Below the pieces are notes generated by a model. That model saw only the letters and a list, made by a program, of their open reading frames with translations, made no database searches and was not told where the DNA came from. 64,000 nucleotides of DNA from Rhodoferax aquaticus (GTDB taxonomy: Bacteria > Pseudomonadota > Gammaproteobacteria > Burkholderiales > Burkholderiaceae_C). A program made the translations under genes and the position numbers. Positions 1 through 64,000 of this stretch are shown in pieces. Positions within the stretch are counted from its first letter, which is position 1. Each line of letters begins with the position of its first letter. The stretch covers positions 1,178,001 to 1,242,000 of the forward strand of contig NZ_CP036282.1 of NCBI RefSeq assembly GCF_006974105.1, written 5' to 3'.

Positions 1-542
1 GCTTTCGGGGGCGTGAGGCACTGGCCAACTTCTTCATTTTGGGCATGGGTGTCCCCATTCCACTTTTGTTTGTGCCGCTGGTCGTGATCATGACCACATT
101 GCGCATGGGCGATAGCCTGTCGGGCTTGTCCGTGGTGTACGTGGCTTTGTCAGTGCCATTCACCATCTATGTTCTCATGGGGTTTTTTGCATCCTTGCCG
201 GGGGAAATCGAGTCGGCCGCCATCATTGACGGATGCTCAGACTTTCAAACGTTTTGGCATGTGATGATGCCCTTGGCGATGCCAGGCATTGCCACGGTAG
301 CCATCCTCAATTTCGTGGGCTTGTGGAACGAATACCAGCTCTCATTGGTGCTCATTAACAGCCCGGAGAACCGCACGCTGTCGCTGGGCATTTACTCACT
401 CATCTCATCGATGCAGTATTCGGGGGGCGATTGGCCGGGCCTGTTTGCCGGCATCACCATCGTTATGGTGCCCACCATCATCATGTTTGTGGCAATGTCA
501 GAGCGCATGATTAGCGGCATCACCATGGGGGGCGTCAAGTGA
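1..542 (+). CDS. Carbohydrate ABC transporter permease, C-terminal part (cut by window edge)
   Basis: Inner-membrane permease subunit of a sugar ABC importer (MalG/UgpE-like family). The reading frame is open from base 3 back past the window edge, so the TTG at 39 is only an internal codon; about 179 C-terminal residues are present. Several hydrophobic membrane segments are visible, and the EAA loop that contacts the ATPase is recognisable as ESAAIIDGCSDFQTFWHVMMP, placed as usual in the last cytoplasmic loop. The stop codon overlaps the GTG start of the next gene, so the two are translationally coupled. The neighbours (ATPase, AgaS, ROK kinase, NagA) suggest an amino-sugar substrate. The binding protein and partner permease should lie to the left, outside the window. 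Confidence 0.9.
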   Translation, partial: FRGREALANFFILGMGVPIPLLFVPLVVIMTTLRMGDSLSGLSVVYVALSVPFTIYVLMGFFASLPGEIESAAIIDGCSDFQTFWHVMMPLAMPGIATVAILNFVGLWNEYQLSLVLINSPENRTLSLGIYSLISSMQYSGGDWPGLFAGITIVMVPTIIMFVAMSERMISGITMGGVK

Positions 543-2582
543 GCAGCAACCACACCCACGTGCGGTGGACGACGTGCACTATGCCCATGTCGCACTTGGG
601 CTCGCCCAACCCGCTGCCGCATTTTGCGCACCAGCAACCGATACAAAGCAAGCCCACGCCGCCGAATCGGGGGCTCAATGCGCAAGAGTCCAGTCGCGGC
701 TTCGCGTGGGGCGCAGACTCCATCTTGCCGTACCAGGTCTTAGACCAATACGATCGTGCGCAGACGGTGGGTGAGCTCCGTGTGTTGGAGATCAGCAATG
801 GCCGTTTAACGGCTTTAGTGGCTCCCCACTTGGGGGGTCGCTTGCTCAGCTTGCGTGACGAAGCTGCCGGACGCGATCTTTTGTTTACAAACCCAGTGTT
901 TCAGCCAGCCAATCTGGGCGCATTGAATGCCTGGTTTTCAGGTGGTGTGGAGTGGAATGGGCTGATCCCAGGCCACACCCCAGTGAGCTGCTCGGCAGTG
1001 TTTGCGGGCGTCGTACAGACGGAGCGCGGACCGGTGCTGCGTGTGTATGAGTTTGACCGCATTGTCGAAGCCACTTGGCAAATAGACCTGTACCTGCCCG
1101 CTGACGATGACCGCCTCTTTGTGCATGGGCGCATTGTGAATGCCGATGCCTTGGATAAAGAAGCCTATTGGTGGACCAATATGGCCGTTCCTGCCACTCC
1201 CGGTATGCGGGTGCTCAGTCCCGCTGACTACGCCATTGAGCATGTATTACCGGGCAACCAATTGGAACGCTTTGCGTTTCCCGACCCCGCGCGCTTTGAC
1301 GGGTCCTACCCTGAGCGTTGGGTCGATGCGACCTCGGTGTTTTTTCGCACGCAAGAGCCGCAACCCTTGTGGATTGCAGCCTTAGATGCACAAGGCACAG
1401 GCCTCGCGCAGGTCGCAACGCCGCATATGCAAGGACGTAAGTTCTTCTACTTTGGCACCGGCTCCGGAGGCCAGCAGTGGATGGACTTCTTGTCGCAGCC
1501 ACAGCGCGGCAACTATGTGGAAATTCAAAGTGGCATGACGCCCACCCAGAATCAGCGCTTTGCATTGCCTGCGCACAGCGAAGTGCATTGGACCGAGGCT
1601 TATGCCTGCGTGCAACTGGAGCCAGAATGGGCGCACCAAGCGGATTACCAAGGTGCGTGCCGCGCCGCGGGCGAGGTGGTGCACGCCCGCATAGGCCCCG
1701 ATGAACTGGCCGAGATTGACACGTTCTTGCGTGCAGTGTCTAGCCAAGCGCTGACCCAGCGTCTGCACGCAGGTGCGTCATGGGGTATGCGCCATGAACA
1801 GCTGACCCAGAGCGCGCTGGCGCAGGGCTTGGACTTTGGTGTGCGCACGCCCATGCAAGGCATGGACCCCTGGGACGAACTCTTGCACACGGGTCGCTTC
1901 AGTGCGGCTAGCCTGGAATCAGTCCCTGCAACCTGGGCCATGTCCCCGCGTTGGTGTGCCGCTTTGGAGCACAGTGCGGCCCTGTATGGCAGCACGTGGT
2001 TGCATGCCCTGGCGCTGGGCTTGGCCGCCCAGAATCGAGGCGATATGGCGCAAGCGCGTGCGTGGGTGGAGCGCAGCCTAGCGCTTAAGCCCACGTGGCT
2101 GGCGTATCGCCAAAGCGCCTTGTTGGCGCCCAACGCCTGCACGCGGGAAATGGCGTATCTGGTCGCCTGGCGGCTGCCAGGTGCGCCTGCTGCCTTGGCG
2201 GTTGAAATCGTCCATGTTTTGCTGCAAGCCGGGCGCATGGATGCTGCACGTGCCTTTGTTGACGAGCTGCCGCCGAACGTTCGCGCGCTGGAGCGCATCC
2301 ACACGGCGCAAGCGCAGTTGGCGGCCCATGCGCAAGACTGGCCGCTGCTGGCACGCCTGCTAGACCACCCGTTTGCCACTGTGCGCGAAGGTGAAACTTT
2401 GCTAGACACCTTGTGGACGACCTTGCACCAAGGTCTGTGCAAAGCCCATTGGGGCGAGTGCTGGACTCCCGCTGCATGGCAAGCTTGGCAAGCCCAATAC
2501 CCGGTGCCTGCGCACCTCAACTTTCGCATGCAAGGTGCCAATGTGCATCTTGCAACCCCCTCTGATTCGGAGCATTCCCCCC

Positions 2583-2590
<8 letters not shown>
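539..2590 (+). CDS. DUF5107 domain protein with C-terminal TPR-like region
   Basis: A 683-residue protein starting with GTG inside the stop of the upstream permease gene. Residues about 90-370 resemble the DUF5107 family, which has an aldose-epimerase-like beta-sandwich (GGRLLSL, WFSGGVEWNG, WWTNMAVP are recognisable). The last 200 residues are alanine-rich helices with the look of TPR repeats (ALGLAAQNRGDMAQARAWVERSL). Proteins of this kind occur in sugar-uptake operons, but their reaction is not established; binding or processing of a sugar is an inference. The first 60 or so residues look poorly conserved, so a later start is possible. The end overlaps the next ATG by 8 bases. Confidence 0.75.
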
Positions 2591-3675
<1,085 letters not shown>

Positions 3676-3683
<8 letters not shown>

Positions 3684-4596
3684 CTCCGCAAGTTCCAACA
3701 CTGTGCCAACAAAGACGTCTATGACCTCAAACCGCCCCAGCCATTCATTGATCGAAACCATCACTGCGGAACTGGCCACCACGAGTACGGCCTTTAAGCG
3801 CGTCAGCACCTACTTGCTCAAGGCGCCCGGGGACTTTATGCACAAGTCCATCCAAGAGATTTCGAGCGCAGCGCAGGTGAGCGAGCCTACGGTGCTGCGC
3901 TACAGCCGCCACTTTGGCTACAAAGGCATTCCAGAGTTTCGCATCGCGTTAGCCATGTCTTTGGTGGACCAGGCCAACGCACAAGCGGCCAGCCAGCAAT
4001 TTGTAGAGCCCAATGTGGCCGACAAAGCCGTGGTCAACCGAGACTTGAAACTAGCCATTGGCAGAGCCGCTGTGCAGTTGTTAGAGCCGGACCGCGCCAT
4101 TATTTTGGACTCTGGCTCTACCACGGCGATCTTTGCGCGCCAGTTGCGCAGCGTGGCGGGACGCACTATTTTGACGACGGGTTTGAATGTGGTGGAGGCT
4201 CTGTGGGGCGCTGAGCAGCACACGCTCATGCTGCCTGCCGGAACGCTGCGTTTTGAGTCCAAATCTTTGAGTGGCCGGATGGTGGAAACCACCTTGCAAA
4301 ACATGCGCTTTGATACCGGTTACTTTGGTGCCGACAGTATTGATCCAGAGGCCGGACTCAGCACCTTTAATGAGGCAGAAGCCCACCAAGGCGCTGCCAT
4401 GATGGGGGCGTGCACGCGGGTTGTGGTGCTGGCCGACTCCAGCAAGTTCAAGTCGCCCGCGTTGCACCGTATTTGCGCCCTCGATCGCATCCACACCATC
4501 GTCACCGACACCGGTCTTCCCCTTGAAATTGCCAACGCCTTGATCGCGCGGGGCACACACGTCATTCGCGTTGACCCCGCGCCAGCTACCGCCTAA
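3676..4596 (+). CDS. Transcription regulator: RpiR-type HTH joined to DeoR-type sensor domain
   Basis: A 306-residue regulator of mixed architecture. Residues about 15-90 match the RpiR/MurR helix-turn-helix (SIQEISSAAQVSEPTVLRYS, then GYKGIPEFRIALA). The rest is not the SIS domain normally found in RpiR proteins. Instead it carries DeoR C-terminal sensor motifs: ILDSGSTTAIFA, ILTTGLNVVEAL, LMLPAGTLRFES, ADSSKFKSPA. DeoR sensors bind phosphorylated sugars, so it probably controls this operon in response to a hexosamine phosphate or tagatose 6-phosphate (inference). The start at 3676 overlaps the ATPase stop by 8 bases; the in-frame ATG at 3613 would lie deep inside the ATPase gene. Confidence 0.85.
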
Positions 4597-4600
4597 AACT

Positions 4601-5776
4601 ATGAACCGTACATCCACGCCTTCGGCTGACAGCAGCCAAAACGATAGCCAGTTTGACCCACTTGCCGCCATGCAGCAGTGGCACACCTACCGGGAAATCC
4701 ATGCCCAACCCAGGGTGTGGAGCGCTTGGGCTGCGCAATTGGCGCAGCAATTGCCCGCGTTGCAGGGGTGGCTGAAAGACGCAGACTATGCGGCGGTATG
4801 GTTTTGTGGGGCCGGGACCTCCGCCTTCATCGGTGAGGCATTGGCTAGCTACCTCAATCCCCGCAGTGCCACGCCTCGCTACCGGGCGGTTGCCACCACG
4901 GATGTGGTGGCCCAGCCCTACCACGCCTTGCAGACTGCTGGCAAGCTGCTGGTGGTGTCGTTCGGGCGCAGTGGCAACAGCTCGGAAAGCCTGGGCACCT
5001 TGGATGCGCTAGACGCATTGGCGCCCCATGCAGACCGCTTGCACATTACCTGCAATGCCACAGGGGCTTTGGCTCTGCGCAGCGTGCCTGGGCCCGGCGT
5101 TTTACGCACCGTGGTGCTGCCTGCTGAGACGGACGATGCAGGCTTTGCCATGACGTCAAGCTACACCACCATGCTGCTCACCGCTTTGGCGTGTTTTGAT
5201 GCGCAGCCACCGCTGCCCGTGCAGCAGCTTTTGCCCGCTCTGGCGCAAGCTGCGCAAGCGCTGCTGGACGGCATGCCCGCTTGGGCGGAAAAAAATGCAC
5301 ACACCCGCCCGTCCCGTGCCGTGTTTTTGGGCAGTGGGCCCTTGCTTGCGGCGGCCCGCGAAAGCGCCTTGAAAGTGCTGGAGCTTACGGCGGGTGAAGT
5401 GGCCACCTTGTGGGACTCCACCTTGGGGTTTCGCCATGGCCCCAAGGCGTTTGTCAATGCGAATACGCGGGTGCATGTGCTGGTGTCGTCTGACCCTCAC
5501 ACCCAGCGTTACGACCTGGATGTGGTGCACGAAATTCGCCGCCAGTTTGGCCCCAGTGCGGTTTGCACCATAGGGCCGGATCAAGCCCAGTGTGACGTGG
5601 TCGTGCCGGTGGTGGGCAACGATGGCTGGAGCGTGGTGCTGTATGTGCTGTTTGCCCAGTACATGGCTATGCACTGGTCCCATGCGATGGGGCTCCAGGT
5701 GGATAACCCCTTCACCAGCGGCAACCTGACCCGCGTGGTCAGCGGTGTAACGCTGTACCCCGTGCACGCGGTATAG
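4601..5776 (+). CDS. agaS: AgaS-like SIS-domain sugar-phosphate isomerase/deaminase
   Basis: A 391-residue protein with two SIS domains. The first shows WFCGAGTSAFIGEAL and VSFGRSGNSSESLGTL; the second shows FLGSGPLLAAARESALK followed by ELTAGEVATLWDSTLGFRHGPK, a pattern of the AgaS branch. Members convert galactosamine 6-phosphate to tagatose 6-phosphate with release of ammonia. The ATG at 4601 lies 4 bases after the regulator stop; an in-frame ATG at 4571 would overlap the regulator and adds nothing recognisable. The neighbouring kinase and deacetylase genes would supply its substrate. A glucosamine 6-phosphate deaminase role cannot be excluded. Confidence 0.88.
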   Translation: MNRTSTPSADSSQNDSQFDPLAAMQQWHTYREIHAQPRVWSAWAAQLAQQLPALQGWLKDADYAAVWFCGAGTSAFIGEALASYLNPRSATPRYRAVATTDVVAQPYHALQTAGKLLVVSFGRSGNSSESLGTLDALDALAPHADRLHITCNATGALALRSVPGPGVLRTVVLPAETDDAGFAMTSSYTTMLLTALACFDAQPPLPVQQLLPALAQAAQALLDGMPAWAEKNAHTRPSRAVFLGSGPLLAAARESALKVLELTAGEVATLWDSTLGFRHGPKAFVNANTRVHVLVSSDPHTQRYDLDVVHEIRRQFGPSAVCTIGPDQAQCDVVVPVVGNDGWSVVLYVLFAQYMAMHWSHAMGLQVDNPFTSGNLTRVVSGVTLYPVHAV

Positions 5777-5792
5777 GCCGGGAGTTCACTGC

Positions 5793-6707
5793 ATGCTAGG
5801 TGCCATTGACTTAGGCGGGACCAAAATCGAGGCTTGCGTGTTTGACCCGCAGCTGCAAGCGCTGCAGCGCCAGCGTAGAGCTACGCCCCATGGCTCTTAT
5901 GCCGAACTGCTCGATGCCATCGTCCAGCAGTGCCTGTGGTTACAAACCCAAGCGGGCAATGCGCAGTTGCCCATAGGCATTGGGATACCGGGTCTCATAG
6001 ACCGCCGCTCTGGCTTGTCAACAACCGCCAACCTCGCGGCCATGGGGCGCCCCCTGCAAGCAGACTTGAGTGCGCGACTTGGGCGGCACATTGCGGTAGA
6101 GAACGACTGCAAATGCTTTGCGTTGTCGGAGGCCCAAGGTGGCGCGGGGCAAGGGCACGGCGTGGTGTTCGGTTTGATACTGGGCACCGGTGTAGGTGGT
6201 GGTGTGTGTACCCAAGGGGAACTCATGCTGCACCACAATGGTCTTAGCGGTGAAGTCGGGCACATCGCCTTGCCCGCGCAATGTGTTGCGCAGTGGGGGC
6301 TGCCGGTTATTCGCTGCGGCTGCGGGCGTACTGGTTGCTATGAGACCTATGTGTCTGGCCCCGGCATGACCCGGCTGTGCAAGCACCTCACCGGGCAGGC
6401 ACTGAGTGCCCCCGAGATTGTGCAAGGCAATGCGCATGGCGACCCACTGCTGCAAAGCGTCTTTGGGGTGTGGGTGTCCTTGCTCTGTGAGCTGCTCCAC
6501 ACCGTGCAGCTGGTGGTAGACCCAGACTGCGTGGTGTTTGGTGGCGGGCTCTCGCGCATACCTGCGCTGGCCGAGCACGTGGCGCGTGCCTTCCCCTCAC
6601 ACCAACTCTCAGGCCTGCGTGCACCGCACTTCACCAGCGCCACATTTGGCGACAGCAGTGGCGTGCGGGGAGCCGCCATCTTGGCGCAACGCCTCATCTC
6701 TTCCTAA
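5793..6707 (+). CDS. ROK-family sugar kinase (N-acetylhexosamine kinase or fructokinase-like)
   Basis: A 304-residue ROK kinase of normal family length. It has the N-terminal ATP-binding signature GAIDLGGTKIEA, the catalytic aspartate in VENDCKCFALSEA, the glycine-rich LGTGVGGGV, and GEVGHIALP followed by the zinc site CGCGRTGCYETYVSGPG. The GEVGH motif is typical of kinases acting on N-acetylated hexosamines and related sugars. In this operon it would phosphorylate the imported sugar before NagA removes the acetyl group; the exact sugar is inferred. It starts 16 bases after agaS, and the agaZ-like gene follows 9 bases later. Confidence 0.88.
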   Translation: MLGAIDLGGTKIEACVFDPQLQALQRQRRATPHGSYAELLDAIVQQCLWLQTQAGNAQLPIGIGIPGLIDRRSGLSTTANLAAMGRPLQADLSARLGRHIAVENDCKCFALSEAQGGAGQGHGVVFGLILGTGVGGGVCTQGELMLHHNGLSGEVGHIALPAQCVAQWGLPVIRCGCGRTGCYETYVSGPGMTRLCKHLTGQALSAPEIVQGNAHGDPLLQSVFGVWVSLLCELLHTVQLVVDPDCVVFGGGLSRIPALAEHVARAFPSHQLSGLRAPHFTSATFGDSSGVRGAAILAQRLISS

Positions 6708-6716
6708 GAAATTGCC

Positions 6717-8012
6717 ATGCAAACCCTTCTCGACATAAACCACCGTAACCGCAGCAACCCCGACGCGCTGGCTAGCATGCCATCGGTCTGTTCTGCACAT
6801 CCGCAAGTCTTATTGGCCGCCTTGTTATTGGCCAAGGAGACACACCGTCCGCTGCTGGTAGAGGCTACGAGCAACCAAGTGAACCAGTTTGGCGGTTACA
6901 CCGGTATGCAAGCGGCTGACTTCATTGCCTACGTCTATGGCATTTGCGAAAGCCATGGCGTGGAGCGCACGCTGGTACTTTTTGGGGGGGACCATTTGGG
7001 CCCCCAGGCTTGGCGTGACCAAGATGCCCACGCTGCCATGGGCCATGCCAGTGCCTTGGTTGCCTCTTATGTGAAGGCTGGCTTCAGCAAAATCCACTTG
7101 GATTGCTCTGAGGGCTGTGCGGGAGAGCCGGGCCAGGTCGGCGATACCGTCAGCGCCGAACGCGCTGCGCAACTTGCCCAAGTGTGCGAAGAAGCAAGCA
7201 GTGAGACAAGCAGCCTCAGCTATGTAGTGGGAACTGAGGTGCCACCCCCAGGGGGTGCCCGCGCTGAAGACGGCTCTATGCTGGTGGTGCCCACCTCCGC
7301 AGACAGCGCCCGTAAGACCATCGCTGCGCATGCGCAGGCCTTTGCCCAGCGTGGCCTGCAATCCGCTTGGACCCGTGTGGCGGCATTGGTGGTGCAGCCG
7401 GGCTTGGAGTTTGCGCCTGACCACGTGCATCACTTTGATCTCGCTTCGCCGGATTGGCTGTCGCAGGTACTGGTGCCTTACCCGCAACTCGCGTTTGAAG
7501 CCCACTCCACCGACTACCAAAAACCAGCGGTATTTGCAGAGTTGGCGCGGCGGCACTTCACGGTACTCAAAGTTGGCCCTGCGCTCACGTTTGCTTACCG
7601 CCAAGCGGTGTATGCCTTGGACGCGCTTGCCCATTGGCTGGCGCCGAACAGCACGCGAGCCAGAGTGCCGCAGGTTATGGAGCAGTTGATGTTGGCGGAA
7701 CCACGGCACTGGCACAAGCACTACAGCGGCGATGCCCATGCGGTGTACCTGCTGCGTCACTTCAGCTATGCCGACCGTGTGCGCTACTACTGGGGCCAAC
7801 CCGCTGCCAGCCGCGCGGTGGAGCAGCTCATGCAACTCTTGGCGTCAATGCCTGCGCCCTTGGGGCCGCTCATGGAGCAGCACTTTGCATCTGATGTCTT
7901 GGAGTCAAGCCAAGCCCTGCAAGCCCAAGGGTTTGCGTGGGCCCAGGCCTTGGTTTTGGCGCAAGTACAAGCAGCGCTGCGACCCTACCTGGTGGCCAAG
8001 CCCGTTGCCTGA
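6717..8012 (+). CDS. agaZ: AgaZ/GatZ/KbaZ-like protein (tagatose-bisphosphate aldolase accessory subunit family)
   Basis: A 431-residue protein of the GatZ/KbaZ/AgaZ family, recognised by VEATSNQVNQFGGYTGM, LFGGDHLGP, KIHLDCSEG, YVVGTEVPPPGG and FEAHSTDYQ. In enteric bacteria GatZ and KbaZ support the class II aldolases GatY and KbaY, while comparative work on N-acetylgalactosamine pathways has proposed a tagatose 6-phosphate kinase role for AgaZ. No aldolase gene (agaY/kbaY) lies in the visible part of this operon, so the catalytic partner is elsewhere or the protein acts alone. Codon use and spacing match the neighbours. Confidence 0.85.
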   Translation: MQTLLDINHRNRSNPDALASMPSVCSAHPQVLLAALLLAKETHRPLLVEATSNQVNQFGGYTGMQAADFIAYVYGICESHGVERTLVLFGGDHLGPQAWRDQDAHAAMGHASALVASYVKAGFSKIHLDCSEGCAGEPGQVGDTVSAERAAQLAQVCEEASSETSSLSYVVGTEVPPPGGARAEDGSMLVVPTSADSARKTIAAHAQAFAQRGLQSAWTRVAALVVQPGLEFAPDHVHHFDLASPDWLSQVLVPYPQLAFEAHSTDYQKPAVFAELARRHFTVLKVGPALTFAYRQAVYALDALAHWLAPNSTRARVPQVMEQLMLAEPRHWHKHYSGDAHAVYLLRHFSYADRVRYYWGQPAASRAVEQLMQLLASMPAPLGPLMEQHFASDVLESSQALQAQGFAWAQALVLAQVQAALRPYLVAKPVA

Positions 8013-8016
8013 GCGT

Positions 8017-9195
8017 ATGCACGGCGACCTCTCTACACTGCGGCCTGCGTTTGATTGGCGTCACACCCCTGCGTGGTGTGTACATGCCCCTCAGGTCTTT
8101 GATGGCCAAGCGTTCTTGCCGGACACGGCAGTCACCGTGAGGCAGGGTCGTATTGCGGCCATAGGCCCCCTGCAAGCGCCCATGAACGTGGGCTTGCCGG
8201 TGTGGCACACGGCGGGCACCGTCGCGCCTGGCCTCTTTGACATTCAGGTCAATGGGGGGGCAGGGCGCATGTTCAACAACACACCCGATGCCCCCACGTT
8301 GCGCCACATTGGAGATGCGCTTGCCCGGGCGGGTACCACCGCCTGGTTGCCCACCTTCATTACCGACACGCCAGAGCGCATGGCACTGGCAGCACAGGCC
8401 ATACAGGCCGTGTATGGCCGCCATGGCGTGGTCGGTGTGCATTTTGAAGGCCCCCATATCAGCGTGCAACGCCGTGGTGCCCATTTGGAGCAACGCATTC
8501 ACCCGCTCAGCGAGGCGACTCTGGATCTGCTGGCGGGCTTGCGAGCCCACAACATCCCGGTGCTGCTGACCCTTGCGCCTGAAATGCAGCGCCCCGGCAG
8601 CATTGCCCGCTTGTGCGCGATGGGGGTTGTTGTCTCCTTGGGTCACACGGCGGCTACCTCTGCACAGGTGAACGCTGCCTTGGCCGAAGGGGCTACTTGT
8701 TTTACCCATTTGTTCAACGGCATGACCCCCATGGGCTCGCGCGAGCCTGGCGTGGTGGGGGCGGCGCTGGACAGCACGGCGTGGTGCGGCGTGATTGCCG
8801 ATGGCCACCATGTGGCTGATGCAGTGTTGCGCATTGCTATTCGCGCACGGCCGCGCGCTGACCGCACGGTGCTGGTTTCAGACGCGATGGCCACCACACA
8901 CGGGCCTTCGGAGTTTTCGCTGTATGGCGAGACCATACGCGTGGTGGACGGCAAACTGGTCAACCAGGCGGGGTCGCTAGCGGGGGCCCACATTGACCTG
9001 GCCACATCCGTACACAGGCTGATTGGCCAAGTGGGCATAGAGCCTGAGCAGGCCTTGCGCATGGCGACCCACAATCCCGCAGAACTGATGGGCCTGACCG
9101 ATACCGTAGGCCATTTGCGTCTGGGCATGCCTGCCAACCTGGTGCTGTTCGATCCCCAATGGCATCTGCTGGCCAGTATGGATAGTTCTGAATAG
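8017..9195 (+). CDS. nagA: N-acetylhexosamine-6-phosphate deacetylase (NagA family)
   Basis: A 392-residue amidohydrolase with the NagA pattern: PGLFDIQVNGGAG near the N-terminus, metal ligand Glu in HFEGPHIS, His in SLGHTAAT and THLFNGM, and the catalytic Asp in LVSDAMATT. It would hydrolyse GlcNAc-6-P or GalNAc-6-P to the amine and acetate in the cytoplasm; the AgaS and AgaZ neighbours favour GalNAc-6-P (an AgaA role). The frame is open far upstream into agaZ, but the ATG at 8017, 4 bases after the agaZ stop, gives the normal length. It is the last gene of the operon. Confidence 0.92.
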   Translation: MHGDLSTLRPAFDWRHTPAWCVHAPQVFDGQAFLPDTAVTVRQGRIAAIGPLQAPMNVGLPVWHTAGTVAPGLFDIQVNGGAGRMFNNTPDAPTLRHIGDALARAGTTAWLPTFITDTPERMALAAQAIQAVYGRHGVVGVHFEGPHISVQRRGAHLEQRIHPLSEATLDLLAGLRAHNIPVLLTLAPEMQRPGSIARLCAMGVVVSLGHTAATSAQVNAALAEGATCFTHLFNGMTPMGSREPGVVGAALDSTAWCGVIADGHHVADAVLRIAIRARPRADRTVLVSDAMATTHGPSEFSLYGETIRVVDGKLVNQAGSLAGAHIDLATSVHRLIGQVGIEPEQALRMATHNPAELMGLTDTVGHLRLGMPANLVLFDPQWHLLASMDSSE

Positions 9196-9227
9196 AAAAA
9201 GGCCTCTCGCGCGCATGGATACTGCCT

Positions 9228-9262
9228 AGACAGCTATGTAAAATATAGCGTCTAGCGGGCGC
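9228..9262. repeat. Dispersed intergenic repeat (GCTAT...ATAGC type), copy 1
   Basis: Short inverted core GCTAT (9233-9237) and ATAGC (9245-9249) around an AT-rich spacer, preceded by a GGATA-like segment. It lies between nagA and the next gene and matches copies near 10015, 30315, 40690, 45651 and 60435. Confidence 0.6.
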
Positions 9263-9317
9263 TGTCCGAGCGCTCTGTGGGGTCGCAGCGTGCGGCCCGG
9301 TGTATGGAGGTTTTCTG

Positions 9318-9959
9318 GTGTTCAAACGCATGGTGTCTGTGCTGCTGTGCTCTGCAGCGCTACAACTCCACGCCGCACCCGCAACGCCACCTGTGCACCA
9401 CTATGTGTTTTTTATCCTAGAGCGCGCTGGCATCCAAAAGCCCTGGTTCGCGCGCTCCAAGGTGTTTGAGGGGGCGCAACTGAAGTACACGTGGCGCTCC
9501 TTGGAGCCGCGGCCTGGGGAGTACGACTTTGCGGCGATTGACCAAGACCTGGCCACACTTAGCGCCCAAGGCAAGCGCCTGTTCTTGCAAATCCAAGATG
9601 TGTCTTTCAGTGAAGACATCGTCAATGTGCCGGAGTACCTGCGCACCGACCCTGCGTTTCATGGGGGGGTGGACCGGCAGTACGAGTTTGCCAACGACAA
9701 AGACGCCAAGCCCAAGTTAGGCGGCTGGGTGGCCCGGCGCTGGGACAGCGCGGTGGCCGAGCGCTTTGCCAAACTCTTGGCCGCACTCGGTGCAGGGTAC
9801 GACGGGCGCGTTGAGGGCATCACCCTGCCCGATATTCTCGACTTTGCCCAGCAAACACTGGGTGCCAGCTACATCTTTTGGTACCCCGAAGAACCTTACT
9901 TCACGCGGGAGGTGTTGCCCGCCCTGCAGGGGCAAGGCGCTACCGCGGTGTCTCGCTAA
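9318..9959 (+). CDS. Secreted TIM-barrel-like protein, possible glycoside hydrolase, probably internally deleted
   Basis: A 213-residue protein with a signal peptide (cleavage near LQLHA/APA). The GTG at 9318 is chosen because GGAGG lies 7 bases upstream. The body resembles the N-terminal half of glycosidase-like TIM-barrel proteins (LEPRPGEYDFAAIDQDL, KRLFLQIQDVSFS, GWVARRWDSAVAERFAKLL). EGITLP then runs directly into DILDFAQQTLGASYIFW and EPYFTREVLPAL, which look like the C-terminal end of such proteins. That suggests an in-frame loss of the middle of the barrel, so it may be non-functional. The family assignment rests on recollection of the pattern, so the function is uncertain. Confidence 0.55.
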   Translation: MFKRMVSVLLCSAALQLHAAPATPPVHHYVFFILERAGIQKPWFARSKVFEGAQLKYTWRSLEPRPGEYDFAAIDQDLATLSAQGKRLFLQIQDVSFSEDIVNVPEYLRTDPAFHGGVDRQYEFANDKDAKPKLGGWVARRWDSAVAERFAKLLAALGAGYDGRVEGITLPDILDFAQQTLGASYIFWYPEEPYFTREVLPALQGQGATAVSR

Positions 9960-10014
9960 ATCGGCTAACTGCGGTGGTACACGGGCGCAGTTTGGAGCGT
10001 GGGCTGGTGCCCAT

Positions 10015-10047
10015 GGAATAAGCGCAAGCAGCTATTAAAAATATAGC
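10015..10047. repeat. Dispersed intergenic repeat, copy 2
   Basis: GGAATAAGCG followed by GCTAT (10031-10035) and ATAGC (10043-10047), in the gap between two convergent genes. This is one of the cleanest copies of the family. Confidence 0.65.
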
Positions 10048-10088
10048 TTTTCTCTGTGGGCGGTGCGCACCCTGCCTGTGCCACTGCA

Positions 10089-11429
10089 CTAGGCCTCGTT
10101 CACCATGTCGGCAATGGTTTGTTGAATGGTTTTCAGACCCACGCGCAGGCTGGCCATGTCGGCCAAACCCATGCTCAAGCGGATGGCGTGCGGTACCGCA
10201 CTGCTCGTGGCAAAGGCCTCAGAGGTCGCCACCAATATGTTGCGCTGCGACAACCTTCCCGCCAATTGGTCGGCCCGCACGTTGGTGGGCAGCATGATCC
10301 AGGCGAAATAGGAGTTGGGGTTGCCAATCACGTGCAGACCTTCCAGCATAGTGTGCGCCAGTGCCTGAAGTTCTGCAGCGTGGGCGCGCTTTTCGGCCTC
10401 AAAGCGCAGCACCGTGCCGTCTTCCAGCCAGCGCCCGCACAGTGCGGTGATCAGTGTGGAGTTGCTGATCGCGAGCGCGCGCAGGGTTTGGTCCAAGGCT
10501 GCGAGATGTTGCGGTGGTGTGACCACGTATCCAAAGCGAATGCCTCCCCCCATGGGTTTGCTCAAGCCCGATACGTAGACCGTGCGCTCGGGCGCTAGTT
10601 CGCGCAAAGGCGTAGGCGCGTCTTCCACTAAGAATGCATAGCTTCCGTCTTCAATGATCAGCAGCTTGTGCTTGCGTGCGAGCGCCACCAACCGGGTGCG
10701 CGCCGCTAGCCCCATGACCCAGCCCATGGGGTTGTGCAGCGTAGGCATGGTGAAGATGGCCTTAACGGGGCGTTCCCGCAGCAGGCGCTCCAAGGCGCTG
10801 AGGTTGGGGCCTTGTGGCGTCATGGGAATGGCCACCAAATCCAAGCGGTGTGTTTGGGCCAAGCCAATGAAGCCGGGGTAGGTAAGCGCGTCTACCGCCA
10901 CCACGTCGCCTGGGCGCAGCAAGGCCATCACGGTGAGTGCCAAGCCCTGCTGCGCGCCGTTGACGATCACTACATCTGCCGCATGTGCGTTGAGACCGCG
11001 CTGCTTTAGGTACTGGGCCAACAATCGACGCTCCGCCTGCCGACCCTGGGCAGGCTGGGGTGCAATCAGGCTGTGCATGTCGCCGCCAGTGGCAAGTTCA
11101 CGCAGTGCGTGGCGCAAGGCATCGGCCTGCGCGGGTAGCTGGGGGTAGGTAAAAGCCAAGTCCAACACGCCCGAGCGCGCATGGTCATGGGTTTGCCAAT
11201 AGCCTGGCGGCACATGCAGGTCGCGCACATAGGTGCCTCGGCCTGTTTCACCAATCACCAAGCCCATGTTCTCAAGCTCTGCATAGACCTTGGTGGCCGT
11301 CGCCAGTGCAATGCCATAGTCCTGCGCCAAGACCCGGTGCGTGGGCAAGCGCATGCCAGAGGGCCAGGTGCCCTGGCGGATGTTCTTGGCAAACTCATCA
11401 ACCAAGGTCTTGTAGCGCGGTGCAGGCAT
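10089..11429 (-). CDS. MocR-type GntR/aminotransferase transcription regulator
   Basis: A 446-residue regulator with an N-terminal winged-helix GntR domain (residues about 5-75; RLPTHRVLAQDYGIALATATKVY) and a PLP-binding aminotransferase-like domain (about 100-440). The PLP lysine is in VSGLSKPMGGG, and TMPTLHNPMG corresponds to the usual aminotransferase NP motif. MocR proteins usually control a divergent neighbour, so the LysE-type exporter at 11584 is the likely target. The 154-base gap between the two genes holds an AT-rich inverted repeat. The effector is probably a PLP adduct of an amino compound (family knowledge). Confidence 0.9.
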   Translation of the reverse strand: MPAPRYKTLVDEFAKNIRQGTWPSGMRLPTHRVLAQDYGIALATATKVYAELENMGLVIGETGRGTYVRDLHVPPGYWQTHDHARSGVLDLAFTYPQLPAQADALRHALRELATGGDMHSLIAPQPAQGRQAERRLLAQYLKQRGLNAHAADVVIVNGAQQGLALTVMALLRPGDVVAVDALTYPGFIGLAQTHRLDLVAIPMTPQGPNLSALERLLRERPVKAIFTMPTLHNPMGWVMGLAARTRLVALARKHKLLIIEDGSYAFLVEDAPTPLRELAPERTVYVSGLSKPMGGGIRFGYVVTPPQHLAALDQTLRALAISNSTLITALCGRWLEDGTVLRFEAEKRAHAAELQALAHTMLEGLHVIGNPNSYFAWIMLPTNVRADQLAGRLSQRNILVATSEAFATSSAVPHAIRLSMGLADMASLRVGLKTIQQTIADMVNEA

Positions 11430-11446
11430 GTGGGTTTGTATCTATG

Positions 11447-11462
11447 ACAATTAAAAAATTGT
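11447..11462. promoter_or_regulatory. AT-rich inverted repeat between mocR-like and lysE-like genes
   Basis: ACAATT-AAAA-AATTGT, a perfect 6-base-arm palindrome 18 bases upstream of the MocR start codon. TTGTA also repeats directly at 11435 and 11459, 24 bases apart, a spacing seen in MocR operators. It is a candidate operator or promoter for the divergent pair. Confidence 0.45.
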
Positions 11463-11583
11463 AATGCAAAGAGGCTTTAAGCTTGTGGGTAAGCCCTATC
11501 CAAGACACTGCACAGAACGCCTGCGCAGCTGATGCTTGGTACTGGGGCAGCACTATGCACGCCGCTTTTTGAGAGAACGCTAT

Positions 11584-12186
11584 ATGGAACTACTACCTTT
11601 GCAACTTGTCTTGTCACTCGCCATGTTTGCGTTTGTGACATCCATCACACCTGGCCCCAACAACATGATGCTGCTGGCCTCCGGTGTGAACCATGGATTT
11701 GCGGGTTCGCTGCGCCTACTCTTTGGCATTGAGTTTGGTTTCTTCATCCTGCTGTCCGCTGTCGGCTTGGGGCTTGGAGAGTTGTTTGTGGCCCTTCCCA
11801 TGGCCCACACGGCCATGAAATGGTTGGGTGTGGCGTACATGCTGTATCTGGCCTGGGGTTTGGCCCACAGCGCGGGCTCTGGGGCCGAGGGCGACGGTGG
11901 CAAGACCCTGGGGTTTTGGGGGGCGGTAGCGTTTCAGTGGATCAACCCCAAGGCATGGATCATGGCCATTGGCTATTTCAGCACCTATGTCCCTGCGGGC
12001 AAGGGCCCCATCTACTTGGTGGGCATGGCGGCATTGTTTGCCATAGTGGGTTTGCCCTGTTGTGCAGCGTGGGCACTCATGGGCCAGCACCTGCGCCGTT
12101 ACTTGGCCGATGCGAAGCAGCGCCAAGTGTTCAACTGGGTGATGGCGGTGCTCTTGGTCTTGTCCATCATTCCAGCGCTGCTCTGA
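11584..12186 (+). CDS. LysE/RhtB-family amino-acid exporter
   Basis: A 200-residue inner-membrane protein with about six hydrophobic segments. The family signature SITPGPNNMMLLASGVNHGF is near the N-terminus, and FQWINPKAWIMAIGY is the conserved second-half motif. Members export amino acids or related compounds. The ATG at 11584 is preferred because it gives the normal N-terminus (MELLPLQLVLSLAMF); the in-frame ATG at 11536 would add 16 polar residues. It is divergent from the MocR regulator, which probably controls it. Confidence 0.9.
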   Translation: MELLPLQLVLSLAMFAFVTSITPGPNNMMLLASGVNHGFAGSLRLLFGIEFGFFILLSAVGLGLGELFVALPMAHTAMKWLGVAYMLYLAWGLAHSAGSGAEGDGGKTLGFWGAVAFQWINPKAWIMAIGYFSTYVPAGKGPIYLVGMAALFAIVGLPCCAAWALMGQHLRRYLADAKQRQVFNWVMAVLLVLSIIPALL

Positions 12187-12272
12187 TGGCTTTTTGCCCG
12201 CATTGCGCAGCCCAGGGGGCATCCCACCCCCGGCCTCGATAATGCGTGCTCATCCGTTTAACCTTTGCTTCT

Positions 12273-12842
12273 ATGACAACCCCATCGCAACCCGCGCTCA
12301 GCTATCGCATCGCCACTGCGGCTGACGCCCCTGCCATTGCAGACCTGGTCAATAGCGCCTACCGGGGCGACTCCAGCCGCCAAGGCTGGACTACGGAAGC
12401 TGACTTGCTGGAGGGCTCACGTACCTCTGCGCATGAGGTGAGCGGACTCATTGCAGCCCCAGACTCCGTGGTCTACCTCTGCTTTGCAGACGCTGAAGCG
12501 GCGACGGGCGCACCCTCCGAGTTGGTCGGTTGCGTGAACTTGGCCAAGAAGGGCGATGGCGCCTACCTCGGCATGTTTGTCGTCAAACCTACGCTGCAAG
12601 GTGGCGGCTTGGGCAAGCGCTTCATGCAAGAGGCCGAGCGCTATGCCCAAGCGCTTTGGAATGTGCAGAAAATGTGGATGACCGTCATCACCGTGCGCCA
12701 TGAGTTGATTGCCTTCTACGAGCGCCGTGGCTACCGCCGCACCGGCCGTGTGCACCCTTTCCCCGCAAACAACGGCAAAGAAACCATGCTGGTGGAAAAC
12801 CTGATGTTTGAAGAGTTCGAGAAGGTGCTTCCCCAAGCTTGA
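12273..12842 (+). CDS. GNAT-family N-acetyltransferase
   Basis: A 189-residue protein with the GNAT fold. IATAADAPAIADLVNSAYRG begins the domain, LGMFVVKPTLQGGGLGKRFM is the acetyl-CoA binding loop (motif A), and ELIAFYERRGYRRTGRV is the C-terminal motif B. The start at 12273 (MTTPSQ) is chosen over an in-frame ATG at 12246. The acceptor substrate is unknown. It stands alone between a lysE-like gene and a small membrane protein gene. Confidence 0.85.
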   Translation: MTTPSQPALSYRIATAADAPAIADLVNSAYRGDSSRQGWTTEADLLEGSRTSAHEVSGLIAAPDSVVYLCFADAEAATGAPSELVGCVNLAKKGDGAYLGMFVVKPTLQGGGLGKRFMQEAERYAQALWNVQKMWMTVITVRHELIAFYERRGYRRTGRVHPFPANNGKETMLVENLMFEEFEKVLPQA

Positions 12843-12923
12843 GGTTTGCGGCTCAGCCTGCAGTTTGTGGGAGCTTGACCTAAGGCATTGCAGCGCAAGG
12901 CGGGCAGTGCTAGCCTGTGGCGC

Positions 12924-13286
12924 ATGAATTGGTTTACCGTCTTGAAAGGCTCTCAGCGCTCGGCCAGTGGCTTGGAGTGGCAGATTTGGCGCAAACTGCC
13001 GCTCATCGCCTTGCTGGGTAGTGTGTTGCCCGCTTTGCTGTGGCTGGGCCTAGACCTGTGGCTCGATGCTGCAAGCCATGCGAAAGACGCCCGGTTCCTG
13101 TCGACAGCGGGCTACGTGGCCGTGGGCGCCGTAGTGTTTCATTTGACCATGGTGCTCACCGTGGGCATAGGGTGTTGGGTGGTCATGGTCATGAAAGGCC
13201 CGGGCTACGTGGCAGATGCCTATCCTGTGCCGCACCGCGACAGGCCGAGTGGCAGCGATTCGGAGACCTCAGACAGCTCGGCTTAG
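12924..13286 (+). CDS. Small two-span membrane protein of unknown function
   Basis: A predicted 120-residue protein with two hydrophobic segments, roughly residues 25-45 (LPLIALLGSVLPALLWLGL) and 65-95 (VGAVVFHLTMVLTVGIGCWV), and a polar serine-rich tail. No family was recognised. Base composition matches the neighbours, and the frame is open over a plausible length. It ends 34 bases from the convergent lysR-type gene. Confidence 0.6.
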   Translation: MNWFTVLKGSQRSASGLEWQIWRKLPLIALLGSVLPALLWLGLDLWLDAASHAKDARFLSTAGYVAVGAVVFHLTMVLTVGIGCWVVMVMKGPGYVADAYPVPHRDRPSGSDSETSDSSA

Positions 13287-13320
13287 GACCTCTCTGCAGT
13301 TAGCACTCAGCATGCACGCC

Positions 13321-14301
13321 CTAGGTCTTGGCAGTGCGCCCCGCAATCGTGAAGCCCGTGGTGTTGCCCTCTATTGGACTGGCATCGACCCACGCACCCT
13401 CCTTGCATAAGTCATGGACCAACTGATGCGTCAACTGCGCTACCGCAGTGGCCGCGGTGGAAATGGGGATGTGCTTGGACGCACACAAGCTCACTACGCG
13501 CTGGAGCGTGGGCAAAACGACTGGAATGGCCTTGAGCGTCCCCGCATCTAAATCGGCGCGCAGCGGCATGACGGGCAGCAGCGTGTGGCCCATACCCGCG
13601 AGCAAGGTGGTCCGCAAGATGCTGATAGAACTGATGTCCGCCACCACATGGGGCGGTGGGTAAGCACGCTTGCGCGCAGCCGCTTCAATGGTGGGGCGCA
13701 CACCATGCGGGTCCGCGGGCAAGATGAGGGGCAATGCCAGCGCCTTTTTGAGGGTGATGGACTTCGCCACGCGCAAGGCCGGTGACTGGGTGGAGCCAAT
13801 GAGGCTTAAGCGCTCGCTCAGCAGCGCTAGCGTGGTGAACTCATCCAAGTGCCCATCGTCAAACAGCACCGCCAAGTTCAAAACTCCAGTGCGTAACTGC
13901 GGGATCAAGTTGCCGGTGAGCTCCTCTGTAAGTTCTAGCTCCACCTTGGGCAGACGCTGGCGCACCGCCTGCAAGAGTGGCAGGGCCAGCGCGTTCGAGA
14001 CACTGTGGGGAATGCCAAACACCACTTTGCCAGACGGTTCCCCCAAAGCACTGCGCACGCTGGAGCGGGCATCTTCGGTCTGACGCAAGATGGAAATAGC
14101 ATGCGCCAAAAAAACGCGCCCTGGTTCGGTGAGCTCCACGCCCCGGCGTGTGCGTAGCAGCAGTTGCACCCCCAGTTCGTCTTCTAGCTGGGCGAGTTGG
14201 TGGCTCAGGGCCGACTGGGCCACGAACACCTTGTCAGCGGCTTTAGAGAAAGCGCCGTGTTCGGCAATGGCGACAAAGTAGCGAAGTTGACGTAATTCCA
14301 T
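13321..14301 (-). CDS. LysR-family transcription regulator
   Basis: A 326-residue regulator. The N-terminal helix-turn-helix is typical (MELRQLRYFVAIAEHGAFSK, then AQSALSHQLAQLEDELGVQL), followed by the periplasmic-binding-protein-like effector domain. The ATG at 14301 gives the canonical start; the longer frame to 14346 adds 15 residues without similarity. Its target is not evident: the gene is convergent with its right-hand-coordinate neighbour's opposite side and is separated by a 375-base gap from the divergent amidohydrolase gene. Effector unknown. Confidence 0.9.
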   Translation of the reverse strand: MELRQLRYFVAIAEHGAFSKAADKVFVAQSALSHQLAQLEDELGVQLLLRTRRGVELTEPGRVFLAHAISILRQTEDARSSVRSALGEPSGKVVFGIPHSVSNALALPLLQAVRQRLPKVELELTEELTGNLIPQLRTGVLNLAVLFDDGHLDEFTTLALLSERLSLIGSTQSPALRVAKSITLKKALALPLILPADPHGVRPTIEAAARKRAYPPPHVVADISSISILRTTLLAGMGHTLLPVMPLRADLDAGTLKAIPVVLPTLQRVVSLCASKHIPISTAATAVAQLTHQLVHDLCKEGAWVDASPIEGNTTGFTIAGRTAKT

Positions 14302-14676
14302 GGGAGGTGCCCTGGGTGCAAGGTGTTGGTGCCTTGAATTATCCATCTTGAATCCAGATGGAAGTAGATGAATTCAGTATTTGTCAGATGGTTAATGGCG
14401 TGCTGAAATACCTAGGCCTTCAAGCAGTTTCACCCAAGGCCTACAGGTCTTGGGGCGTGGCAGACCTTGCCCACATACGCTGCCGCAGGCGCTTCTTACC
14501 GGAAGTGCAATGACAGAGCCGCAAGCGCGCCGACCACCCACCATGGTGCGCTTGCGGGTCGCCTAGGCGACTGAAGTCAGATCCTTGTGCGGGTTTCTCT
14601 CGGGGCGCACAACACTGCGCCCCATCTAAGATGAAACGCGCGGGCCGCGTCGGCCCACAACTCCTCATTTCCGCTC
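14302..14676. other. 375-base gap with several inverted repeats
   Basis: No gene is seen here. The stretch contains CCGCAAGCGC (14519-14528) paired with GCGCTTGCGG (14548-14557), the perfect palindrome GTCGCCTAGGCGAC (14558-14571), and a hairpin GGGGCGCA-CAACAC-TGCGCCCC (14602-14623). These could be binding sites or RNA structures in the leader of the amidohydrolase gene. Confidence 0.5.
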
Positions 14677-16374
14677 ATGTATCCACACAAACAGCTGCGT
14701 TTGCGGCTTCTTCTATGCCTAGTAGCGACACTGCTGTCCGCGTGCACCCAAGGCCCCGAGCCTGATCTCATTTTTCACGGTGGCCCGGTGCTGACCGTGA
14801 ACGCCAAAGATGAGGTTGTATCTGCCTTGGCAGTGCGAGATGGCGTAGTTCAGGCTGTGGGTTCAGACGCTGAAATCATGGCCTTGCGAGGAGCGCGCAC
14901 CGAAGTGATTGACCTCCAGGGCAAGGCGCTGATGCCTGGTTTTGTGGGGGCCCATGAGCACCCGACGCTCAGTGCTGTTTTCAATGGCGCGGTGGACTTG
15001 TCTGGCTTTACCCACCCCACCAACGCGTCGGTGTGGCAAGGCTTTCGGGATGCCGTTGCAAAAGCACCCAAAGGCAACTGGGTGTATGCAGGTGGCCTAG
15101 ACCCCATTTTGACCCCCGACTTGCGCATACCCAGCCGCAAGGAATTGGACGCACTCGCGCCCGATAACCCTGTGGTGTTGGTGTCGCAAACCTTGCACTC
15201 GTTTTGGGCTAACTCCAAAGCGTTTGAGTTGGCAGGCATTGATCGCAATACGCCTGATCCTGGGCATGGAGCCTACTACCAACGTGATGCACAAGGGGAG
15301 TTAACAGGCTTTGTTGCCGAAACGCGTGCTGCGGTGCCGCTGATGAAAGAGCTCAAGTCGCCGCTGCGCTTGTATGGGCGCTACGTAGATGTGCTCGATG
15401 GTTTGCTGGCCCATGGTTTTACCTCCGTTGCATCGTTGGGTTACAACGTGCCGCCCCTGATGGCACGGGTGGCCGCCTCCCACCAGTTGCAGCCACGCAT
15501 CCGGCAGTTTTTCTATTTGGTGGAGAATGAGCTCCAATATTTGCCCACAGCACCAGACACTAGCAATCCGTTTTTCCGTGTCCTTGGCGTCAAGCTGTGG
15601 CATGACGGCTCTCCCTATACCGGCAGCATGTACAGCAGCGTTCCTTACTTGGACACGCCTTTGGGGCGTACCCTAGGGATTGCCCCGGGGAGCCATGGCG
15701 AGGCCATGTTGACCGAGCCGATGTTGGTTGAAAAGCTCAAGCGCTACACGGCACAGGGCTGGCAGGTCGCCATTCATAGCCAAGGCGATCAATCTAATCG
15801 AGACGTGTTGCAGGCCATTGCCGCAGCCGGCCCACTCGGGGGGCAAGCGCCTACAGTGCGCATGGAACATGGTGTGATGTTGCCCTTAGACGGTGTGCAG
15901 CGCATGGCAGCTTTGGGCGTAACGCCGTCCTTCCACATCCACCATATCCGTTACTACGGGGATGCCTTGGCCCACTCCATCATCGGTCTGCTCGCTGCGC
16001 AGCAAACCTTGCCGGTGCGTGCCGCTTTTGAGCAAGGCTTGCAACCCACTTTGCATGCGGATAGCCCGATGTTCCCACCCAAGGGTTTTGCACTCATGCA
16101 AACTGCCATGAACCGTGCCACCAGCAGCGGTGCCAAACTCAATGCCACCCAAAGCATTGATGTGCAGCAAGCCCTGCGCGCCATGACGATCCATGGGGCG
16201 TATCAGCTTCGCTTGGCCACTGAAACCGGTAGCTTAGAGCCGGGCAAGTGGGCTGATCTTCAAGTGGTCACACGCAACCCATACAAAGAGCCTGTTGAAT
16301 CTTTAGCCACGATTGCGACAGAGCAGGTGTATGTTGGCGGCAAGTTGAAATACACGGCAGCGCCGGGACCTTAG
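14677..16374 (+). CDS. Amidohydrolase (YtcJ-like) predicted lipoprotein
   Basis: A 565-residue metal-dependent hydrolase of the amidohydrolase-3 (YtcJ) type. The N-terminus is a lipoprotein signal with lipobox LLSAC, so the protein is probably anchored in the cell envelope. Metal-site motifs include GFVGAHEHP, the HSQGDQSN region and LHADSPMFPP; the C-terminus closes with the usual EPGKWADLQVV. Substrates of this family are mostly unknown (amides, formyl or acyl groups). It stands alone, with an upstream gap rich in inverted repeats. Confidence 0.85.
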   Translation: MYPHKQLRLRLLLCLVATLLSACTQGPEPDLIFHGGPVLTVNAKDEVVSALAVRDGVVQAVGSDAEIMALRGARTEVIDLQGKALMPGFVGAHEHPTLSAVFNGAVDLSGFTHPTNASVWQGFRDAVAKAPKGNWVYAGGLDPILTPDLRIPSRKELDALAPDNPVVLVSQTLHSFWANSKAFELAGIDRNTPDPGHGAYYQRDAQGELTGFVAETRAAVPLMKELKSPLRLYGRYVDVLDGLLAHGFTSVASLGYNVPPLMARVAASHQLQPRIRQFFYLVENELQYLPTAPDTSNPFFRVLGVKLWHDGSPYTGSMYSSVPYLDTPLGRTLGIAPGSHGEAMLTEPMLVEKLKRYTAQGWQVAIHSQGDQSNRDVLQAIAAAGPLGGQAPTVRMEHGVMLPLDGVQRMAALGVTPSFHIHHIRYYGDALAHSIIGLLAAQQTLPVRAAFEQGLQPTLHADSPMFPPKGFALMQTAMNRATSSGAKLNATQSIDVQQALRAMTIHGAYQLRLATETGSLEPGKWADLQVVTRNPYKEPVESLATIATEQVYVGGKLKYTAAPGP

Positions 16375-16710
16375 CCCCACATGTGCTGCGCCATGATGGG
16401 CACTTGGTGCGCGTCGTACAGCTGCACTAGGCGTACCTTGTGGGCAGTGCCTCAACGCAGCCATGGGTGATTTGCACATCGTCGGGTGAGACCGCTAGGC
16501 CCACGGCCAGCGCCCGCTTGGCAAGCACGGCACGCAGCAGGGCATTGCCTCTGGGCTGCGCTGCGGTCACCATGGACAAGCTGGTGCGCCTGGGGGGGCG
16601 CACAAAGTAGCCCGAGCGCGGCGCGCTTCTAACCAACCCTCGCTCTCCAAGTGGCGGCTCAGTTGCATGGCGGGCGACGTGTGGTGCTGCTCCAGCCATG
16701 ACTGCTACAC
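16371..16710 (-). pseudogene. Decayed MocR-type regulator remnant
   Basis: Three pieces of a GntR/aminotransferase regulator survive in different frames on the minus strand. First come SPAMQLSRHLESEGWLEAR (near 16660) and, after a frameshift, RSGYFVRPPRR. Next is ALAVGLAVSPDDVQITHGCVEAL (near 16460). After a further shift and a large deletion comes VRLVQLYDAHQVPI (near 16410). The order matches intact MocR proteins, but most of the aminotransferase domain is missing. It sits at the left edge of the AT-rich island. Confidence 0.65.
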
Positions 16711-17099
16711 GCTTTCAAGTGCCGAAGGCTGTATGGCGCAACGGTGGGGGCGGACCATTCGTTGCACGAAGCGCTGGCTTGGTCACACGATCGTTTCCTG
16801 CGCATGGCCAGCGCGGTTTTTGGAAGAAATTAAGTCCAAAACAGACCGAGATATACCCCGCAGCTTTTCGATTCAAAAGCGATGGCTTATTTGACGCTAT
16901 TGATTCCACTTGCGGTCATTTTTCGCGATGAAGGAGCCAGACAGAGCGTCCATGCTTCCTATGATTTTGGTAGCAACTTACGCTTGATGCATAAGGCCCA
17001 CAGCCAAAAAAGATCCATAAAGTGGGTATTGCACCCTTAAATGGGCGATTACACCAAATGGGCGCGGGGCATAGTGTGGGGAAACCCTCCGTACCTAAG
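16711..17099. other. Gap at left edge of the accessory island, no gene recognised
   Basis: Short open frames exist on both strands, but none resembles a known protein. Base composition changes here from GC-rich to AT-richer. The promoter of the operon starting at 17100 must lie in this stretch; TTGACG near 16894 is a possible -35 element, without a convincing -10. Confidence 0.4.
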
Positions 17100-18215
17100 A
17101 TGACAGAAAACCGCATCTATGTCACCCAGCCGCATCTGCCACCGCTAGAGGAGTTTATTCCCTACTTGGAGCAGATCTGGAGCAGCAAAGTTCTCACCAA
17201 CTGCGGGCCATTCCACCAGCAATTCGAACAAGCGCTGTGCGAATACTTGGGCGTTAAACACATCAGCCTATTCACCAATGGCACCATCGCACTGGTAACG
17301 GCCCTGCAAACTTTGCGCATTTCCGGCGAGGTGATTACTACTCCGTATTCTTTCGTAGCAACCGCCCATTCCTTACTTTGGAACAGCATCAAACCGGTGT
17401 TTGTCGATATTGACCCGGTAACCCTCAACCTGGACCCCGATCGCATTGAAGCGGCCATTACCCCAAGAACGACTGCAATCATGCCGGTGCACTGTTACGG
17501 TCATGCTTGCGATGTGGAACGCATACAGAAGATTGCGGACAACTATGGGCTCAAGGTGATTTATGACGCGGCCCATGCATTTGGTGTCCAGTGCCAGCAT
17601 GGCAGCGTGTTGCGATACGGAGATCTGTCGGTTTTGAGCTTTCACGCGACCAAAGTGTTCAATACCTTTGAGGGGGGCGCTATCGTCTGCCCCGATGCAA
17701 AAACCAAGAAACGCATCGATCAGTTGAAAAACTTTGGCTTTGTCAACGACACCACAGTCATTGCTCCCGGAATTAACGGCAAGATGAGTGAAATCAATGC
17801 GGCCCTGGGCTTGTTACAACTGAAGGGGATTGATGCTGCCATCCAAAAACGCGGCGTTATCGACCAGACCTACCGTGACGGATTGACTCCAATCAAAGGC
17901 ATACGCTGCGTGCCGGATGCCGCTGAAACTGTAGGAAACTACGCTTACTTCCCGATTCAGGTGGGCCCGGAATACCCAATGACAAGGGACGGATTATTTC
18001 AAAAACTGCACGATCACGGCATCATTGCACGACGCTACTTTCACCCACTGATCAGTGAATTTCCCATGTACCGCGGATTGCCGTCATCCGCAGCCGCTAA
18101 TCTACCAGCGGCCTCCAAAGTGGCACGCGAGGTTATTTGTCTGCCGATTTACCCAAACTTACCACCCGAGCAGGTTGAGTTCATTGTGAGCCTCATCGCA
18201 AATCAAATAACGTGA
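17100..18215 (+). CDS. DegT/DnrJ/EryC1/StrS-family sugar aminotransferase
   Basis: A 371-residue PLP enzyme that typically transfers an amino group to a keto-sugar nucleotide. The PLP lysine is K185 in SFHATKVFN; other motifs are FTNGTIALVTALQ, ITTPYSFVATAHS, PVHCYGHACDV and YDAAHAFGV. The N-terminus (MTENRIYVTQPHLPPLEEF) fits the ATG at 17100; an in-frame ATG at 17022 would add 26 unconserved residues. It is the first gene of a coupled four-gene operon, its stop overlapping the next start by 4 bases. No dehydratase making a 4-keto sugar is present, so the keto substrate must come from the operon's oxidoreductase or elsewhere. Confidence 0.9.
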   Translation: MTENRIYVTQPHLPPLEEFIPYLEQIWSSKVLTNCGPFHQQFEQALCEYLGVKHISLFTNGTIALVTALQTLRISGEVITTPYSFVATAHSLLWNSIKPVFVDIDPVTLNLDPDRIEAAITPRTTAIMPVHCYGHACDVERIQKIADNYGLKVIYDAAHAFGVQCQHGSVLRYGDLSVLSFHATKVFNTFEGGAIVCPDAKTKKRIDQLKNFGFVNDTTVIAPGINGKMSEINAALGLLQLKGIDAAIQKRGVIDQTYRDGLTPIKGIRCVPDAAETVGNYAYFPIQVGPEYPMTRDGLFQKLHDHGIIARRYFHPLISEFPMYRGLPSSAAANLPAASKVAREVICLPIYPNLPPEQVEFIVSLIANQIT

Positions 18216-19345
18216 AGCCAATCACTATGCCAGCATCACCCTTGGTGAACTACAACCAGAGAGAAACCACAACACTGGTTTTCCCAGCAACGCACCTTGA
18301 CGGACTGGAATTTATTGAGTCGGCCCAACAGCAAGGCATCAAAGTGGTTGCAGCCACATCGGAATGGGATGCTGATGTAGCCCAAAGAGTGGGGGACTTG
18401 ATGACCCTGCCCTATATTTATGACGAACGCTTCCCAGCCTGCTTTCTCGAATTGGTTAGCGCGCAAAACATTGACCAGGTCTATTGCCCCGTGTCATCTG
18501 TCTACATCTGGCTCAATAACTTCATCCAATCGAGAGGTGTGCCAATTGCGCTGTTAGGAGAGTCTCCAACCCAAAAGGAAGTTCAACGCCATGAGAAATT
18601 GCTGAAAAAAGTCGATTTACACCGAACTTTTATTGACCAATGCTCCGATGGCGCCTGCAATATGCGCAATATCGAAGTGGCTGCAGTTCTACGTATGGCT
18701 GCAGATATTTATGGTGAATCCAATGAGCAGAAGATTGCGGCAATGATGGCCATCTTCTCCAGCGTCCCCAAAGGGGATGTTATCGAAATTGGCTCACTCG
18801 CTGGAAAATCTGCCGCGGTGCTCGCGCTCATGGCACGCAGGCACAACATTGGAAATATCCTGTCAGTAGACTCGTGGCAGTGGGAAGCAGGTACGCAGCA
18901 TGACTCACCGGAAAATGTGAGTGTCAGCATGGCCAATGCATGGGACCTCAACGTTGTCCACGATATCTTTACCGTCAATTTATTCCCGATTGGCGTTGGT
19001 GTATTCAATTACATCCACAATGAATCTGCCCAGGCATTTGAGATCTACCGAAGAGATCTCAGCGTGTACAGCGCCACATTCGGTCGCACTGATTACACAG
19101 GCAAGATCGCGCTCATCCATATTGACGCAAACCATGACTACGTCAAAGTCAAACTAGATTGCGACCTATGGTTGCAAATGCTGGCTCCGGATGGATGGCT
19201 GATTCTGGATGACTACCTGTGGGCCCACGGCGATGGTCCATACCGGATGGGCAATGAACTACTGGCACAACGTAGCGATACTATTGAGCGCGCGTTTGTG
19301 TGCGGCAAAGCATTGTTCATAAAGTTCAACTCGGCCAAAAACTAA
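18212..19345 (+). CDS. Fusion of a pre-ATP-grasp-like domain and a class I SAM methyltransferase
   Basis: A 377-residue protein with two parts. Residues about 10-120 look like the Rossmann-type domain that normally precedes an ATP-grasp fold (TTLVFPATHLDGLEFIESA, CPVSSVYIWL, then GESPTQKEVQRHEKLLKK, where ATP-grasp would begin). Instead a methyltransferase of the Methyltransf_24/TylF-like type follows: DVIEIGSLAGKSAAVLAL (SAM loop), LSVDSWQWEAG, IHIDANHDYVKVKLD and DGWLILDDY. The GTG at 18212 overlaps the previous stop; an in-frame ATG at 18227 is an alternative. It probably methylates the operon product; the substrate is unknown. Confidence 0.75.
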   Translation: MKPITMPASPLVNYNQRETTTLVFPATHLDGLEFIESAQQQGIKVVAATSEWDADVAQRVGDLMTLPYIYDERFPACFLELVSAQNIDQVYCPVSSVYIWLNNFIQSRGVPIALLGESPTQKEVQRHEKLLKKVDLHRTFIDQCSDGACNMRNIEVAAVLRMAADIYGESNEQKIAAMMAIFSSVPKGDVIEIGSLAGKSAAVLALMARRHNIGNILSVDSWQWEAGTQHDSPENVSVSMANAWDLNVVHDIFTVNLFPIGVGVFNYIHNESAQAFEIYRRDLSVYSATFGRTDYTGKIALIHIDANHDYVKVKLDCDLWLQMLAPDGWLILDDYLWAHGDGPYRMGNELLAQRSDTIERAFVCGKALFIKFNSAKN

Positions 19346-19349
19346 CACC

Positions 19350-20498
19350 ATGCCAAAAGTGCTCTTGGTGGATACGAATTTTTCGTCCACTCCCATCCAC
19401 GATTACTTGTTGCAAAGTGGCTACGATGTTTATGTCTGTGGTGGCAACCCGCTAGATTCCCTGGCGAAGTCGTGCAAGAACTACATCAACATTGATTATT
19501 CAGATACAGAGGCGATGCATGCCCTGGTCAAAACAATGAAATTTGATTTTGTAGTTCCCGGATGCAACGATCGCTCTTATCGCGCCTGCGCAAACTTGGT
19601 TGGCGACATGTATTTCGGCTTGGATTCCGCTGAAACCGAGCAAATCATCAACAACAAAGAACTGTTCAGGGCCTTTGCACTTGAGCATGGGTTGTCCGTT
19701 CCCCGTGTCGTTGCATCACCCCTCACACAAGACATTTGGCCTTTGATAGTCAAACCGGTCGATGCATACAGCGGGAGAGGAATGTCAATTATTTCCACAT
19801 CCGAACAGCACAAGCTTCAAAACGCCATCACAAAAGCGGAAACATTTTCAAATACAAACACCTGCATCATTGAAGAGTTCGTACAAGGGCAACTCTATAG
19901 CCATTCCGCCTTTTTAAGGAATGGCGACTTCCAAGCCGAATTCATCGTGGAAGAACACGGCACTGCCAATCCATTTGTGGTGGATACAAGTTGGGTCGTG
20001 CATGATTTCCCAGAAAAAATGCTGGAAAAAGTCCGGGCAGACATTCTCAGAATGGCAAAAGAGTTGCGCCTGACGGATGGCTTAATACATACGCAGTTTA
20101 TTGCCAATGACTCGTCATTCTGGTTAATCGAGGTAACACGGCGATGCCCAGGTGATCTTTATAGCAAGCTGATAGAAAGTAGCACAGGGTTTAAGTACAT
20201 CGAAGCTTACGTGGCACCATTTTTAAATCAGAATTTTTTCGCCGATAAGCAAAAACATCAATATGTCAACATATTACGGCACACCATTTCCCAGTCCGAA
20301 GAAAAAATATTCAATTCTATTCAATTTAATACACAGTTAAGAATCAATGCGTACATACCGTTGTGTATGCCAGGCGATAGAGTGAAGGCCAGTCCTTTCG
20401 GAAGGATTGGTCTTCTGTTTGCCCAAGTATCTGAACAGCAGGCGTTTCTCGCATTGCAGCAGAAAGTCCTTAGCCGAGATATCTATACGCTTCATTAG
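19350..20498 (+). CDS. ATP-grasp domain protein (carboxylate-amine ligase-like)
   Basis: A 382-residue protein. It starts with a pre-ATP-grasp domain (KVLLVDTNFSSTPIHDYLLQ), followed by the ATP-grasp core: NNKELFRAFALEHGLSVP, WPLIVKPVDAYSGRGMSII (ATP-binding lysine and glycine loop), IIEEFVQG, and FWLIEVTRRCPGDLY as the metal-binding end. Such enzymes join a carboxylate to an amine or thiol through an acyl phosphate. Next to a sugar aminotransferase it could attach an amino acid or other acid to the new amine (inference). It follows the methyltransferase gene after 4 bases. Base composition is clearly AT-richer than the flanking chromosome. Confidence 0.85.
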   Translation: MPKVLLVDTNFSSTPIHDYLLQSGYDVYVCGGNPLDSLAKSCKNYINIDYSDTEAMHALVKTMKFDFVVPGCNDRSYRACANLVGDMYFGLDSAETEQIINNKELFRAFALEHGLSVPRVVASPLTQDIWPLIVKPVDAYSGRGMSIISTSEQHKLQNAITKAETFSNTNTCIIEEFVQGQLYSHSAFLRNGDFQAEFIVEEHGTANPFVVDTSWVVHDFPEKMLEKVRADILRMAKELRLTDGLIHTQFIANDSSFWLIEVTRRCPGDLYSKLIESSTGFKYIEAYVAPFLNQNFFADKQKHQYVNILRHTISQSEEKIFNSIQFNTQLRINAYIPLCMPGDRVKASPFGRIGLLFAQVSEQQAFLALQQKVLSRDIYTLH

Positions 20499-20509
20499 GA
20501 AATGACTCC

Positions 20510-21577
20510 ATGCGCACACTCCGTGGTCAAACCCAAGGTCCTGTCAGGTTAGCCGTTGTCGGACCGGGCTTAATGGGAAAACGGCATATTGAGCTCATCG
20601 CAGCCAATGCCCAGTGTGAACTCGTCAGCATAGTCGCGCCAGAGCATGCATCGCATGAACAATTCGCCCATCAACTCGGGATTCCCCTGTACCACAGTAT
20701 CGAAGCAATGCTGCAATCCACCGCTCTGGATGGCGTCATTATTTCCTCCCCCAATGTTTTCCATGCTGCACAAGCGGCACTTTGCATTCATGCCGGCATT
20801 CCTGTTCTAGTGGAAAAGCCTATCAGTCACTCGGTTGAATCTGCAAGCCAACTTGTTGAGTTGGCAGATAAAAAAAATGCCAAGGTATTGATAGGCCACC
20901 ACCGCGCGCACAGTCCCCTATTGGCTGCAGCGCGGGACATCATCCAGAGCAAGGAGCTGGGAAATGTAGTCGGCATTATGGGAAGTGCGCTTTTTTACAA
21001 GCCATCTAGCTATTTTGAGGCTGGACCTTGGCGCCGTGAGATTGGTGGCGGCCCTATTTTGATCAACTTGATCCATGAAGTAGGGAATTTCCGGTCACTG
21101 TGCGGAGAAATTACTGCGGTGCAAGCCATCACATCTTCCGCCATTCGGAAATTTCCCGTCGAAGATACGGTGGCCATCAATTTTCAGTTTGCCAGTGGGG
21201 CGCTCGGCACCTTCCTTTTGTCGGATACCGCCGCGTCCAGCAGGAGCTGGGAACACACATCGCAGGAGAACAAAAGCTACCCTGCGACTGAAAATGGGGA
21301 GTGCTATCTGGTGACCGGGACGCGCGGATCGTTGTCTATTCCCAATATGCAACTTAGCTACTATGAAGGTGAACGCACTTGGTGGACACCACTTCAGCAA
21401 AAAATATGGCCCGTTGAAAGGCAAGATCCTCTCGAATGCCAGTTAAACCACTTTATTAAAATCATCCAGGGATGGGAGAATCCACTTGTCACCGCAAGAG
21501 ATGGCTTTGAAAATCTCAGAATTACTGAGGCTATAAAAGAGTCTTCATTAAGCCAAAAGATGGTTCAACTGAGTTAA
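20510..21577 (+). CDS. Gfo/Idh/MocA-family oxidoreductase
   Basis: A 355-residue NAD(P)-dependent dehydrogenase. It has an N-terminal Rossmann motif VVGPGLMGKRHIELI, then SSPNVFHAAQAALCIHAGIP and VEKPISHSVESA (the catalytic EKP), and a C-terminal domain with GHHRAHSPLLAAARDII and GGGPILINLIHEVGNF. Family members oxidise a sugar hydroxyl or reduce a keto group. Paired with a DegT aminotransferase it could make the keto group that is then aminated, as in WbpB/WbpE-type pairs (family knowledge; pairing here inferred). It is the last gene of the operon, 11 bases after the ATP-grasp gene. Confidence 0.88.
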   Translation: MRTLRGQTQGPVRLAVVGPGLMGKRHIELIAANAQCELVSIVAPEHASHEQFAHQLGIPLYHSIEAMLQSTALDGVIISSPNVFHAAQAALCIHAGIPVLVEKPISHSVESASQLVELADKKNAKVLIGHHRAHSPLLAAARDIIQSKELGNVVGIMGSALFYKPSSYFEAGPWRREIGGGPILINLIHEVGNFRSLCGEITAVQAITSSAIRKFPVEDTVAINFQFASGALGTFLLSDTAASSRSWEHTSQENKSYPATENGECYLVTGTRGSLSIPNMQLSYYEGERTWWTPLQQKIWPVERQDPLECQLNHFIKIIQGWENPLVTARDGFENLRITEAIKESSLSQKMVQLS

Positions 21578-21638
21578 AAATACCTACATATGCAAGTTTC
21601 ATGAATATGTAATTGAAAATACTGGAGCACTAATCGCT

Positions 21639-21743
21639 GTGAATGAAAGTCTATTTGGCGACTTGCCAAATCTTTATCTTGTCGTTGCGACAATTGAGGC
21701 TATTTATTTTATGGCGAGCAGAATTTTTTCACGCATTTCATGA
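21639..21743 (+). CDS. Possible 34-residue ORF or truncated gene start
   Basis: GTG start with GGAG about 10 bases upstream; the predicted peptide begins VNESLFGDLPNLYLVVATIE and ends in SRIFSRIS. It resembles the amphipathic beginning of a larger protein cut short by a recombination point. No family recognised. It lies just after the four-gene operon, in the gap before the convergent fkbM-type gene. Confidence 0.25.
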   Translation: MNESLFGDLPNLYLVVATIEAIYFMASRIFSRIS

Positions 21744-21773
21744 GAGCTTTCACAAAGCACTCCTAGAAAATCG

Positions 21774-22514
21774 CTATTTCGAAGCGAATATGTTGCAAAA
21801 ACGTTTGGTGCTTGTGTCCCTAGAGAACTCGGACCGCATTTCACTAACAGTCATTGCTCTTTGCAACCAGTCATCGATTATGACTATCTCTTTAAAGCCA
21901 AGTGACGCAATGAACTCCGGAAAGTTTTCTGGATCATAGCCAGCCGCTCTCATCCAAGTTGGCGCCCACTCTATAACCATTTTTAAATCCTTGCTTGATT
22001 CGATCATTTCTTTTGCCCCACTAAGCACCGCGACCTCATCGCCCTGCACATCGCATTTTAAGAAGTCGACTCTCCGTGACTGAGGTTCAAGTTCAAAGTA
22101 CCAATGATCTAGAGTTTCAATAGGAACGGTAATCTTTCGTGTATTTTGCGCAAATGGTGTCATCGAGACACCAGAATTTACATAATCTTCCGTCATGAAA
22201 AAATCGGTTGTTCCACGTCTATTGCCAACGGCAAAGTTAATAATTGACACATTGCCTAGTGTCGCGGTGTTGCCGTGCAAAATAGGGATGACTTCAGGAG
22301 ATGCTTCGACAGCAAATACATGTCCCGCTTCTCCAACCCATTGGGAGGCAAGCGTGGAAAAATAGCCAATATTTGCTCCAATGTCCAAAAATGTATCTCC
22401 AGGTCGGAGATATTTTTTTACATAACTGGTAGTCAGTGGTTCGAATGCATTGTAGATTTTTGCAAGTCTATCCGGCACTTCTATAAACAATTGATCGGAA
22501 ATTTCTATTTTCAT
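21774..22514 (-). CDS. FkbM-family methyltransferase
   Basis: A 246-residue SAM-dependent methyltransferase. Typical FkbM motifs are LRPGDTFLDIGANIGYFSTLA (SAM site), VFAVEASPEVIPIL, VPIETLDHW, and DFLKCDVQGDEVAVLSGA. Members O-methylate sugars or other small groups, often on surface glycans or glycosylated proteins. AT-rich codon use matches the operon at 17100-21577. It is transcribed with the second FkbM gene, 83 bases apart and on the same strand. Confidence 0.88.
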   Translation of the reverse strand: MKIEISDQLFIEVPDRLAKIYNAFEPLTTSYVKKYLRPGDTFLDIGANIGYFSTLASQWVGEAGHVFAVEASPEVIPILHGNTATLGNVSIINFAVGNRRGTTDFFMTEDYVNSGVSMTPFAQNTRKITVPIETLDHWYFELEPQSRRVDFLKCDVQGDEVAVLSGAKEMIESSKDLKMVIEWAPTWMRAAGYDPENFPEFIASLGFKEIVIIDDWLQRAMTVSEMRSEFSRDTSTKRFCNIFASK

Positions 22515-22597
22515 AGTTATTCTGTTTTGTTGGAGGATCAGGGCTCAAGCGTTTTGGGTTGGTTGAATTAAGGAGTTGTAGAGAGCGCTGATATGGT

Positions 22598-23701
22598 CTA
22601 GCGCTTTACTGGTACAAAATACATAATTGTTTCTGTCCAGCTTTCGGTGTAGTGGCGTAAAAATACACTGTATTCAGGCCAGCAATCCAGTACGAAATCG
22701 AGCGTCTTCCAAATATCAGATGGGGCGTGGTAGACAGCTATCGCTAATTTGGGATGGCATTTCTTTATATGCCAAGAAGCACCTTTGAGTGCATTTAATT
22801 CCCAGCCTTCCAAATCCATTTTGATAAATGTGGCCTCATCGTCCAGGTAGGAATCAATAGTAGTCACCTCGATGGAGGCATCGCCATCCGCCGATATCAA
22901 ACTGCCTGAGCCCAAATTGGATTTAAAGTGCAATGTGCCTGCCTTGTCGGATACGCCTTTTTCAATGAATTCAACAGAACGAAATGCTGCCAGTCTACTT
23001 TTGGCTAGCTGCATGTTTTCATGTGAAGGTTCAAACAATATTACCCTTCTATAATTTGGATACTTCAGGCAAAACAACTCTGTGGTTTCGCCGTCGAATC
23101 CACCCGCATCCACAAACACTTCATCGTCAATATTTAGGAAGTCTTCAAAGTATTGCTCTTTAGGTCGATATGTGTAGCCAGGTAGGGCTGAAGAATCGCC
23201 CGTAAGTCGGTACATCAGAACATCATTAAATACTTTTTGTGACTCTGAGTCTGCCAATCGTTCATAAACTGTCTGCCATTTCCCTGCGTGAATCGCCATA
23301 TCTGCTCTCGTTTGCGCGACAAAGTCGGGCAACGGTACTCGGTCTGGCAAGACCTTGCATAAGTCAGCGTATGACAGAATGTTTTTAATCCCAGAACTTT
23401 CAATACGGCGCATTGCAGTGGCTGGTCGTGAATTGGATACGCAATTTACAACGATTGAATCCTTCGCAACTTCATCTAATTTAAATACAGGCTTGCCTCT
23501 CCACGTTGTGCCAACTGGAGCATAGTCGTCAATAAATCCGTCCGAAGCAATCAACGCACTTAGCTGGCTTGATGACTCATTACGCCCGAAGAAATAGAGC
23601 GCTTGCTTACGGTTTTCAGAAATCAACGACAACACCAAAGTTCGAGTTTTTTCATCAACTGTCTGGCCGTAGTTGTTAATGACATTGTTAAAGTCAAGCA
23701 T
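22598..23701 (-). CDS. FkbM-family methyltransferase with long N-terminal extension
   Basis: A 367-residue protein. The C-terminal half is an FkbM methyltransferase: DDEVFVDAGGFDGETTELF, VILFEPSHENMQLAKSRL, EVTTIDSYL, TFIKMDLEGWELNALKGA. The N-terminal 130 residues carry a Rossmann-like pattern (ALYFFGRNESSSQLSALIASDGFIDDY, SIVVNCVSNSRPATAMRRI), seen in FkbM proteins that include a sugar-modification or binding domain. The ATG at 23701 is preferred over an in-frame TTG at 23713. It is AT-richer than the flanking chromosome and belongs to the same island. Confidence 0.87.
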   Translation of the reverse strand: MLDFNNVINNYGQTVDEKTRTLVLSLISENRKQALYFFGRNESSSQLSALIASDGFIDDYAPVGTTWRGKPVFKLDEVAKDSIVVNCVSNSRPATAMRRIESSGIKNILSYADLCKVLPDRVPLPDFVAQTRADMAIHAGKWQTVYERLADSESQKVFNDVLMYRLTGDSSALPGYTYRPKEQYFEDFLNIDDEVFVDAGGFDGETTELFCLKYPNYRRVILFEPSHENMQLAKSRLAAFRSVEFIEKGVSDKAGTLHFKSNLGSGSLISADGDASIEVTTIDSYLDDEATFIKMDLEGWELNALKGASWHIKKCHPKLAIAVYHAPSDIWKTLDFVLDCWPEYSVFLRHYTESWTETIMYFVPVKR

Positions 23702-23754
23702 GCCTATTTCCAATCACTGTTGAAATATTGTTTTCGATTTGCTCAAACTTCGAG

Positions 23755-24297
23755 TTAAGTTATTGCCTGAGGCATAGTACTGTTCGAGCCAGACAAAAAT
23801 ACGTCCATAGACTTTGCTGGTAAATGTTGGCGCCAACGGTGCCACATCTTTCGGAAACCCACCCAAGCCCGATGGCCAGTGAAGTCGGTTTTTCCGGCCG
23901 CCGTCAGTGCGGGTACACCCATCCAAAGCGCATGAACTGTGCTGGTCCCTGCTATATAAGGCACGGGGTCTAGACGCCTATCTATCGCATGGTCGGGACG
24001 CACGTACGCCAAGGTTTCACGTCGCGCGACAAATAGGAGTCGGGCCTTGGGGTTGCTGCCTTGCGCAAACCCCTGCACCCTCTGATCGATAGAGCCTTCC
24101 TGCCCATCCGCGTCACCTATGCGAAGTAATGAAGTCGGCGCATCTATCCATAAACGTGACCACAACGCCACGGTGCTTGGGGACATTTTCTCGGTGAATT
24201 GCGTCTGCACCGGATGCCCTGCTGGGATCAGAAGGGGGCGCGTGACGTAGATTTCAGGAACCATATGGAGGGGCTGACTGGGGTCGCGTCAACAGGC
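23755..24297 (-). pseudogene. Decayed duplicate of the GT41 (O-GlcNAc-transferase-like) C-terminus
   Basis: An open frame of 169 residues keeps scattered GT41 pieces in the right order: QFTEKM, SPSTVALWSRLW, RRETLAY, VPYIAGTSTVHALWMGVPALT, and FRKMWHRWRQHLPAKSMD. Their intact counterparts in the adjacent gene are QFTEKL, TPESVALWAKLL, RRDIQGY, TPYGGGTTTYHALHMGVPTLT and FRTMWKRWCAGLPAESFD. Long segments between them are missing, including the N-terminal TPR region and part of the nucleotide-binding domain, so it cannot be functional as GT41. It marks the right edge of the AT-rich core. Confidence 0.7.
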
Positions 24298-26424
24298 TCA
24301 CGCATCAAACGACTCGGCAGGTAGACCGGCACACCAGCGCTTCCACATGGTCCTGAACGCGCGCGAAATACCATCGACCATGCGTTGTTGCTGCACTTGG
24401 GCTTCTTGGTGGAGTCTTACCTTTTCCGCCAAACTAGCGCGCACCGCAGCGAGTTCATGGAGGTGTTCGCTCCAGTAAACGCCCTTTTCTACAAAATGCT
24501 GCTCATTGTCTGCCGCGAATTGCTCGCAACCGTAATGGGTCAGTATGCAAAGGCCCAATCTGCGAGTGAGTGTGTCACCAAACAAGGTGAGCGTAGGCAC
24601 ACCCATGTGCAAGGCATGGTAGGTGGTGGTGCCCCCACCGTAGGGCGTAGTGTCTAGGCAAAAATCTACTTCTTGGTGCAAGGCCAGATAGCCTTGAATG
24701 TCCCGGCGAGGCTCGAGTCGCAGCCGTTGCCGATCAATGCCAAGCGATTCAAACGACGCGATGAGTCGGAGGTCAACGCCGTCATCGAAATTGACATCGC
24801 CTACCAAGAGTCGCGCGCTTGGCAATGCATGCAAAAGCTTTGCCCACAGTGCCACGGACTCCGGGGTAATTTTCCCGATGCGATTGAAGCTGCCAAGGGT
24901 CAATCCCCCATTGCGAAGCGCAGGCAAGGGCCCAGGATCAGGTAGCCCCGCCTCGGGTTGGATGAGGCCACAAGTGGGCAACCGTACAAGCTTTTCTGTG
25001 AATTGCTGCTCAATCGGGCTCTCGGGCGGGCACAAGACCTTGTCCACCAAGTAGTAGTCCATGCCAGTCAAACCCGTCGTGCCTGGATACCCAATCCAGC
25101 TGACCTGCACTGGTGCTGGCTTGCGCGCAAAGGCCAACAGTCGGTTGAACCGCGTGTGCCCTGACAGATCCACCAAGATATCCACTTGGTCTGCGAGGAT
25201 GGTTGCCGCGAGCGCTTCATCAGACATACCGGCAACGTGATTCCACTGCGCAAAGTGGCCGCGTATTTGCGTGGTCACCTCATCGACGGTAGCCAGCGTG
25301 TAGTAGGCGATCAGTGTCAGTGATGTGTCCTTCGCTAAACGCTCGAACATCGGCAGTATGAACTTGGCTACGACATGCGTACGAAAGTCTGGCGAGACAA
25401 ATCCGACCCGAATCACGCGCTGAGGGTTGCGGTCGTTGGCGTGCTTCGGCCAACTCTTGCGCAAAGGCGCCTCAAACACCTCTCCAAAGCGGCGGTGTTC
25501 TTCAAAGAGTTGCTGTGCCCCCACCGTAGCGTTGTGGCTTAGGCAGAAAAGCAAGTTCATGTGCGCTAGGGCGTCTTGAGGATCAATGCGCAATGCGCTG
25601 CGAAATGCGTCTTCAGCCTCCTGTAGCTTTCCCTGTATCGTGAGCACGCCGCCAAGGTTGTATTGATTCTCCGCGACGGTAGGTGCCAAGGCAACCGCAC
25701 GACGCAGGCATGCATCGGCACCCTTGCCCCCACGACCTTGGAACAGGGCCAAACCAAAGAGCTCCCAACAAAAGTTGTCCATGGGGCACTTAAAAAGCAA
25801 ATCAAGTGCTAACGCCTCAAGCGCTTGGAATTTCTCTTGGGCGAGTAGCTGTGTCGCTGCGGCTTGCTCGTGCATTTTGGTCTTGCTCGCGCGCAGGGCT
25901 TGGTACCTTTTGTCTGCTTTGCGTTTCAGGCTGGACGCGGCGTAAACGCCGCCAGCGGACTTTGACACTTCCATAGCCTCGGACAGATCGAGCAGGAGAG
26001 GAATGAGGGCTGTGGCGTATCCCGGTTTGTCAGGGGAGTCGTTCAAGACCGTCCATGCCTGCAGCAAGCACTGTGATTGGATAAGGGCATCTGCCAAATC
26101 CAAACGGAAAGACATGGACTCTGGACATAGCGCAAGTGCCTTTTTCAATAGCAGTACGCCTTGCTCTGGCTGCTTGGCATGCACGGCGAGTAGACCCAAG
26201 CGGTGATGTGCTTGGGCGTGCTCTGGGTCTTCTTGCAAGATGGTGCGGTAAAACTCTTCGGCCTCCACCAACATGCCAGCCCGGTGGTAAGACTCCCCGT
26301 GCTCTAACGCCGTTTGAAGCACCCGCTCCCGCGCGGCTCGCAGCGCATCATCGATGTGGCTAGGCACGCTCGGTAGTTCTTGCGCCACGTAAGAGCCTAT
26401 TGGAGCTGACTGCATGGAGAGCAT
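24298..26424 (-). CDS. TPR protein with O-GlcNAc-transferase-like (GT41/SPINDLY) catalytic domain
   Basis: A 708-residue protein with N-terminal TPR repeats (residues about 40-290; AEEFYRTILQEDPEHAQAHHRLG) and a GT41 catalytic region (about 340-705). Key residues are visible: the histidine in VGFVSPDFRTH, the lysine in FNRIGKITPESVALW that binds the nucleotide phosphate, and the loop DTTPYGGGTTTYHALHMGVP. Bacterial members transfer a sugar to Ser/Thr of proteins such as flagellin or adhesins. The FkbM methyltransferases next door could methylate the attached sugar. The acceptor is not in the window. The ATG at 26424 is the longest start; 26415 is also possible. Confidence 0.88.
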   Translation of the reverse strand: MLSMQSAPIGSYVAQELPSVPSHIDDALRAARERVLQTALEHGESYHRAGMLVEAEEFYRTILQEDPEHAQAHHRLGLLAVHAKQPEQGVLLLKKALALCPESMSFRLDLADALIQSQCLLQAWTVLNDSPDKPGYATALIPLLLDLSEAMEVSKSAGGVYAASSLKRKADKRYQALRASKTKMHEQAAATQLLAQEKFQALEALALDLLFKCPMDNFCWELFGLALFQGRGGKGADACLRRAVALAPTVAENQYNLGGVLTIQGKLQEAEDAFRSALRIDPQDALAHMNLLFCLSHNATVGAQQLFEEHRRFGEVFEAPLRKSWPKHANDRNPQRVIRVGFVSPDFRTHVVAKFILPMFERLAKDTSLTLIAYYTLATVDEVTTQIRGHFAQWNHVAGMSDEALAATILADQVDILVDLSGHTRFNRLLAFARKPAPVQVSWIGYPGTTGLTGMDYYLVDKVLCPPESPIEQQFTEKLVRLPTCGLIQPEAGLPDPGPLPALRNGGLTLGSFNRIGKITPESVALWAKLLHALPSARLLVGDVNFDDGVDLRLIASFESLGIDRQRLRLEPRRDIQGYLALHQEVDFCLDTTPYGGGTTTYHALHMGVPTLTLFGDTLTRRLGLCILTHYGCEQFAADNEQHFVEKGVYWSEHLHELAAVRASLAEKVRLHQEAQVQQQRMVDGISRAFRTMWKRWCAGLPAESFDA

Positions 26425-26541
26425 AGAAGTAGTGCTTGAGCCTAAATGTGTTCTCCGCAGAATACCCCCTATGAACTTGCCTTGCTGTGGGGAAAGCCCT
26501 GTCTTTAGGCCGCTTTTCTGGGGAGTCCACGGGCCGGAGAT

Positions 26542-27177
26542 TTAGCCCTTTATCGGTTTGATGGGCGTAATGGCATACGCACACCGCTGTCCCCCAGCCA
26601 GCACATGGTCTACACGCTCTACTTGGGCTTGTGGGCCCAGTGCGGTGCGAAAGACGGCGAGTTCTGAGCGACAAAAGCCTTGGCACTCTTTGGCTGCGGC
26701 GCAGATCGGGCAGTGGTTTTCTACGAGCAAGAAGCCACCGTCGGGCAGCACCTCGGCGTGGGCCATATAGCCTTCTTCCTCGCGCACCTGGGCCAGAGCC
26801 TCCACACGCTCGGCCAAGGTGCTGGTGCCCTGCATGCGCTGCGCGTAACTTGCCTCGCTGGCTTTTTCACGGGCGCTGATCAGTTGATCTAGGCCCGCTT
26901 CGCCGAATAGCGAGCGCACTTGGGCGATGAGCTGCAAGGTGAGGTCACTGTGGCGGTCAGGAAAGCGGGCGTGGCCCGCGTCGGTGAGCATCCAGTAGCG
27001 CGCAGGGCGGCCCACTTTGTCGGCACGGTCTTCGGCTTGCAACAGGCCTTTGTCTTGCCACGTTTCCAAGTGGCGCCGAGCGCCCATGGAGGTGAGGTTT
27101 AAGGCCAGCGCTAGCTGTTGGGCGGTAGCGGGGCCCCGGGTTTTGATTAAAAACAGTATGTGCTCAGCTGTGTTCAT
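26542..27177 (-). CDS. HTH regulator with C-terminal cysteine cluster (SufR-like)
   Basis: A 211-residue regulator. A winged helix is at the N-terminus (residues about 1-65; TAQQLALALNLTSMGARRHLE, GRPARYWMLTDAG). A C-terminal motif ENHCPICAAAKECQGFC with a further Cys near the end resembles the Fe-S cluster region of SufR-type repressors; cluster binding is inferred. The start at 27177 overlaps the stop of the upstream MFS gene by 4 bases (ATGA), so the two are co-transcribed. It probably controls its own operon through the paired palindromes at 28433-28500, in response to redox state, iron or a bound drug. Confidence 0.85.
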   Translation of the reverse strand: MNTAEHILFLIKTRGPATAQQLALALNLTSMGARRHLETWQDKGLLQAEDRADKVGRPARYWMLTDAGHARFPDRHSDLTLQLIAQVRSLFGEAGLDQLISAREKASEASYAQRMQGTSTLAERVEALAQVREEEGYMAHAEVLPDGGFLLVENHCPICAAAKECQGFCRSELAVFRTALGPQAQVERVDHVLAGGQRCAYAITPIKPIKG

Positions 27178-28424
27178 GGTCGCACCATAGCCGAGTTGTG
27201 GGTCACGGTGTGGGGGGCTTTGTCTATGGTCTTGTTCCACTGCGCGATGCGCCAGGCTGACCAAGCCCCCAAGACCGCGCCCAAGAGCAAAACCCAGCGG
27301 GTGTCAAACAAGGTAAGTACCGCGCCTGCCATGGCCATCAAGATGTTGGCAATGCAAAACGTGGTGGACAGCAAACCCATCACCGCCCCTTGCCCTAAGT
27401 GGCCAAAGCGCTCTGCGCACCACGCCGGCATGATGGCGTTGTAAAACGCATTGGGAACGGCAAACGCCACAATGGCTACCAAGCCCACCTGCGGCGAACC
27501 CAGCCCGACGGCCGCTACACAACTGGCTGTCAGCACAGCCCAGCGGCTGGCCTGCAGCAGAGGCACTTTGGGTTCATTGCGCCCGGCCACGGTGCTGGCC
27601 AAGGTCATGGCGCCGCACAGGGCCGCGGTGGTCCACGCAATGGCGGCGGCGTCAAACTTCCAAGTCTCCACCAGCCATAGCGGGTAAAACTCATAAAAAG
27701 CAGTAATGCCACAGGTGTAGGCCAGGTGCACGATGAACAAGGTGCGCAGTGGCGCGTGGCTCAGCAGCCGCAGCGAGTTTTCATGCTTGACCACCTGCCA
27801 CCAACCCGTGTGGCACATGCTGGGCGCTTGGGGCGCAATGGCAATAGCGGCGATGCTGGCGGTTACCAAGAGCGCAGCCACAGCCACCCAAAATGGCACG
27901 GTGACACCAAAGGGCAAAGTGAGTCCCGCCAGCAAGGGGCCGGCCAGCCAGCCCATGTAAAACGCGCTATTGAGCCAAGCCATGGCCCGCACGCGCAGGC
28001 TGCCTTCGAGTTGCTCGGCAAGCATGGCACGCGCCACGCTGCCATTGCCCTCCATGAGGCCTGTGACAAAGCGCGCCACGATAAACAGCGGGTAAGACTG
28101 CATCAGCAGCGCGGCAGCGGTCACCGCGTGGCCCAAGGCCGCCGCCAGTGCGGTACCCAGCAGTACAGGGCGCCTGCCGTAGCGGTCTGACAAAGGGCCT
28201 AAAAGTGCTGAGCCAATGAGCAAGCCCAAGGGGTTAATGGCCAGTGCCACGCTGAACAGCAGCTTGGGCGGCAAGCCCAAATAGTGGTTGAAGTTGTTGT
28301 TGGCCTCTGCCGCGAACAGCGGCGGCAAGATGGGGTAGGGCAGCGCCGCTCCCACGGTGGAGAACAAAGCCACCATGCAGGCGGCCATGATGAGCAGGGT
28401 GGTCTTGAGGGGCGTGCGTTCCAT
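27174..28424 (-). CDS. MFS transporter
   Basis: A 416-residue major-facilitator protein with about 12 membrane segments. The loop 2-3 signature GPLSDRYGRRPVLLG is intact, and ARFVTGLMEGNGSVARAM fits the drug/proton antiporter style of helix 4-5. The substrate is unknown; co-transcription with a cysteine-cluster regulator suggests export of a toxic or redox-active compound (inference). It is the first gene of a two-gene operon. Two operator-like palindromes lie immediately upstream. Confidence 0.9.
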   Translation of the reverse strand: MERTPLKTTLLIMAACMVALFSTVGAALPYPILPPLFAAEANNNFNHYLGLPPKLLFSVALAINPLGLLIGSALLGPLSDRYGRRPVLLGTALAAALGHAVTAAALLMQSYPLFIVARFVTGLMEGNGSVARAMLAEQLEGSLRVRAMAWLNSAFYMGWLAGPLLAGLTLPFGVTVPFWVAVAALLVTASIAAIAIAPQAPSMCHTGWWQVVKHENSLRLLSHAPLRTLFIVHLAYTCGITAFYEFYPLWLVETWKFDAAAIAWTTAALCGAMTLASTVAGRNEPKVPLLQASRWAVLTASCVAAVGLGSPQVGLVAIVAFAVPNAFYNAIMPAWCAERFGHLGQGAVMGLLSTTFCIANILMAMAGAVLTLFDTRWVLLLGAVLGAWSAWRIAQWNKTIDKAPHTVTHNSAMVRP

Positions 28425-28432
28425 GGTGGCTG

Positions 28433-28460
28433 CATTTGTAAACTTTATTGATTACAAATG
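28433..28460. promoter_or_regulatory. Operator-like palindrome 1 upstream of the MFS gene
   Basis: CATTTGTAA-N10-TTACAAATG, a perfect 9-base-arm inverted repeat ending 9 bases before the MFS start codon (minus strand). It shares the core GTAA-N10-TTAC with a second copy 41 bases away. Probably bound by the regulator encoded in the operon. Confidence 0.65.
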
Positions 28461-28474
28461 TAGCCGAAAACTCA

Positions 28475-28500
28475 ATAAGTAAATTATTTAAATTACTTAT
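28475..28500. promoter_or_regulatory. Operator-like palindrome 2 upstream of the MFS gene
   Basis: ATAAGTAA-N10-TTACTTAT, a perfect 8-base-arm inverted repeat with the same spacer length and the same GTAA...TTAC core as palindrome 1. The centre-to-centre distance is 41 bases, about four helical turns, so two dimers would sit on one DNA face. Confidence 0.65.
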
Positions 28501-28511
28501 GTGCCCCATAG

Positions 28512-29447
28512 TCAGCGCGGCGGGACCCTGCCCGACTCGTCAGACAACACAATTTCCACCCGCCGGTTGCGTTGGCGTTGAGGTGCGGTGTCGTTGGCAG
28601 CCACGGGATAAGCCTCGCCATAACCCTTGGCGTCAATGCGCCCTGCAGGTATGCCCAAGTTTTGCAGGGCTTCCATGACCGCGTTGGCGCGCCGCTCAGA
28701 CAGCTCTTGGTTGTGCGCGCTGCTGCCTGTGCTGTCGGCAAAGCCCTCAATCAACACCCTGCGCTGCGGGTTTTCTTGCAAGATGTTCGCCAACTTTTGG
28801 GCGGTGCGTATGCCGTCGCCATTGAGGCGGGCGAGATCGGTGCCGAACAGCACATCGCTCAAGGTAATGACAAAGCCGCGCTCGGTCTTTTGCGCGGCCA
28901 AGGCGGCCAGCTGACGCTCTAGCAAGGCGTTTCTGTCCAGGGCGTTTTGGGCTTGGTTTTGGGCGGCGGCACTTGCGTCCAGGGCCTGTTGGGTGTCAAG
29001 GCGGGCCCGATCGGCCCGCGCCTGGGCGATGGCCGCATCAGCCTTGGCCTGGTCGGCTTCTACCGTACGTTGTTGCAGCAGCACTTGGTCACGCACTTTG
29101 CTGGCGTTGGCGACTTGGGCTTCGGCAGCCTTTTGGCTGGCAAGGGCTTGGGCAATGCCAATTCTTTGCTTGGCCAGGTAGGCCAGTTTGTCGATGTCTT
29201 CGGCGCTCGCCCTATCCATCGCGGCGGTGTTGGCCTGCGAGAGTGCGTCACTGGCAAGCTTCATCTCCAGTGGGGCGTAGGTCGCCACGTCCGGGTTGGC
29301 AACTGCGACCCGGTAGTCCATACGGGTTTGCTCCAGCAGGGTGGTGTTGTTGGGCAAGCTGCTGCACGCACCTAAGAACGCGGCCAGTGCGAGCGCGATG
29401 GGGGCCAACCGGGTCGTCAGATGGCGGGGAAGTGGGGGTGTTTTCAT
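28512..29447 (-). CDS. OmpA-family lipoprotein with DUF4398-like N-terminal region
   Basis: A 311-residue envelope protein. The lipobox is LGACSS; a DUF4398-type region follows (YAPLEMKLASDALSQANTAA), then a long alanine-rich coiled coil (residues about 80-190). The C-terminal OmpA/peptidoglycan-binding domain (about 195-305) shows GFVITLSDVLFGTDLARLN, EGFADSTGSSAHNQELSERRA and QRQRNRRVEI. It would link the outer membrane to peptidoglycan. The gene upstream (29513-29899) shares the DUF4398 part, and both are on the same strand with a 65-base gap, so they are probably one operon. Confidence 0.9.
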   Translation of the reverse strand: MKTPPLPRHLTTRLAPIALALAAFLGACSSLPNNTTLLEQTRMDYRVAVANPDVATYAPLEMKLASDALSQANTAAMDRASAEDIDKLAYLAKQRIGIAQALASQKAAEAQVANASKVRDQVLLQQRTVEADQAKADAAIAQARADRARLDTQQALDASAAAQNQAQNALDRNALLERQLAALAAQKTERGFVITLSDVLFGTDLARLNGDGIRTAQKLANILQENPQRRVLIEGFADSTGSSAHNQELSERRANAVMEALQNLGIPAGRIDAKGYGEAYPVAANDTAPQRQRNRRVEIVLSDESGRVPPR

Positions 29448-29512
29448 TGGAGTAGTCTCAAAAATGGTGGAGGGCGATGTGGGGGCCTAGCGTTGGCAAA
29501 GGCACTGGGGAC

Positions 29513-29899
29513 CTACTTGTTGTTGCGCTCAATCTCTTCGCGCAGTACGCGTATGTCGTCTTGCAGCGCCGCTGCGGCGGCTTGTGCCTTGGTGGAGTTG
29601 GCCTTGCTTTGGGCGAGCTTGGCGTCGGCCTGGGCTTGGGCGGCTAGGTCTACCGCCATGGCGTAGTCTTTGGCGGCCAGGGCTTGGTTGGCGCGCGCCA
29701 GCTTTTCACGCGCGGTGCGCATTTCGTCGGGGGCGTATTGCGCACCGCCTGCAGTTGCTGCGTTATCTACGGCGGCTTTGGACACGGCCACGTCAGCGGT
29801 GGCGGGCGTCTTTAGGCTGCTGCAGGCGGCCAAGGCCAGGCACAGTGCGCCTGCGGTGAGCCGGCATGCGCGCAGGGTACTTGGGCTGAGGTGAAACAT
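29513..29899 (-). CDS. DUF4398-domain lipoprotein
   Basis: A 128-residue protein with signal peptide and lipobox LAACSS. The DUF4398 region (YAPDEMRTAREKLARANQAL) is followed by a short coiled coil ending in EEIERNNK. The ATG at 29899 has AGGAG 5 bases upstream and gives a clean signal peptide; the frame stays open further upstream to 30187 but that part is not protein-like. It is paired with the OmpA-like lipoprotein downstream, and the similar domains suggest they act together in the envelope. Confidence 0.85.
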   Translation of the reverse strand: MFHLSPSTLRACRLTAGALCLALAACSSLKTPATADVAVSKAAVDNAATAGGAQYAPDEMRTAREKLARANQALAAKDYAMAVDLAAQAQADAKLAQSKANSTKAQAAAAALQDDIRVLREEIERNNK

Positions 29900-29937
29900 G
29901 GGGGCTCCTAGTGAAGTGGGGAATACGGGCGGAGGCA

Positions 29938-30096
29938 TCACAGCCGTCCCATCAGGATGAAGACGAGTAAAACCACTGGGACCACGCCCAAGCCGCCGCT
30001 GGGGCCGTAGCCCCAAGCTTGGCTGTGCTGCCAACTGGGCAAAGCCCCAATCAGCATCAAGACCAGAATGATTAAAAGAATGCTGCCCAAACTCAT
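29938..30096 (-). CDS. DUF3309 small hydrophobic protein
   Basis: A 52-residue protein starting MSLGSILLIILVLMLIGALP, continuing with a tryptophan/glycine-rich middle (WGYGPSGGLG) and a second hydrophobic stretch VVPVVLLVFILMG. This two-helix layout with the GYGPSGGLG turn is the DUF3309 family, whose function is unknown. AAGGAG lies 7 bases upstream of the ATG. It precedes the two lipoprotein genes on the same strand and may be co-transcribed with them. Confidence 0.85.
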   Translation of the reverse strand: MSLGSILLIILVLMLIGALPSWQHSQAWGYGPSGGLGVVPVVLLVFILMGRL

Positions 30097-30434
30097 GGTG
30101 TGCTCCTTGGCCTAAGGGGCCCGCGGGTTGATAAGGGTGGGAGCTTGCGCTGTGACGCGCACAGGGTCGGTGCGGTGCAACACCCACGCGGTGAACCTGA
30201 CGCGCAGGTAGGCACCTGTTGCGTCAGCAGTTCCGACACCGCGCGTGCACAAAGGGGCAGCGCATACCTGCGGCCCATGGGTGCGACAGAGTGAATAGGC
30301 CGCTTGCGCCTAAGCCATAAGCGTCGGTAGCTATGTAAATAATAGCAACCGGCGTTGGTGGTGGTTTTCAAAATATGAATGAAATATATTTGCGACAATT
30401 CCACCACTTTTTTAGCAAGCCCTTTGCACTGCCT
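30097..30434. other. 338-base gap holding a dispersed repeat and the divergent promoters
   Basis: No convincing gene is seen. The right half contains repeat copy 3 (30315-30355). An in-frame ATG at 30375 upstream of the peptidase gene is not supported by conservation. Promoters for the DUF3309 operon (minus) and the M14 peptidase (plus) must lie here. Confidence 0.4.
30315..30355. repeat. Dispersed intergenic repeat, copy 3
   Basis: CATAAGCG then GCTAT (30330-30334) and ATAGC (30342-30346), followed by a CCGGCG segment as in other copies. Confidence 0.6.
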
Positions 30435-32138
30435 ATGACCTACGCGTTCACTCCTAGCTTTCAAACGCCCTATGAGTTGGGCAATGGCAACCAAACCACC
30501 ACCTGGGCGCAGTGCATTGCGTTTTACGAGGGCTTGGCGCAGCAGTTTCCGCAGGTGCTGCAGCTCACACAGATTGGCACCACCAACAGTGGGCGTCCGC
30601 TGCACGCTGGGGTGGTCACAGCGGATGGCATGTTTGACCGTTCCACCTTAAAAGCCCTTGGGCGGCCGGTCTACTTCAACAACAACGGCATCCACCCCGG
30701 CGAGCCTGAGGGCATAGACGCGTGCATGGCGCTGGTGCGCGACTTTTGCCTGCAGCCAGAGCGCTTGGCGGCGCTGGGGCGCACCGTGTTCTTGTTCATT
30801 CCCGCCTACGGCGTAGACGGCATGCACAACCGCAACAAGCGCTCGCGCACTGACCAGGTGGGGCCTGAGAGTTTTGGCTTTCGTGGCAATGGGCGCAACC
30901 TGGACCTCAACCGCGACTTCATCAAGGCCGACAGCCTAGAGGCCCAAGCCTTTTGCCGCTTCTTTACCGCGTGGGACCCCGATGTCATGGTGGACACCCA
31001 CACCTCCAATGGCGCGGACTACAGCTACACCATGACGTTGATCCACACGCAAAGCGACAAGCTGGGCGACGTGCTGGGCCCGTATCTGCGCGAGACCATG
31101 CTCCCTGCCATTTACGAAGGCATGGAGCAGCGGGGCTGGCCCACCTGCCCCTATGTCAACCCGGTGCATGACTCGCCTGACAAAGGCATCCAGCATTCCT
31201 TGGAGGTGCCGCGTTTTTCTACCGGTTACGCCGCCTTGCACCACACCGTGGGCTTTATGACTGAGACCCACATGCTCAAGACGTTCGCCCAACGTTATGA
31301 CTCCATGCGTGCTTTGGTGGAGACGGTGCTGGCCTATACCGTGAGCCACGGTCCGGCCCTACAAGCCCTGCGCGCTGCCGCTAAGGCAGACGCTGCGCGC
31401 TGCAGCCAATGGCCCGTGCTGTGGCGCATTGACTACGAGCGGCCTTCGCAAGTGCCCTTCAAAGGATTCAAGGCGGTCTACAGCCCCAGCAAGTTGGGTA
31501 ACTACACCCGGCTGTCGTATGACCGCAGCCAGCCTTGGGAGCACGACATTACGTTTTTCAACCGATGCACCCCTGAGGTGCTGGTAGACACGCCCAAGGC
31601 CTACGTCATTCCCCAAGCCTGGCGCGAGGTGATTGAACGGCTGCAATGGAACGGGGTGGTGACGGAACGCCTAGCGCAGGACCAAGTACGCCGGGTGGGT
31701 GTGTACCGCATAGCCCATGTGCAAACGCGGGCCAGACCTTACGAAGGCCATATGTTCCACGATGGAGTCACCGTGACCACCCACATGGAAGACGTGCAGT
31801 TGTATGCCGGTGACTACCTGGTGCCCCTGAACCAAGCGCAAGCCCGCTTTGCCGTAGAAACCTTAGAGCCGCAGGCCCATGACAGCTTTTTCCGGTGGGG
31901 CTTTTTCAACAGCGTGCTGGAGAAGAAAGAAGCGTTTTCCGACTACGTGTTTGAAGACACGGCGTGGGACATGCTACAAGCCGAGCCGCTGCTGGCTGCG
32001 CAGTTTGAAGACTGGAAAGACCAGCACCCCCAAGACGTGTCGGACCCTCAGAAAGTCTTGCAGTTCATCTTTGCCAACGGCAAGCGTTTCCACGAGCCGG
32101 AGTGGATGCGCTACCCCGTATTCGGTTGGGTGGATTAA
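30435..32138 (+). CDS. M14-family metallopeptidase
   Basis: A 567-residue zinc carboxypeptidase-like enzyme. The first zinc ligands are in NNNGIHPGEPEG (His and Glu); the arginine/asparagine substrate pocket is in GRNLDLNRDF; the third zinc ligand is the His in VDTHTSNG; the catalytic Glu is in MTETHMLK. No signal peptide is evident from the start at 30435 (MTYAFTPSF), so it may act in the cytoplasm. An in-frame ATG at 30375 would add 20 residues. Substrate unknown; such proteins often trim peptides or amidated compounds. Confidence 0.9.
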   Translation: MTYAFTPSFQTPYELGNGNQTTTWAQCIAFYEGLAQQFPQVLQLTQIGTTNSGRPLHAGVVTADGMFDRSTLKALGRPVYFNNNGIHPGEPEGIDACMALVRDFCLQPERLAALGRTVFLFIPAYGVDGMHNRNKRSRTDQVGPESFGFRGNGRNLDLNRDFIKADSLEAQAFCRFFTAWDPDVMVDTHTSNGADYSYTMTLIHTQSDKLGDVLGPYLRETMLPAIYEGMEQRGWPTCPYVNPVHDSPDKGIQHSLEVPRFSTGYAALHHTVGFMTETHMLKTFAQRYDSMRALVETVLAYTVSHGPALQALRAAAKADAARCSQWPVLWRIDYERPSQVPFKGFKAVYSPSKLGNYTRLSYDRSQPWEHDITFFNRCTPEVLVDTPKAYVIPQAWREVIERLQWNGVVTERLAQDQVRRVGVYRIAHVQTRARPYEGHMFHDGVTVTTHMEDVQLYAGDYLVPLNQAQARFAVETLEPQAHDSFFRWGFFNSVLEKKEAFSDYVFEDTAWDMLQAEPLLAAQFEDWKDQHPQDVSDPQKVLQFIFANGKRFHEPEWMRYPVFGWVD

Positions 32139-32162
32139 GGCGCGTGCATGCGCTTTGCAAAC

Positions 32163-33623
32163 TCAAAGCTTTGGGGTGTGTTGGCGAATCACGCTGGCTA
32201 AGGTTTGCACCAAGGGCTGCATGTGCGCGGCATCTACTTGGGCGTAGCCCAAGACCAAGCCATTCCATTGCGCAGGAACGCCGTCGCTGGTCGCATGGCT
32301 GCTTAAGGCTGGGGCAGCCACGCCAGCACGCAGTGCCGCAAGACTGACTTGGGCCGCCGCGGTGCGCGGGTCTTTAAAGCATAGGGCCAAATGCATGCCC
32401 GCACTCTCGCCGTGGATGGTGCAGACATCGTCTAGGTGCTGGTGCAGTGCCGTTAGCAATGCGTTGCGTCTGGCGCGGTACACCCGCCGCATGCGCCGCA
32501 GGTGCAGGTTCAACTGGCCACTGCGCATGAACTCTGCAAGCACCATTTGCTCGGCGGTGCGTCCCCGCAAGCTGGCATGGGCCACCAACTGCGACACTGC
32601 GCCTGCCAAGTTTGGGGGGGTTACCACATAGCCCACCCTGAGGGCTGGAAACAGCATCTTGCTAAACGTTCCGAGGTACAGCACCGGCGCGCCTTGCGTC
32701 AGGCCTTGCATGGCGGGCAGCGGGGGGCCTTCGTGGCGGAACTCCGCGTCGTAGTCGTCTTCTATGACCAAAGCGCCTACTTGGCTTGCGTGGGTCAGCA
32801 AGGCCACGCGTCGTTGCATGCTGAGCACACCGCCTGTGGGGTATTGGTGCGCAGGGGTGACGTAAATGAGCTTGGGTGGGCGCGCGGCCCAGTCTTGGGC
32901 CCTTGGGGCAATGCCTTCTGCGTCCACCGGAATGCCCACCGCATGTAAGCCCGCATTGCGAAACGCCGTCAGGGCACCTCCATAGCCCGGGTTCTCTATC
33001 CACACGGTGTCTCCCTCGTCCGCAAAGGCACGCGCGCACAGCTCCAAGCTGCTTTGGGTGCCGTCGGTGATAAACACTTGTTGCGCGTCGCAACGCGCAC
33101 CGCGTGAGGCCCGTAAGTGGTCGGCAATGGCGGCGCGCAGGCCAGGTTCGCCCAGTGGGTCACCATAGCCCAGTTGCGCCGGGCCCAGTTGGCGCCATAT
33201 GCGCTCGCTAGTGCGACGCCAAGCCAAGGTAGAGAACTCGGCCAGCGAGGGGACGCCAGGCGCAAAAGCCCCGGCTAAATCGGATGCAAGCGGCAGGGCA
33301 TGCTGGGCGCGTGCACGCCGCGATAGCCCGGCCGCAGGCGGGCTTGCCGCACGCGCGTCGAGCGCCGCGCGCATGGGTAAAGCATTGACTACCGTGCCGG
33401 TGCGGTCGCTGTGTACCAAGCCTTCTGTGACTAGTTGGTTGTACGCATACAAGACGGTGTTGCGTGCCATTCGCAATTCGAGCGCTATTGAGCGGCTAGG
33501 TGGCAGACGTGTACCCGCCGCCAAGGTGCCATTGAGAATGGCCGTGCGTAAACCTATGTGCAGACGCCTCTGGGCAGAGCCTTGTGCAGGTGCATAGGTG
33601 GCTAGCAAAACGGAAAGGTCCAT
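32163..33623 (-). CDS. MocR-type regulator (PdxR-like)
   Basis: A 486-residue GntR/aminotransferase regulator. The winged helix is at residues about 15-80 (AGTRLPPSRSIALELRMARNTVLYAY). The aminotransferase-like domain follows, with the PLP lysine in LGTFSKMLFPALRVGYV and VTPAHQYPTGG as the usual motif. PdxR proteins sense PLP and control pyridoxine genes. The divergent neighbour at 33739 is a pyridoxamine-oxidase-like split-barrel protein, which fits that theme (inference). Direct repeats TGGYTCTAAAAAA in the gap between them are likely binding sites. Confidence 0.9.
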   Translation of the reverse strand: MDLSVLLATYAPAQGSAQRRLHIGLRTAILNGTLAAGTRLPPSRSIALELRMARNTVLYAYNQLVTEGLVHSDRTGTVVNALPMRAALDARAASPPAAGLSRRARAQHALPLASDLAGAFAPGVPSLAEFSTLAWRRTSERIWRQLGPAQLGYGDPLGEPGLRAAIADHLRASRGARCDAQQVFITDGTQSSLELCARAFADEGDTVWIENPGYGGALTAFRNAGLHAVGIPVDAEGIAPRAQDWAARPPKLIYVTPAHQYPTGGVLSMQRRVALLTHASQVGALVIEDDYDAEFRHEGPPLPAMQGLTQGAPVLYLGTFSKMLFPALRVGYVVTPPNLAGAVSQLVAHASLRGRTAEQMVLAEFMRSGQLNLHLRRMRRVYRARRNALLTALHQHLDDVCTIHGESAGMHLALCFKDPRTAAAQVSLAALRAGVAAPALSSHATSDGVPAQWNGLVLGYAQVDAAHMQPLVQTLASVIRQHTPKL

Positions 33624-33645
33624 AACTGGGCGTGTTTGTGATCTC

Positions 33646-33682
33646 TGGTTCTAAAAAAAATCCCGATTGTGGCTCTAAAAAA
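33646..33682. promoter_or_regulatory. Direct repeat pair, candidate MocR operator
   Basis: TGGTTCTAAAAAA (33646-33658) and TGGCTCTAAAAAA (33670-33682), 24 bases apart, lie between the two divergent genes. MocR/PdxR regulators typically bind tandem direct repeats, which supports a shared operator. Confidence 0.6.
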
Positions 33683-33728
33683 GGAGCCGCATGTATCTAC
33701 ATTGCGGGCTCCTTTCACTTTTTTTGAT
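33681..33728 (+). terminator. Hairpin with T-run in the leader of the split-barrel gene (attenuator-like)
   Basis: AAGGAGCC (33681-33688) can pair with GGCTCCTT (33707-33714), and a T-rich run follows (CACTTTTTTTG), just before the ATG at 33739. This looks like an intrinsic terminator placed inside a leader, so it could attenuate the gene; it could also be a chance structure. Confidence 0.4.
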
Positions 33729-33738
33729 AACGCCCACC

Positions 33739-34419
33739 ATGACCGAAACCACCCACATTGCACCTGCATCAGACGTGCCAATGGCCCCTAGCGACCGCAC
33801 GCGGGTGCGCCGGGTGGCTGAAAACGCTCGCTATGACGCGGCAACGTTGTACGCAATCGTTGACGCGGCCTATGTGTGCCATCTTGCGTTCGCCGATGAG
33901 AAAGGTACCCATTGCATTCCGATGGCGTGTTGGCGTGAAGGGGAGCATTTGTACATCCATGCTTCCAATGGCAGTCGCTTGATGAAGCACCTCTGCAAGG
34001 GCACGCAAGTGTGTATCACCATCACCCATATCGATGGCTTGGTCTTGGCGCGTTCGGCCTTCAACCATTCGATGAACTACCGCTCGGCCATGGTGTATGG
34101 CCAGTTTGAGCGCGTCGAGAGTGATGCCGCCAAGCGCGCATCTTTGGAGGCTTTCATGGACAAACTGGCGGTGGGCCGGCAAGCCGAAATACGTGCGGGG
34201 AATGACAAAGAGTATGCGGCAACCACGGTGTTGCGCATTGCGCTGACCGAGGCCGCTTGCAAGGTGCGCGAAGGAGGCGCTGTGGATGATGCCGACGATA
34301 TGGGCAGCACAGCGTGGGTTGGGGTGCTACCTATCGCCAGTCAGCGTTTAGCCCCCCAGCCAGACCCACTGTGCACCGCACCCACCCCGCAGTATGTGCA
34401 AGACTGGGCTGGAGCGTAG
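33739..34419 (+). CDS. Pyridoxamine 5'-phosphate oxidase-like FMN split-barrel protein
   Basis: A 226-residue protein of the FMN-binding split-barrel superfamily (Pyridox_ox_2/NimA-like). Recognisable parts are YAIVDAAYVCHLAF, IPMACWREGEHLYIHASNGSRL (flavin contact) and SAMVYGQFERV. Members bind FMN, F420 or haem, and the reaction here is unknown. The start at 33739 (MTETTHIAP) is preferred over 33691, which would begin inside the leader hairpin. It is divergent from the PdxR-like regulator. Confidence 0.85.
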   Translation: MTETTHIAPASDVPMAPSDRTRVRRVAENARYDAATLYAIVDAAYVCHLAFADEKGTHCIPMACWREGEHLYIHASNGSRLMKHLCKGTQVCITITHIDGLVLARSAFNHSMNYRSAMVYGQFERVESDAAKRASLEAFMDKLAVGRQAEIRAGNDKEYAATTVLRIALTEAACKVREGGAVDDADDMGSTAWVGVLPIASQRLAPQPDPLCTAPTPQYVQDWAGA

Positions 34420-34428
34420 CAAACGGGC

Positions 34429-35067
34429 TTAGAAGCCCAAGTCGGCCAGCATGGCGTCTACATCGTTTTGGGCCATGCGAATGCTGCCGACGGCGCCCGG
34501 GCCAGCCAGCTCTTCTTCCTTTTTGAGGGACGCGATTTTGCCTTCAGGCGCGCCACTGATGAGCAGCTTGATCAGGTCCGTCTCGGTGCGCTCGATCAAG
34601 GTGGCCACTTTCTTGATGAGCTGCCCGGTCAGGTCTTGAAAGTCTTGCGCCATCATGATTTCAGACAGGGCGGCACTGGTGGCCTGCGTGCGGAACTGGG
34701 TGTCTGACAGAAACGCTTGGGTTTGCTGCACCAAAGCTTGCATCTCGGGACTCAAGCCATGGGTCTGCACGCCCTCCCATTGCTTGGCTAAAGCTTTGGC
34801 GGAGGCTTCCATGTTTTGCTGCAAAGGGGAGGCCTCATCGACCTTGTTGAGCACCGTATTGGCGGCACGCTCGGTCATGGTGGCTACGTGCAAGAGACGT
34901 TCACGCGCGGAAGGAAACTCGTTAGACGCATCGGCCAAGGCGTTGTCTGCACCTACCCATGTGAGGGCATCGTGGAGCGCACGCACTACGTGGCCTAGGC
35001 CTTCGTACATCAGAGAGTTGGTGGAGTCAACGCCGTTGGCGGCTGCGGAGGATGTGTTGTCTGTCAT
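34429..35067 (-). CDS. cheZ: Chemotaxis phosphatase CheZ
   Basis: A 212-residue protein that would speed dephosphorylation of CheY-P at the flagellar motor switch. The catalytic segment MMAQDFQDLTGQLIKK contains the conserved Asp and Gln, and the C-terminal tail QNDVDAMLADLGF is the CheY-binding helix. Length matches the family. No other chemotaxis or flagellar gene is in the window, so it stands apart from any che cluster. Start ATG with an AAGAAGAGA ribosome site. Confidence 0.95.
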   Translation of the reverse strand: MTDNTSSAAANGVDSTNSLMYEGLGHVVRALHDALTWVGADNALADASNEFPSARERLLHVATMTERAANTVLNKVDEASPLQQNMEASAKALAKQWEGVQTHGLSPEMQALVQQTQAFLSDTQFRTQATSAALSEIMMAQDFQDLTGQLIKKVATLIERTETDLIKLLISGAPEGKIASLKKEEELAGPGAVGSIRMAQNDVDAMLADLGF

Positions 35068-35163
35068 AAGTCTCTTCTTTTTCGGCTACCAGATGAGAAA
35101 ACTTGAAAGCCGAACATACCTCATTCATCCCCCGTATGGAAACTTTGTCGTAGCCGGGTAGCC

Positions 35164-36057
35164 TTAGCTGTCCCAGTCGCCCCCTCCCGCGTCATTGCTG
35201 GCAAACGAGGCACCGTCATCCCAAGAACTGCTGTCGTTGACGCCAAACCCTGGTCCCCCCATGTCACGGTTGATATGGGGTGCCGCAAAGTCATTGTTGG
35301 CAAAGCTGTTGTCTTGGGGGGGGTGCGTTTCGCCACTGCCCATCAGCCGGCTGCCTATGGCCTCAGCAGCCATGACCCCTGCGCCCACCGCCAAGCCAGC
35401 GGCCAGCCCGCCCATCACCTTGCCACCCAGTCCGCTGCTGGGGGCTTGGCCGTAGGCGTTGGGGGCGTAGCCCGCTGGGCTGTAGGGCGGTGCCACGCCA
35501 TTGCCCAAGGTCCCTTGGCCAAAGGTTTGTGGACCGAGCAAGCTCGCGCTAGGGTCTTGCTGTGCAGCGCTGGCTGCGGGTTTGCGCTTTTTTCCTAAGG
35601 TGTAAATGGCAAACGCAAGCAGACCGCTGCCCGCCAGTATGGCCAAGGCCCATGGGAAGGGGGTTGCGGCAGCGGGTGCCGGTGCAGTGCGCGTTGCAGC
35701 TGCGGGGCCCGGGCTAGCTGCCAACTGTGCCCTAAGCGCTTGCACCGCCTCCGGCTTGGCAAACGTCAAGCCGGGAGCCAACTTTTCAGCGGTGGCAAGA
35801 GACTCACGCGCTTGCGCGGCTCGCCCTTGTCGAGCCTGCAGCTCAGCTTGCACAAAATGGGCTTTGGCGCTGTTGGGGTGGGCCACCAGCACCTGCTGCA
35901 TCATGGTTTGGGCTTTGTCTAGCTGCCCGCTTTGGGCCGTTTCATAGACCTGGTTGAGGCTGGGCTCTGCCTGGGCTATTGCACCCAGTGAAAAAGCCGC
36001 AAGCGCCAGCGTGCTGAGCCATTTTGCGGTGCGTGTGCCACCTGAGAAACTGAACAT
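35164..36057 (-). CDS. Exported TPR protein with one membrane span and glycine-rich tail
   Basis: A predicted 297-residue protein. The N-terminus has a signal peptide (ALAAFSLGAIAQAE); residues about 30-110 form one or two TPR motifs (AQSGQLDKAQTMMQQVLVAH, AQARESLATAEKLA). A proline/alanine linker, a membrane span (WALAILAGSGLLAFAIYTL) and a glycine/serine/asparagine-rich tail ending GGGDWDS follow, the tail resembling low-complexity endings of membrane-anchored proteins. No known family recognised. AAGGAAG precedes the ATG. Confidence 0.75.
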   Translation of the reverse strand: MFSFSGGTRTAKWLSTLALAAFSLGAIAQAEPSLNQVYETAQSGQLDKAQTMMQQVLVAHPNSAKAHFVQAELQARQGRAAQARESLATAEKLAPGLTFAKPEAVQALRAQLAASPGPAAATRTAPAPAAATPFPWALAILAGSGLLAFAIYTLGKKRKPAASAAQQDPSASLLGPQTFGQGTLGNGVAPPYSPAGYAPNAYGQAPSSGLGGKVMGGLAAGLAVGAGVMAAEAIGSRLMGSGETHPPQDNSFANNDFAAPHINRDMGGPGFGVNDSSSWDDGASFASNDAGGGDWDS

Positions 36058-36263
36058 GAAAAGCTTCCTTTGCCATCAATAGACTTACCGGCCGTACATG
36101 TGGGTGTTTGTGGCGATTGCAAGCAAGAGGTTCAGGGCTTTACTTCGTGTTTACAAAAGGTACAGGGGACCGCTAAAACTGCGCTGACGTGGGCGCTGAG
36201 ACGGTGTAAGGTGTGGCGATTTCAGCCGACCAAGCCTTACAACCCACAACGCAGGTGCTCTGT

Positions 36264-36935
36264 ATGCCACGCATTTTCACAAGCTACTTTTCTTTCCTTG
36301 CCTCCGCGAGGCGGCTATTGGCCATGGCCGTGGCCATCGCCGCTGCAGCTCTTTGGGCGCCCAGCGCGGGCTTGGCCCAGACCACCGCAAGCCCCGCTGC
36401 GGCCACCGCAAAGGCCGTGTTTGCGGGCGGATGCTTTTGGTGTGTGGAATCTGATTTCGACAAGGTACCAGGGGTACTGAGCACCACCTCAGGCTACACC
36501 GGGGGGAGGACTGCCAACCCTAGCTACGAACAGGTGTCTAGCCACAGCACGGGGCATGCGGAAGCCGTTGAAGTGCTGTTTGACCCAGCAAAAGTGAGCT
36601 ACCAGCAACTCGTGGAGTACTACTGGCGAACTATTGATCCCACCACCAAAGATCAGCAGTTCTGCGACCGGGGCAGTCCGTACCGTACCGCCATCTTTGC
36701 GCAAAATGCAGAGCAACTGCGGATTGCAACCGCTTCACGCGCTGCGCTTGACAAGAGCAAACCGTTCAAAGAACCCGTCGTGACCGATGTGGTGATGGGC
36801 GGCGCCTTTTACCCCGCAGAGGAATACCACCAAGACTATTACAAGAAGAACCCGCTGCGCTACAAGTACTACCGCACGAGCTGTGGTCGGGATGCGCGCC
36901 TGCAACAACTGTGGGGCGACAAAGCGGCGCATTGA
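36264..36935 (+). CDS. msrA: Peptide methionine sulfoxide reductase MsrA, exported form
   Basis: A 223-residue MsrA. The catalytic cysteine is in VFAGGCFWCVESDF; GYTGG, STGHAEAVEV and AEEYHQDYYKKNP are family signatures. From the start at 36264 the first 40 residues form a signal peptide (LAMAVAIAAAALWAPSAGLAQ), so it should repair oxidised methionine in the periplasm. An in-frame ATG at 36213 would bury this signal. It stands alone; the yqhD-like gene follows after 88 bases. Confidence 0.93.
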   Translation: MPRIFTSYFSFLASARRLLAMAVAIAAAALWAPSAGLAQTTASPAAATAKAVFAGGCFWCVESDFDKVPGVLSTTSGYTGGRTANPSYEQVSSHSTGHAEAVEVLFDPAKVSYQQLVEYYWRTIDPTTKDQQFCDRGSPYRTAIFAQNAEQLRIATASRAALDKSKPFKEPVVTDVVMGGAFYPAEEYHQDYYKKNPLRYKYYRTSCGRDARLQQLWGDKAAH

Positions 36936-37023
36936 GGCACCGCGGAGACAGAGCACACGACCTCCCGCGCGCACAATGGGGTTTTGGCCCTCAGTGTTTG
37001 ATTGGCCCATGTGAAGGAGCGTT

Positions 37024-38184
37024 ATGTTTAACTTTGATTTCCACAACCCAACCCATATCGCTTTTGGCAAAGGTCGAGTGGCCGACCTCGCCAAGCTGGT
37101 GCCCGCAAGCGCCAAGGTTTTGATCTTGGTGGGGGGCGCCAGTGCCGAGAAGACGGGCACGTTGGCCGAGGTACGCTCGGCTTTGGGCGAACGTGCCCAC
37201 AGCACGTTTGCGGGTATTGAGCCCAACCCTGGTTTTGATACGGCCATGCAGGCCGTGAATCAGATTCGTTCTGAGGGTTTTGATTTTCTGTTGGCTGTGG
37301 GCGGTGGTTCGGTTATTGACGCCACCAAGTTCATTGCGGCGGCGGTGCCCTTTGAGGGTGACCCGTGGACTATTTTGCTCAAGGGTGGCCGAAACATCCA
37401 AAGCGCCTTGCCCTTTGGTGCCGTACTGACCTTGCCAGCCACCGGTTCTGAGATGAACAACGGCGGCGTGATTACGCGGCGAGATATGGGTGCCAAGCTG
37501 CCGTTTCGCAGCTCCCACGTGTTCCCCCGGTTTGCAGTGCTAGACCCCACCAAAACTTACACATTGCCGGTGCAGCAGTTGGCCAACGGCGTGGTCGATG
37601 CCTTCGTGCACACGGTGGAGCAGTATTTGACCTATCCGTCCCATGCACCCGTGCAAGACCGTTTTGCGGAGGGGCTGTTGCAAACCTTGGTGGAGGTGGG
37701 GCCTCGTCTGTTGGACGCCAAAGAGCCGGTGTACGACGACCGCGCGACGCTGATGTGGGCCGCAACGCTGGCGCTCAACGGTCTCATTGGGGCTGGGGTG
37801 CCCCAAGACTGGTCCACCCACATGATCGGGCATGAACTCACCGCGTTGCACAACATTGACCATGCCCGCACCTTGGCCATCGTGTTGCCAGCCATGTTGC
37901 ACGAGCGGCGGGTGCAAAAACGCGACAAGCTCTTGCAGTATGGCCAGCGCGTGTGGGGCATTCGGTCTGGGACTGAGGATGAACGCATTGCAGCCGCCAT
38001 TGAGAATACCCGCACCTTTTTCGAGCACATGGGCATTCCAACCCGCTTGAGGGACTATGGCTTAGACGCCAGCGTGGTGAGTGCCGTGGTTGCCCAACTG
38101 GAGTCACACGGCATGACCCAGCTCGGTGAGCACCGGGACATTGATTTGGCGGTAAGCCGACGGGTGCTGGAAGCGGCTTTGTAG
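37024..38184 (+). CDS. yqhD: Iron-containing alcohol dehydrogenase, YqhD-like aldehyde reductase
   Basis: A 386-residue enzyme, nearly the same length as Escherichia coli YqhD. The nucleotide site is AVGGGSVIDATKFIAAA; metal ligands are the Asp in VVDAFVHTVEQ and the histidines in HMIGHELTALHNIDHARTLA. YqhD enzymes use NADPH to reduce short aldehydes and help in aldehyde detoxification. AAGGAG precedes the ATG. The substrate range is inferred from the family. Confidence 0.9.
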   Translation: MFNFDFHNPTHIAFGKGRVADLAKLVPASAKVLILVGGASAEKTGTLAEVRSALGERAHSTFAGIEPNPGFDTAMQAVNQIRSEGFDFLLAVGGGSVIDATKFIAAAVPFEGDPWTILLKGGRNIQSALPFGAVLTLPATGSEMNNGGVITRRDMGAKLPFRSSHVFPRFAVLDPTKTYTLPVQQLANGVVDAFVHTVEQYLTYPSHAPVQDRFAEGLLQTLVEVGPRLLDAKEPVYDDRATLMWAATLALNGLIGAGVPQDWSTHMIGHELTALHNIDHARTLAIVLPAMLHERRVQKRDKLLQYGQRVWGIRSGTEDERIAAAIENTRTFFEHMGIPTRLRDYGLDASVVSAVVAQLESHGMTQLGEHRDIDLAVSRRVLEAAL

Positions 38185-38200
38185 GTCTCTGTGCCTTGAC

Positions 38201-38222
38201 TCACGGGGCCTCGGCCCCATGA
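38201..38222. terminator. GC hairpin between convergent yqhD-like and binding-protein genes
   Basis: TCA-C-GGGGC-CTCG-GCCCC-A-TGA: a 5-base GC stem with a CTCG tetraloop and additional flanking pairs, in the 48-base gap between two convergent genes. There is no T-run, so it is a candidate bidirectional terminator only. Confidence 0.4.
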
Positions 38223-38232
38223 GCAACCGAGC

Positions 38233-39360
38233 TTAACGCCTCACCTTGCCGTCCTCGGTCAGCAATGTCATTTCTACAAACGTAGAGCCGCTGTTCTTTT
38301 GGGAGTTAAAGTCAAAGGCCATGCCGCCTACGTTGTAGGGTTGCATGGTTTGAACTGCAGTGATAAAGCTCTCTCGGGTGAGTGCTTTGCCCGCGCGTCG
38401 CACGGCTTCGGTGAACACCTTGGCTGCCACAAACCCTTCCATGCTGGAGTAATTGGGGCCAGTTGCGACCAAACCTGCGGCTTGCATGGCGCCTAGGTAC
38501 TCTGCCGCAATGACCGTCCCCGATGAGTAGGGGTAGGGCATGACCTGGCTCACCACCACACCGCGCGCCACGGTGCCGAGTTCGTCACTCAAGGCTTGGG
38601 TGCCCACGAAGGACAGGTTGTAAAAATTGCCGCTATAGCCTGCCCTGCGCGCCAAGCGGATAAAGGTGGCACAGGCACGGTAAGAGCCCACTTGCACGAT
38701 GGCTTCGGGGTTTTTGTCCAAAATTTCTTTAAGCGCTGCTGCCACATCGTTGGAGTTGCGTTCGACGGTGCCAGTGGCTACAGGCTTCAAGTTCAGCGGT
38801 GCCAAAGCACGGACAACCCCCTCCAAACCGGTTTGGCCGTAGCTATCGTTTTGGTAGAAGACAGCAAACTTTTTGATGCCCACGGAGGTGGACTGCTTGA
38901 TGATGGCGGCGGTTTCGTCATAGTACGAAGCTCGCAAGTTCACCACGTAGCGATTAACGGGGTCACGCAGCGTTTGTGCGCCAGTCAGCGGTGCAAACAG
39001 CGGTACTTTGGCCTCGGTCGCCAGAGGCAGTGCCGCCATGCTGGTGGCGGTGCCCACATAGCCAAACAAAGCAAACACGCCCTCACTGATGAACTGGCGC
39101 GTGTTGTTGGCGCATTTTTCAGGGTCGTATGCGTCGTCTAGGCGCTTGATTTCAATCGTGCGGCCGTTGACCCCGCCTTTGGCATTCAGGGCTTCAAAGT
39201 ACAGGCGTGCACCTTGGTTGTACTGCACTCCCAGTTGCTCAGAAGGGCCGCTAAAAGGGGCAGACTGGCCTAGAACAATACCCTTGTCGGCTTGGGCAAA
39301 GGCCCACGGGCTGAGGCTGAGTGAAGCGAGGCTGGTGAGTAACTGGCGGCGTTGGATCAT
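38233..39360 (-). CDS. LivK-type ABC transporter substrate-binding protein
   Basis: A 375-residue periplasmic binding protein of the branched-chain amino-acid/amide type (Peripla_BP_6). The twin-arginine-like start MIQRRQLLTSLASLSLSPWAFAQ is the export signal. Conserved regions are LGQSAPFSGPSEQLG, NGRTIEIKRLDDAYDP, GYVGTATSMAALPLA and FAVFYQNDSYGQTGLEG. The start at 39360 is preferred; the frame extends to 39420 with unrelated residues. No permease or ATPase genes lie beside it, so it may serve a transporter encoded elsewhere. A broken copy of its start lies immediately upstream. Confidence 0.9.
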   Translation of the reverse strand: MIQRRQLLTSLASLSLSPWAFAQADKGIVLGQSAPFSGPSEQLGVQYNQGARLYFEALNAKGGVNGRTIEIKRLDDAYDPEKCANNTRQFISEGVFALFGYVGTATSMAALPLATEAKVPLFAPLTGAQTLRDPVNRYVVNLRASYYDETAAIIKQSTSVGIKKFAVFYQNDSYGQTGLEGVVRALAPLNLKPVATGTVERNSNDVAAALKEILDKNPEAIVQVGSYRACATFIRLARRAGYSGNFYNLSFVGTQALSDELGTVARGVVVSQVMPYPYSSGTVIAAEYLGAMQAAGLVATGPNYSSMEGFVAAKVFTEAVRRAGKALTRESFITAVQTMQPYNVGGMAFDFNSQKNSGSTFVEMTLLTEDGKVRR

Positions 39361-39421
39361 CGTGCGTACAAAACTAAGGGCAAAGAGGGTGCGCCGAGTG
39401 TGAGCTATACGTGCACCCACG

Positions 39422-39619
39422 TTAGTTCGGGTTTACCCTGTGTTTGAGAAGCGCGCCTAGGACACCTAAGCGCTGGAGATATGCTCGCCGACCTCGTGCT
39501 TTTGCCCTCAACGGCGCACCTTGGTTGTACTGCAAGCCCAGTTGCCCAGAGGGGCACCATGCGAATGGAGTAACACCTGCGCCGCCGATACCAGCAAGAA
39601 TGTGACGAGGTTGAATCAT
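39422..39619 (-). pseudogene. Remnant of a duplicated LivK-type binding-protein gene
   Basis: From ATG 39619 the frame reads MIQPRHILAGIGGAGVTPFAW, parallel to the start of the intact gene downstream, then SGQLGLQYNQGAPL, parallel to SEQLGVQYNQGARL, with the intervening segment deleted and the rest lost. At the DNA level 39209-39247 and 39516-39554 match at 35 of 39 positions. The copy is therefore a decayed tandem duplicate. Confidence 0.7.
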
Positions 39620-39850
39620 GGCCCGATCAAAATGAATTAGTCGAATGTTGTTCACACTGGCGCTGTGTCTTGCCGGGGTTTTCTCGCGAACTAGGTAGAA
39701 GTCCTGAGTCCTCGGCGGCACGCTACGCGTTTAACTGCTTCGCAAGTACTGTGCCTACTTGATTGCGCTGCAGTTGGCTCCAACTAAGCAGCTTGGTGGG
39801 CACGCCTACGCGTACACCTCAAACGCACACTAGCAAAGGAAAACCCGTTT

Positions 39851-40660
39851 ATGACCCGCATGCCCACGTACTTCATCTCCCACGGCGGTGGACCCTGGCC
39901 CTACATGGAAGACATGCGTGCCCGTATGCGCGTTTTGGAGGAGGCACTGCAAGACATGCCTCGGCAAGTAGGCACCACGCCCAGCGCAGTGCTGGTGATC
40001 TCCGGCCATTGGGAGGAGGCTGACTTTGCCGTCATGTCCCATGCCAAGCCACCCATGGTGTATGACTACTCTGGCTTTCCAGCGCATACCTACGAAGTGG
40101 TGTACCCAGCGCCGGGCGCGCCGGCACTGGCGCAGCGCATCGAGAGCTTGATTCACGCCGCTGGACTGCCTAGCCATTTGGATCCGCACCGGGGGTTTGA
40201 CCACGGCACCTTTGCGCCTCTGGTGGTGATGTATCCCGACGCCCAGGTCCCCGTTCTGCAAGTTGCATTGAAGGCAGGCTTAGACCCCGCCATCCACATC
40301 GCCTTGGGGCGTGCATTGGCCCCCCTGCGTGACGAAGGGGTCTTGATCGTCGGCAGTGGCCAGAGCTACCACAACCTGCGCATGTTTGGCCCCCAAGCCA
40401 GACAGCCCTCCAACGCCTTTGACGCATGGTTGCAAGACACCTTGCTCCATAGCTCGCCAGAACAGCGCGAAGCGCGCTTGGTCAACTGGGCGCAAGCGCC
40501 TTCGGCCCGGATGGCCCACCCCCGCGAGGAGCACCTGCTTCCCTTGATGGTGGCCTTGGGGGCCGCCGCTGGCGACGCAGCCACCTGCGTGTACCACGAA
40601 GAGGGCATCTTTGGAGGTGTGACTGCATCGAGTTTTCGATTTGATGCTGCGGCGACTTAA
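39851..40660 (+). CDS. LigB/DODA-type class III extradiol dioxygenase
   Basis: A 269-residue enzyme of the 4,5-DOPA dioxygenase (YgiD) type. Metal ligands appear as the His in YFISHGGGPW, the His in LVISGHWEE, the His in GFDHGTFAP and the later HPREEHLLP. Such enzymes cleave catechol rings next to the hydroxyls, but many bacterial members have unknown substrates. AAAGGAAAA precedes the ATG at 39851; 39860 is an in-frame alternative. It stands alone; the gap to its left has nothing clear beyond the binding-protein remnant. Confidence 0.9.
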   Translation: MTRMPTYFISHGGGPWPYMEDMRARMRVLEEALQDMPRQVGTTPSAVLVISGHWEEADFAVMSHAKPPMVYDYSGFPAHTYEVVYPAPGAPALAQRIESLIHAAGLPSHLDPHRGFDHGTFAPLVVMYPDAQVPVLQVALKAGLDPAIHIALGRALAPLRDEGVLIVGSGQSYHNLRMFGPQARQPSNAFDAWLQDTLLHSSPEQREARLVNWAQAPSARMAHPREEHLLPLMVALGAAAGDAATCVYHEEGIFGGVTASSFRFDAAAT

Positions 40661-40689
40661 GTCCAAAGGCAAATATGCGGTTTCCGCCT

Positions 40690-40730
40690 ATGGATAAAGC
40701 CTGAGCAGCTATCAATAAAGTAGCAATTGG
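40690..40730. repeat. Dispersed intergenic repeat, copy 4
   Basis: TGGATAAAGC, then GCTAT (40708-40712) and GTAGC (40720-40724), then ATTGGCG. The ATGGATAA start is shared with the copy at 45651. Confidence 0.6.
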
Positions 40731-40862
40731 CGTTGCTTGGTAGACGCCTGCGGTCCGGGTCTCTATACTCGCCCCATCGGCCCGCATCGCATGTAGCAAG
40801 TGTTGTGTTTGTTGAGCGAAGTGCACGCTTCGCATCGCAACCCCTTCTACAAGGACCCTGCT

Positions 40863-41522
40863 ATGTCGGGTTACCACTGCAAACACGAAACCCACAGGCT
40901 GGGTGACTCCAACTTTCATATTCGCTCACTGCTAGACAAAATGCAGTACGACGATGCTGACGGGGCGGCCGAGGCGGCCGGTATTTCGTCTGCGGCGTGG
41001 CCCTTGTTCGGGTTGGTCTGGCCCTCTGCCCGCATGCTGGCCAACGCCATGCAAACCCAAGACCTCGTCAACAAGCGCGTGCTAGAAATTGGCTGCGGCT
41101 TGGGCTTGGCCAGTATGGTGATCCACAAGCGGCTGGGTGATGTGACCGCCAGTGATTGCCACCCCTTGAGCGATGCATTTTTGCAAGAGAACGCCCGTTT
41201 GAATGGCCTGCCTCCCATGAAGTACCAGACCGGGCACTGGGAGCGTGAAAACCTGGGCTTGGGCCTGTTTAACCTGATTATTGCAAGCGATGTGCTGTAC
41301 GAGCGCCAGCAGCCGGACACCTTGTCGGGCTTTATTGACCTGCACTCAAGTCCGCAGGTCGATGTGATCGTGTTGGACCCTGACCGTGGCAACCGCAATG
41401 GCTTTTGCCGCAAGATGCAAGAGCGGGGCTACGTGCTGGACATGCAGCGCGCGGGCCTGCACCAAAACACGGGTGAGGCCTACAAAGGCCACTTTTTGAA
41501 CTTCCGCAGGGGCTACATCTAA
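40863..41522 (+). CDS. Class I SAM-dependent methyltransferase (Methyltransf_16-like)
   Basis: A 219-residue methyltransferase. The SAM loop is KRVLEIGCGLGLASMVI; VTASDCHPLSDAFLQENARLN follows, and LIIASDVLYE fits the protein-lysine methyltransferase (Methyltransf_16) branch. AAGGA precedes the ATG at 40863; an in-frame codon at 40800 would add unconserved residues. The methyl acceptor is unknown. It ends 145 bases before the large hybrid kinase gene. Confidence 0.85.
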   Translation: MSGYHCKHETHRLGDSNFHIRSLLDKMQYDDADGAAEAAGISSAAWPLFGLVWPSARMLANAMQTQDLVNKRVLEIGCGLGLASMVIHKRLGDVTASDCHPLSDAFLQENARLNGLPPMKYQTGHWERENLGLGLFNLIIASDVLYERQQPDTLSGFIDLHSSPQVDVIVLDPDRGNRNGFCRKMQERGYVLDMQRAGLHQNTGEAYKGHFLNFRRGYI

Positions 41523-41667
41523 ACCTCTCAGGTGTGTGCCATCGGCGTTTGCAAGGAGATTCGTCGAATTTGCTATGCAGCCACGCGCTTCTTCACCATA
41601 ATTTGCCAACGCCTGCCGAGCACCCATGCGGGGACCGGTGCCCACCTTAGCTTTGCAAAGGACGTTG

Positions 41668-44600
41668 ATGCAGTCAGCCGCAATTCCCGCAAACGAAGCC
41701 GCCCGCTTGGCCACACTGAAAGGCTTGGACGTCTTAGACACCGGGCCTGAAGAGGAGTTTGATGCGCTCATCAAAGTGGCTTCCTTGGTGTGTGGTGTGC
41801 CCATCTCGCTGATCAGCTTGGTCGACACGGAGCGCCAATGGTTCAAGGCCAACATTGGACTACCCGGTGTGTCAGAGACCCCGCGTGATCTTGCCTTTTG
41901 TGCGCACGCCATCTTGGGGGATGAGGTGTTTGAAGTCCCTGACGCGCTGCAAGACCCCCGCTTTGCCGACAACCCCTTGGTGGCATCGCAGCCCGACATC
42001 CGCTTTTACGCAGGTGCGCCCATTCTCATGACCGATGGCCAACGCATTGGCACCTTGTGTGTGATTGACCGTCAGGCGCGTGCCTTGTCGGATGCCCAGC
42101 GCGAAATACTTCGCTGCTTGGCACTAGCAGCCGCCCAAGCTTTAGAAGGACGCCGGGCGATGCGCGTGTCGCAAGCCGCATTGGCTGCGTTGGCAGAGAG
42201 TGAAGGGCGTATGCGCGCCCTGCACGACAGCTCGCCTATGGGCATTTACCACGCCAATGTCCGCGGAGAATGCACCTACACCAATCCCCATTGGCAGTCC
42301 ATTTACGGCCTATCGGGCGAGCAGAGTTTGGGCCACCAGTGGCTGACGGTGGTGCATCCAGATGACTTGGCGCAAGTGCGTCAGGCCATGCGAACCGCTG
42401 CGGTGGACCAAGAAATCTATACGGTGGACTACCGTGTGCTGCGGCCCGATGGAACGGTGCGCTATGTGACGACCTTGGCCAGAACTGTCAACGATGAGGC
42501 GGGGAGCCGCATCGGCTACGTAGGCACGGTGCAAGACATTACCGAACGCCATGAGCGTGATGAAGCCTTGCGCAAGACCCAGTCCATGCTCAACCGCACG
42601 GCCATGGTCGCAGGGACGGGCGGCTGGGAAGTGGACTTGCAAGAAGGCAGCATCTTCTGGTCTGAGCAGACCTGCCTTATCCATGGTGTGGAGCCCGGAT
42701 ACCAGCCGACGATGGAAGAAGCCACCGCGTTTTACCCCCCGGGCGCTAGGGAACAGGTGGAGCACGCAGTCCAAGTGGCTATGCAAGGTGGTCCTGGCTT
42801 TGACCTGGAACTGCCTTTTGTTCCGCGGGGTCAGCCCAGCATTTGGGTGCGTGCGGTAGGGCAGGTCGAGTTTGTCAATGGCCAGCCGGTGCGACTGGTG
42901 GGCGCTTTCCAAGACGTCACGCAGGCCCGCGCAGCCCGCTTGGCTTTGGCGCAGGCCCAAGAGCGTGTGCGCTTGGCCACGACCAGCGGGGGCATTGGCA
43001 TTTGGGACCTGGATCTGGTCACGGGTGAGTTGCTATGGGATGCGCAACTGAGCGCCCTGTACGGATTGGATTTCGCTCCACGCCGCGCGGACTATGCACT
43101 ATGGGCAGGTTTGGTGCACCCTGAAGACGTTTCTCAAGCCGACGCCTTGATACAAGAGAGCCTTCAAACGGGGAAACTCTTCAACCATGAGTTTCGTGTG
43201 GTGTGGCCCGATACCACGGTGCACCACCTGAAGGCTTTTGGGCGGGTCCAAATGGATGAGTACGGCAAAGCCGTGAGCATGGTGGGCACCAATTGGGATG
43301 TGACTGAGGCAGCGCAGTACGCCCAGTCCTTGCAAGAAGCGCGCGACAAGGCTGAAGTGGCGAGTCAGAGCAAGAGCCAGTTTTTGGCCAATATGAGCCA
43401 CGAAATTCGCACCCCCATGAATGCCATCTTGGGCATGCTGAGCTTGGTACAGCGCACCGAGCTGGACGCCCAGCAGCTGGACTACGTGCGCAAAACCGAA
43501 GGTGCAGCCAAGTCACTCTTGGGCCTGCTCAATGACATATTGGATTTTTCGAAGGTGGATGCCGGCAAGATGAGCTTGGAGCTTAGACCCATGCGGCCTG
43601 AGCAACTCTTGAGAGACTTGGCCGTAGTGCTTTCGGGTAATACGGGCAAGAAGGATGTGGAGATCGTCTTTGACATTGACCCTGCTTTGCCCGAGGTGCT
43701 GGTGGCAGACGCTCTGCGCTTGCAGCAAGTTCTGACCAACTTAGGCGGCAACGCCATGAAATTCACCGCTGCAGGCAGTGTGGTGGTCTCAGTGCAAGTG
43801 GTGCCCAGCCTCGCGAATGCGGCACAAGCGATGGCCGCTGAGCGGGTGCGCATAGAGTTTGCGGTGGAAGACAGTGGCATTGGCATTGCACCAGAGCACC
43901 AAGCGCATATTTTTAGTGCTTTCTCTCAAGCGGAAGCGTCCACCACGCGGCGGTTTGGTGGGACGGGGCTGGGGCTGGCCATATCGCAGCGCATGGTGGA
44001 TTTGATGGGGGGCACCCTGCAGGTGCGCAGTGCTTTGGGGCAAGGTAGCCGCTTTTCGTTTGAAGTGGAGTTTGCAGTGCCCGCCCAAGTACCTGATGAA
44101 CTTGTGCTCCCTGCGCGGCAGTCCATGGAGGCACGCCGCGTGTTGCTCGTAGATGACAACACCTTGGCACGGCGCAGTGTGGCCAAAACCATGCGTTCCT
44201 GGGGCTGGGAAGTGGATGAGGCCGAGAGCGGCATCCATGCCTTGGCCTTGACGCAGCAGACCGGCGCAGCCGCTGTTGAGTATGCATTGCTGTTGGTGGA
44301 TTGGCATTTGCCGGGCATGGACGGTTGGGAGCTTGTGCGCCAGTTGCGCGGCCAAGTCGCGGGCCAAAGGGGCAAAGGGCCTACCTTCCTCATGCTGTCT
44401 GCACAAGGGCGTGACCACCTGGCGCAACGCACCCTTGATGAGCAAAAAATGATCCATGGCTTGCTAGCCAAGCCGCTGACGGAGTCCCTATTGTGGGAGG
44501 CTATTGCCGATGCCTCCACGGGCCAAACCCGCATGCGCCAAGCCGTGCGTGCCGGCAGCAGTGCGCGCCAGTTGCAGGGCATGCGCATTTTGGTGGTGGA

Positions 44601-45612
44601 AGACAACCTGCTGAACCAGCAGGTGGCCGAAGAGCTGCTCACGGCCCAAGGTGCTCTGGTTTCTTTGGCAGGGAATGGTCAGTTGGGGGTGGAAGCGGTG
44701 CTGAGCGCCGAGCCGCAGTTTGATGTGGTGCTGATGGATGTGCAGATGCCCGTTTTAGATGGCTACGACGCAACCCGGGCCATTCGCCAGCATGCGCAGT
44801 GGACGAGCCTTCCCATTGTGGCCATGACCGCCAATGCCATGGACAGTGACCGCCAAGCCTGTATAGACGCTGGCATGAACGCCCACATCGGCAAGCCTTT
44901 TGACATGGGCCATTTGGTGCACACGCTGATTCAGTTAACCGGGTTTGTGGCCCAGCCCGCCGCCGCGGTGGTGTCCTTACCGGCACAAGGTCACGCAGAA
45001 ACTGCCAATGGCAACTTAACCGAGGTCGATGGCGTAGACCTGGCACCCGCCATTGCGCGTATGGGCGGCTTGCGTGGGCTGTACGTGCGCACAGCACGTG
45101 ATTTTTCTGCAGAGCTGGCTGACGTGGCCCAGACGCTACGTCAGCACGTGCACAGCCACGCGTTTGTGCAGGCTTCCATGCTGTTGCACACCCTCAAAGG
45201 CAACGCAGGTACCTTGGGCCTTCGCGATTTGGCCCAGATAGCGGGGCAGTGGGAAACCCATAGCCAAAGCATGCGCGCGGCGGACGACTTTTTACCTGCC
45301 CAGTGGCTGGAGCTAGATGCTACGTTGGCGCGAGCAGCAGGGCAGTTACGTCAAGCTATTGAACTGCTTGAGCCGGCCGCATCTCTAGCAGCTATGCCCG
45401 CACAGCCCGATGGGCAGACGTCTGCGCAAGTCGCATTGCAAGACCTGCAGGCTTTGTTGTTGAAGGAAGACTATGCGGTGCTAGAGCGCTACGCAGAGTT
45501 AAGGCAGCAGTTGTCTTCGTTGAGCCCACAGACCCAAGATGCCCTTGCGCAAGCCCTGCAAGACCTTGACTTTGGGCAAGCCTTGGCAGTGTGTGAATCT
45601 GCTTTGGCATAA
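41668..45612 (+). CDS. Large hybrid sensor histidine kinase (GAF-PAS-PAS-PAS-HisKA-HATPase-REC-REC-Hpt)
   Basis: A 1314-residue cytoplasmic hybrid kinase with no membrane span. Domains in order: GAF (about 15-165), three PAS domains (about 190-560, each with a PAC end such as VQDITERHE), the kinase core with the phospho-histidine H578 in [15 protein letters not shown], and the ATPase boxes ([22 protein letters not shown]). Two receivers follow ([12 protein letters not shown] and [12 protein letters not shown]), then Hpt with H1174 in [17 protein letters not shown] lies 7 bases before the ATG at 41668. It would run a complete phosphorelay; its signal and output are unknown. The core is closely similar to the kinase at 55527-59750. 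Confidence 0.93.
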
Positions 45613-45650
45613 GTGCTTGGTTTCAAGGTCACATCAGGCCCTTGCGCCCG

Positions 45651-45684
45651 ATGGATAAGCGTATCCAGCTATTCAACTAATAGC
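45651..45684. repeat. Dispersed repeat, copy 5, running into the end of ppk2
   Basis: ATGGATAAGCG, then GCTAT (45668-45672) and ATAGC (45680-45684). The ATAGC half supplies the last codon and stop region of the ppk2 gene on the minus strand. Confidence 0.65.
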
Positions 45685-46606
45685 GCTCCGGCACAATGAT
45701 TTCGTCCGGCACCGGGTGGCGAATGTAGTCGTCGTGCCGTACGCGGGCTGGGAGTTGCACTGGCGGGTGCTCGACCTCGGTGTACGGAATTTGCTCCAGC
45801 AAGTGGTGGATGCAGTTCAGGCGCGCCGCCTTTTTGTCTACGGCTTGCACCACCCACCATGGCGCTTCAGGAATGTGGGTGCGCTCCAACATGACCTCTT
45901 TAGCTTTGGTGTACTCCTCCCAGCGCACACGCGACTCCAGGTCCATGGGGCTGAGCTTCCACTGCTTGAGCGGGTCGTGAATGCGGCCTAAAAAGCGCGA
46001 ATGCTGCTCTTCGTCGGTGATGGAGAACCAGTATTTGATGAGCTGAATGCCCGAGCGTGCCAGCATTTTTTCGAACTCGGGCACGGTGCGGAAGAACTCT
46101 TCGTACTCATCGTCCGTGCAAAAGCCCATGACACGTTCTACGCCCGCGCGGTTGTACCAGCTGCGGTCAAACAGCACGATTTCTCCGGCCGCTGGCAGGT
46201 GCGAGATATAGCGTTGAAAGTACCACTGCGTGCGCTCGCGGTCATTGGGTGCAGGCAACGCGGCCACGCGGGCCACGCGGGGGTTGAGCCGCTGGGTGAT
46301 GCGTTTAATCACCCCGCCCTTGCCAGCGGCGTCACGCCCTTCAAACAAGATGACCACTTTGTGGCGGCTGCGCACCACCCAGTCTTGGAGCTTGACCAAC
46401 TCGCCCTGCAGGCGAAACAGCTCTTGGAAGTAGCGTCGGCGCGCGGCTTTGTCTTCGTCGGTCTGCGCCTCAGTTTGCTGGCCCGAGAGGGCTTCCATGG
46501 TGCCGTCGTCTAGCTCCATTTCCAGCTCTTCGTCGTAGCTGTCCATGATGTCGCGGCGAATGCGGCGAACCATCTCTTCGGTATGTTGGGGGGAATCAAA
46601 ACTCAT
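45677..46606 (-). CDS. ppk2: Polyphosphate kinase 2 (PPK2 class I)
   Basis: A 309-residue kinase that transfers phosphate between polyphosphate and nucleotides. The Walker A motif is VILFEGRDAAGKGGVIKRI; FDRSWYNRAGVERVMGF contains the Walker B region; QTWRIHDP-like lid residues appear as FLGRIHDPLKQWKLSPMD. A charged N-terminal tail (residues 1-60) precedes the domain. Length and motifs fit class I enzymes, which use ADP or GDP. The last residues RY and the stop fall within a dispersed repeat, so the original C-terminus may have been replaced. Confidence 0.93.
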   Translation of the reverse strand: MSFDSPQHTEEMVRRIRRDIMDSYDEELEMELDDGTMEALSGQQTEAQTDEDKAARRRYFQELFRLQGELVKLQDWVVRSRHKVVILFEGRDAAGKGGVIKRITQRLNPRVARVAALPAPNDRERTQWYFQRYISHLPAAGEIVLFDRSWYNRAGVERVMGFCTDDEYEEFFRTVPEFEKMLARSGIQLIKYWFSITDEEQHSRFLGRIHDPLKQWKLSPMDLESRVRWEEYTKAKEVMLERTHIPEAPWWVVQAVDKKAARLNCIHHLLEQIPYTEVEHPPVQLPARVRHDDYIRHPVPDEIIVPERY

Positions 46607-46732
46607 GGTGAAAGCGGGTGTGTGTGCCCGTTACTTAGCAAAAACCAAACTGCTAGCTTGCCTTGCAAACATGACATGCGCATGACAAAGTAGTGACGTC
46701 AATGTCTTGCAGTACTGCCCTTGAACTGCTGC

Positions 46733-48508
46733 CTATGCCTTGTTTCTTGCGGCCATTGCCATAAAAGCTGCTGCGGGAGAGGATGGCGCTGGTGCCTTGG
46801 GTGGAGCGGCCGTTCGCGTAGGGACAAAGGCCAAGTCGAGTTGGGAGTCGTCATCGTCACTGTCCACTTTGGGCGGCGGTGCGCGGCGACCTGTGCGCAG
46901 GGTGAGTCCACCCGCTTGGCGTTTTTTCTCGCCCAACGACAGCTTGGCACTGCCCGAGCGGATGCGCAACTCTTGCACTTGGGCTTCTAGCTTGGTGGCA
47001 TCTTCAATCTTGGCGCGGTGCCGATAAATCATTTGCATGGCGTTGTCGATGAGCCGCGCGCTCAAGGTTTCAGTGCCGAACACAATCAGGTTGGTGACGG
47101 CTGCCGTGGCCTTGCCCGCCAAGCTCAGTGAGACCGCGGTTTCTGCGTACTCCAAAACTTTCACTTGGCAGGCCCGAATGCGCTCCGCGTAGGGTGGGTG
47201 TGCCTGTGCGCTGCTGGCCAGTAGCTCGGTTAAGGCCCGGGTGTTGCAAAAGCGCAGGCCCAGCTGGTCGATTACGGGTTCAATGTCATCAAGTTGTATC
47301 GCTTGCCGAGCCAAATGCGCCATCAACGCCAGCAGGTTGTTGGCAGATTCAAAGTCAAAGTCCATGTCTTTGACCGTAGCCCCCATAGCACGTACCGCTT
47401 CTACAGACAGGGCAAACTGGCTGTCTTGGATCAGGCTCAGGGTCGTGACGATGCGGGCGAGTCGGCGTTGTCGGGGGTCATCCGGGTTCTTTTCAATCAG
47501 GCGCTCAAAGTCGTCCACACAGCGCAGCAAGCCTTTGCGGTCTGTGCTCTCTAGCCGCGTAAAGGCCAGTAGCACCAGGGTCTGACAGTCAAACATCTTG
47601 GACTCTAGGCCCATGCGCGTGGTGCGGTCTAACAGGCGCTCTGCCTCTTCATGGTCGCCCGCGTAGTAGCACATCATGGCCAAGTTTTGCAGCCGGGTGA
47701 TGGAGCCCGGTGTCATGCTGGCGGCCATGCGGTAGGTCTCTAGGGACTGGTCAAACCTGCCGAGTTCAAAGTGCGCGCGCCCCATGACGTCATAGGCATC
47801 GGCGTAGTTCGGTTCGCTGCTGATCAGGTTTTCTAGCGTGTGGGTGGCCTGGGTGAGCTGGCCCGCGTCCAGCTGCGCACGGGCAATACCTAGCCGCGCC
47901 CATGGGAGCGTCTTGGCTGCCACCACCGCCTTGTAAAGAGTTTGCGCGTCATTGGTGCGGTCCAGGCGCAGCAGTAACTCGGCACCCACTCGGGCGGCAT
48001 ACAGCCAAAACATGCCTTTGCTCTCAAACCGCGCCAGACACAGTTCAGCGGCTTGGTTGAAGTCCTCAGCCTCGATGGCATCGAAGATCTCTTTGAATGA
48101 TTTTTTGCGAATGCGCGCTTGGCGCAGGCGTTCCGCCAAATGGGTGGCTTTGTGGGGTTTGAGCAAGTAGCCATCCAAGGCCGACTCTGCCGCTTCGGCT
48201 ACCCGTGCATAGGTGGCCTCACCGGTGATCATGATGAAGATGGTGGAGAAGGGCAGCAGCTGGTTGCGGCGCAAGTCGTCGAGCAGGTCTTGGCCTGAGC
48301 GGTCGTCGCCATGAAAATTGAGTTCGCACAGCACGAAGTCAAAGCTTCGAAACTCCAACTGACGCCGTGCATCGGACGCCCGGGCTGCTTGGGCCACTTT
48401 GCCGACGCCAAAGTCCCGCAACTGAGAGATCAGGATAGAGCGAGACGTGGGGTTCCCATCCACCACCAAGGCAGAGCAACTGGAGAGGTCTTCGTCAAAC
48501 TGCATCAT
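46733..48508 (-). CDS. Receiver-like domain plus TPR protein; phospho-acceptor Asp replaced by Glu
   Basis: A 591-residue protein. Residues about 10-130 are a response-regulator receiver fold: ALVVDGNPTSRSIL, FDFVLCELNFHGDDRSGQD, IFIMITGEAT, GYLLKPHKATHL. The usual phospho-acceptor Asp is Glu (CEL), and only one of the two acidic residues at the first strand remains (VDG). The switch Thr and Lys are kept. Residues about 150-330 are TPR repeats (ARAQLDAGQLTQATHTLENL, AYDVMGRAHFELGRFDQSLE); the C-terminus is a proline-rich disordered tail. It is probably a protein-interaction module. The ATG at 48508 is followed by another at 48505. Confidence 0.85.
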   Translation of the reverse strand: MMQFDEDLSSCSALVVDGNPTSRSILISQLRDFGVGKVAQAARASDARRQLEFRSFDFVLCELNFHGDDRSGQDLLDDLRRNQLLPFSTIFIMITGEATYARVAEAAESALDGYLLKPHKATHLAERLRQARIRKKSFKEIFDAIEAEDFNQAAELCLARFESKGMFWLYAARVGAELLLRLDRTNDAQTLYKAVVAAKTLPWARLGIARAQLDAGQLTQATHTLENLISSEPNYADAYDVMGRAHFELGRFDQSLETYRMAASMTPGSITRLQNLAMMCYYAGDHEEAERLLDRTTRMGLESKMFDCQTLVLLAFTRLESTDRKGLLRCVDDFERLIEKNPDDPRQRRLARIVTTLSLIQDSQFALSVEAVRAMGATVKDMDFDFESANNLLALMAHLARQAIQLDDIEPVIDQLGLRFCNTRALTELLASSAQAHPPYAERIRACQVKVLEYAETAVSLSLAGKATAAVTNLIVFGTETLSARLIDNAMQMIYRHRAKIEDATKLEAQVQELRIRSGSAKLSLGEKKRQAGGLTLRTGRRAPPPKVDSDDDDSQLDLAFVPTRTAAPPKAPAPSSPAAAFMAMAARNKA

Positions 48509-48686
48509 CCGCCCATTGCCATGGAGCCCCCGTGTCGTGCGCGATGCACAGATTCGGTGCAATTTCTCATGGAAGACCTTGCACCAACCGTGTACCGCTA
48601 TTACATCGGCAAAAGGCTAACTAGACAATAGGCCGCTTGGGCTTGCTTTTGTTACAAGCTGTGTACGCCATGGACGCACAGCATGG

Positions 48687-49454
48687 TTACTCGCCCTGTG
48701 AACTGCGGTGCGCCCAGGCGGTAGTGTTCTTCTCAATGAAGCTAAAGAGCTCGTACATGGCCATAGCCATTGCACCAATGACCACGAGGCCCGCAAAGGC
48801 CAAGGGCATGCGCTGTGACGAGCCTGCCGACTGCATCAGGTAGCCAATGCCAGAGTCGCCAGCGGTCATTTCGGCCAATACGGTACCTACAAAAGCCAAG
48901 GTAATCGCAATCTTGAGTGAGCCAAAAAAGTAAGGCATGGAACGGGGCAGGCCCACTTTGACCAAGACATCCCAGCGCTTTGCCCCTAGCACGCGCAGCA
49001 CGTCCTCCAGCTCTGGCTCTAGTGTCGCCAAGCCAGTGGCCATGTTCACGGTGATCGGGAAAAACGAGATCAAAAACGCCGTCAAAATCCCCGGCCCCAC
49101 GCCGATGCCAAACCACACGATCAAGATCGGCACGATGGCTGCTTTGGGCACCGCATTGAAAGCGACCAAGAGCGGAAACACTGCGGCATACGCCAAGCGC
49201 GAGGAGCCCACCAAAAAGCCCAGCATCACCCCCACCACAATGGACAAGCCAAAACCGATCATCGTGACCCAAAACGTCTTCCATGCCGCTTGGCCTATGG
49301 GGCTGGCGAACTCGATGAGTGACTGCGTGATCGCCCAGGGGGATGGAAACAAGTACTCAGGTATCGCAAACACGGCGCACACCAGTTGCCAAAGCAGCAG
49401 CAGTAGGAGGGCTAGAGCCACGGGTGCCCAACGGTACAAGGTGGTGGTGCTCAT
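48687..49454 (-). CDS. ABC transporter permease (SsuC/TauC family)
   Basis: A 255-residue inner-membrane permease with about six membrane spans. The conserved cytoplasmic loop ELEDVLRVLGAKRWDVLVKVGLP (EAA-like) is typical of the nitrate/sulfonate/taurine-type importer family. It is the last gene of a five-gene operon with GntR regulator, allantoinase, binding protein and ATPase. Its start overlaps the ATPase stop by 4 bases (ATGA). A ureide or purine breakdown compound is the likely substrate (inference from puuE). Confidence 0.92.
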   Translation of the reverse strand: MSTTTLYRWAPVALALLLLLLWQLVCAVFAIPEYLFPSPWAITQSLIEFASPIGQAAWKTFWVTMIGFGLSIVVGVMLGFLVGSSRLAYAAVFPLLVAFNAVPKAAIVPILIVWFGIGVGPGILTAFLISFFPITVNMATGLATLEPELEDVLRVLGAKRWDVLVKVGLPRSMPYFFGSLKIAITLAFVGTVLAEMTAGDSGIGYLMQSAGSSQRMPLAFAGLVVIGAMAMAMYELFSFIEKNTTAWAHRSSQGE

Positions 49455-50281
49455 ACGCTCATCGCCTTTTGTCTGACTGCGCCAATATGGCTGCGAAGTT
49501 CATGCACGATGTCGGTGAACTCCGCGGTATAGGTGAGCTCTAGGTCACGCGGACGGGGCAGGTCGATTTCTTTGCGCACGATGAAGCGCCCTGGGCTTTT
49601 GCCCATGACGTACACCGTGTCGGCCAAAAACACCGACTCTCGCAAGTCATGGGTGACCAAGATGACGTTGAATTGCTGCTCTGTCCACAGGTCGCGCAGA
49701 ATGCACCACAGTTCTTCGCGGGTAAATGCGTCCAACGCGCCAAAGGGCTCGTCCAGCAACAGCATTTTGGGCTGGTGGATCAAGGCGCGGCAAATGCTGG
49801 CACGCTGTTGCATGCCGCCTGACAGTTGCCACGGGAATTTGTCCTCGTAGCCCGCCAGGCCTACTTTTTGTAAGAGTGTGCGCGCCCGCGCTTCAAACTC
49901 TGCGCGCTTGGCTTTGAACTGTTGTTTGAACGGTTCCACAATCTCTAAGGGCAGCAGCACGTTGTCGACCGTGGTACGCCAAGGCAGCAAAGAGGGTGCT
50001 TGAAATGCCATGCCAGAGATCTTGAGGGGACCCGTGACCGGCGCGCCGTCGATGCGAATCTGCCCTTTGGAGGGCATTTTCAAACCTGTAGCTAGCTTCA
50101 TGAAGGTGGACTTGCCACAGCCCGAGGGGCCCACGATGGCAATGAACTCGCCTTTGCGGACCTTCAGGTCTATGGCCTCCACCGCATACTGCGACTGCGC
50201 TAACAACTGTGCGTTGTAGGCGAGCCAAACGTCTTGAAAGTCAACAAAGTAGGCTTCGGAGGGGGTAGGCACGGCCTGCAT
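49451..50281 (-). CDS. ABC transporter ATP-binding protein (SsuB/TauB family)
   Basis: A 276-residue ATPase energising the adjacent importer. Walker A is VGPSGCGKSTFMKL, the Q loop lies in MAFQAPSLLPWRT, the signature is QLSGGMQQRASICRAL, and Walker B is MLLLDEPFGALD with the switch His in VTHDLRE. The N-terminus fits the ATG at 50281, 7 bases after the binding-protein stop. The 4-base overlap with the permease start points to coupled translation. Confidence 0.93.
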   Translation of the reverse strand: MQAVPTPSEAYFVDFQDVWLAYNAQLLAQSQYAVEAIDLKVRKGEFIAIVGPSGCGKSTFMKLATGLKMPSKGQIRIDGAPVTGPLKISGMAFQAPSLLPWRTTVDNVLLPLEIVEPFKQQFKAKRAEFEARARTLLQKVGLAGYEDKFPWQLSGGMQQRASICRALIHQPKMLLLDEPFGALDAFTREELWCILRDLWTEQQFNVILVTHDLRESVFLADTVYVMGKSPGRFIVRKEIDLPRPRDLELTYTAEFTDIVHELRSHIGAVRQKAMSV

Positions 50282-50288
50282 GCGCGTC

Positions 50289-51320
50289 TTACTTCTTGTT
50301 GGGCAAAATGTTGAGTTCGGCCGTTGTGGGCAAAAAGCTGCCGTTCCACACCGTGTCTGGGTTCACCCGGGTTTTGGTGTTGAATGCATCAGACACTTGG
50401 CTTGCCATGAGCGACATGCGCGGTGGCCGAATTTGCCCAAAACCTTCCGTGCGGGCGTCTGCCGTGTTGACTGCGGTGTCAATGGCGAGTTTGAGACGGC
50501 GGGTCTCTAAATCCACATTGATAATGCCGTCACGTTGGCGCACGAACTCAATCGTAGCGTCTGGCTTGGCCAGTACTTCCTTCATGCCTTTGGCAAAAGC
50601 CTGCAGAAAGGCTTTAACGGCTGCTGGGTTTTCCTTCAAAAGTTTGGGGGTCGCGATGATCACGTTGCCGTAGAGCTTGACGCCGTTGTCCGCGTAGGGA
50701 AACAGCAGCACCTCATCCGCTTTGACGCCGCGCGCCTCGAGGTTCAGCAGCGATGTGAACGTAAAACCGGTGATGGCTTCCACATCTCCACGCGCCAACA
50801 TGGTTTCTCGCAAAGGGGGATCCATAGCGGTCCACTGCACGTTGCTGATGTTGTTGGCCTTGGCGAAGATGGGGAATGCGCGGCGGCCCGCATCAAATAC
50901 GGGCGCGCCGAACTTTTTGCCACTGAGGTCCGCAATCGTTTTGATGCCTGATTTTTTCAGCACCATCACCGAGGCGGGGGTGCTGTTGTAGACCATCATG
51001 ATGGCGACCGGTTTGTTGGGTGCGTCCGGGTTGTTGGCATGGAATTCCATGAGCGAGCCCATATCGGCAAAACCCATGTCGTAGGTGCCAGACGCTACCC
51101 GCGTGACCGTGCCACCCGATCCGTTGCCAGCATCTACCGTGACATCCAGCTTGGCGTCTTTGAAGTAGCCCTTGGCTAAGGGAGTCAAAAAGAAAGCGGC
51201 AGGGCCTTCAAATCGCCAATCGAGCTGAAACTTGATGGGCGTATTTTGCGCAAATGCGCTGCCGAGCGTGAGGGCAAACAAGCCCGTGATGGCGCTTTTG
51301 AGAAGGTGACGTTTGTGCAT
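50289..51320 (-). CDS. NMT1/THI5-like ABC transporter substrate-binding protein
   Basis: A 343-residue periplasmic binding protein with a signal peptide (MHKRHLLKSAITGLFALTLG, cleaved near AFA). NMT1/THI5-like features are KFQLDWRFEGPAAFFLTPLAKGYF and ASGTYDMGFADMGSLMEF. Members bind pyrimidine-like or sulfonate-like compounds; next to an allantoinase a ureide or nucleobase derivative is plausible. GGAG precedes the ATG at 51320. It follows puuE after 93 bases on the same strand. Confidence 0.9.
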   Translation of the reverse strand: MHKRHLLKSAITGLFALTLGSAFAQNTPIKFQLDWRFEGPAAFFLTPLAKGYFKDAKLDVTVDAGNGSGGTVTRVASGTYDMGFADMGSLMEFHANNPDAPNKPVAIMMVYNSTPASVMVLKKSGIKTIADLSGKKFGAPVFDAGRRAFPIFAKANNISNVQWTAMDPPLRETMLARGDVEAITGFTFTSLLNLEARGVKADEVLLFPYADNGVKLYGNVIIATPKLLKENPAAVKAFLQAFAKGMKEVLAKPDATIEFVRQRDGIINVDLETRRLKLAIDTAVNTADARTEGFGQIRPPRMSLMASQVSDAFNTKTRVNPDTVWNGSFLPTTAELNILPNKK

Positions 51321-51413
51321 GCGGACTCCAAATAGGCAAGGTGAACAACTATTCACCTCAAAGCAAGAAGAGTGCCCATTGTTGGGCCATGCACACAGCG
51401 GTGGTCTGAGGTT

Positions 51414-52352
51414 TTACCCTTGGAATGGGTGGGTGGCTTTCCAGTGTCGCGCGATGTCGACCCGGCGGCAGACCCACACCTTGTCGTGCTGCGCGATATG
51501 GTCCAAAAAGCGCTGCAGCGCGGTGATACGTCCAGGGCGGCCTAACAGGCGGCAGTGCATGCCAATGCTCATCATGGCCGGTTGCTCTGCGCCTTCCGCA
51601 TACAGCACATCAAAGGTGTCTTTGATGTATTGGTAAAACGGGTCCGCATGCGAGTAGCCCTGGGGCAAGGCAAAGCGCATGTCGTTGCAGTCCAAGGTAT
51701 AGGGCACGATGAGTTGGGGCACCACATTGCCATCGGTTTTTTGGACCTTCATCCAAAACGGCAAATCGTCGCCGTAGTAGTCGCTGTCGTACTCAAAACC
51801 CCCAAAGTCAGCCACCAAGCGGCGAGTGCGTGGGCTGTCGCGCCCGGTGTACCAGCCTAGTGCACGTTCACCGGTCATGCGCTGGATGATGTCCATGCCT
51901 TTTTGCATGTGCTCGCGCTCTTGCGCTTCGTCCATGTTTTGGTAGTGGATCCAGCGCCAGCCGTGGCAGGCAATTTCATGGCCGAGTTCTTTAAAAGCGG
52001 CAGTGAGTTCTGGGTGGCGCTCTAAGGCCATGCCCACACCAAAGACAGTGAGGGGGAGTTGGCGCTTTTCAAACTCGCGCAAGATGCGCCACACGCCTGC
52101 GCGTGAGCCGTATTCGTAAATGCCTTCCATGCTGATATGGCGCTCAGGGTAGCTGGCAGGGTTGAACATCTCTGACAAGAATTGTTCAGACCCCGCGTCG
52201 CCGTGCAGCACGCTGTTCTCGCCGCCTTCCTCGTAGTTCAGTACGAATTGCACTGCCACACGGGCTTGGCCCGGCCATTGGGCATGCGGAGGCTTCTTGC
52301 CATAGCCAATGAGGTCACGTGGGTAGGGCAGGGTGCTGTCGTAGGTGCTCAT
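51414..52352 (-). CDS. puuE: Allantoinase PuuE (polysaccharide-deacetylase-like)
   Basis: A 312-residue enzyme of the cofactor-independent PuuE allantoinase type, related to polysaccharide deacetylases. Diagnostic stretches are YPRDLIGYGKKPPHAQWPG, VLNYEEGGENSVLHGD, GHEIACHGWRWIHYQ, GWYTGRDSPRTRRL and YDSDYYGDDLPFW. It opens the hydantoin ring of allantoin to allantoate in the cytoplasm. No other ureide enzyme is in the window, so the pathway continues elsewhere. The gene starts 6 bases after the gntR-type gene, in one operon with the importer. Confidence 0.93.
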   Translation of the reverse strand: MSTYDSTLPYPRDLIGYGKKPPHAQWPGQARVAVQFVLNYEEGGENSVLHGDAGSEQFLSEMFNPASYPERHISMEGIYEYGSRAGVWRILREFEKRQLPLTVFGVGMALERHPELTAAFKELGHEIACHGWRWIHYQNMDEAQEREHMQKGMDIIQRMTGERALGWYTGRDSPRTRRLVADFGGFEYDSDYYGDDLPFWMKVQKTDGNVVPQLIVPYTLDCNDMRFALPQGYSHADPFYQYIKDTFDVLYAEGAEQPAMMSIGMHCRLLGRPGRITALQRFLDHIAQHDKVWVCRRVDIARHWKATHPFQG

Positions 52353-52358
52353 AGTGGT

Positions 52359-52988
52359 TCAGGGTTTGAGTGTGAGGTCGGCTTCCACATGGCTTAAGTG
52401 CGCATCCATGAGGCTTAGCGCCAAGGCTTCGTCCTTGGCCTCCAGCGCTTTGACGATGTCCATGTGTTCTTCGTGGGAGTGCGCAGCAGAGCTGGAAGAC
52501 TGGTACATCAGCGTGATCAGCGCGCAGCGTGAAATCAAGTCGTTGAGCATTTGCGCCAGCACCTCGTTGCCCATGAGTTGCGCCATGCGCACATGAAAGT
52601 CGCCTAAAAGTGTGGTGCGCCCAGGCACGTCCCCTCGGCGCACGGCGATTTCTTCTTGGGCAACGTGCTCTTTCAAAGCCTTGATGTGGGCGGGCGTCGC
52701 GGTCGCTATGAAGCTACGTGTCATGCCTGCCTCCAGCATGCGGCGCACCGTGAACACTTGTTTGGCTTCTTCTGCAGAGGGGGACGCAACAAATGCGCCG
52801 CGCGCAGGCTCCATGCGGATGAGCCGGTGCTGTGACAACTGGAACAAGGCTTGTCGCACCAAGGTGCGGGACACCCCAAATTGGTCGGCCAGCTTCTGCT
52901 CCGACAGTTTTTCACCGGCGTGCAAACGGTGTTCAACAATAGCGCGGGTCAGCGCTTCGACAATGACACTGGTAGTGGTGGAGTCCAT
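52359..52988 (-). CDS. GntR-family (FCD-domain) transcription regulator
   Basis: A 209-residue regulator. The winged helix spans residues about 10-75 (GEKLSEQKLADQFGVSRTLV) and the FCD effector domain about 80-205, with metal-binding-type residues in DFHVRMAQLMGN and HSHEEHMDI. It is first in the operon with puuE and the ABC genes, so it probably senses a ureide and controls its own operon. A perfect palindrome at 53014-53027, 26 bases before the start codon, is the likely operator. Confidence 0.92.
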   Translation of the reverse strand: MDSTTTSVIVEALTRAIVEHRLHAGEKLSEQKLADQFGVSRTLVRQALFQLSQHRLIRMEPARGAFVASPSAEEAKQVFTVRRMLEAGMTRSFIATATPAHIKALKEHVAQEEIAVRRGDVPGRTTLLGDFHVRMAQLMGNEVLAQMLNDLISRCALITLMYQSSSSAAHSHEEHMDIVKALEAKDEALALSLMDAHLSHVEADLTLKP

Positions 52989-53013
52989 TGCGTGATGATA
53001 GCGACAAAAGTTA

Positions 53014-53027
53014 AAGTGTATACACTT
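53014..53027. promoter_or_regulatory. GntR-type operator palindrome upstream of the puuE operon
   Basis: AAGTGTATACACTT, a perfect 14-base palindrome of the GTATAC type common for FCD-family GntR proteins. It is flanked by the inverted pair AGCGACAA (53000-53007) and TTGTCGCT (53029-53036). It sits where binding would block the operon's promoter. Confidence 0.7.
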
Positions 53028-53084
53028 CTTGTCGCTGCACGCTCATGCGAAAACCCTAGGGTGAGAGCGCAAGCTTGAGGGGTG

Positions 53085-53107
53085 TGCACCCGGGAAAACC
53101 GGGTGCA
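53085..53107. terminator. Strong GC hairpin downstream of grxD
   Basis: TGCACCCGG-GAAAA-CCGGGTGCA: a perfect 9-base stem with a 5-base loop, 10 bases beyond the grxD stop. No T-run follows on the grxD strand, so it may be a processing or Rho-assisted end instead of an intrinsic terminator. Confidence 0.5.
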
Positions 53108-53117
53108 GAGAAGACGA

Positions 53118-53432
53118 TCAGGCCAATACTTTTTGCAACTCGCCGCTTTCGTACATTTCCATCATGATGTCGGAGCCACCAATGAACTCGCCCTTGATGT
53201 AGAGCTGGGGAATGGTCGGCCAGCTGCTGTAGTCTTTGATGCCAGCGCGAATTTCTGCGTCTTCCAGCACGTTCACAGTCTTGATGGACTTAGGCTCCAC
53301 GCCGCACGCCTTCAAGATTTGTACCGCACGGCCAGAAAAGCCGCACTGTGGAAAGCTGGCAGTGCCCTTCATGAACAGCAAAATTTCATTGGACTTGACG
53401 AGTTCGTCGATGCGTTGTTGGGTGTCACTCAT
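53118..53432 (-). CDS. grxD: Monothiol glutaredoxin Grx4
   Basis: A 104-residue glutaredoxin with the monothiol active site CGFS (Cys30) in KGTASFPQCGFSG, WPTIPQLYIKGEFIGGSDI as the glutathione-binding region, and normal family length. Such proteins carry and deliver [2Fe-2S] clusters. In many Burkholderiales grxD closes a hemA-prfA-prmC-grxD run; here about 7 kb (leuA, a hybrid kinase, yjdM) separates it from prmC. Confidence 0.95.
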   Translation of the reverse strand: MSDTQQRIDELVKSNEILLFMKGTASFPQCGFSGRAVQILKACGVEPKSIKTVNVLEDAEIRAGIKDYSSWPTIPQLYIKGEFIGGSDIMMEMYESGELQKVLA

Positions 53433-53654
53433 GGTGGATTTCCTAAAGGTCTAAAAATAGTGAGCGCAGCGCAAGCCTTGCTGTCCTCGGATTATTTCAC
53501 TATCCCGAACTGCATGCGACTCTGCCATACGCCAACCTTGGCTTTGCATCGGGTTTAGTGCGCGATGGTGTGCCTGTCGAAGCAGGAAATCAAGGCACTT
53601 TGGGGTTGCTAGACTTTTTAAGTTGCCAATTTTTATAGAAATAAGCAATTATCT

Positions 53655-53678
53655 GCCAATAATTTGCTATTTATTGGC
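53655..53678. promoter_or_regulatory. AT-rich inverted repeat upstream of leuA
   Basis: GCCAATAA-N8-TTATTGGC, a perfect 8-base-arm inverted repeat 79 bases before the leuA start. It could be a regulator site for leuA or for the divergent grxD gene; no leucine-rich leader peptide was found. Confidence 0.4.
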
Positions 53679-53756
53679 TAATGCGCAATCCGATTGCCGA
53701 GCCTTGGACTTACGATATCTCCACGAGCAAAAGTGTGCTCAATTGAGGAGATTCCC

Positions 53757-55496
53757 GTGTTGTCCAATCCCGCTACCAAATACCGCGCCTTCCCCGCCAT
53801 TGATTTGCCCAACCGCCAATGGCCCACGCGCTCCATCACCCAGCCGCCCATCTGGATGAGCACGGACCTGCGGGATGGCAACCAATCCCTGTTCGAGCCC
53901 ATGAATGCGGAGCGCAAGTTGCGTATGTTCCGCACGCTGCTGCAGGTCGGCTTCAAGGAAATCGAGGTCGGCTTCCCCAGCGCCTCGCAAACCGACTTTG
54001 ACTTTGTGCGTGAGTTGATCGTCGGCGGCCATGTGCCCGAGGACGTGACCATCGAAGTGCTCACCCAGTCCCGCGAGCCCTTGATCCGCCGCACCATCGA
54101 GTCGCTCAAGGGCGCGCGCCGCGCCATCGTGCACGTCTACAACGCCACGGCTCCCGTGTTCCGCGAGGTGGTGTTCGGCATGAGCAAGCCTGAAGTCAAA
54201 GAGTTGGCTGTGTCTTCGGTGCGCCTGATCAAAGAAATCACCGCCACCATGCCCGAGACCGAATGGGTGCTGCAGTACAGCCCCGAGGTGTTCACCAGCA
54301 CCGAGCTCGAATTTGCCTGCGAAGTGTGTGACGCCGTCACGGCCGAGTGGGGCGCGACACCCTCCAACAAGGTGATCCTTAACTTGCCCGCCACCGTGGA
54401 GGTGTCCACCCCCAACATCTATGCCGACCAGATCGAGTGGATGCACACCCACTTGGCCCGCCGCGACAGCGTCATTGTGAGCCTGCACCCGCACAACGAC
54501 CGGGGCACTGGCGTGGCGGCGGCTGAGTTGGGGCTCATGGCGGGTGCCGACCGGGTCGAAGGCTGCCTGTTCGGCAATGGTGAACGCACGGGCAACGTAG
54601 ACCTCGTCACCCTCGCCCTCAATCTGTACACCCAGGGCGTGAGCCCTGGCCTCGATTTCTCTGACATCAATGCGATTGCCCGCACCGTCGAGCATTGCAA
54701 CCAGTTGCCCATCCACCCACGCCACCCGTATGTGGGTGACCTGGTGTTCACCGCGTTCAGTGGCTCCCACCAGGATGCCATCAAGAAAGGCTTTGCTGCC
54801 CAAAAGGCGGCCGGCCCGGATGCGATGTGGAATGTGCCTTACATGCCCATAGACCCTGCCGACGTGGGCCGCAGCTACGACTCGGTGATCCGCGTGAACA
54901 GCCAGTCCGGCAAGGGCGGCGTGGCCTATTTGATGGAAGCCGAGTTTGGTGTGGTCATGCCGCGTCGCCTGCAGGTGGAGTTTTCGGGCGAAGTGCAAAA
55001 CTACACCGACAGCCATGGCGGCGAAATGAGCGCGCAAGACATTTGGAACCTGTTTGACGCCACCTACCTGAACGCCGCTGATGCCAAAGTGCGTTATGTG
55101 GAGCACCACCTGTTTGACCACCCCGGCCAGACCGGAAAAGCCCATGTGCAGGGCATCCGCATCGGCGTGGAGGTGGACGGTCAGCCCATGCTCTTAAGTG
55201 GTGAAGGCAATGGCCCCATCGACGCGGCCGTGCATGCCCTGCAGACGATTGGCGTGAAGGTGCAGGTGCGCAGCTATGAGGAGCGCAGCACCAAAGCCAG
55301 CACGGATGCCGGTGATGCCCAAGCCTGCGCCTTCCTGGAGCTGGTCGCCACCCACGGCGACACCGGCAAGGGCGGCGAGCGCTTCGGTGTGGGCATGGAC
55401 ACCAACATCGTGACCGCCTCGGTCAAGGCCCTGATCAGCGGTGTGAACCGCCTGGGCCTGGTGGACGTGGATGCGGCAGAGCCTGTTGCGGCCTAA
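53757..55496 (+). CDS. leuA: 2-Isopropylmalate synthase, LeuA2 type
   Basis: A 579-residue enzyme that makes 2-isopropylmalate from acetyl-CoA and 2-ketoisovalerate, the first step of leucine synthesis. The catalytic start is [13 protein letters not shown]; metal and substrate residues are in [18 protein letters not shown] and [12 protein letters not shown]; the C-terminal LeuA dimer domain carries [17 protein letters not shown] for leucine feedback. The GTG at 53757 has TGAGGAG 6 bases upstream; the open frame runs further back to 53694. The length fits the long LeuA2 class. It is on the opposite strand to the genes around it. Confidence 0.95.
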
Positions 55497-55526
55497 ATGC
55501 GTGGTAAGCAGGAGGCAGCGGGCCGG

Positions 55527-58500
55527 CTAGGTTCGCTCGCTTTGCAGCTGCGCTTCGAGGTCTTGGCAGGCGAGCAAGGCCCTTGGAAAGTCCAGGTCCG
55601 CCATCGCTGCGTCGAGTTTCGCGAATCGAGTTGTACCCTGGCCATGGGTCAGCGTCATCAAATGCGCATGGGTTTCCATGGCCTGCATGTCATCCTGCAT
55701 GAGCTGACCGTGCAGTTGCTGCAAGGCTTCAAGCAGTTGTGGCGCTATGGTGTCTGCTGCCACCTTTGTTTCGGCATCCAAACTCCAGCTACGCAGCACG
55801 TCTTGCAATGCCTGCGAGGTGTCCGCAATGCATGCTTGCATCTCGGAGACGCTCGCGCGTAAGGCGTGCGTCGCTTGGGCTTTGTCTTCGTGTGTGCTTT
55901 CTGGTTGGGCTGCTGCTTTCGCTCGTTGCTCGGCGGTTTTGGCCAGTGCCATCATGCCCATGGCGCCCACTGTGGCGGACAAACCCTTGTGGGTATGCAA
56001 AACCCGGGTGAGCGAAAACCAATCGTCTGCGGCTAAGTGCGCCTCGACTAAAGCGGGCAATCGATGCAATTCTTTCAAGTAACTGCAGACGGTGTCTGCA
56101 TAGAGGTCTTTGAGTCCTGCCATACGTGCCAAGGCTTGGTCGATGTCGAGGTTCGCGCCCGCAGGGGTGCTAGGAGGCTGCTTTGCGGGCAGCTCTGGCT
56201 GTGCAAGTGCAGCGCCTGGCGGGTGGGTGTGCTCCAGCAGCAGTTGCACCAGTTGAGGCAGATCAAAGGGCTTGCCAAGGTGAGCATTCATGCCGGCAGC
56301 TAAACAGGCGTCGCGGTCAGAATGCATTGCGTTAGCGGTCATAGCAATGATAGGCAAAGCTGCATACCCGGGAAGTTGCCGTATCACTCGGGTGGCCTCA
56401 AAGCCATCCATGACGGGCATTTGCAAATCCATCAGCACTGCGTCAAAAGGTGCGCTTGCATGCTTGACTGCGTCTACCCCTTGCTGACCGTCTGAGGCAA
56501 CTTGTACGTGAGCACCTTGGGTGGCCAGCAGTTCTTGAGCCACTTGTTGGTTGATCACATTGTCTTCCACCAGAAGTATGCGCATGCCCGCAAGGCGTGT
56601 GCCTCCTGGGCGCGCTGCGCGTGGTGTTTGCCGAATCGCCACGCGTCCCGTTTGTGCTGCTAAGACCGTGTCGCGCAGCATGGCGGTGGTGATGGGCTTC
56701 ACCAAGAATGCATGCAGCATGGCTTGCTCTGCGGCACTGCGTTGGGCCAAGCGGTCTCGCCGATGGGCGCTCACCATGATGACGGTGCAGCGCGTGGCAG
56801 CGCCATGGGTAGCGTGGTTGGGATCGTGCAAGAGGTGCTTAAGTGTCTCCCACCCGTCCATCGTCGGCATTTCCCAATCCACAAGCAGTAAGTCATGGCG
56901 AGCTAGCCCTTGCTGCTTGCGCGCCTGTGCCAACTGCAGTGCCGCTTGGCCGCTGGCCGCCACATCGACTTGGCATCCCAAACTGGCCGCCATCGCTGCC
57001 AGTATGGTCTGCGCTTCGGGGTTGTCATCTACCACCAGTGCAGTGCTAGGCATTTGAGCTGGGTTAGCCAGTCGGGCTGCTTGCACCTCTGTCGCAGATG
57101 TGGCCGGGGCGATGGCAGGCGCAATTGGCAACCTGATTTCAAAAGAAAACAAGCTGCCCCGCCCTGCGCTGCTTTGCAGCGCAAGCTCACCGTGCATCAT
57201 GCGCACCAAACGTTTGCAGATCGACAAGCCAAGGCCTGTGCCACCAAAACGTCGGGTGGTCGATGCCTCCGCCTGGGAGAAGTCGCTAAAAATGTGGGCT
57301 TGATGTTCGGGTGCAATGCCAATCCCACTGTCTTCCACCGCCCAATTCAGCGTGGCGTGGGTGGTGTCCAGTTGAGCCACGCGCAGCCGGATCACCACTT
57401 GCCCTTGCGCCGTGAACTTGATGGCGTTGCCCCCCAAGTTGATCAGTATCTGCTGCAGCCGTAACGCGTCTCCCACCAAACACGGCGGTAGCTGCGGATC
57501 CACGTCAAACAAAACCTCGATGGGTTTGTCTCCTATGTTTGCGGAGTAGATGACCGCCAGGTCGCGCAAAAGTTTTTCAACCTCAAAGGGCTGCGGGTCC
57601 AGTTCAAGCTTGCCCGCTTCGATCTTGGAAAAATCCAAGATGTCATTGAGCAGCCCTAGCAGCGACTTTGCAGCCCCTTCTGCTTTGCTTGCATAGTCCA
57701 GCTGACGGCCATCTAAGTCGGTGGCATGTAACAGCGCCAGCATGCCCAAGATGGCGTTCATGGGGGTGCGAATTTCGTGGCTCATATTGGCCAAAAACTG
57801 GCTCTTCGATTGGGATGCCGACTGCGCTGCCTCGGTGGCTTGCAGCAGTTCAGTGATGTCGATGCGAAAGCCAGCCGTATGCCCGTCAGGCAGCTTGCGC
57901 TCTACTACCCTGAAGCTTCTGCCATCGGTATGGCGTTGCACCAATGCGTGCCCACTTGAGCGGTGGGCCGTCAATCGGCGGTCAATCCATTCCTCCATGG
58001 AGGTGCCTGCAAAGTTGTATTGCCCGACCTGGGCGCCGTGGCGCAAGACTTCTTCAAACGGCATGCCTGGCTGCACCTCAAAACCAGGGCTGGAATACAG
58101 GGTGCGGTACTTCTCGTTGCAAAACACCAAGCGGTCGTCGGGGCTGTAAATGACAAACGCCTCGTCAATGGCGTCGATGGCACCGCGCAAACGCTGGCTG
58201 CTGCGTTCCAGCTCAGCTTCAAAAAGTTTTGCGGGGGTGATATCCCAGTTCGCCCCAACGATGCGCCACGGTGAGCCATTGGCGTCCACTTGCACCACGG
58301 CCCGGGCATGCAAATAGTGGATGCTGCCATCTTTCCAAATGACGCGGTACTCAACATCAAACACCTTGGGGCCCGCTATGGCGTGCACAGTGGCGGCTTC
58401 AGCCATGGCGTAGTCGTCGGGGTGCATGCTGCTCAGCCAAGTGGCATGCGCGTCTCGCCCGTCGGGTGGCTCGCCGGTGAACAGGTGAAACACCTGTGCG

Positions 58501-59750
58501 TCCCACACCGTGACCTTGGTCTGTAGATGGTGCTCCCAGATGCCGATACCGCAGGCTTCGGTCGCCAAGTTAAGGCGTTCGGCCAGTTCTTGTCGGGCGG
58601 CGGCCAACTGGCGACTTTGCTCTGTTTCGAGCGCAAGTTCTTGCTTGCCTGTGTTGAGCGCACGCTCTCGGTCAGCCAGCCGGTCCAAGAGCGCATTGAA
58701 GCCGGTCAGCAATTGGCCAATTTCATCGGGCCGCACAATCTGAAAAGGCTGTACCGCCAAGCCGTGTGTACTTTGGCTTGCAAGTTGGGCGGAGGCGCGC
58801 ACCAGCGGCGCCAGTTGGCGTCTCAGCACCCACCATGTGCATGCACTTGCCAAACCACTCAGCAGCAAGGCCAGCCATAAGACTCGCCGTTGCAAGTTGT
58901 CTATGGGTGCAAATGCTTCGGCTATCGGTAAGTTGACGGCCAAATACCACTGTGCAGAAGGAATACGCTTGGCAGCAGTCAAAACTGGTGTGCCCAGTTG
59001 ATTGACCATGGTTCCAAAACCTTCGTGTCCGCCTACAAAACGGTCAATCAGTGGGTCTGTGCCCAAAGGACGCATCACCAACTGCTTATTGGTCGCGGTC
59101 ACAATGATGCGGTGCTTTGGGTCCACCAACAAAAAACCTCCGCCTTCGCCGTAATGGTTCTGCGTGATCTTGTCTAAAAAGCTAGGCTTTCCCAGATTGA
59201 CCACGCCCATGAGCGCGCCCATGATGTTGCCGCTGGCGCTGCGTACGGGTACCGCCATAACGATGACGGGTGCCTTGAGTTGCTTGCCAATGACCGGCTC
59301 GCCGACGGACGACTTCCCTTCGTTGATAGCAGCCATGACGAAGGGGCGGTCTGCATAGCTAACACCCGCGCGCTTGGCGTCTAGAGGCACAGACGCTAGA
59401 GCTGTCGCCTCTGTGTTGGTTGCAAATGTCCCACCATTGAACATGGATTGGAATAACACCTGCTGTTCCAAATACGTCTGTAGAGCCGCTGGCTTGGCCA
59501 TAGCTGCAGGTGTGATGCCCTCGGCCACCAGCTCCAGCGCAGCCAAGCGCTCACCGATCTCTTGGTCGACCTGTTGAGCCACGAAGCCGGCCACGGTCAG
59601 TTGGCGCTGCCCCAGCTCGCGCTCCAAGTCTTGGCGCAAAACGCTGCCGCTCACCAGAGCCAAGCTCCACACACTTGCCAAAAACACCAGCAAGGTCAAC
59701 AAAGTGACCCGGTTGCTGACAGAGCTCCACGCACGATATGCTTTTTGCAT
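55527..59750 (-). CDS. Membrane hybrid sensor histidine kinase (dCache-HAMP-PAS-PAS-HisKA-HATPase-REC-REC-Hpt)
   Basis: A 1407-residue kinase. Membrane spans at about 12-34 and 284-305 enclose a periplasmic dCache-like sensor (YADRPFVMAAINEGKSSVGEP). Then come HAMP (IVRPDEIGQLLTGFNALLDR), two PAS domains, the kinase core with H658 in [15 protein letters not shown], ATPase boxes [11 protein letters not shown] and [11 protein letters not shown], two receivers (LLVDWEMPTMDG, VLMDLQMPVMDG) and Hpt (HTHKGLSATVGA). The ATG at 59750 with AAGG upstream is preferred over a TTG at 59807. It is closely similar to the kinase at 41668-45612 from the kinase core onwards. Signal and output are unknown. Confidence 0.92.
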   Translation of the reverse strand: MQKAYRAWSSVSNRVTLLTLLVFLASVWSLALVSGSVLRQDLERELGQRQLTVAGFVAQQVDQEIGERLAALELVAEGITPAAMAKPAALQTYLEQQVLFQSMFNGGTFATNTEATALASVPLDAKRAGVSYADRPFVMAAINEGKSSVGEPVIGKQLKAPVIVMAVPVRSASGNIMGALMGVVNLGKPSFLDKITQNHYGEGGGFLLVDPKHRIIVTATNKQLVMRPLGTDPLIDRFVGGHEGFGTMVNQLGTPVLTAAKRIPSAQWYLAVNLPIAEAFAPIDNLQRRVLWLALLLSGLASACTWWVLRRQLAPLVRASAQLASQSTHGLAVQPFQIVRPDEIGQLLTGFNALLDRLADRERALNTGKQELALETEQSRQLAAARQELAERLNLATEACGIGIWEHHLQTKVTVWDAQVFHLFTGEPPDGRDAHATWLSSMHPDDYAMAEAATVHAIAGPKVFDVEYRVIWKDGSIHYLHARAVVQVDANGSPWRIVGANWDITPAKLFEAELERSSQRLRGAIDAIDEAFVIYSPDDRLVFCNEKYRTLYSSPGFEVQPGMPFEEVLRHGAQVGQYNFAGTSMEEWIDRRLTAHRSSGHALVQRHTDGRSFRVVERKLPDGHTAGFRIDITELLQATEAAQSASQSKSQFLANMSHEIRTPMNAILGMLALLHATDLDGRQLDYASKAEGAAKSLLGLLNDILDFSKIEAGKLELDPQPFEVEKLLRDLAVIYSANIGDKPIEVLFDVDPQLPPCLVGDALRLQQILINLGGNAIKFTAQGQVVIRLRVAQLDTTHATLNWAVEDSGIGIAPEHQAHIFSDFSQAEASTTRRFGGTGLGLSICKRLVRMMHGELALQSSAGRGSLFSFEIRLPIAPAIAPATSATEVQAARLANPAQMPSTALVVDDNPEAQTILAAMAASLGCQVDVAASGQAALQLAQARKQQGLARHDLLLVDWEMPTMDGWETLKHLLHDPNHATHGAATRCTVIMVSAHRRDRLAQRSAAEQAMLHAFLVKPITTAMLRDTVLAAQTGRVAIRQTPRAARPGGTRLAGMRILLVEDNVINQQVAQELLATQGAHVQVASDGQQGVDAVKHASAPFDAVLMDLQMPVMDGFEATRVIRQLPGYAALPIIAMTANAMHSDRDACLAAGMNAHLGKPFDLPQLVQLLLEHTHPPGAALAQPELPAKQPPSTPAGANLDIDQALARMAGLKDLYADTVCSYLKELHRLPALVEAHLAADDWFSLTRVLHTHKGLSATVGAMGMMALAKTAEQRAKAAAQPESTHEDKAQATHALRASVSEMQACIADTSQALQDVLRSWSLDAETKVAADTIAPQLLEALQQLHGQLMQDDMQAMETHAHLMTLTHGQGTTRFAKLDAAMADLDFPRALLACQDLEAQLQSERT

Positions 59751-60082
59751 GCTTGACCTTGCCCTTTTGAAGACCGTGATGCGCTTGCGCAGATCCCCTA
59801 CTAGCAACTGTTGAGGGGCAGCAAGTCACTATGCGCGCAATTCTGAAAGCAGTTTAGCGGGGTAGTGCAGGTTTGGATAGCCTTGTCTTTGGCTCAGCGG
59901 CGGCCTGCGATGCCCACCATGCAGTGCGGCGGTACAAACCCTCTCACCCGGTGTTACTGACTGGGATGACGCACTTGCTTCTTGCACGAATGGCCGAGTG
60001 CAAGCCGTTTAAGCCGGTGTGTGGGGTGCTTTCTTTTCGCCATGCAAGCGCTTTACAAAGGCGTGCAGCATTTTTTTGCTTT

Positions 60083-60421
60083 TCAAGCCTTCTTCAAGTA
60101 GCAGGCCTTGAGCATGAAGCTGCCGCCGTCCATCTTGCAATCCACCTCGTGGTCGCCGCCCACCAGACGGATGCTTTTCACCTTGGTGCCCTGTTTGAGC
60201 ACGGTGGAGCTGCCTTTGACTTTCAGGTCTTTGATCAGCACGACCGCATCCCCATCCTGCAGCACCTGGCCATTGGAGTCCTTGACCACCGCGCTGTCTT
60301 CATCTTCCGCTGCGGCCGCCGCTTGAGGCCATTCAAAACCGCAGTCGGCGCACACAAAGTTGTCGCCGTCGGGGTAAGTGTTTTCCAACGTGCATTGCGG
60401 GCAGGCGGGCGTAGAGGACAT
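60083..60421 (-). CDS. yjdM: YjdM/PhnA-family zinc-ribbon protein
   Basis: A 112-residue protein with an N-terminal zinc ribbon (ACPQCTLENTY and FVCADCGFEW; two CxxC pairs) and the conserved PhnA domain (VVKDSNGQVLQDGDAVVLIKDLKVKGSS, VGGDHEVDCKMDG). Despite the old name, a role in phosphonate use is not supported by the family's distribution, and the function is unknown. It lies between the hybrid kinase and prmC on the same strand. The 275-base gap to its left holds no clear gene. Confidence 0.9.
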   Translation of the reverse strand: MSSTPACPQCTLENTYPDGDNFVCADCGFEWPQAAAAAEDEDSAVVKDSNGQVLQDGDAVVLIKDLKVKGSSTVLKQGTKVKSIRLVGGDHEVDCKMDGGSFMLKACYLKKA

Positions 60422-60434
60422 GTGTACTTTCTTG

Positions 60435-60456
60435 TTGCTATGAATTCAGGAGCTGC
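60435..60456. repeat. Dispersed intergenic repeat, copy 6 (reverse orientation)
   Basis: TTGCTATGAATTCAGGAGCTG; read on the minus strand it gives CAGCTCCTGAATTCATAGC, matching the GCT...ATAGC core of the other copies. It lies just upstream of the yjdM start codon. Confidence 0.5.
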
Positions 60457-60491
60457 GTGCGCAATACTCGTGTGCGCTAGCGGCTTATTTA

Positions 60492-61322
60492 CTAGGAAAT
60501 TAGTGCCGGCCACCTGCCGCCGCTGCAGCGCTCTATGCCTGCGAGGTCGCGGCGGCTCTGCACGTCGCAGAAGCCCGCAGCAGCCAAGAGGCCGCGCACA
60601 TCAGCCGCTTGGTCATACCCGTGCTCCAGCAGCAGCCAGCCTCCAGCAAGTAGGCGATCTGGAGCCTGCTGGATGATGGCTCTGATATCGTCCAGCCCGT
60701 CGGCGCCGGCGGTCAGTGCCTGCCGGGGTTCAAATCGCAGTGCGGGCATGTGTTCGTCGTCTTCGCGGATGTAGGGCGGGTTGGACACGATCACCTGAAA
60801 TCGCCCCTGTGTACCGCTGAGCCAAGAGCCTTGGCTGAATGCCACCTCCAGCTTTAGCCGCTTCGCATTGGCCTGCGCTACGGCCAAAGCAGCGTGGCTG
60901 AAGTCCACCGCTTCCACCTGCAATGCGGGCCGGGTGGCCTTGAGTGCCAGCGCAATCGCACCACTGCCGGTGCCTAGGTCCACCACCCGGACATCGGGCG
61001 TGGGTTCTAGCAGCTCCAGCGCCCACTCCACCAGCGTCTCGGTATCAGGGCGGGGCACCAGCACATCGGCAGTGAGCTCTAGGTTCAGCCCGTAGAACTC
61101 TTTGTGACCCACGAGGTAGGCAATGGGTTCGCCTGCAACACGCCGCAGCGCAGCGGCTTCCAGCGTAGCCCATTGCGTTGGTGGCAAGGTATCCGCATCG
61201 TGGGCGAGCAGCCACGCGCGGTCATGCGGTGCGCGGCCCAGCAGGTGCAAGAGCAGCAGCTGCGCATCGAGCCGATCCAGCCCGAGGGCAATACAGTGCT
61301 GCAAGGCTTGCGCGATGGTCAT
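60492..61322 (-). CDS. prmC: Release factor glutamine methyltransferase PrmC
   Basis: A 276-residue methyltransferase that methylates the Gln of the GGQ motif in release factors. The SAM site is VVDLGTGSGAIALALK and the catalytic motif is VIVSNPPYI; GHKEFYGLNLELTADVLVPRPDTE is the conserved N-terminal/linker signature. The start at 61322 (MTIAQALQHC) fits the family; the frame extends to 61445 with non-homologous residues. It follows prfA directly, its usual partner. Confidence 0.95.
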   Translation of the reverse strand: MTIAQALQHCIALGLDRLDAQLLLLHLLGRAPHDRAWLLAHDADTLPPTQWATLEAAALRRVAGEPIAYLVGHKEFYGLNLELTADVLVPRPDTETLVEWALELLEPTPDVRVVDLGTGSGAIALALKATRPALQVEAVDFSHAALAVAQANAKRLKLEVAFSQGSWLSGTQGRFQVIVSNPPYIREDDEHMPALRFEPRQALTAGADGLDDIRAIIQQAPDRLLAGGWLLLEHGYDQAADVRGLLAAAGFCDVQSRRDLAGIERCSGGRWPALIS

Positions 61323-61453
61323 GGTGTTAATTCGCAACGTTAGAAAAGTTGGGGCGGCAGTAGGTTTTGCGCAGCTAAAGGAGGAGCCCGCAAAGCGGGC
61401 GGGGGACACGGAGCAAAACATGCTGCTGTCCCAACGCTCCACCAAAGAAACGC

Positions 61454-62575
61454 TTAGTTCAGATTGCTCTCCAACGCAGCCAACTGCTGCGCAGCTTCGT
61501 AAGCCTGCAGCGCATCCACCACATCCCCCATATCGCCTTCCATCACGCGGTCAAGCTTGTACAAGGTGAGGTTGATGCGGTGGTCCGTCAGACGCCCTTG
61601 CGGGAAGTTGTAAGTGCGGATGCGGTCGCTGCGGTCGCCACTGCCCACCAAGCTCTTACGCTCGGCTGCATCTTTGGCGGCGCGCTCTGAGCGTTCCTTC
61701 TCGTGGATACGGGCGGTCAGCACTTTCAGGGCCTGGGCCTTGTTGCTGTGCTGGCTGCGGCCGTCTTGGCATTCGGCCACGATGCCGGTGGGAATGTGCG
61801 TGATACGCACCGCAGAGTCGGTCTTGTTGATGTGCTGACCACCTGCGCCGCTCGCGCGGTAGGTGTCGATGCGCAAGTCAGACGGGTTGATTTTGGCGGC
61901 TTCCACTTCGTCTTGCTCGGCCAACACCGCAATCGTGCAGGCGCTGGTGTGGATGCGGCCTTGCGTTTCGGTCAGCGGCACGCGCTGCACGCGGTGGCCC
62001 CCACTTTCAAACTTGAGCATGCCATAGGCACCGCAGCTGCCGCTGCTGGTTTGCACCGAGCCTTCCATGCGCAGCACGACTTCTTTGTAGCCACCCAGTT
62101 CGCTTTCCGACGCGTTCATGATCTCGGTTTTGAAACCCATCGCATCACAGTAGCGGGTGTACATGCGCGCGAGGTCGGCCGCAAACAAGGCGGACTCGTC
62201 ACCGCCGGTGCCCGCGCGGATTTCCACAAACGCAGGGCGCTGGTCATCAGGGTCTTTGGGCAGCAGCATGCGTTGCAGCTCTGTTTCGAGTTGGGCCATT
62301 TCCGTGGTGGCACCATCAATCTCTTCTTGCGCCATGGCCAGCATGTCTTCGTCACCCGCAGCGTCGTTCATCATCTCTTGGCCCGTGGCCAAGTCAGCCT
62401 CGCGCTGCTGGAAGCGCGCCCAACGGGTGGCCACGGCTGCTACGTCGGTGTGTTCGCGTGAGAGTTTGAGGAACTGCGCCATGTCTTTCATGATGTCCTC
62501 GCGGGACAGCAAGAATTCGAGCTCGCCTTGGCGATCGGCGTAGCGACTGAGTTGTTGGCGGAGAAACGGTTTCAT
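61454..62575 (-). CDS. prfA: Peptide chain release factor 1
   Basis: A 373-residue RF1 that ends translation at UAA and UAG. The GGQ catalytic loop is in [18 protein letters not shown] and the anticodon-like PxT region lies in [13 protein letters not shown] to [11 protein letters not shown]. Length is slightly above the usual 360. The gene follows hemA after a 225-base gap, and prmC is next, the common betaproteobacterial order. Confidence 0.96.
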
Positions 62576-62800
62576 ATCAATGCAATCTGGAGTACGGATA
62601 ACGCAAAGCCGGTGAGGCCCTGCCTAGAACGGAAAAATGTGGCTGCTAAAGCCGTCCTCTCGCCGATGGCGCGAGAGGCGTGGGGGTATGGCGTGGCTGT
62701 CAGCGCAGCTAACGCGCCCGCAGGGCTGCGCCGCCCCAGGCCAACGCAAGACCCTTCAAGGTGCGAAGGCTGCGCGCCGTCCATGAAGGTGTGGACACCA
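62576..62800. other. 225-base gap between prfA and hemA
   Basis: No gene is seen. A small hairpin (CCTCTCG 62656-62662 with CGAGAGG 62672-62678) lies in the middle and may be part of the intercistronic mRNA. Confidence 0.35.
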
Positions 62801-64000
62801 TCATTTGCGCAAGAAAAAGTGTTGCACCGCTGCGGTGGCACGCTCACGTGCTTGGCTGTCTGCACCCCGCAACTCAGCCATGGCGCCATGCAGCATTTTT
62901 TGGGTGAGGCCGCGTGACAAGGCCTCCAGCACGGTGTCTATGTCTTCACCCTTGGCCAGCAGCTTGCGGGCGCGTGCGAGTTCTGCGGCGCGCCATTGGT
63001 CAGCTTGTTGGTGCACCTGTTGGATGAGTGTGACCACGCCATTGACGGGGTCGCGCTGGTCCACCCAGTGCATAAAGCTTTGCACACCGGCGTCCACAAT
63101 GGCCTCGGCCTGCGCCACGGCCGCTTGGCGGTTGGCTTGCGCGGTTTGCACTACGCCAGCGAGATCGTCCACGGTGTATAGATACACGTCTTGCAGAGCT
63201 TTGACTTCTGGCTCGATATCACGGGGCACCGCCAAATCCACCATGAAGATGGGGCGGTGCTTGCGCCGCTTGACCGCGCGCTCGACTGCGCCCAAGCCAA
63301 TGATGGGCAGGGTGCTGGCGGTGCAGCTGATGACCGCATCAAACTCATGCAAGCGCTCGGGCAGGTCGGCCAAGCGCATGACTTCAGCGCCAAAGCGGCC
63401 AGCGAGTTTTTCACCACGCTCTAAGCTGCGGTTGGCAATGGCGATGGCTTGCGGGTTTTTAGCGGCGAAGTGGGTTGCGCATAGCTCAATCATTTCCCCC
63501 GCGCCCACACACAAGACCTTGACCTTGCCCAAGTCTTCAAACAATTGGCCTGCCAAGCGCACGGCGGCGGCGGCCATGCTGATGGAGTGCGCGCCAATTT
63601 CGGTGGAGCTGCGCACCTCTTTGGCTACAGAGAAGGAGCGTTGAAACAGCTGCGACAGTGTGCTGCCCAAGGCACCTGCGGCTTCGGCAGCGCGCACGGC
63701 GTCTTTCATTTGCCCCAAGATTTGTGGCTCGCCCAGCACCATGGAGTCCAAGCCGCTGGCCACCCTGAAGGCGTGGCGCGCAGCGACATCGTCTTGCATG
63801 GTGTAGGAGTGGGCCCGAAGCAGTGCAGGGGACACGCCGCCACATTGGGCCAGCCAGTCGAGCGTGTGCTCAAGTTCAGGCTGATCGCCCGCGCAATAGA
63901 TTTCGGTTCGGTTGCAGGTGGAGACCAGCGCCGCCTCGGGCTGGCGCGCCAAAGATGCCCGCAGGGCATGCAGTGTGGGTTCGATTTGGTCGATGGCGAA
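62801..64000 (-). CDS. hemA: Glutamyl-tRNA reductase, missing N-terminal end (window edge)
   Basis: At least 399 residues of HemA, which reduces glutamyl-tRNA to glutamate semialdehyde for haem synthesis. The catalytic cysteine is in [43 protein letters not shown] and [12 protein letters not shown] (NADPH site) follow, and the C-terminal dimerisation helices end at AVQHFFLRK. The frame is open to the last base of the window (codons reading [15 protein letters not shown]), so the TTG at 63952 is internal and the true start lies outside. Confidence 0.95.

Follow-up and report, generated by a model that had tools for sequence, protein, structure and literature searches.

Positions 17100–21577 of the window (the 64,000-nt stretch of Rhodoferax aquaticus DNA analysed here) hold a genuine operon of four tightly spaced genes, and we read it, together with the glycosyltransferase gene behind it, as a laterally acquired protein-glycosylation cassette, to which we give a probability of about 0.58. 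All four genes lie on the + strand and each is backed by a Pfam match above cut-off: AT, a DegT-type sugar aminotransferase (17100–18215; PF01041, 341.6 bits), MT24, an N-terminal alpha/beta domain joined to a putative C-terminal SAM-dependent sugar O-methyltransferase domain (18212–19345; PF13578, 63.9 bits), ATPG, an ATP-grasp ligase (19350–20498; ATP-grasp_4, PF13535, 37.6 bits), and GFO, a Gfo/Idh/MocA dehydrogenase (20510–21577; PF01408, 92.4 bits). The last base of AT is 18215 and the GTG start of MT24 is at 18212, so the two share 4 bases (GTGA), and the gaps before ATPG and before GFO are 4 and 11 bases; the coupled arrangement and the four enzyme classes proposed by the sequence-only reading are both confirmed. 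Two starts are ambiguous, that of AT (GTG 17022 or ATG 17100) and that of MT24 (GTG 18212 or ATG 18227; the public protein P0001, 372 aa, begins at the ATG). Predicted promoters and terminators numbered 6 and 10, where shuffled sequence gave expectations of 9.5 and 8.9. The four genes are probably co-transcribed and probably build an unusual modified sugar.

Behind the operon lie FkbM1 (21774–22514; PF05050, 63.2 bits) and FkbM2 (22598–23713; PF05050, 55.5 bits), both FkbM-type methyltransferases, then the remnant of a second GT41 gene (23755–24264), a C-terminal part that matches residues 517–618 of the window GT41 at 36% and gave no match of its own in the Pfam scan, and finally GT41 itself (24298–26424; PF13844, 126 bits), a TPR and SPINDLY/OGT-like protein glycosyltransferase. 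Because these four are on the – strand, the operon is convergent with them. GC per kb was 0.43–0.52 over 17–24 kb compared with 0.56–0.64 in the rest of the window; one further dip, to 0.524, is seen at 53–54 kb. The six genes from AT to FkbM2, FkbM1 included, have GC of 0.425–0.514, and the other 40 of the 46 measured genes at least 0.546, in a comparison based on window genes only, some of them named by eye. Thus the odd block is 17100–23713, and the lower GC that had been noted for the operon relative to its flanks is borne out over a longer block that includes the two FkbM genes. For the deviation in GC and codon use suggested over 16.4–23.8 kb, the GC part stands, and GC3 is also low (0.40–0.60 in the six genes and at least 0.63 in the other 40) except that it overlaps at the GT41 remnant (0.565).

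The best PDB sequence for AT is 2po3 (220.6 bits, the next reaching 162.2), with which it has the motif SFHATK in common. DesI is its best equivalog model, but the score of 293 bits falls short of the 650-bit cut-off. In a tree from which matches with stops, with fewer than 280 residues or beyond two per locus were excluded, the window AT falls within a supported 22-row clade with long branches and no resolved place inside it. Gene orders with rmlB at two other loci (rmlB-rmlA-AT-ATPG-FkbM2-Gfo at L093 and rmlB-x-AT-ATPG-Gfo-FkbM2 at L094) tie AT to dTDP-4-keto-6-deoxyglucose, and AT quite probably catalyses 4-amination of this sugar. The dehydratase RmlB, whose absence the sequence-only reading had counted against a known cluster type, is encoded twice in this genome (503 bits each), outside the island.

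In WlbA/WbpE-type and NtdC/NtdA-type pairs, C3 is oxidised and then aminated. A comparable division of labour, in which GFO would oxidise C3 of the nucleotide sugar, AT would aminate C3 and ATPG would acylate the 3-amine, could explain why the nearest PDB sequence to GFO is 3q2i (90.3 bits), which we take to be WlbA, and why AT also matches the structures of NtdA (142 bits) and WbpE (132 bits). We nevertheless consider it very unlikely, because AT is far closer to 2po3 and such aminotransferases mostly occur without a window-type GFO, found at more than 50% identity in only one of 22 AT loci (L051). The Gfo of L051 is of the same subfamily as the window GFO (51% identity), in the order AT-ATPG-GFO, and the Gfo genes of L093, L094, L128 and L129 belong to another subfamily. 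GFO itself has PF01408, PF22725 and PF02894 above cut-off and an EKP motif at residue 102.

MT24 is a recurrent two-domain methyltransferase with an unassigned N-terminal domain. By structure match, its residues 123–372 have a fold like that of MeT1, SpnH, NovP and MycF, and this NovP/MycF/TylF-type fold is accompanied by a metal-binding acidic motif. PF13578 was the best Pfam family in 34 of 34 members, with TylF (PF05711) present in one (E 0.009) and RMNT_CmcI (PF04989) in five (best E 0.0018). MT24 differs from the deoxysugar O-methyltransferases NovP, MycF, SpnH and CalS11 in being only 12–13% identical to them in matched rows and in its extra N-terminal domain, which lies outside the matches. 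From fold and gene company, O-methylation of a sugar is its likely function. The N-terminal part had been labelled pre-ATP-grasp, for which we found no sequence support: Pfam returned only methyltransferase families in the 34 members, and profile comparison gave no N-terminal match between MT24 and ATPG. The predicted order of helices and strands in MT24 residues 15–103 resembles that in ATPG residues 3–81, so the two may be structurally akin.

MT24 occurs in 10 of 399 family genomes (E ≤ 0.001), five of them strong (E < 1e-40), in 14 of 399 order genomes, six of them strong, and in 6 of 100 same-genus genomes (E ≤ 1e-15), each count including its own genome; a genome scan placed it in 6 loci. 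All 20 strong neighbourhoods outside its own genome were fetched and 19 tabulated, L124 (a partial match with no AT) being excluded. In 17 of the 19, MT24 has beside it an AT that is at least 40% identical, and flagellar genes lie in 10 (L004–L009, L023, L066, L069 and L121), among which L004–L008 are close relatives of one another. At L121, in the same genus, AT, MT24 and flagellin fall inside 11.3 kb, and L023 combines two flagellins, a hexapeptide transferase, an AMP-ligase, Gfo/Idh, FkbM2, another FkbM protein, MT24 and AT. Another same-genus locus, L087, has GT41, AT, WbqC and MT24 but lacks flagellar genes throughout its 19 kb, and hence the position of the window apart from flagellar genes is not unique. 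A search for an empty site through the OmpA-like gene (28512–29447) led to three same-genus genomes (L109–L111) without collinearity to the window, which leaves no empty site to define. Four contigs besides the window's own (97851, 8371, 11265 and 5988 nt) are common to the lists of MT24, ATPG and GFO relatives (the best 120 of 341, 1436 and 5865, respectively), contigs being equated by equal nucleotide count with consistent source labels, for which chance gives ∼0.65–0.71 coincidences per list pair. As to the suggested search for the four-gene order in other genomes, genes of the set do recur and the order AT-ATPG-GFO is found in L051. The window unites two gene companies, AT with MT24 and AT with ATP-grasp, Gfo/Idh and FkbM.

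Besides its Pfam match, ATPG has four residues (K135, G142, G144 and E261) that are the same in all 22 sequences aligned, and it resembles the L-amino acid ligases of the ATP-grasp superfamily (BL00235 3vot, RizA 4wd3, BacD/YwfE) in fold only. Nine ATPG neighbourhoods outside its own genome (E ≤ 1e-25: L051, L052, L093–L096 and L128–L130) all contain a DegT gene, but only four of them (L051, L093, L094 and L129) have an AT that is at least 40% identical; Gfo/Idh is present in six, and over threshold are FkbM2 relatives in four, rmlB in three and GT41 in none of the nine. L052 is the only one beside flagellar genes (flgK/flgL). FkbM2 relatives adjoin ATP-grasp and/or Gfo/Idh genes in L023, L052, L093, L094 and L128; long ORFs in L023 and L052 had hinted at a Gfo-FkbM2 fusion, but in both loci the two genes proved to be separate, one next to the other.

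Outside the window there are 22 AT loci (at least 40% identity), 4 with ATPG and 18 without. WbqC, which we assume to be an acylating protein, an AMP-ligase or a hexapeptide transferase is over threshold in 16 of these 18, and none of them is over threshold in the four loci with ATPG or in the window. The other two loci without ATPG, which also have none of these genes (L004 and L007), are shorter and end at contig ends. For ATPG versus the other arm genes Fisher's p is 0.0006 (0.002 without the window), with kinship ignored, reference proteins for the three families taken from MT24 loci and thresholds set after the loci had been inspected. This pattern suggests that ATPG, WbqC, acyl-ligase and hexapeptide transferase may be interchangeable acylation arms. 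Taken with the acyl-carrier-protein (ACP) route of P. syringae (PMC3927599), the separation of ATPG from the other three suggests that a single type of amino sugar can be acylated by several routes. That ATPG itself joins an amide onto the amine made by AT has about an even chance.

Antibiotic biosynthesis, too, makes use of ATP-grasp ligases and sugar O-methyltransferases, as the fold matches show, and the operon is self-contained, so a pathway to a free small molecule (a secondary metabolite) deserves mention. Such a product is hardly probable at all, since Pfam recognised neither assembly-line nor resistance genes in the set searched and the interpretable contexts are glycan or flagellar.

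A dedicated glycosyltransferase, which the sequence-only reading had missed, is present in the same island, GT41 lying 2.7 kb past the operon. PF13844 and TPR models are above cut-off in this protein, and its structure matches are SPINDLY 7y4i from Arabidopsis (299 bits) and 8dtf (298 bits), the bacterial TPR protein 5djs (242 bits) and OGT 7yea (193 bits). According to the accessible part of PMC9715652, SPINDLY is a protein O-fucosyltransferase, and the window enzyme likewise has TPRs and a GT41 domain. By analogy, fucosyltransfer by SPINDLY is compatible with a 6-deoxyhexose donor for the window GT41 without proving it. Among GT41 matches in 23 loci, the best 12 (382–454 bits) are all in loci with AT, and for 10 of the 12 AT is less than 2.3 kb away (match midpoints). 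GT41s in other company reach at most 347 bits, and the GT41 beside the genome's own flagellins 141 bits. Lower scores despite AT were obtained at L092 (283 bits) and L067 (213 bits), and second copies of GT41 fall below even these. Of the 23 loci searched, five that have AT (L020, L022, L023, L068 and L121) yielded no GT41 match reaching 80 bits.

An acylated amino-deoxysugar of this kind could instead be destined for lipopolysaccharide or capsule, GT41 lying near the operon by coincidence: at L093, L094, L128 and L129, AT, ATPG, Gfo and FkbM2 stand beside rml and (by eye) other surface-polysaccharide genes without GT41, and in the window GT41 is not on the strand of the operon. We regard this destination as unlikely, because the closest relatives of GT41 are linked to AT, over half of the tabulated MT24 loci are flagellar, and Pfam recognised no polymerase, flippase or second glycosyltransferase at 16.4–26.4 kb. 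Transfer of the finished sugar to protein by GT41 is the somewhat favoured alternative, and relatives point tentatively to flagellin as the target.

In the glycosylation cassette as we propose it, housekeeping RmlA and RmlB would provide dTDP-4-keto-6-deoxyglucose, and AT would aminate it at C4 to a viosamine-type dTDP-4-amino-4,6-dideoxyhexose. ATPG would form an amide between the 4-amine and a free amino acid or other carboxylic acid, thereby replacing the WbqC or the acyl-ligase/SDR/hexapeptide-transferase genes kept with the same AT in relatives, and GFO may oxidise or reduce the acyl or the sugar part, before or after ATPG acts. MT24 would O-methylate the sugar, FkbM1 and FkbM2 may add further methyls, as fold and gene company suggest, and GT41 would attach the sugar to Ser/Thr residues of a protein that is still in the cytoplasm and later exported; relatives make flagellin the likeliest acceptor. 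Counted against this reading are the distant flagellins with their own GT41 (4.137–4.161 Mb, 2.9 Mb from the window at 1.178–1.242 Mb), the ATPG loci lacking GT41, the lower-scoring or missing GT41s, the other Gfo subfamily and the missed DesI cut-off.

A broader generalization is possible but rather doubtful, namely that GT41s of this clade use dTDP-4-amino-4,6-dideoxyhexose, not UDP-GlcNAc, and that the amide is made by a swappable arm, here an ATP-grasp enzyme joining a free amino acid or other carboxylic acid to the nucleotide sugar, to give an (amino)acylated protein glycan. If true, dTDP-amino-deoxysugar would be the predicted donor for a bacterial SPINDLY-like GT41 clade, and bacteria could vary the acyl group on a protein-linked sugar while keeping both core and transferase; on flagella, an arm swap would alter surface chemistry.

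The claim that no known cluster type matches does not hold, because AT and MT24 recur in islands, often with GT41 and flagellar genes, of a kind described for flagellin in the accessible parts of PMC4875605 and PMC3927599. In PMC4875605, as far as its accessible part goes, flagellin islands of Enterobacteriaceae contain GT41 with a SPINDLY domain, DegT, FkbM and other methyltransferases, with rmlB often elsewhere; in its text the words ‘ATP-grasp’ and ‘oxidoreductase’ do not occur. A literature search in a library without most subscription papers found no description of an ATP-grasp arm in such an island, and an ATP-grasp ligase as sugar decorator looks like an apparently new variation. As for an undescribed biosynthetic unit, the general system is known, and only its ATP-grasp arm keeps that description. 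Those enterobacterial islands, in the same accessible part of PMC4875605, sit among flagellar genes and the window does not; for its location it is not filed as a flagellin glycosylation island, but it would work like one. The accessible part of PMC3927599 describes a viosamine island of P. syringae pv. tabaci with vioA, vioM, vioT, vioS, vioB, vioR and acp, and acylated, methylated viosamine demonstrated on flagellin. As far as that part goes, the island and our proposal both start from a dTDP-sugar that an aminotransferase aminates at C4; the amine is then acylated, the sugar O-methylated and the product transferred to protein (a flagellin glycan there). The acyl group there comes by the ACP route (vioS, vioR, acp and vioB), and the sugar sits at the end of a chain of rhamnose; among the nine proteins scanned with Pfam at 16.4–26.4 kb there was no ketosynthase, ACP, ketoreductase or acetyltransferase family. 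The window has instead an ATP-grasp ligase and a GT41, away from flagellar genes, so that a system of known general kind looks to have its new part in the ATP-grasp acylation arm.

The window carries, besides the complete GT41 gene (a SPINDLY/OGT-like protein glycosyltransferase; 24298-26424, reverse strand), a second GT41 gene that is reduced to a C-terminal remnant (23755-24264, reverse strand) and immediately adjoins the complete copy. Two complete GT41 genes are present in one island in some relatives, for example in the neighbourhoods L008 and L066 from other genomes. A further GT41 gene, different from that of the window, was found in the R. aquaticus genome itself (L024, 4804-6966), where it adjoins fliD and two flagellin genes; no sugar-synthesis genes were recognised around it in this flagellin neighbourhood. 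Separately, the first part of the window (1-9195) was read by eye as a cluster for amino-sugar uptake and breakdown, with genes for an ABC transporter, a SIS-domain protein, a kinase, a GatZ/KbaZ-like protein and a NagA-like protein.

The same genome holds two copies of an rmlB-bearing stretch, at ∼0.62 Mb (L112, 7748-11324) and ∼2.28 Mb (L113, 9370-12946), which are 97% identical across 3578 bases and lie in opposite orientation. By eye, rmlD and rmlA are also part of the duplicated stretch.

Among loci with a relative of the window aminotransferase, L008 encodes a protein with a weak match to a GH130-type family (PF04041; 13427-14374), and a similar protein recurs in most such loci without an ATP-grasp gene, in some of them as two copies. 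The methyltransferase gene MT24 is broken in L122 (9954-10478), from the closed genome of a member of the same genus (G1196): it contains an in-frame TGA and is split into separate pieces, and the adjoining aminotransferase gene is intact.
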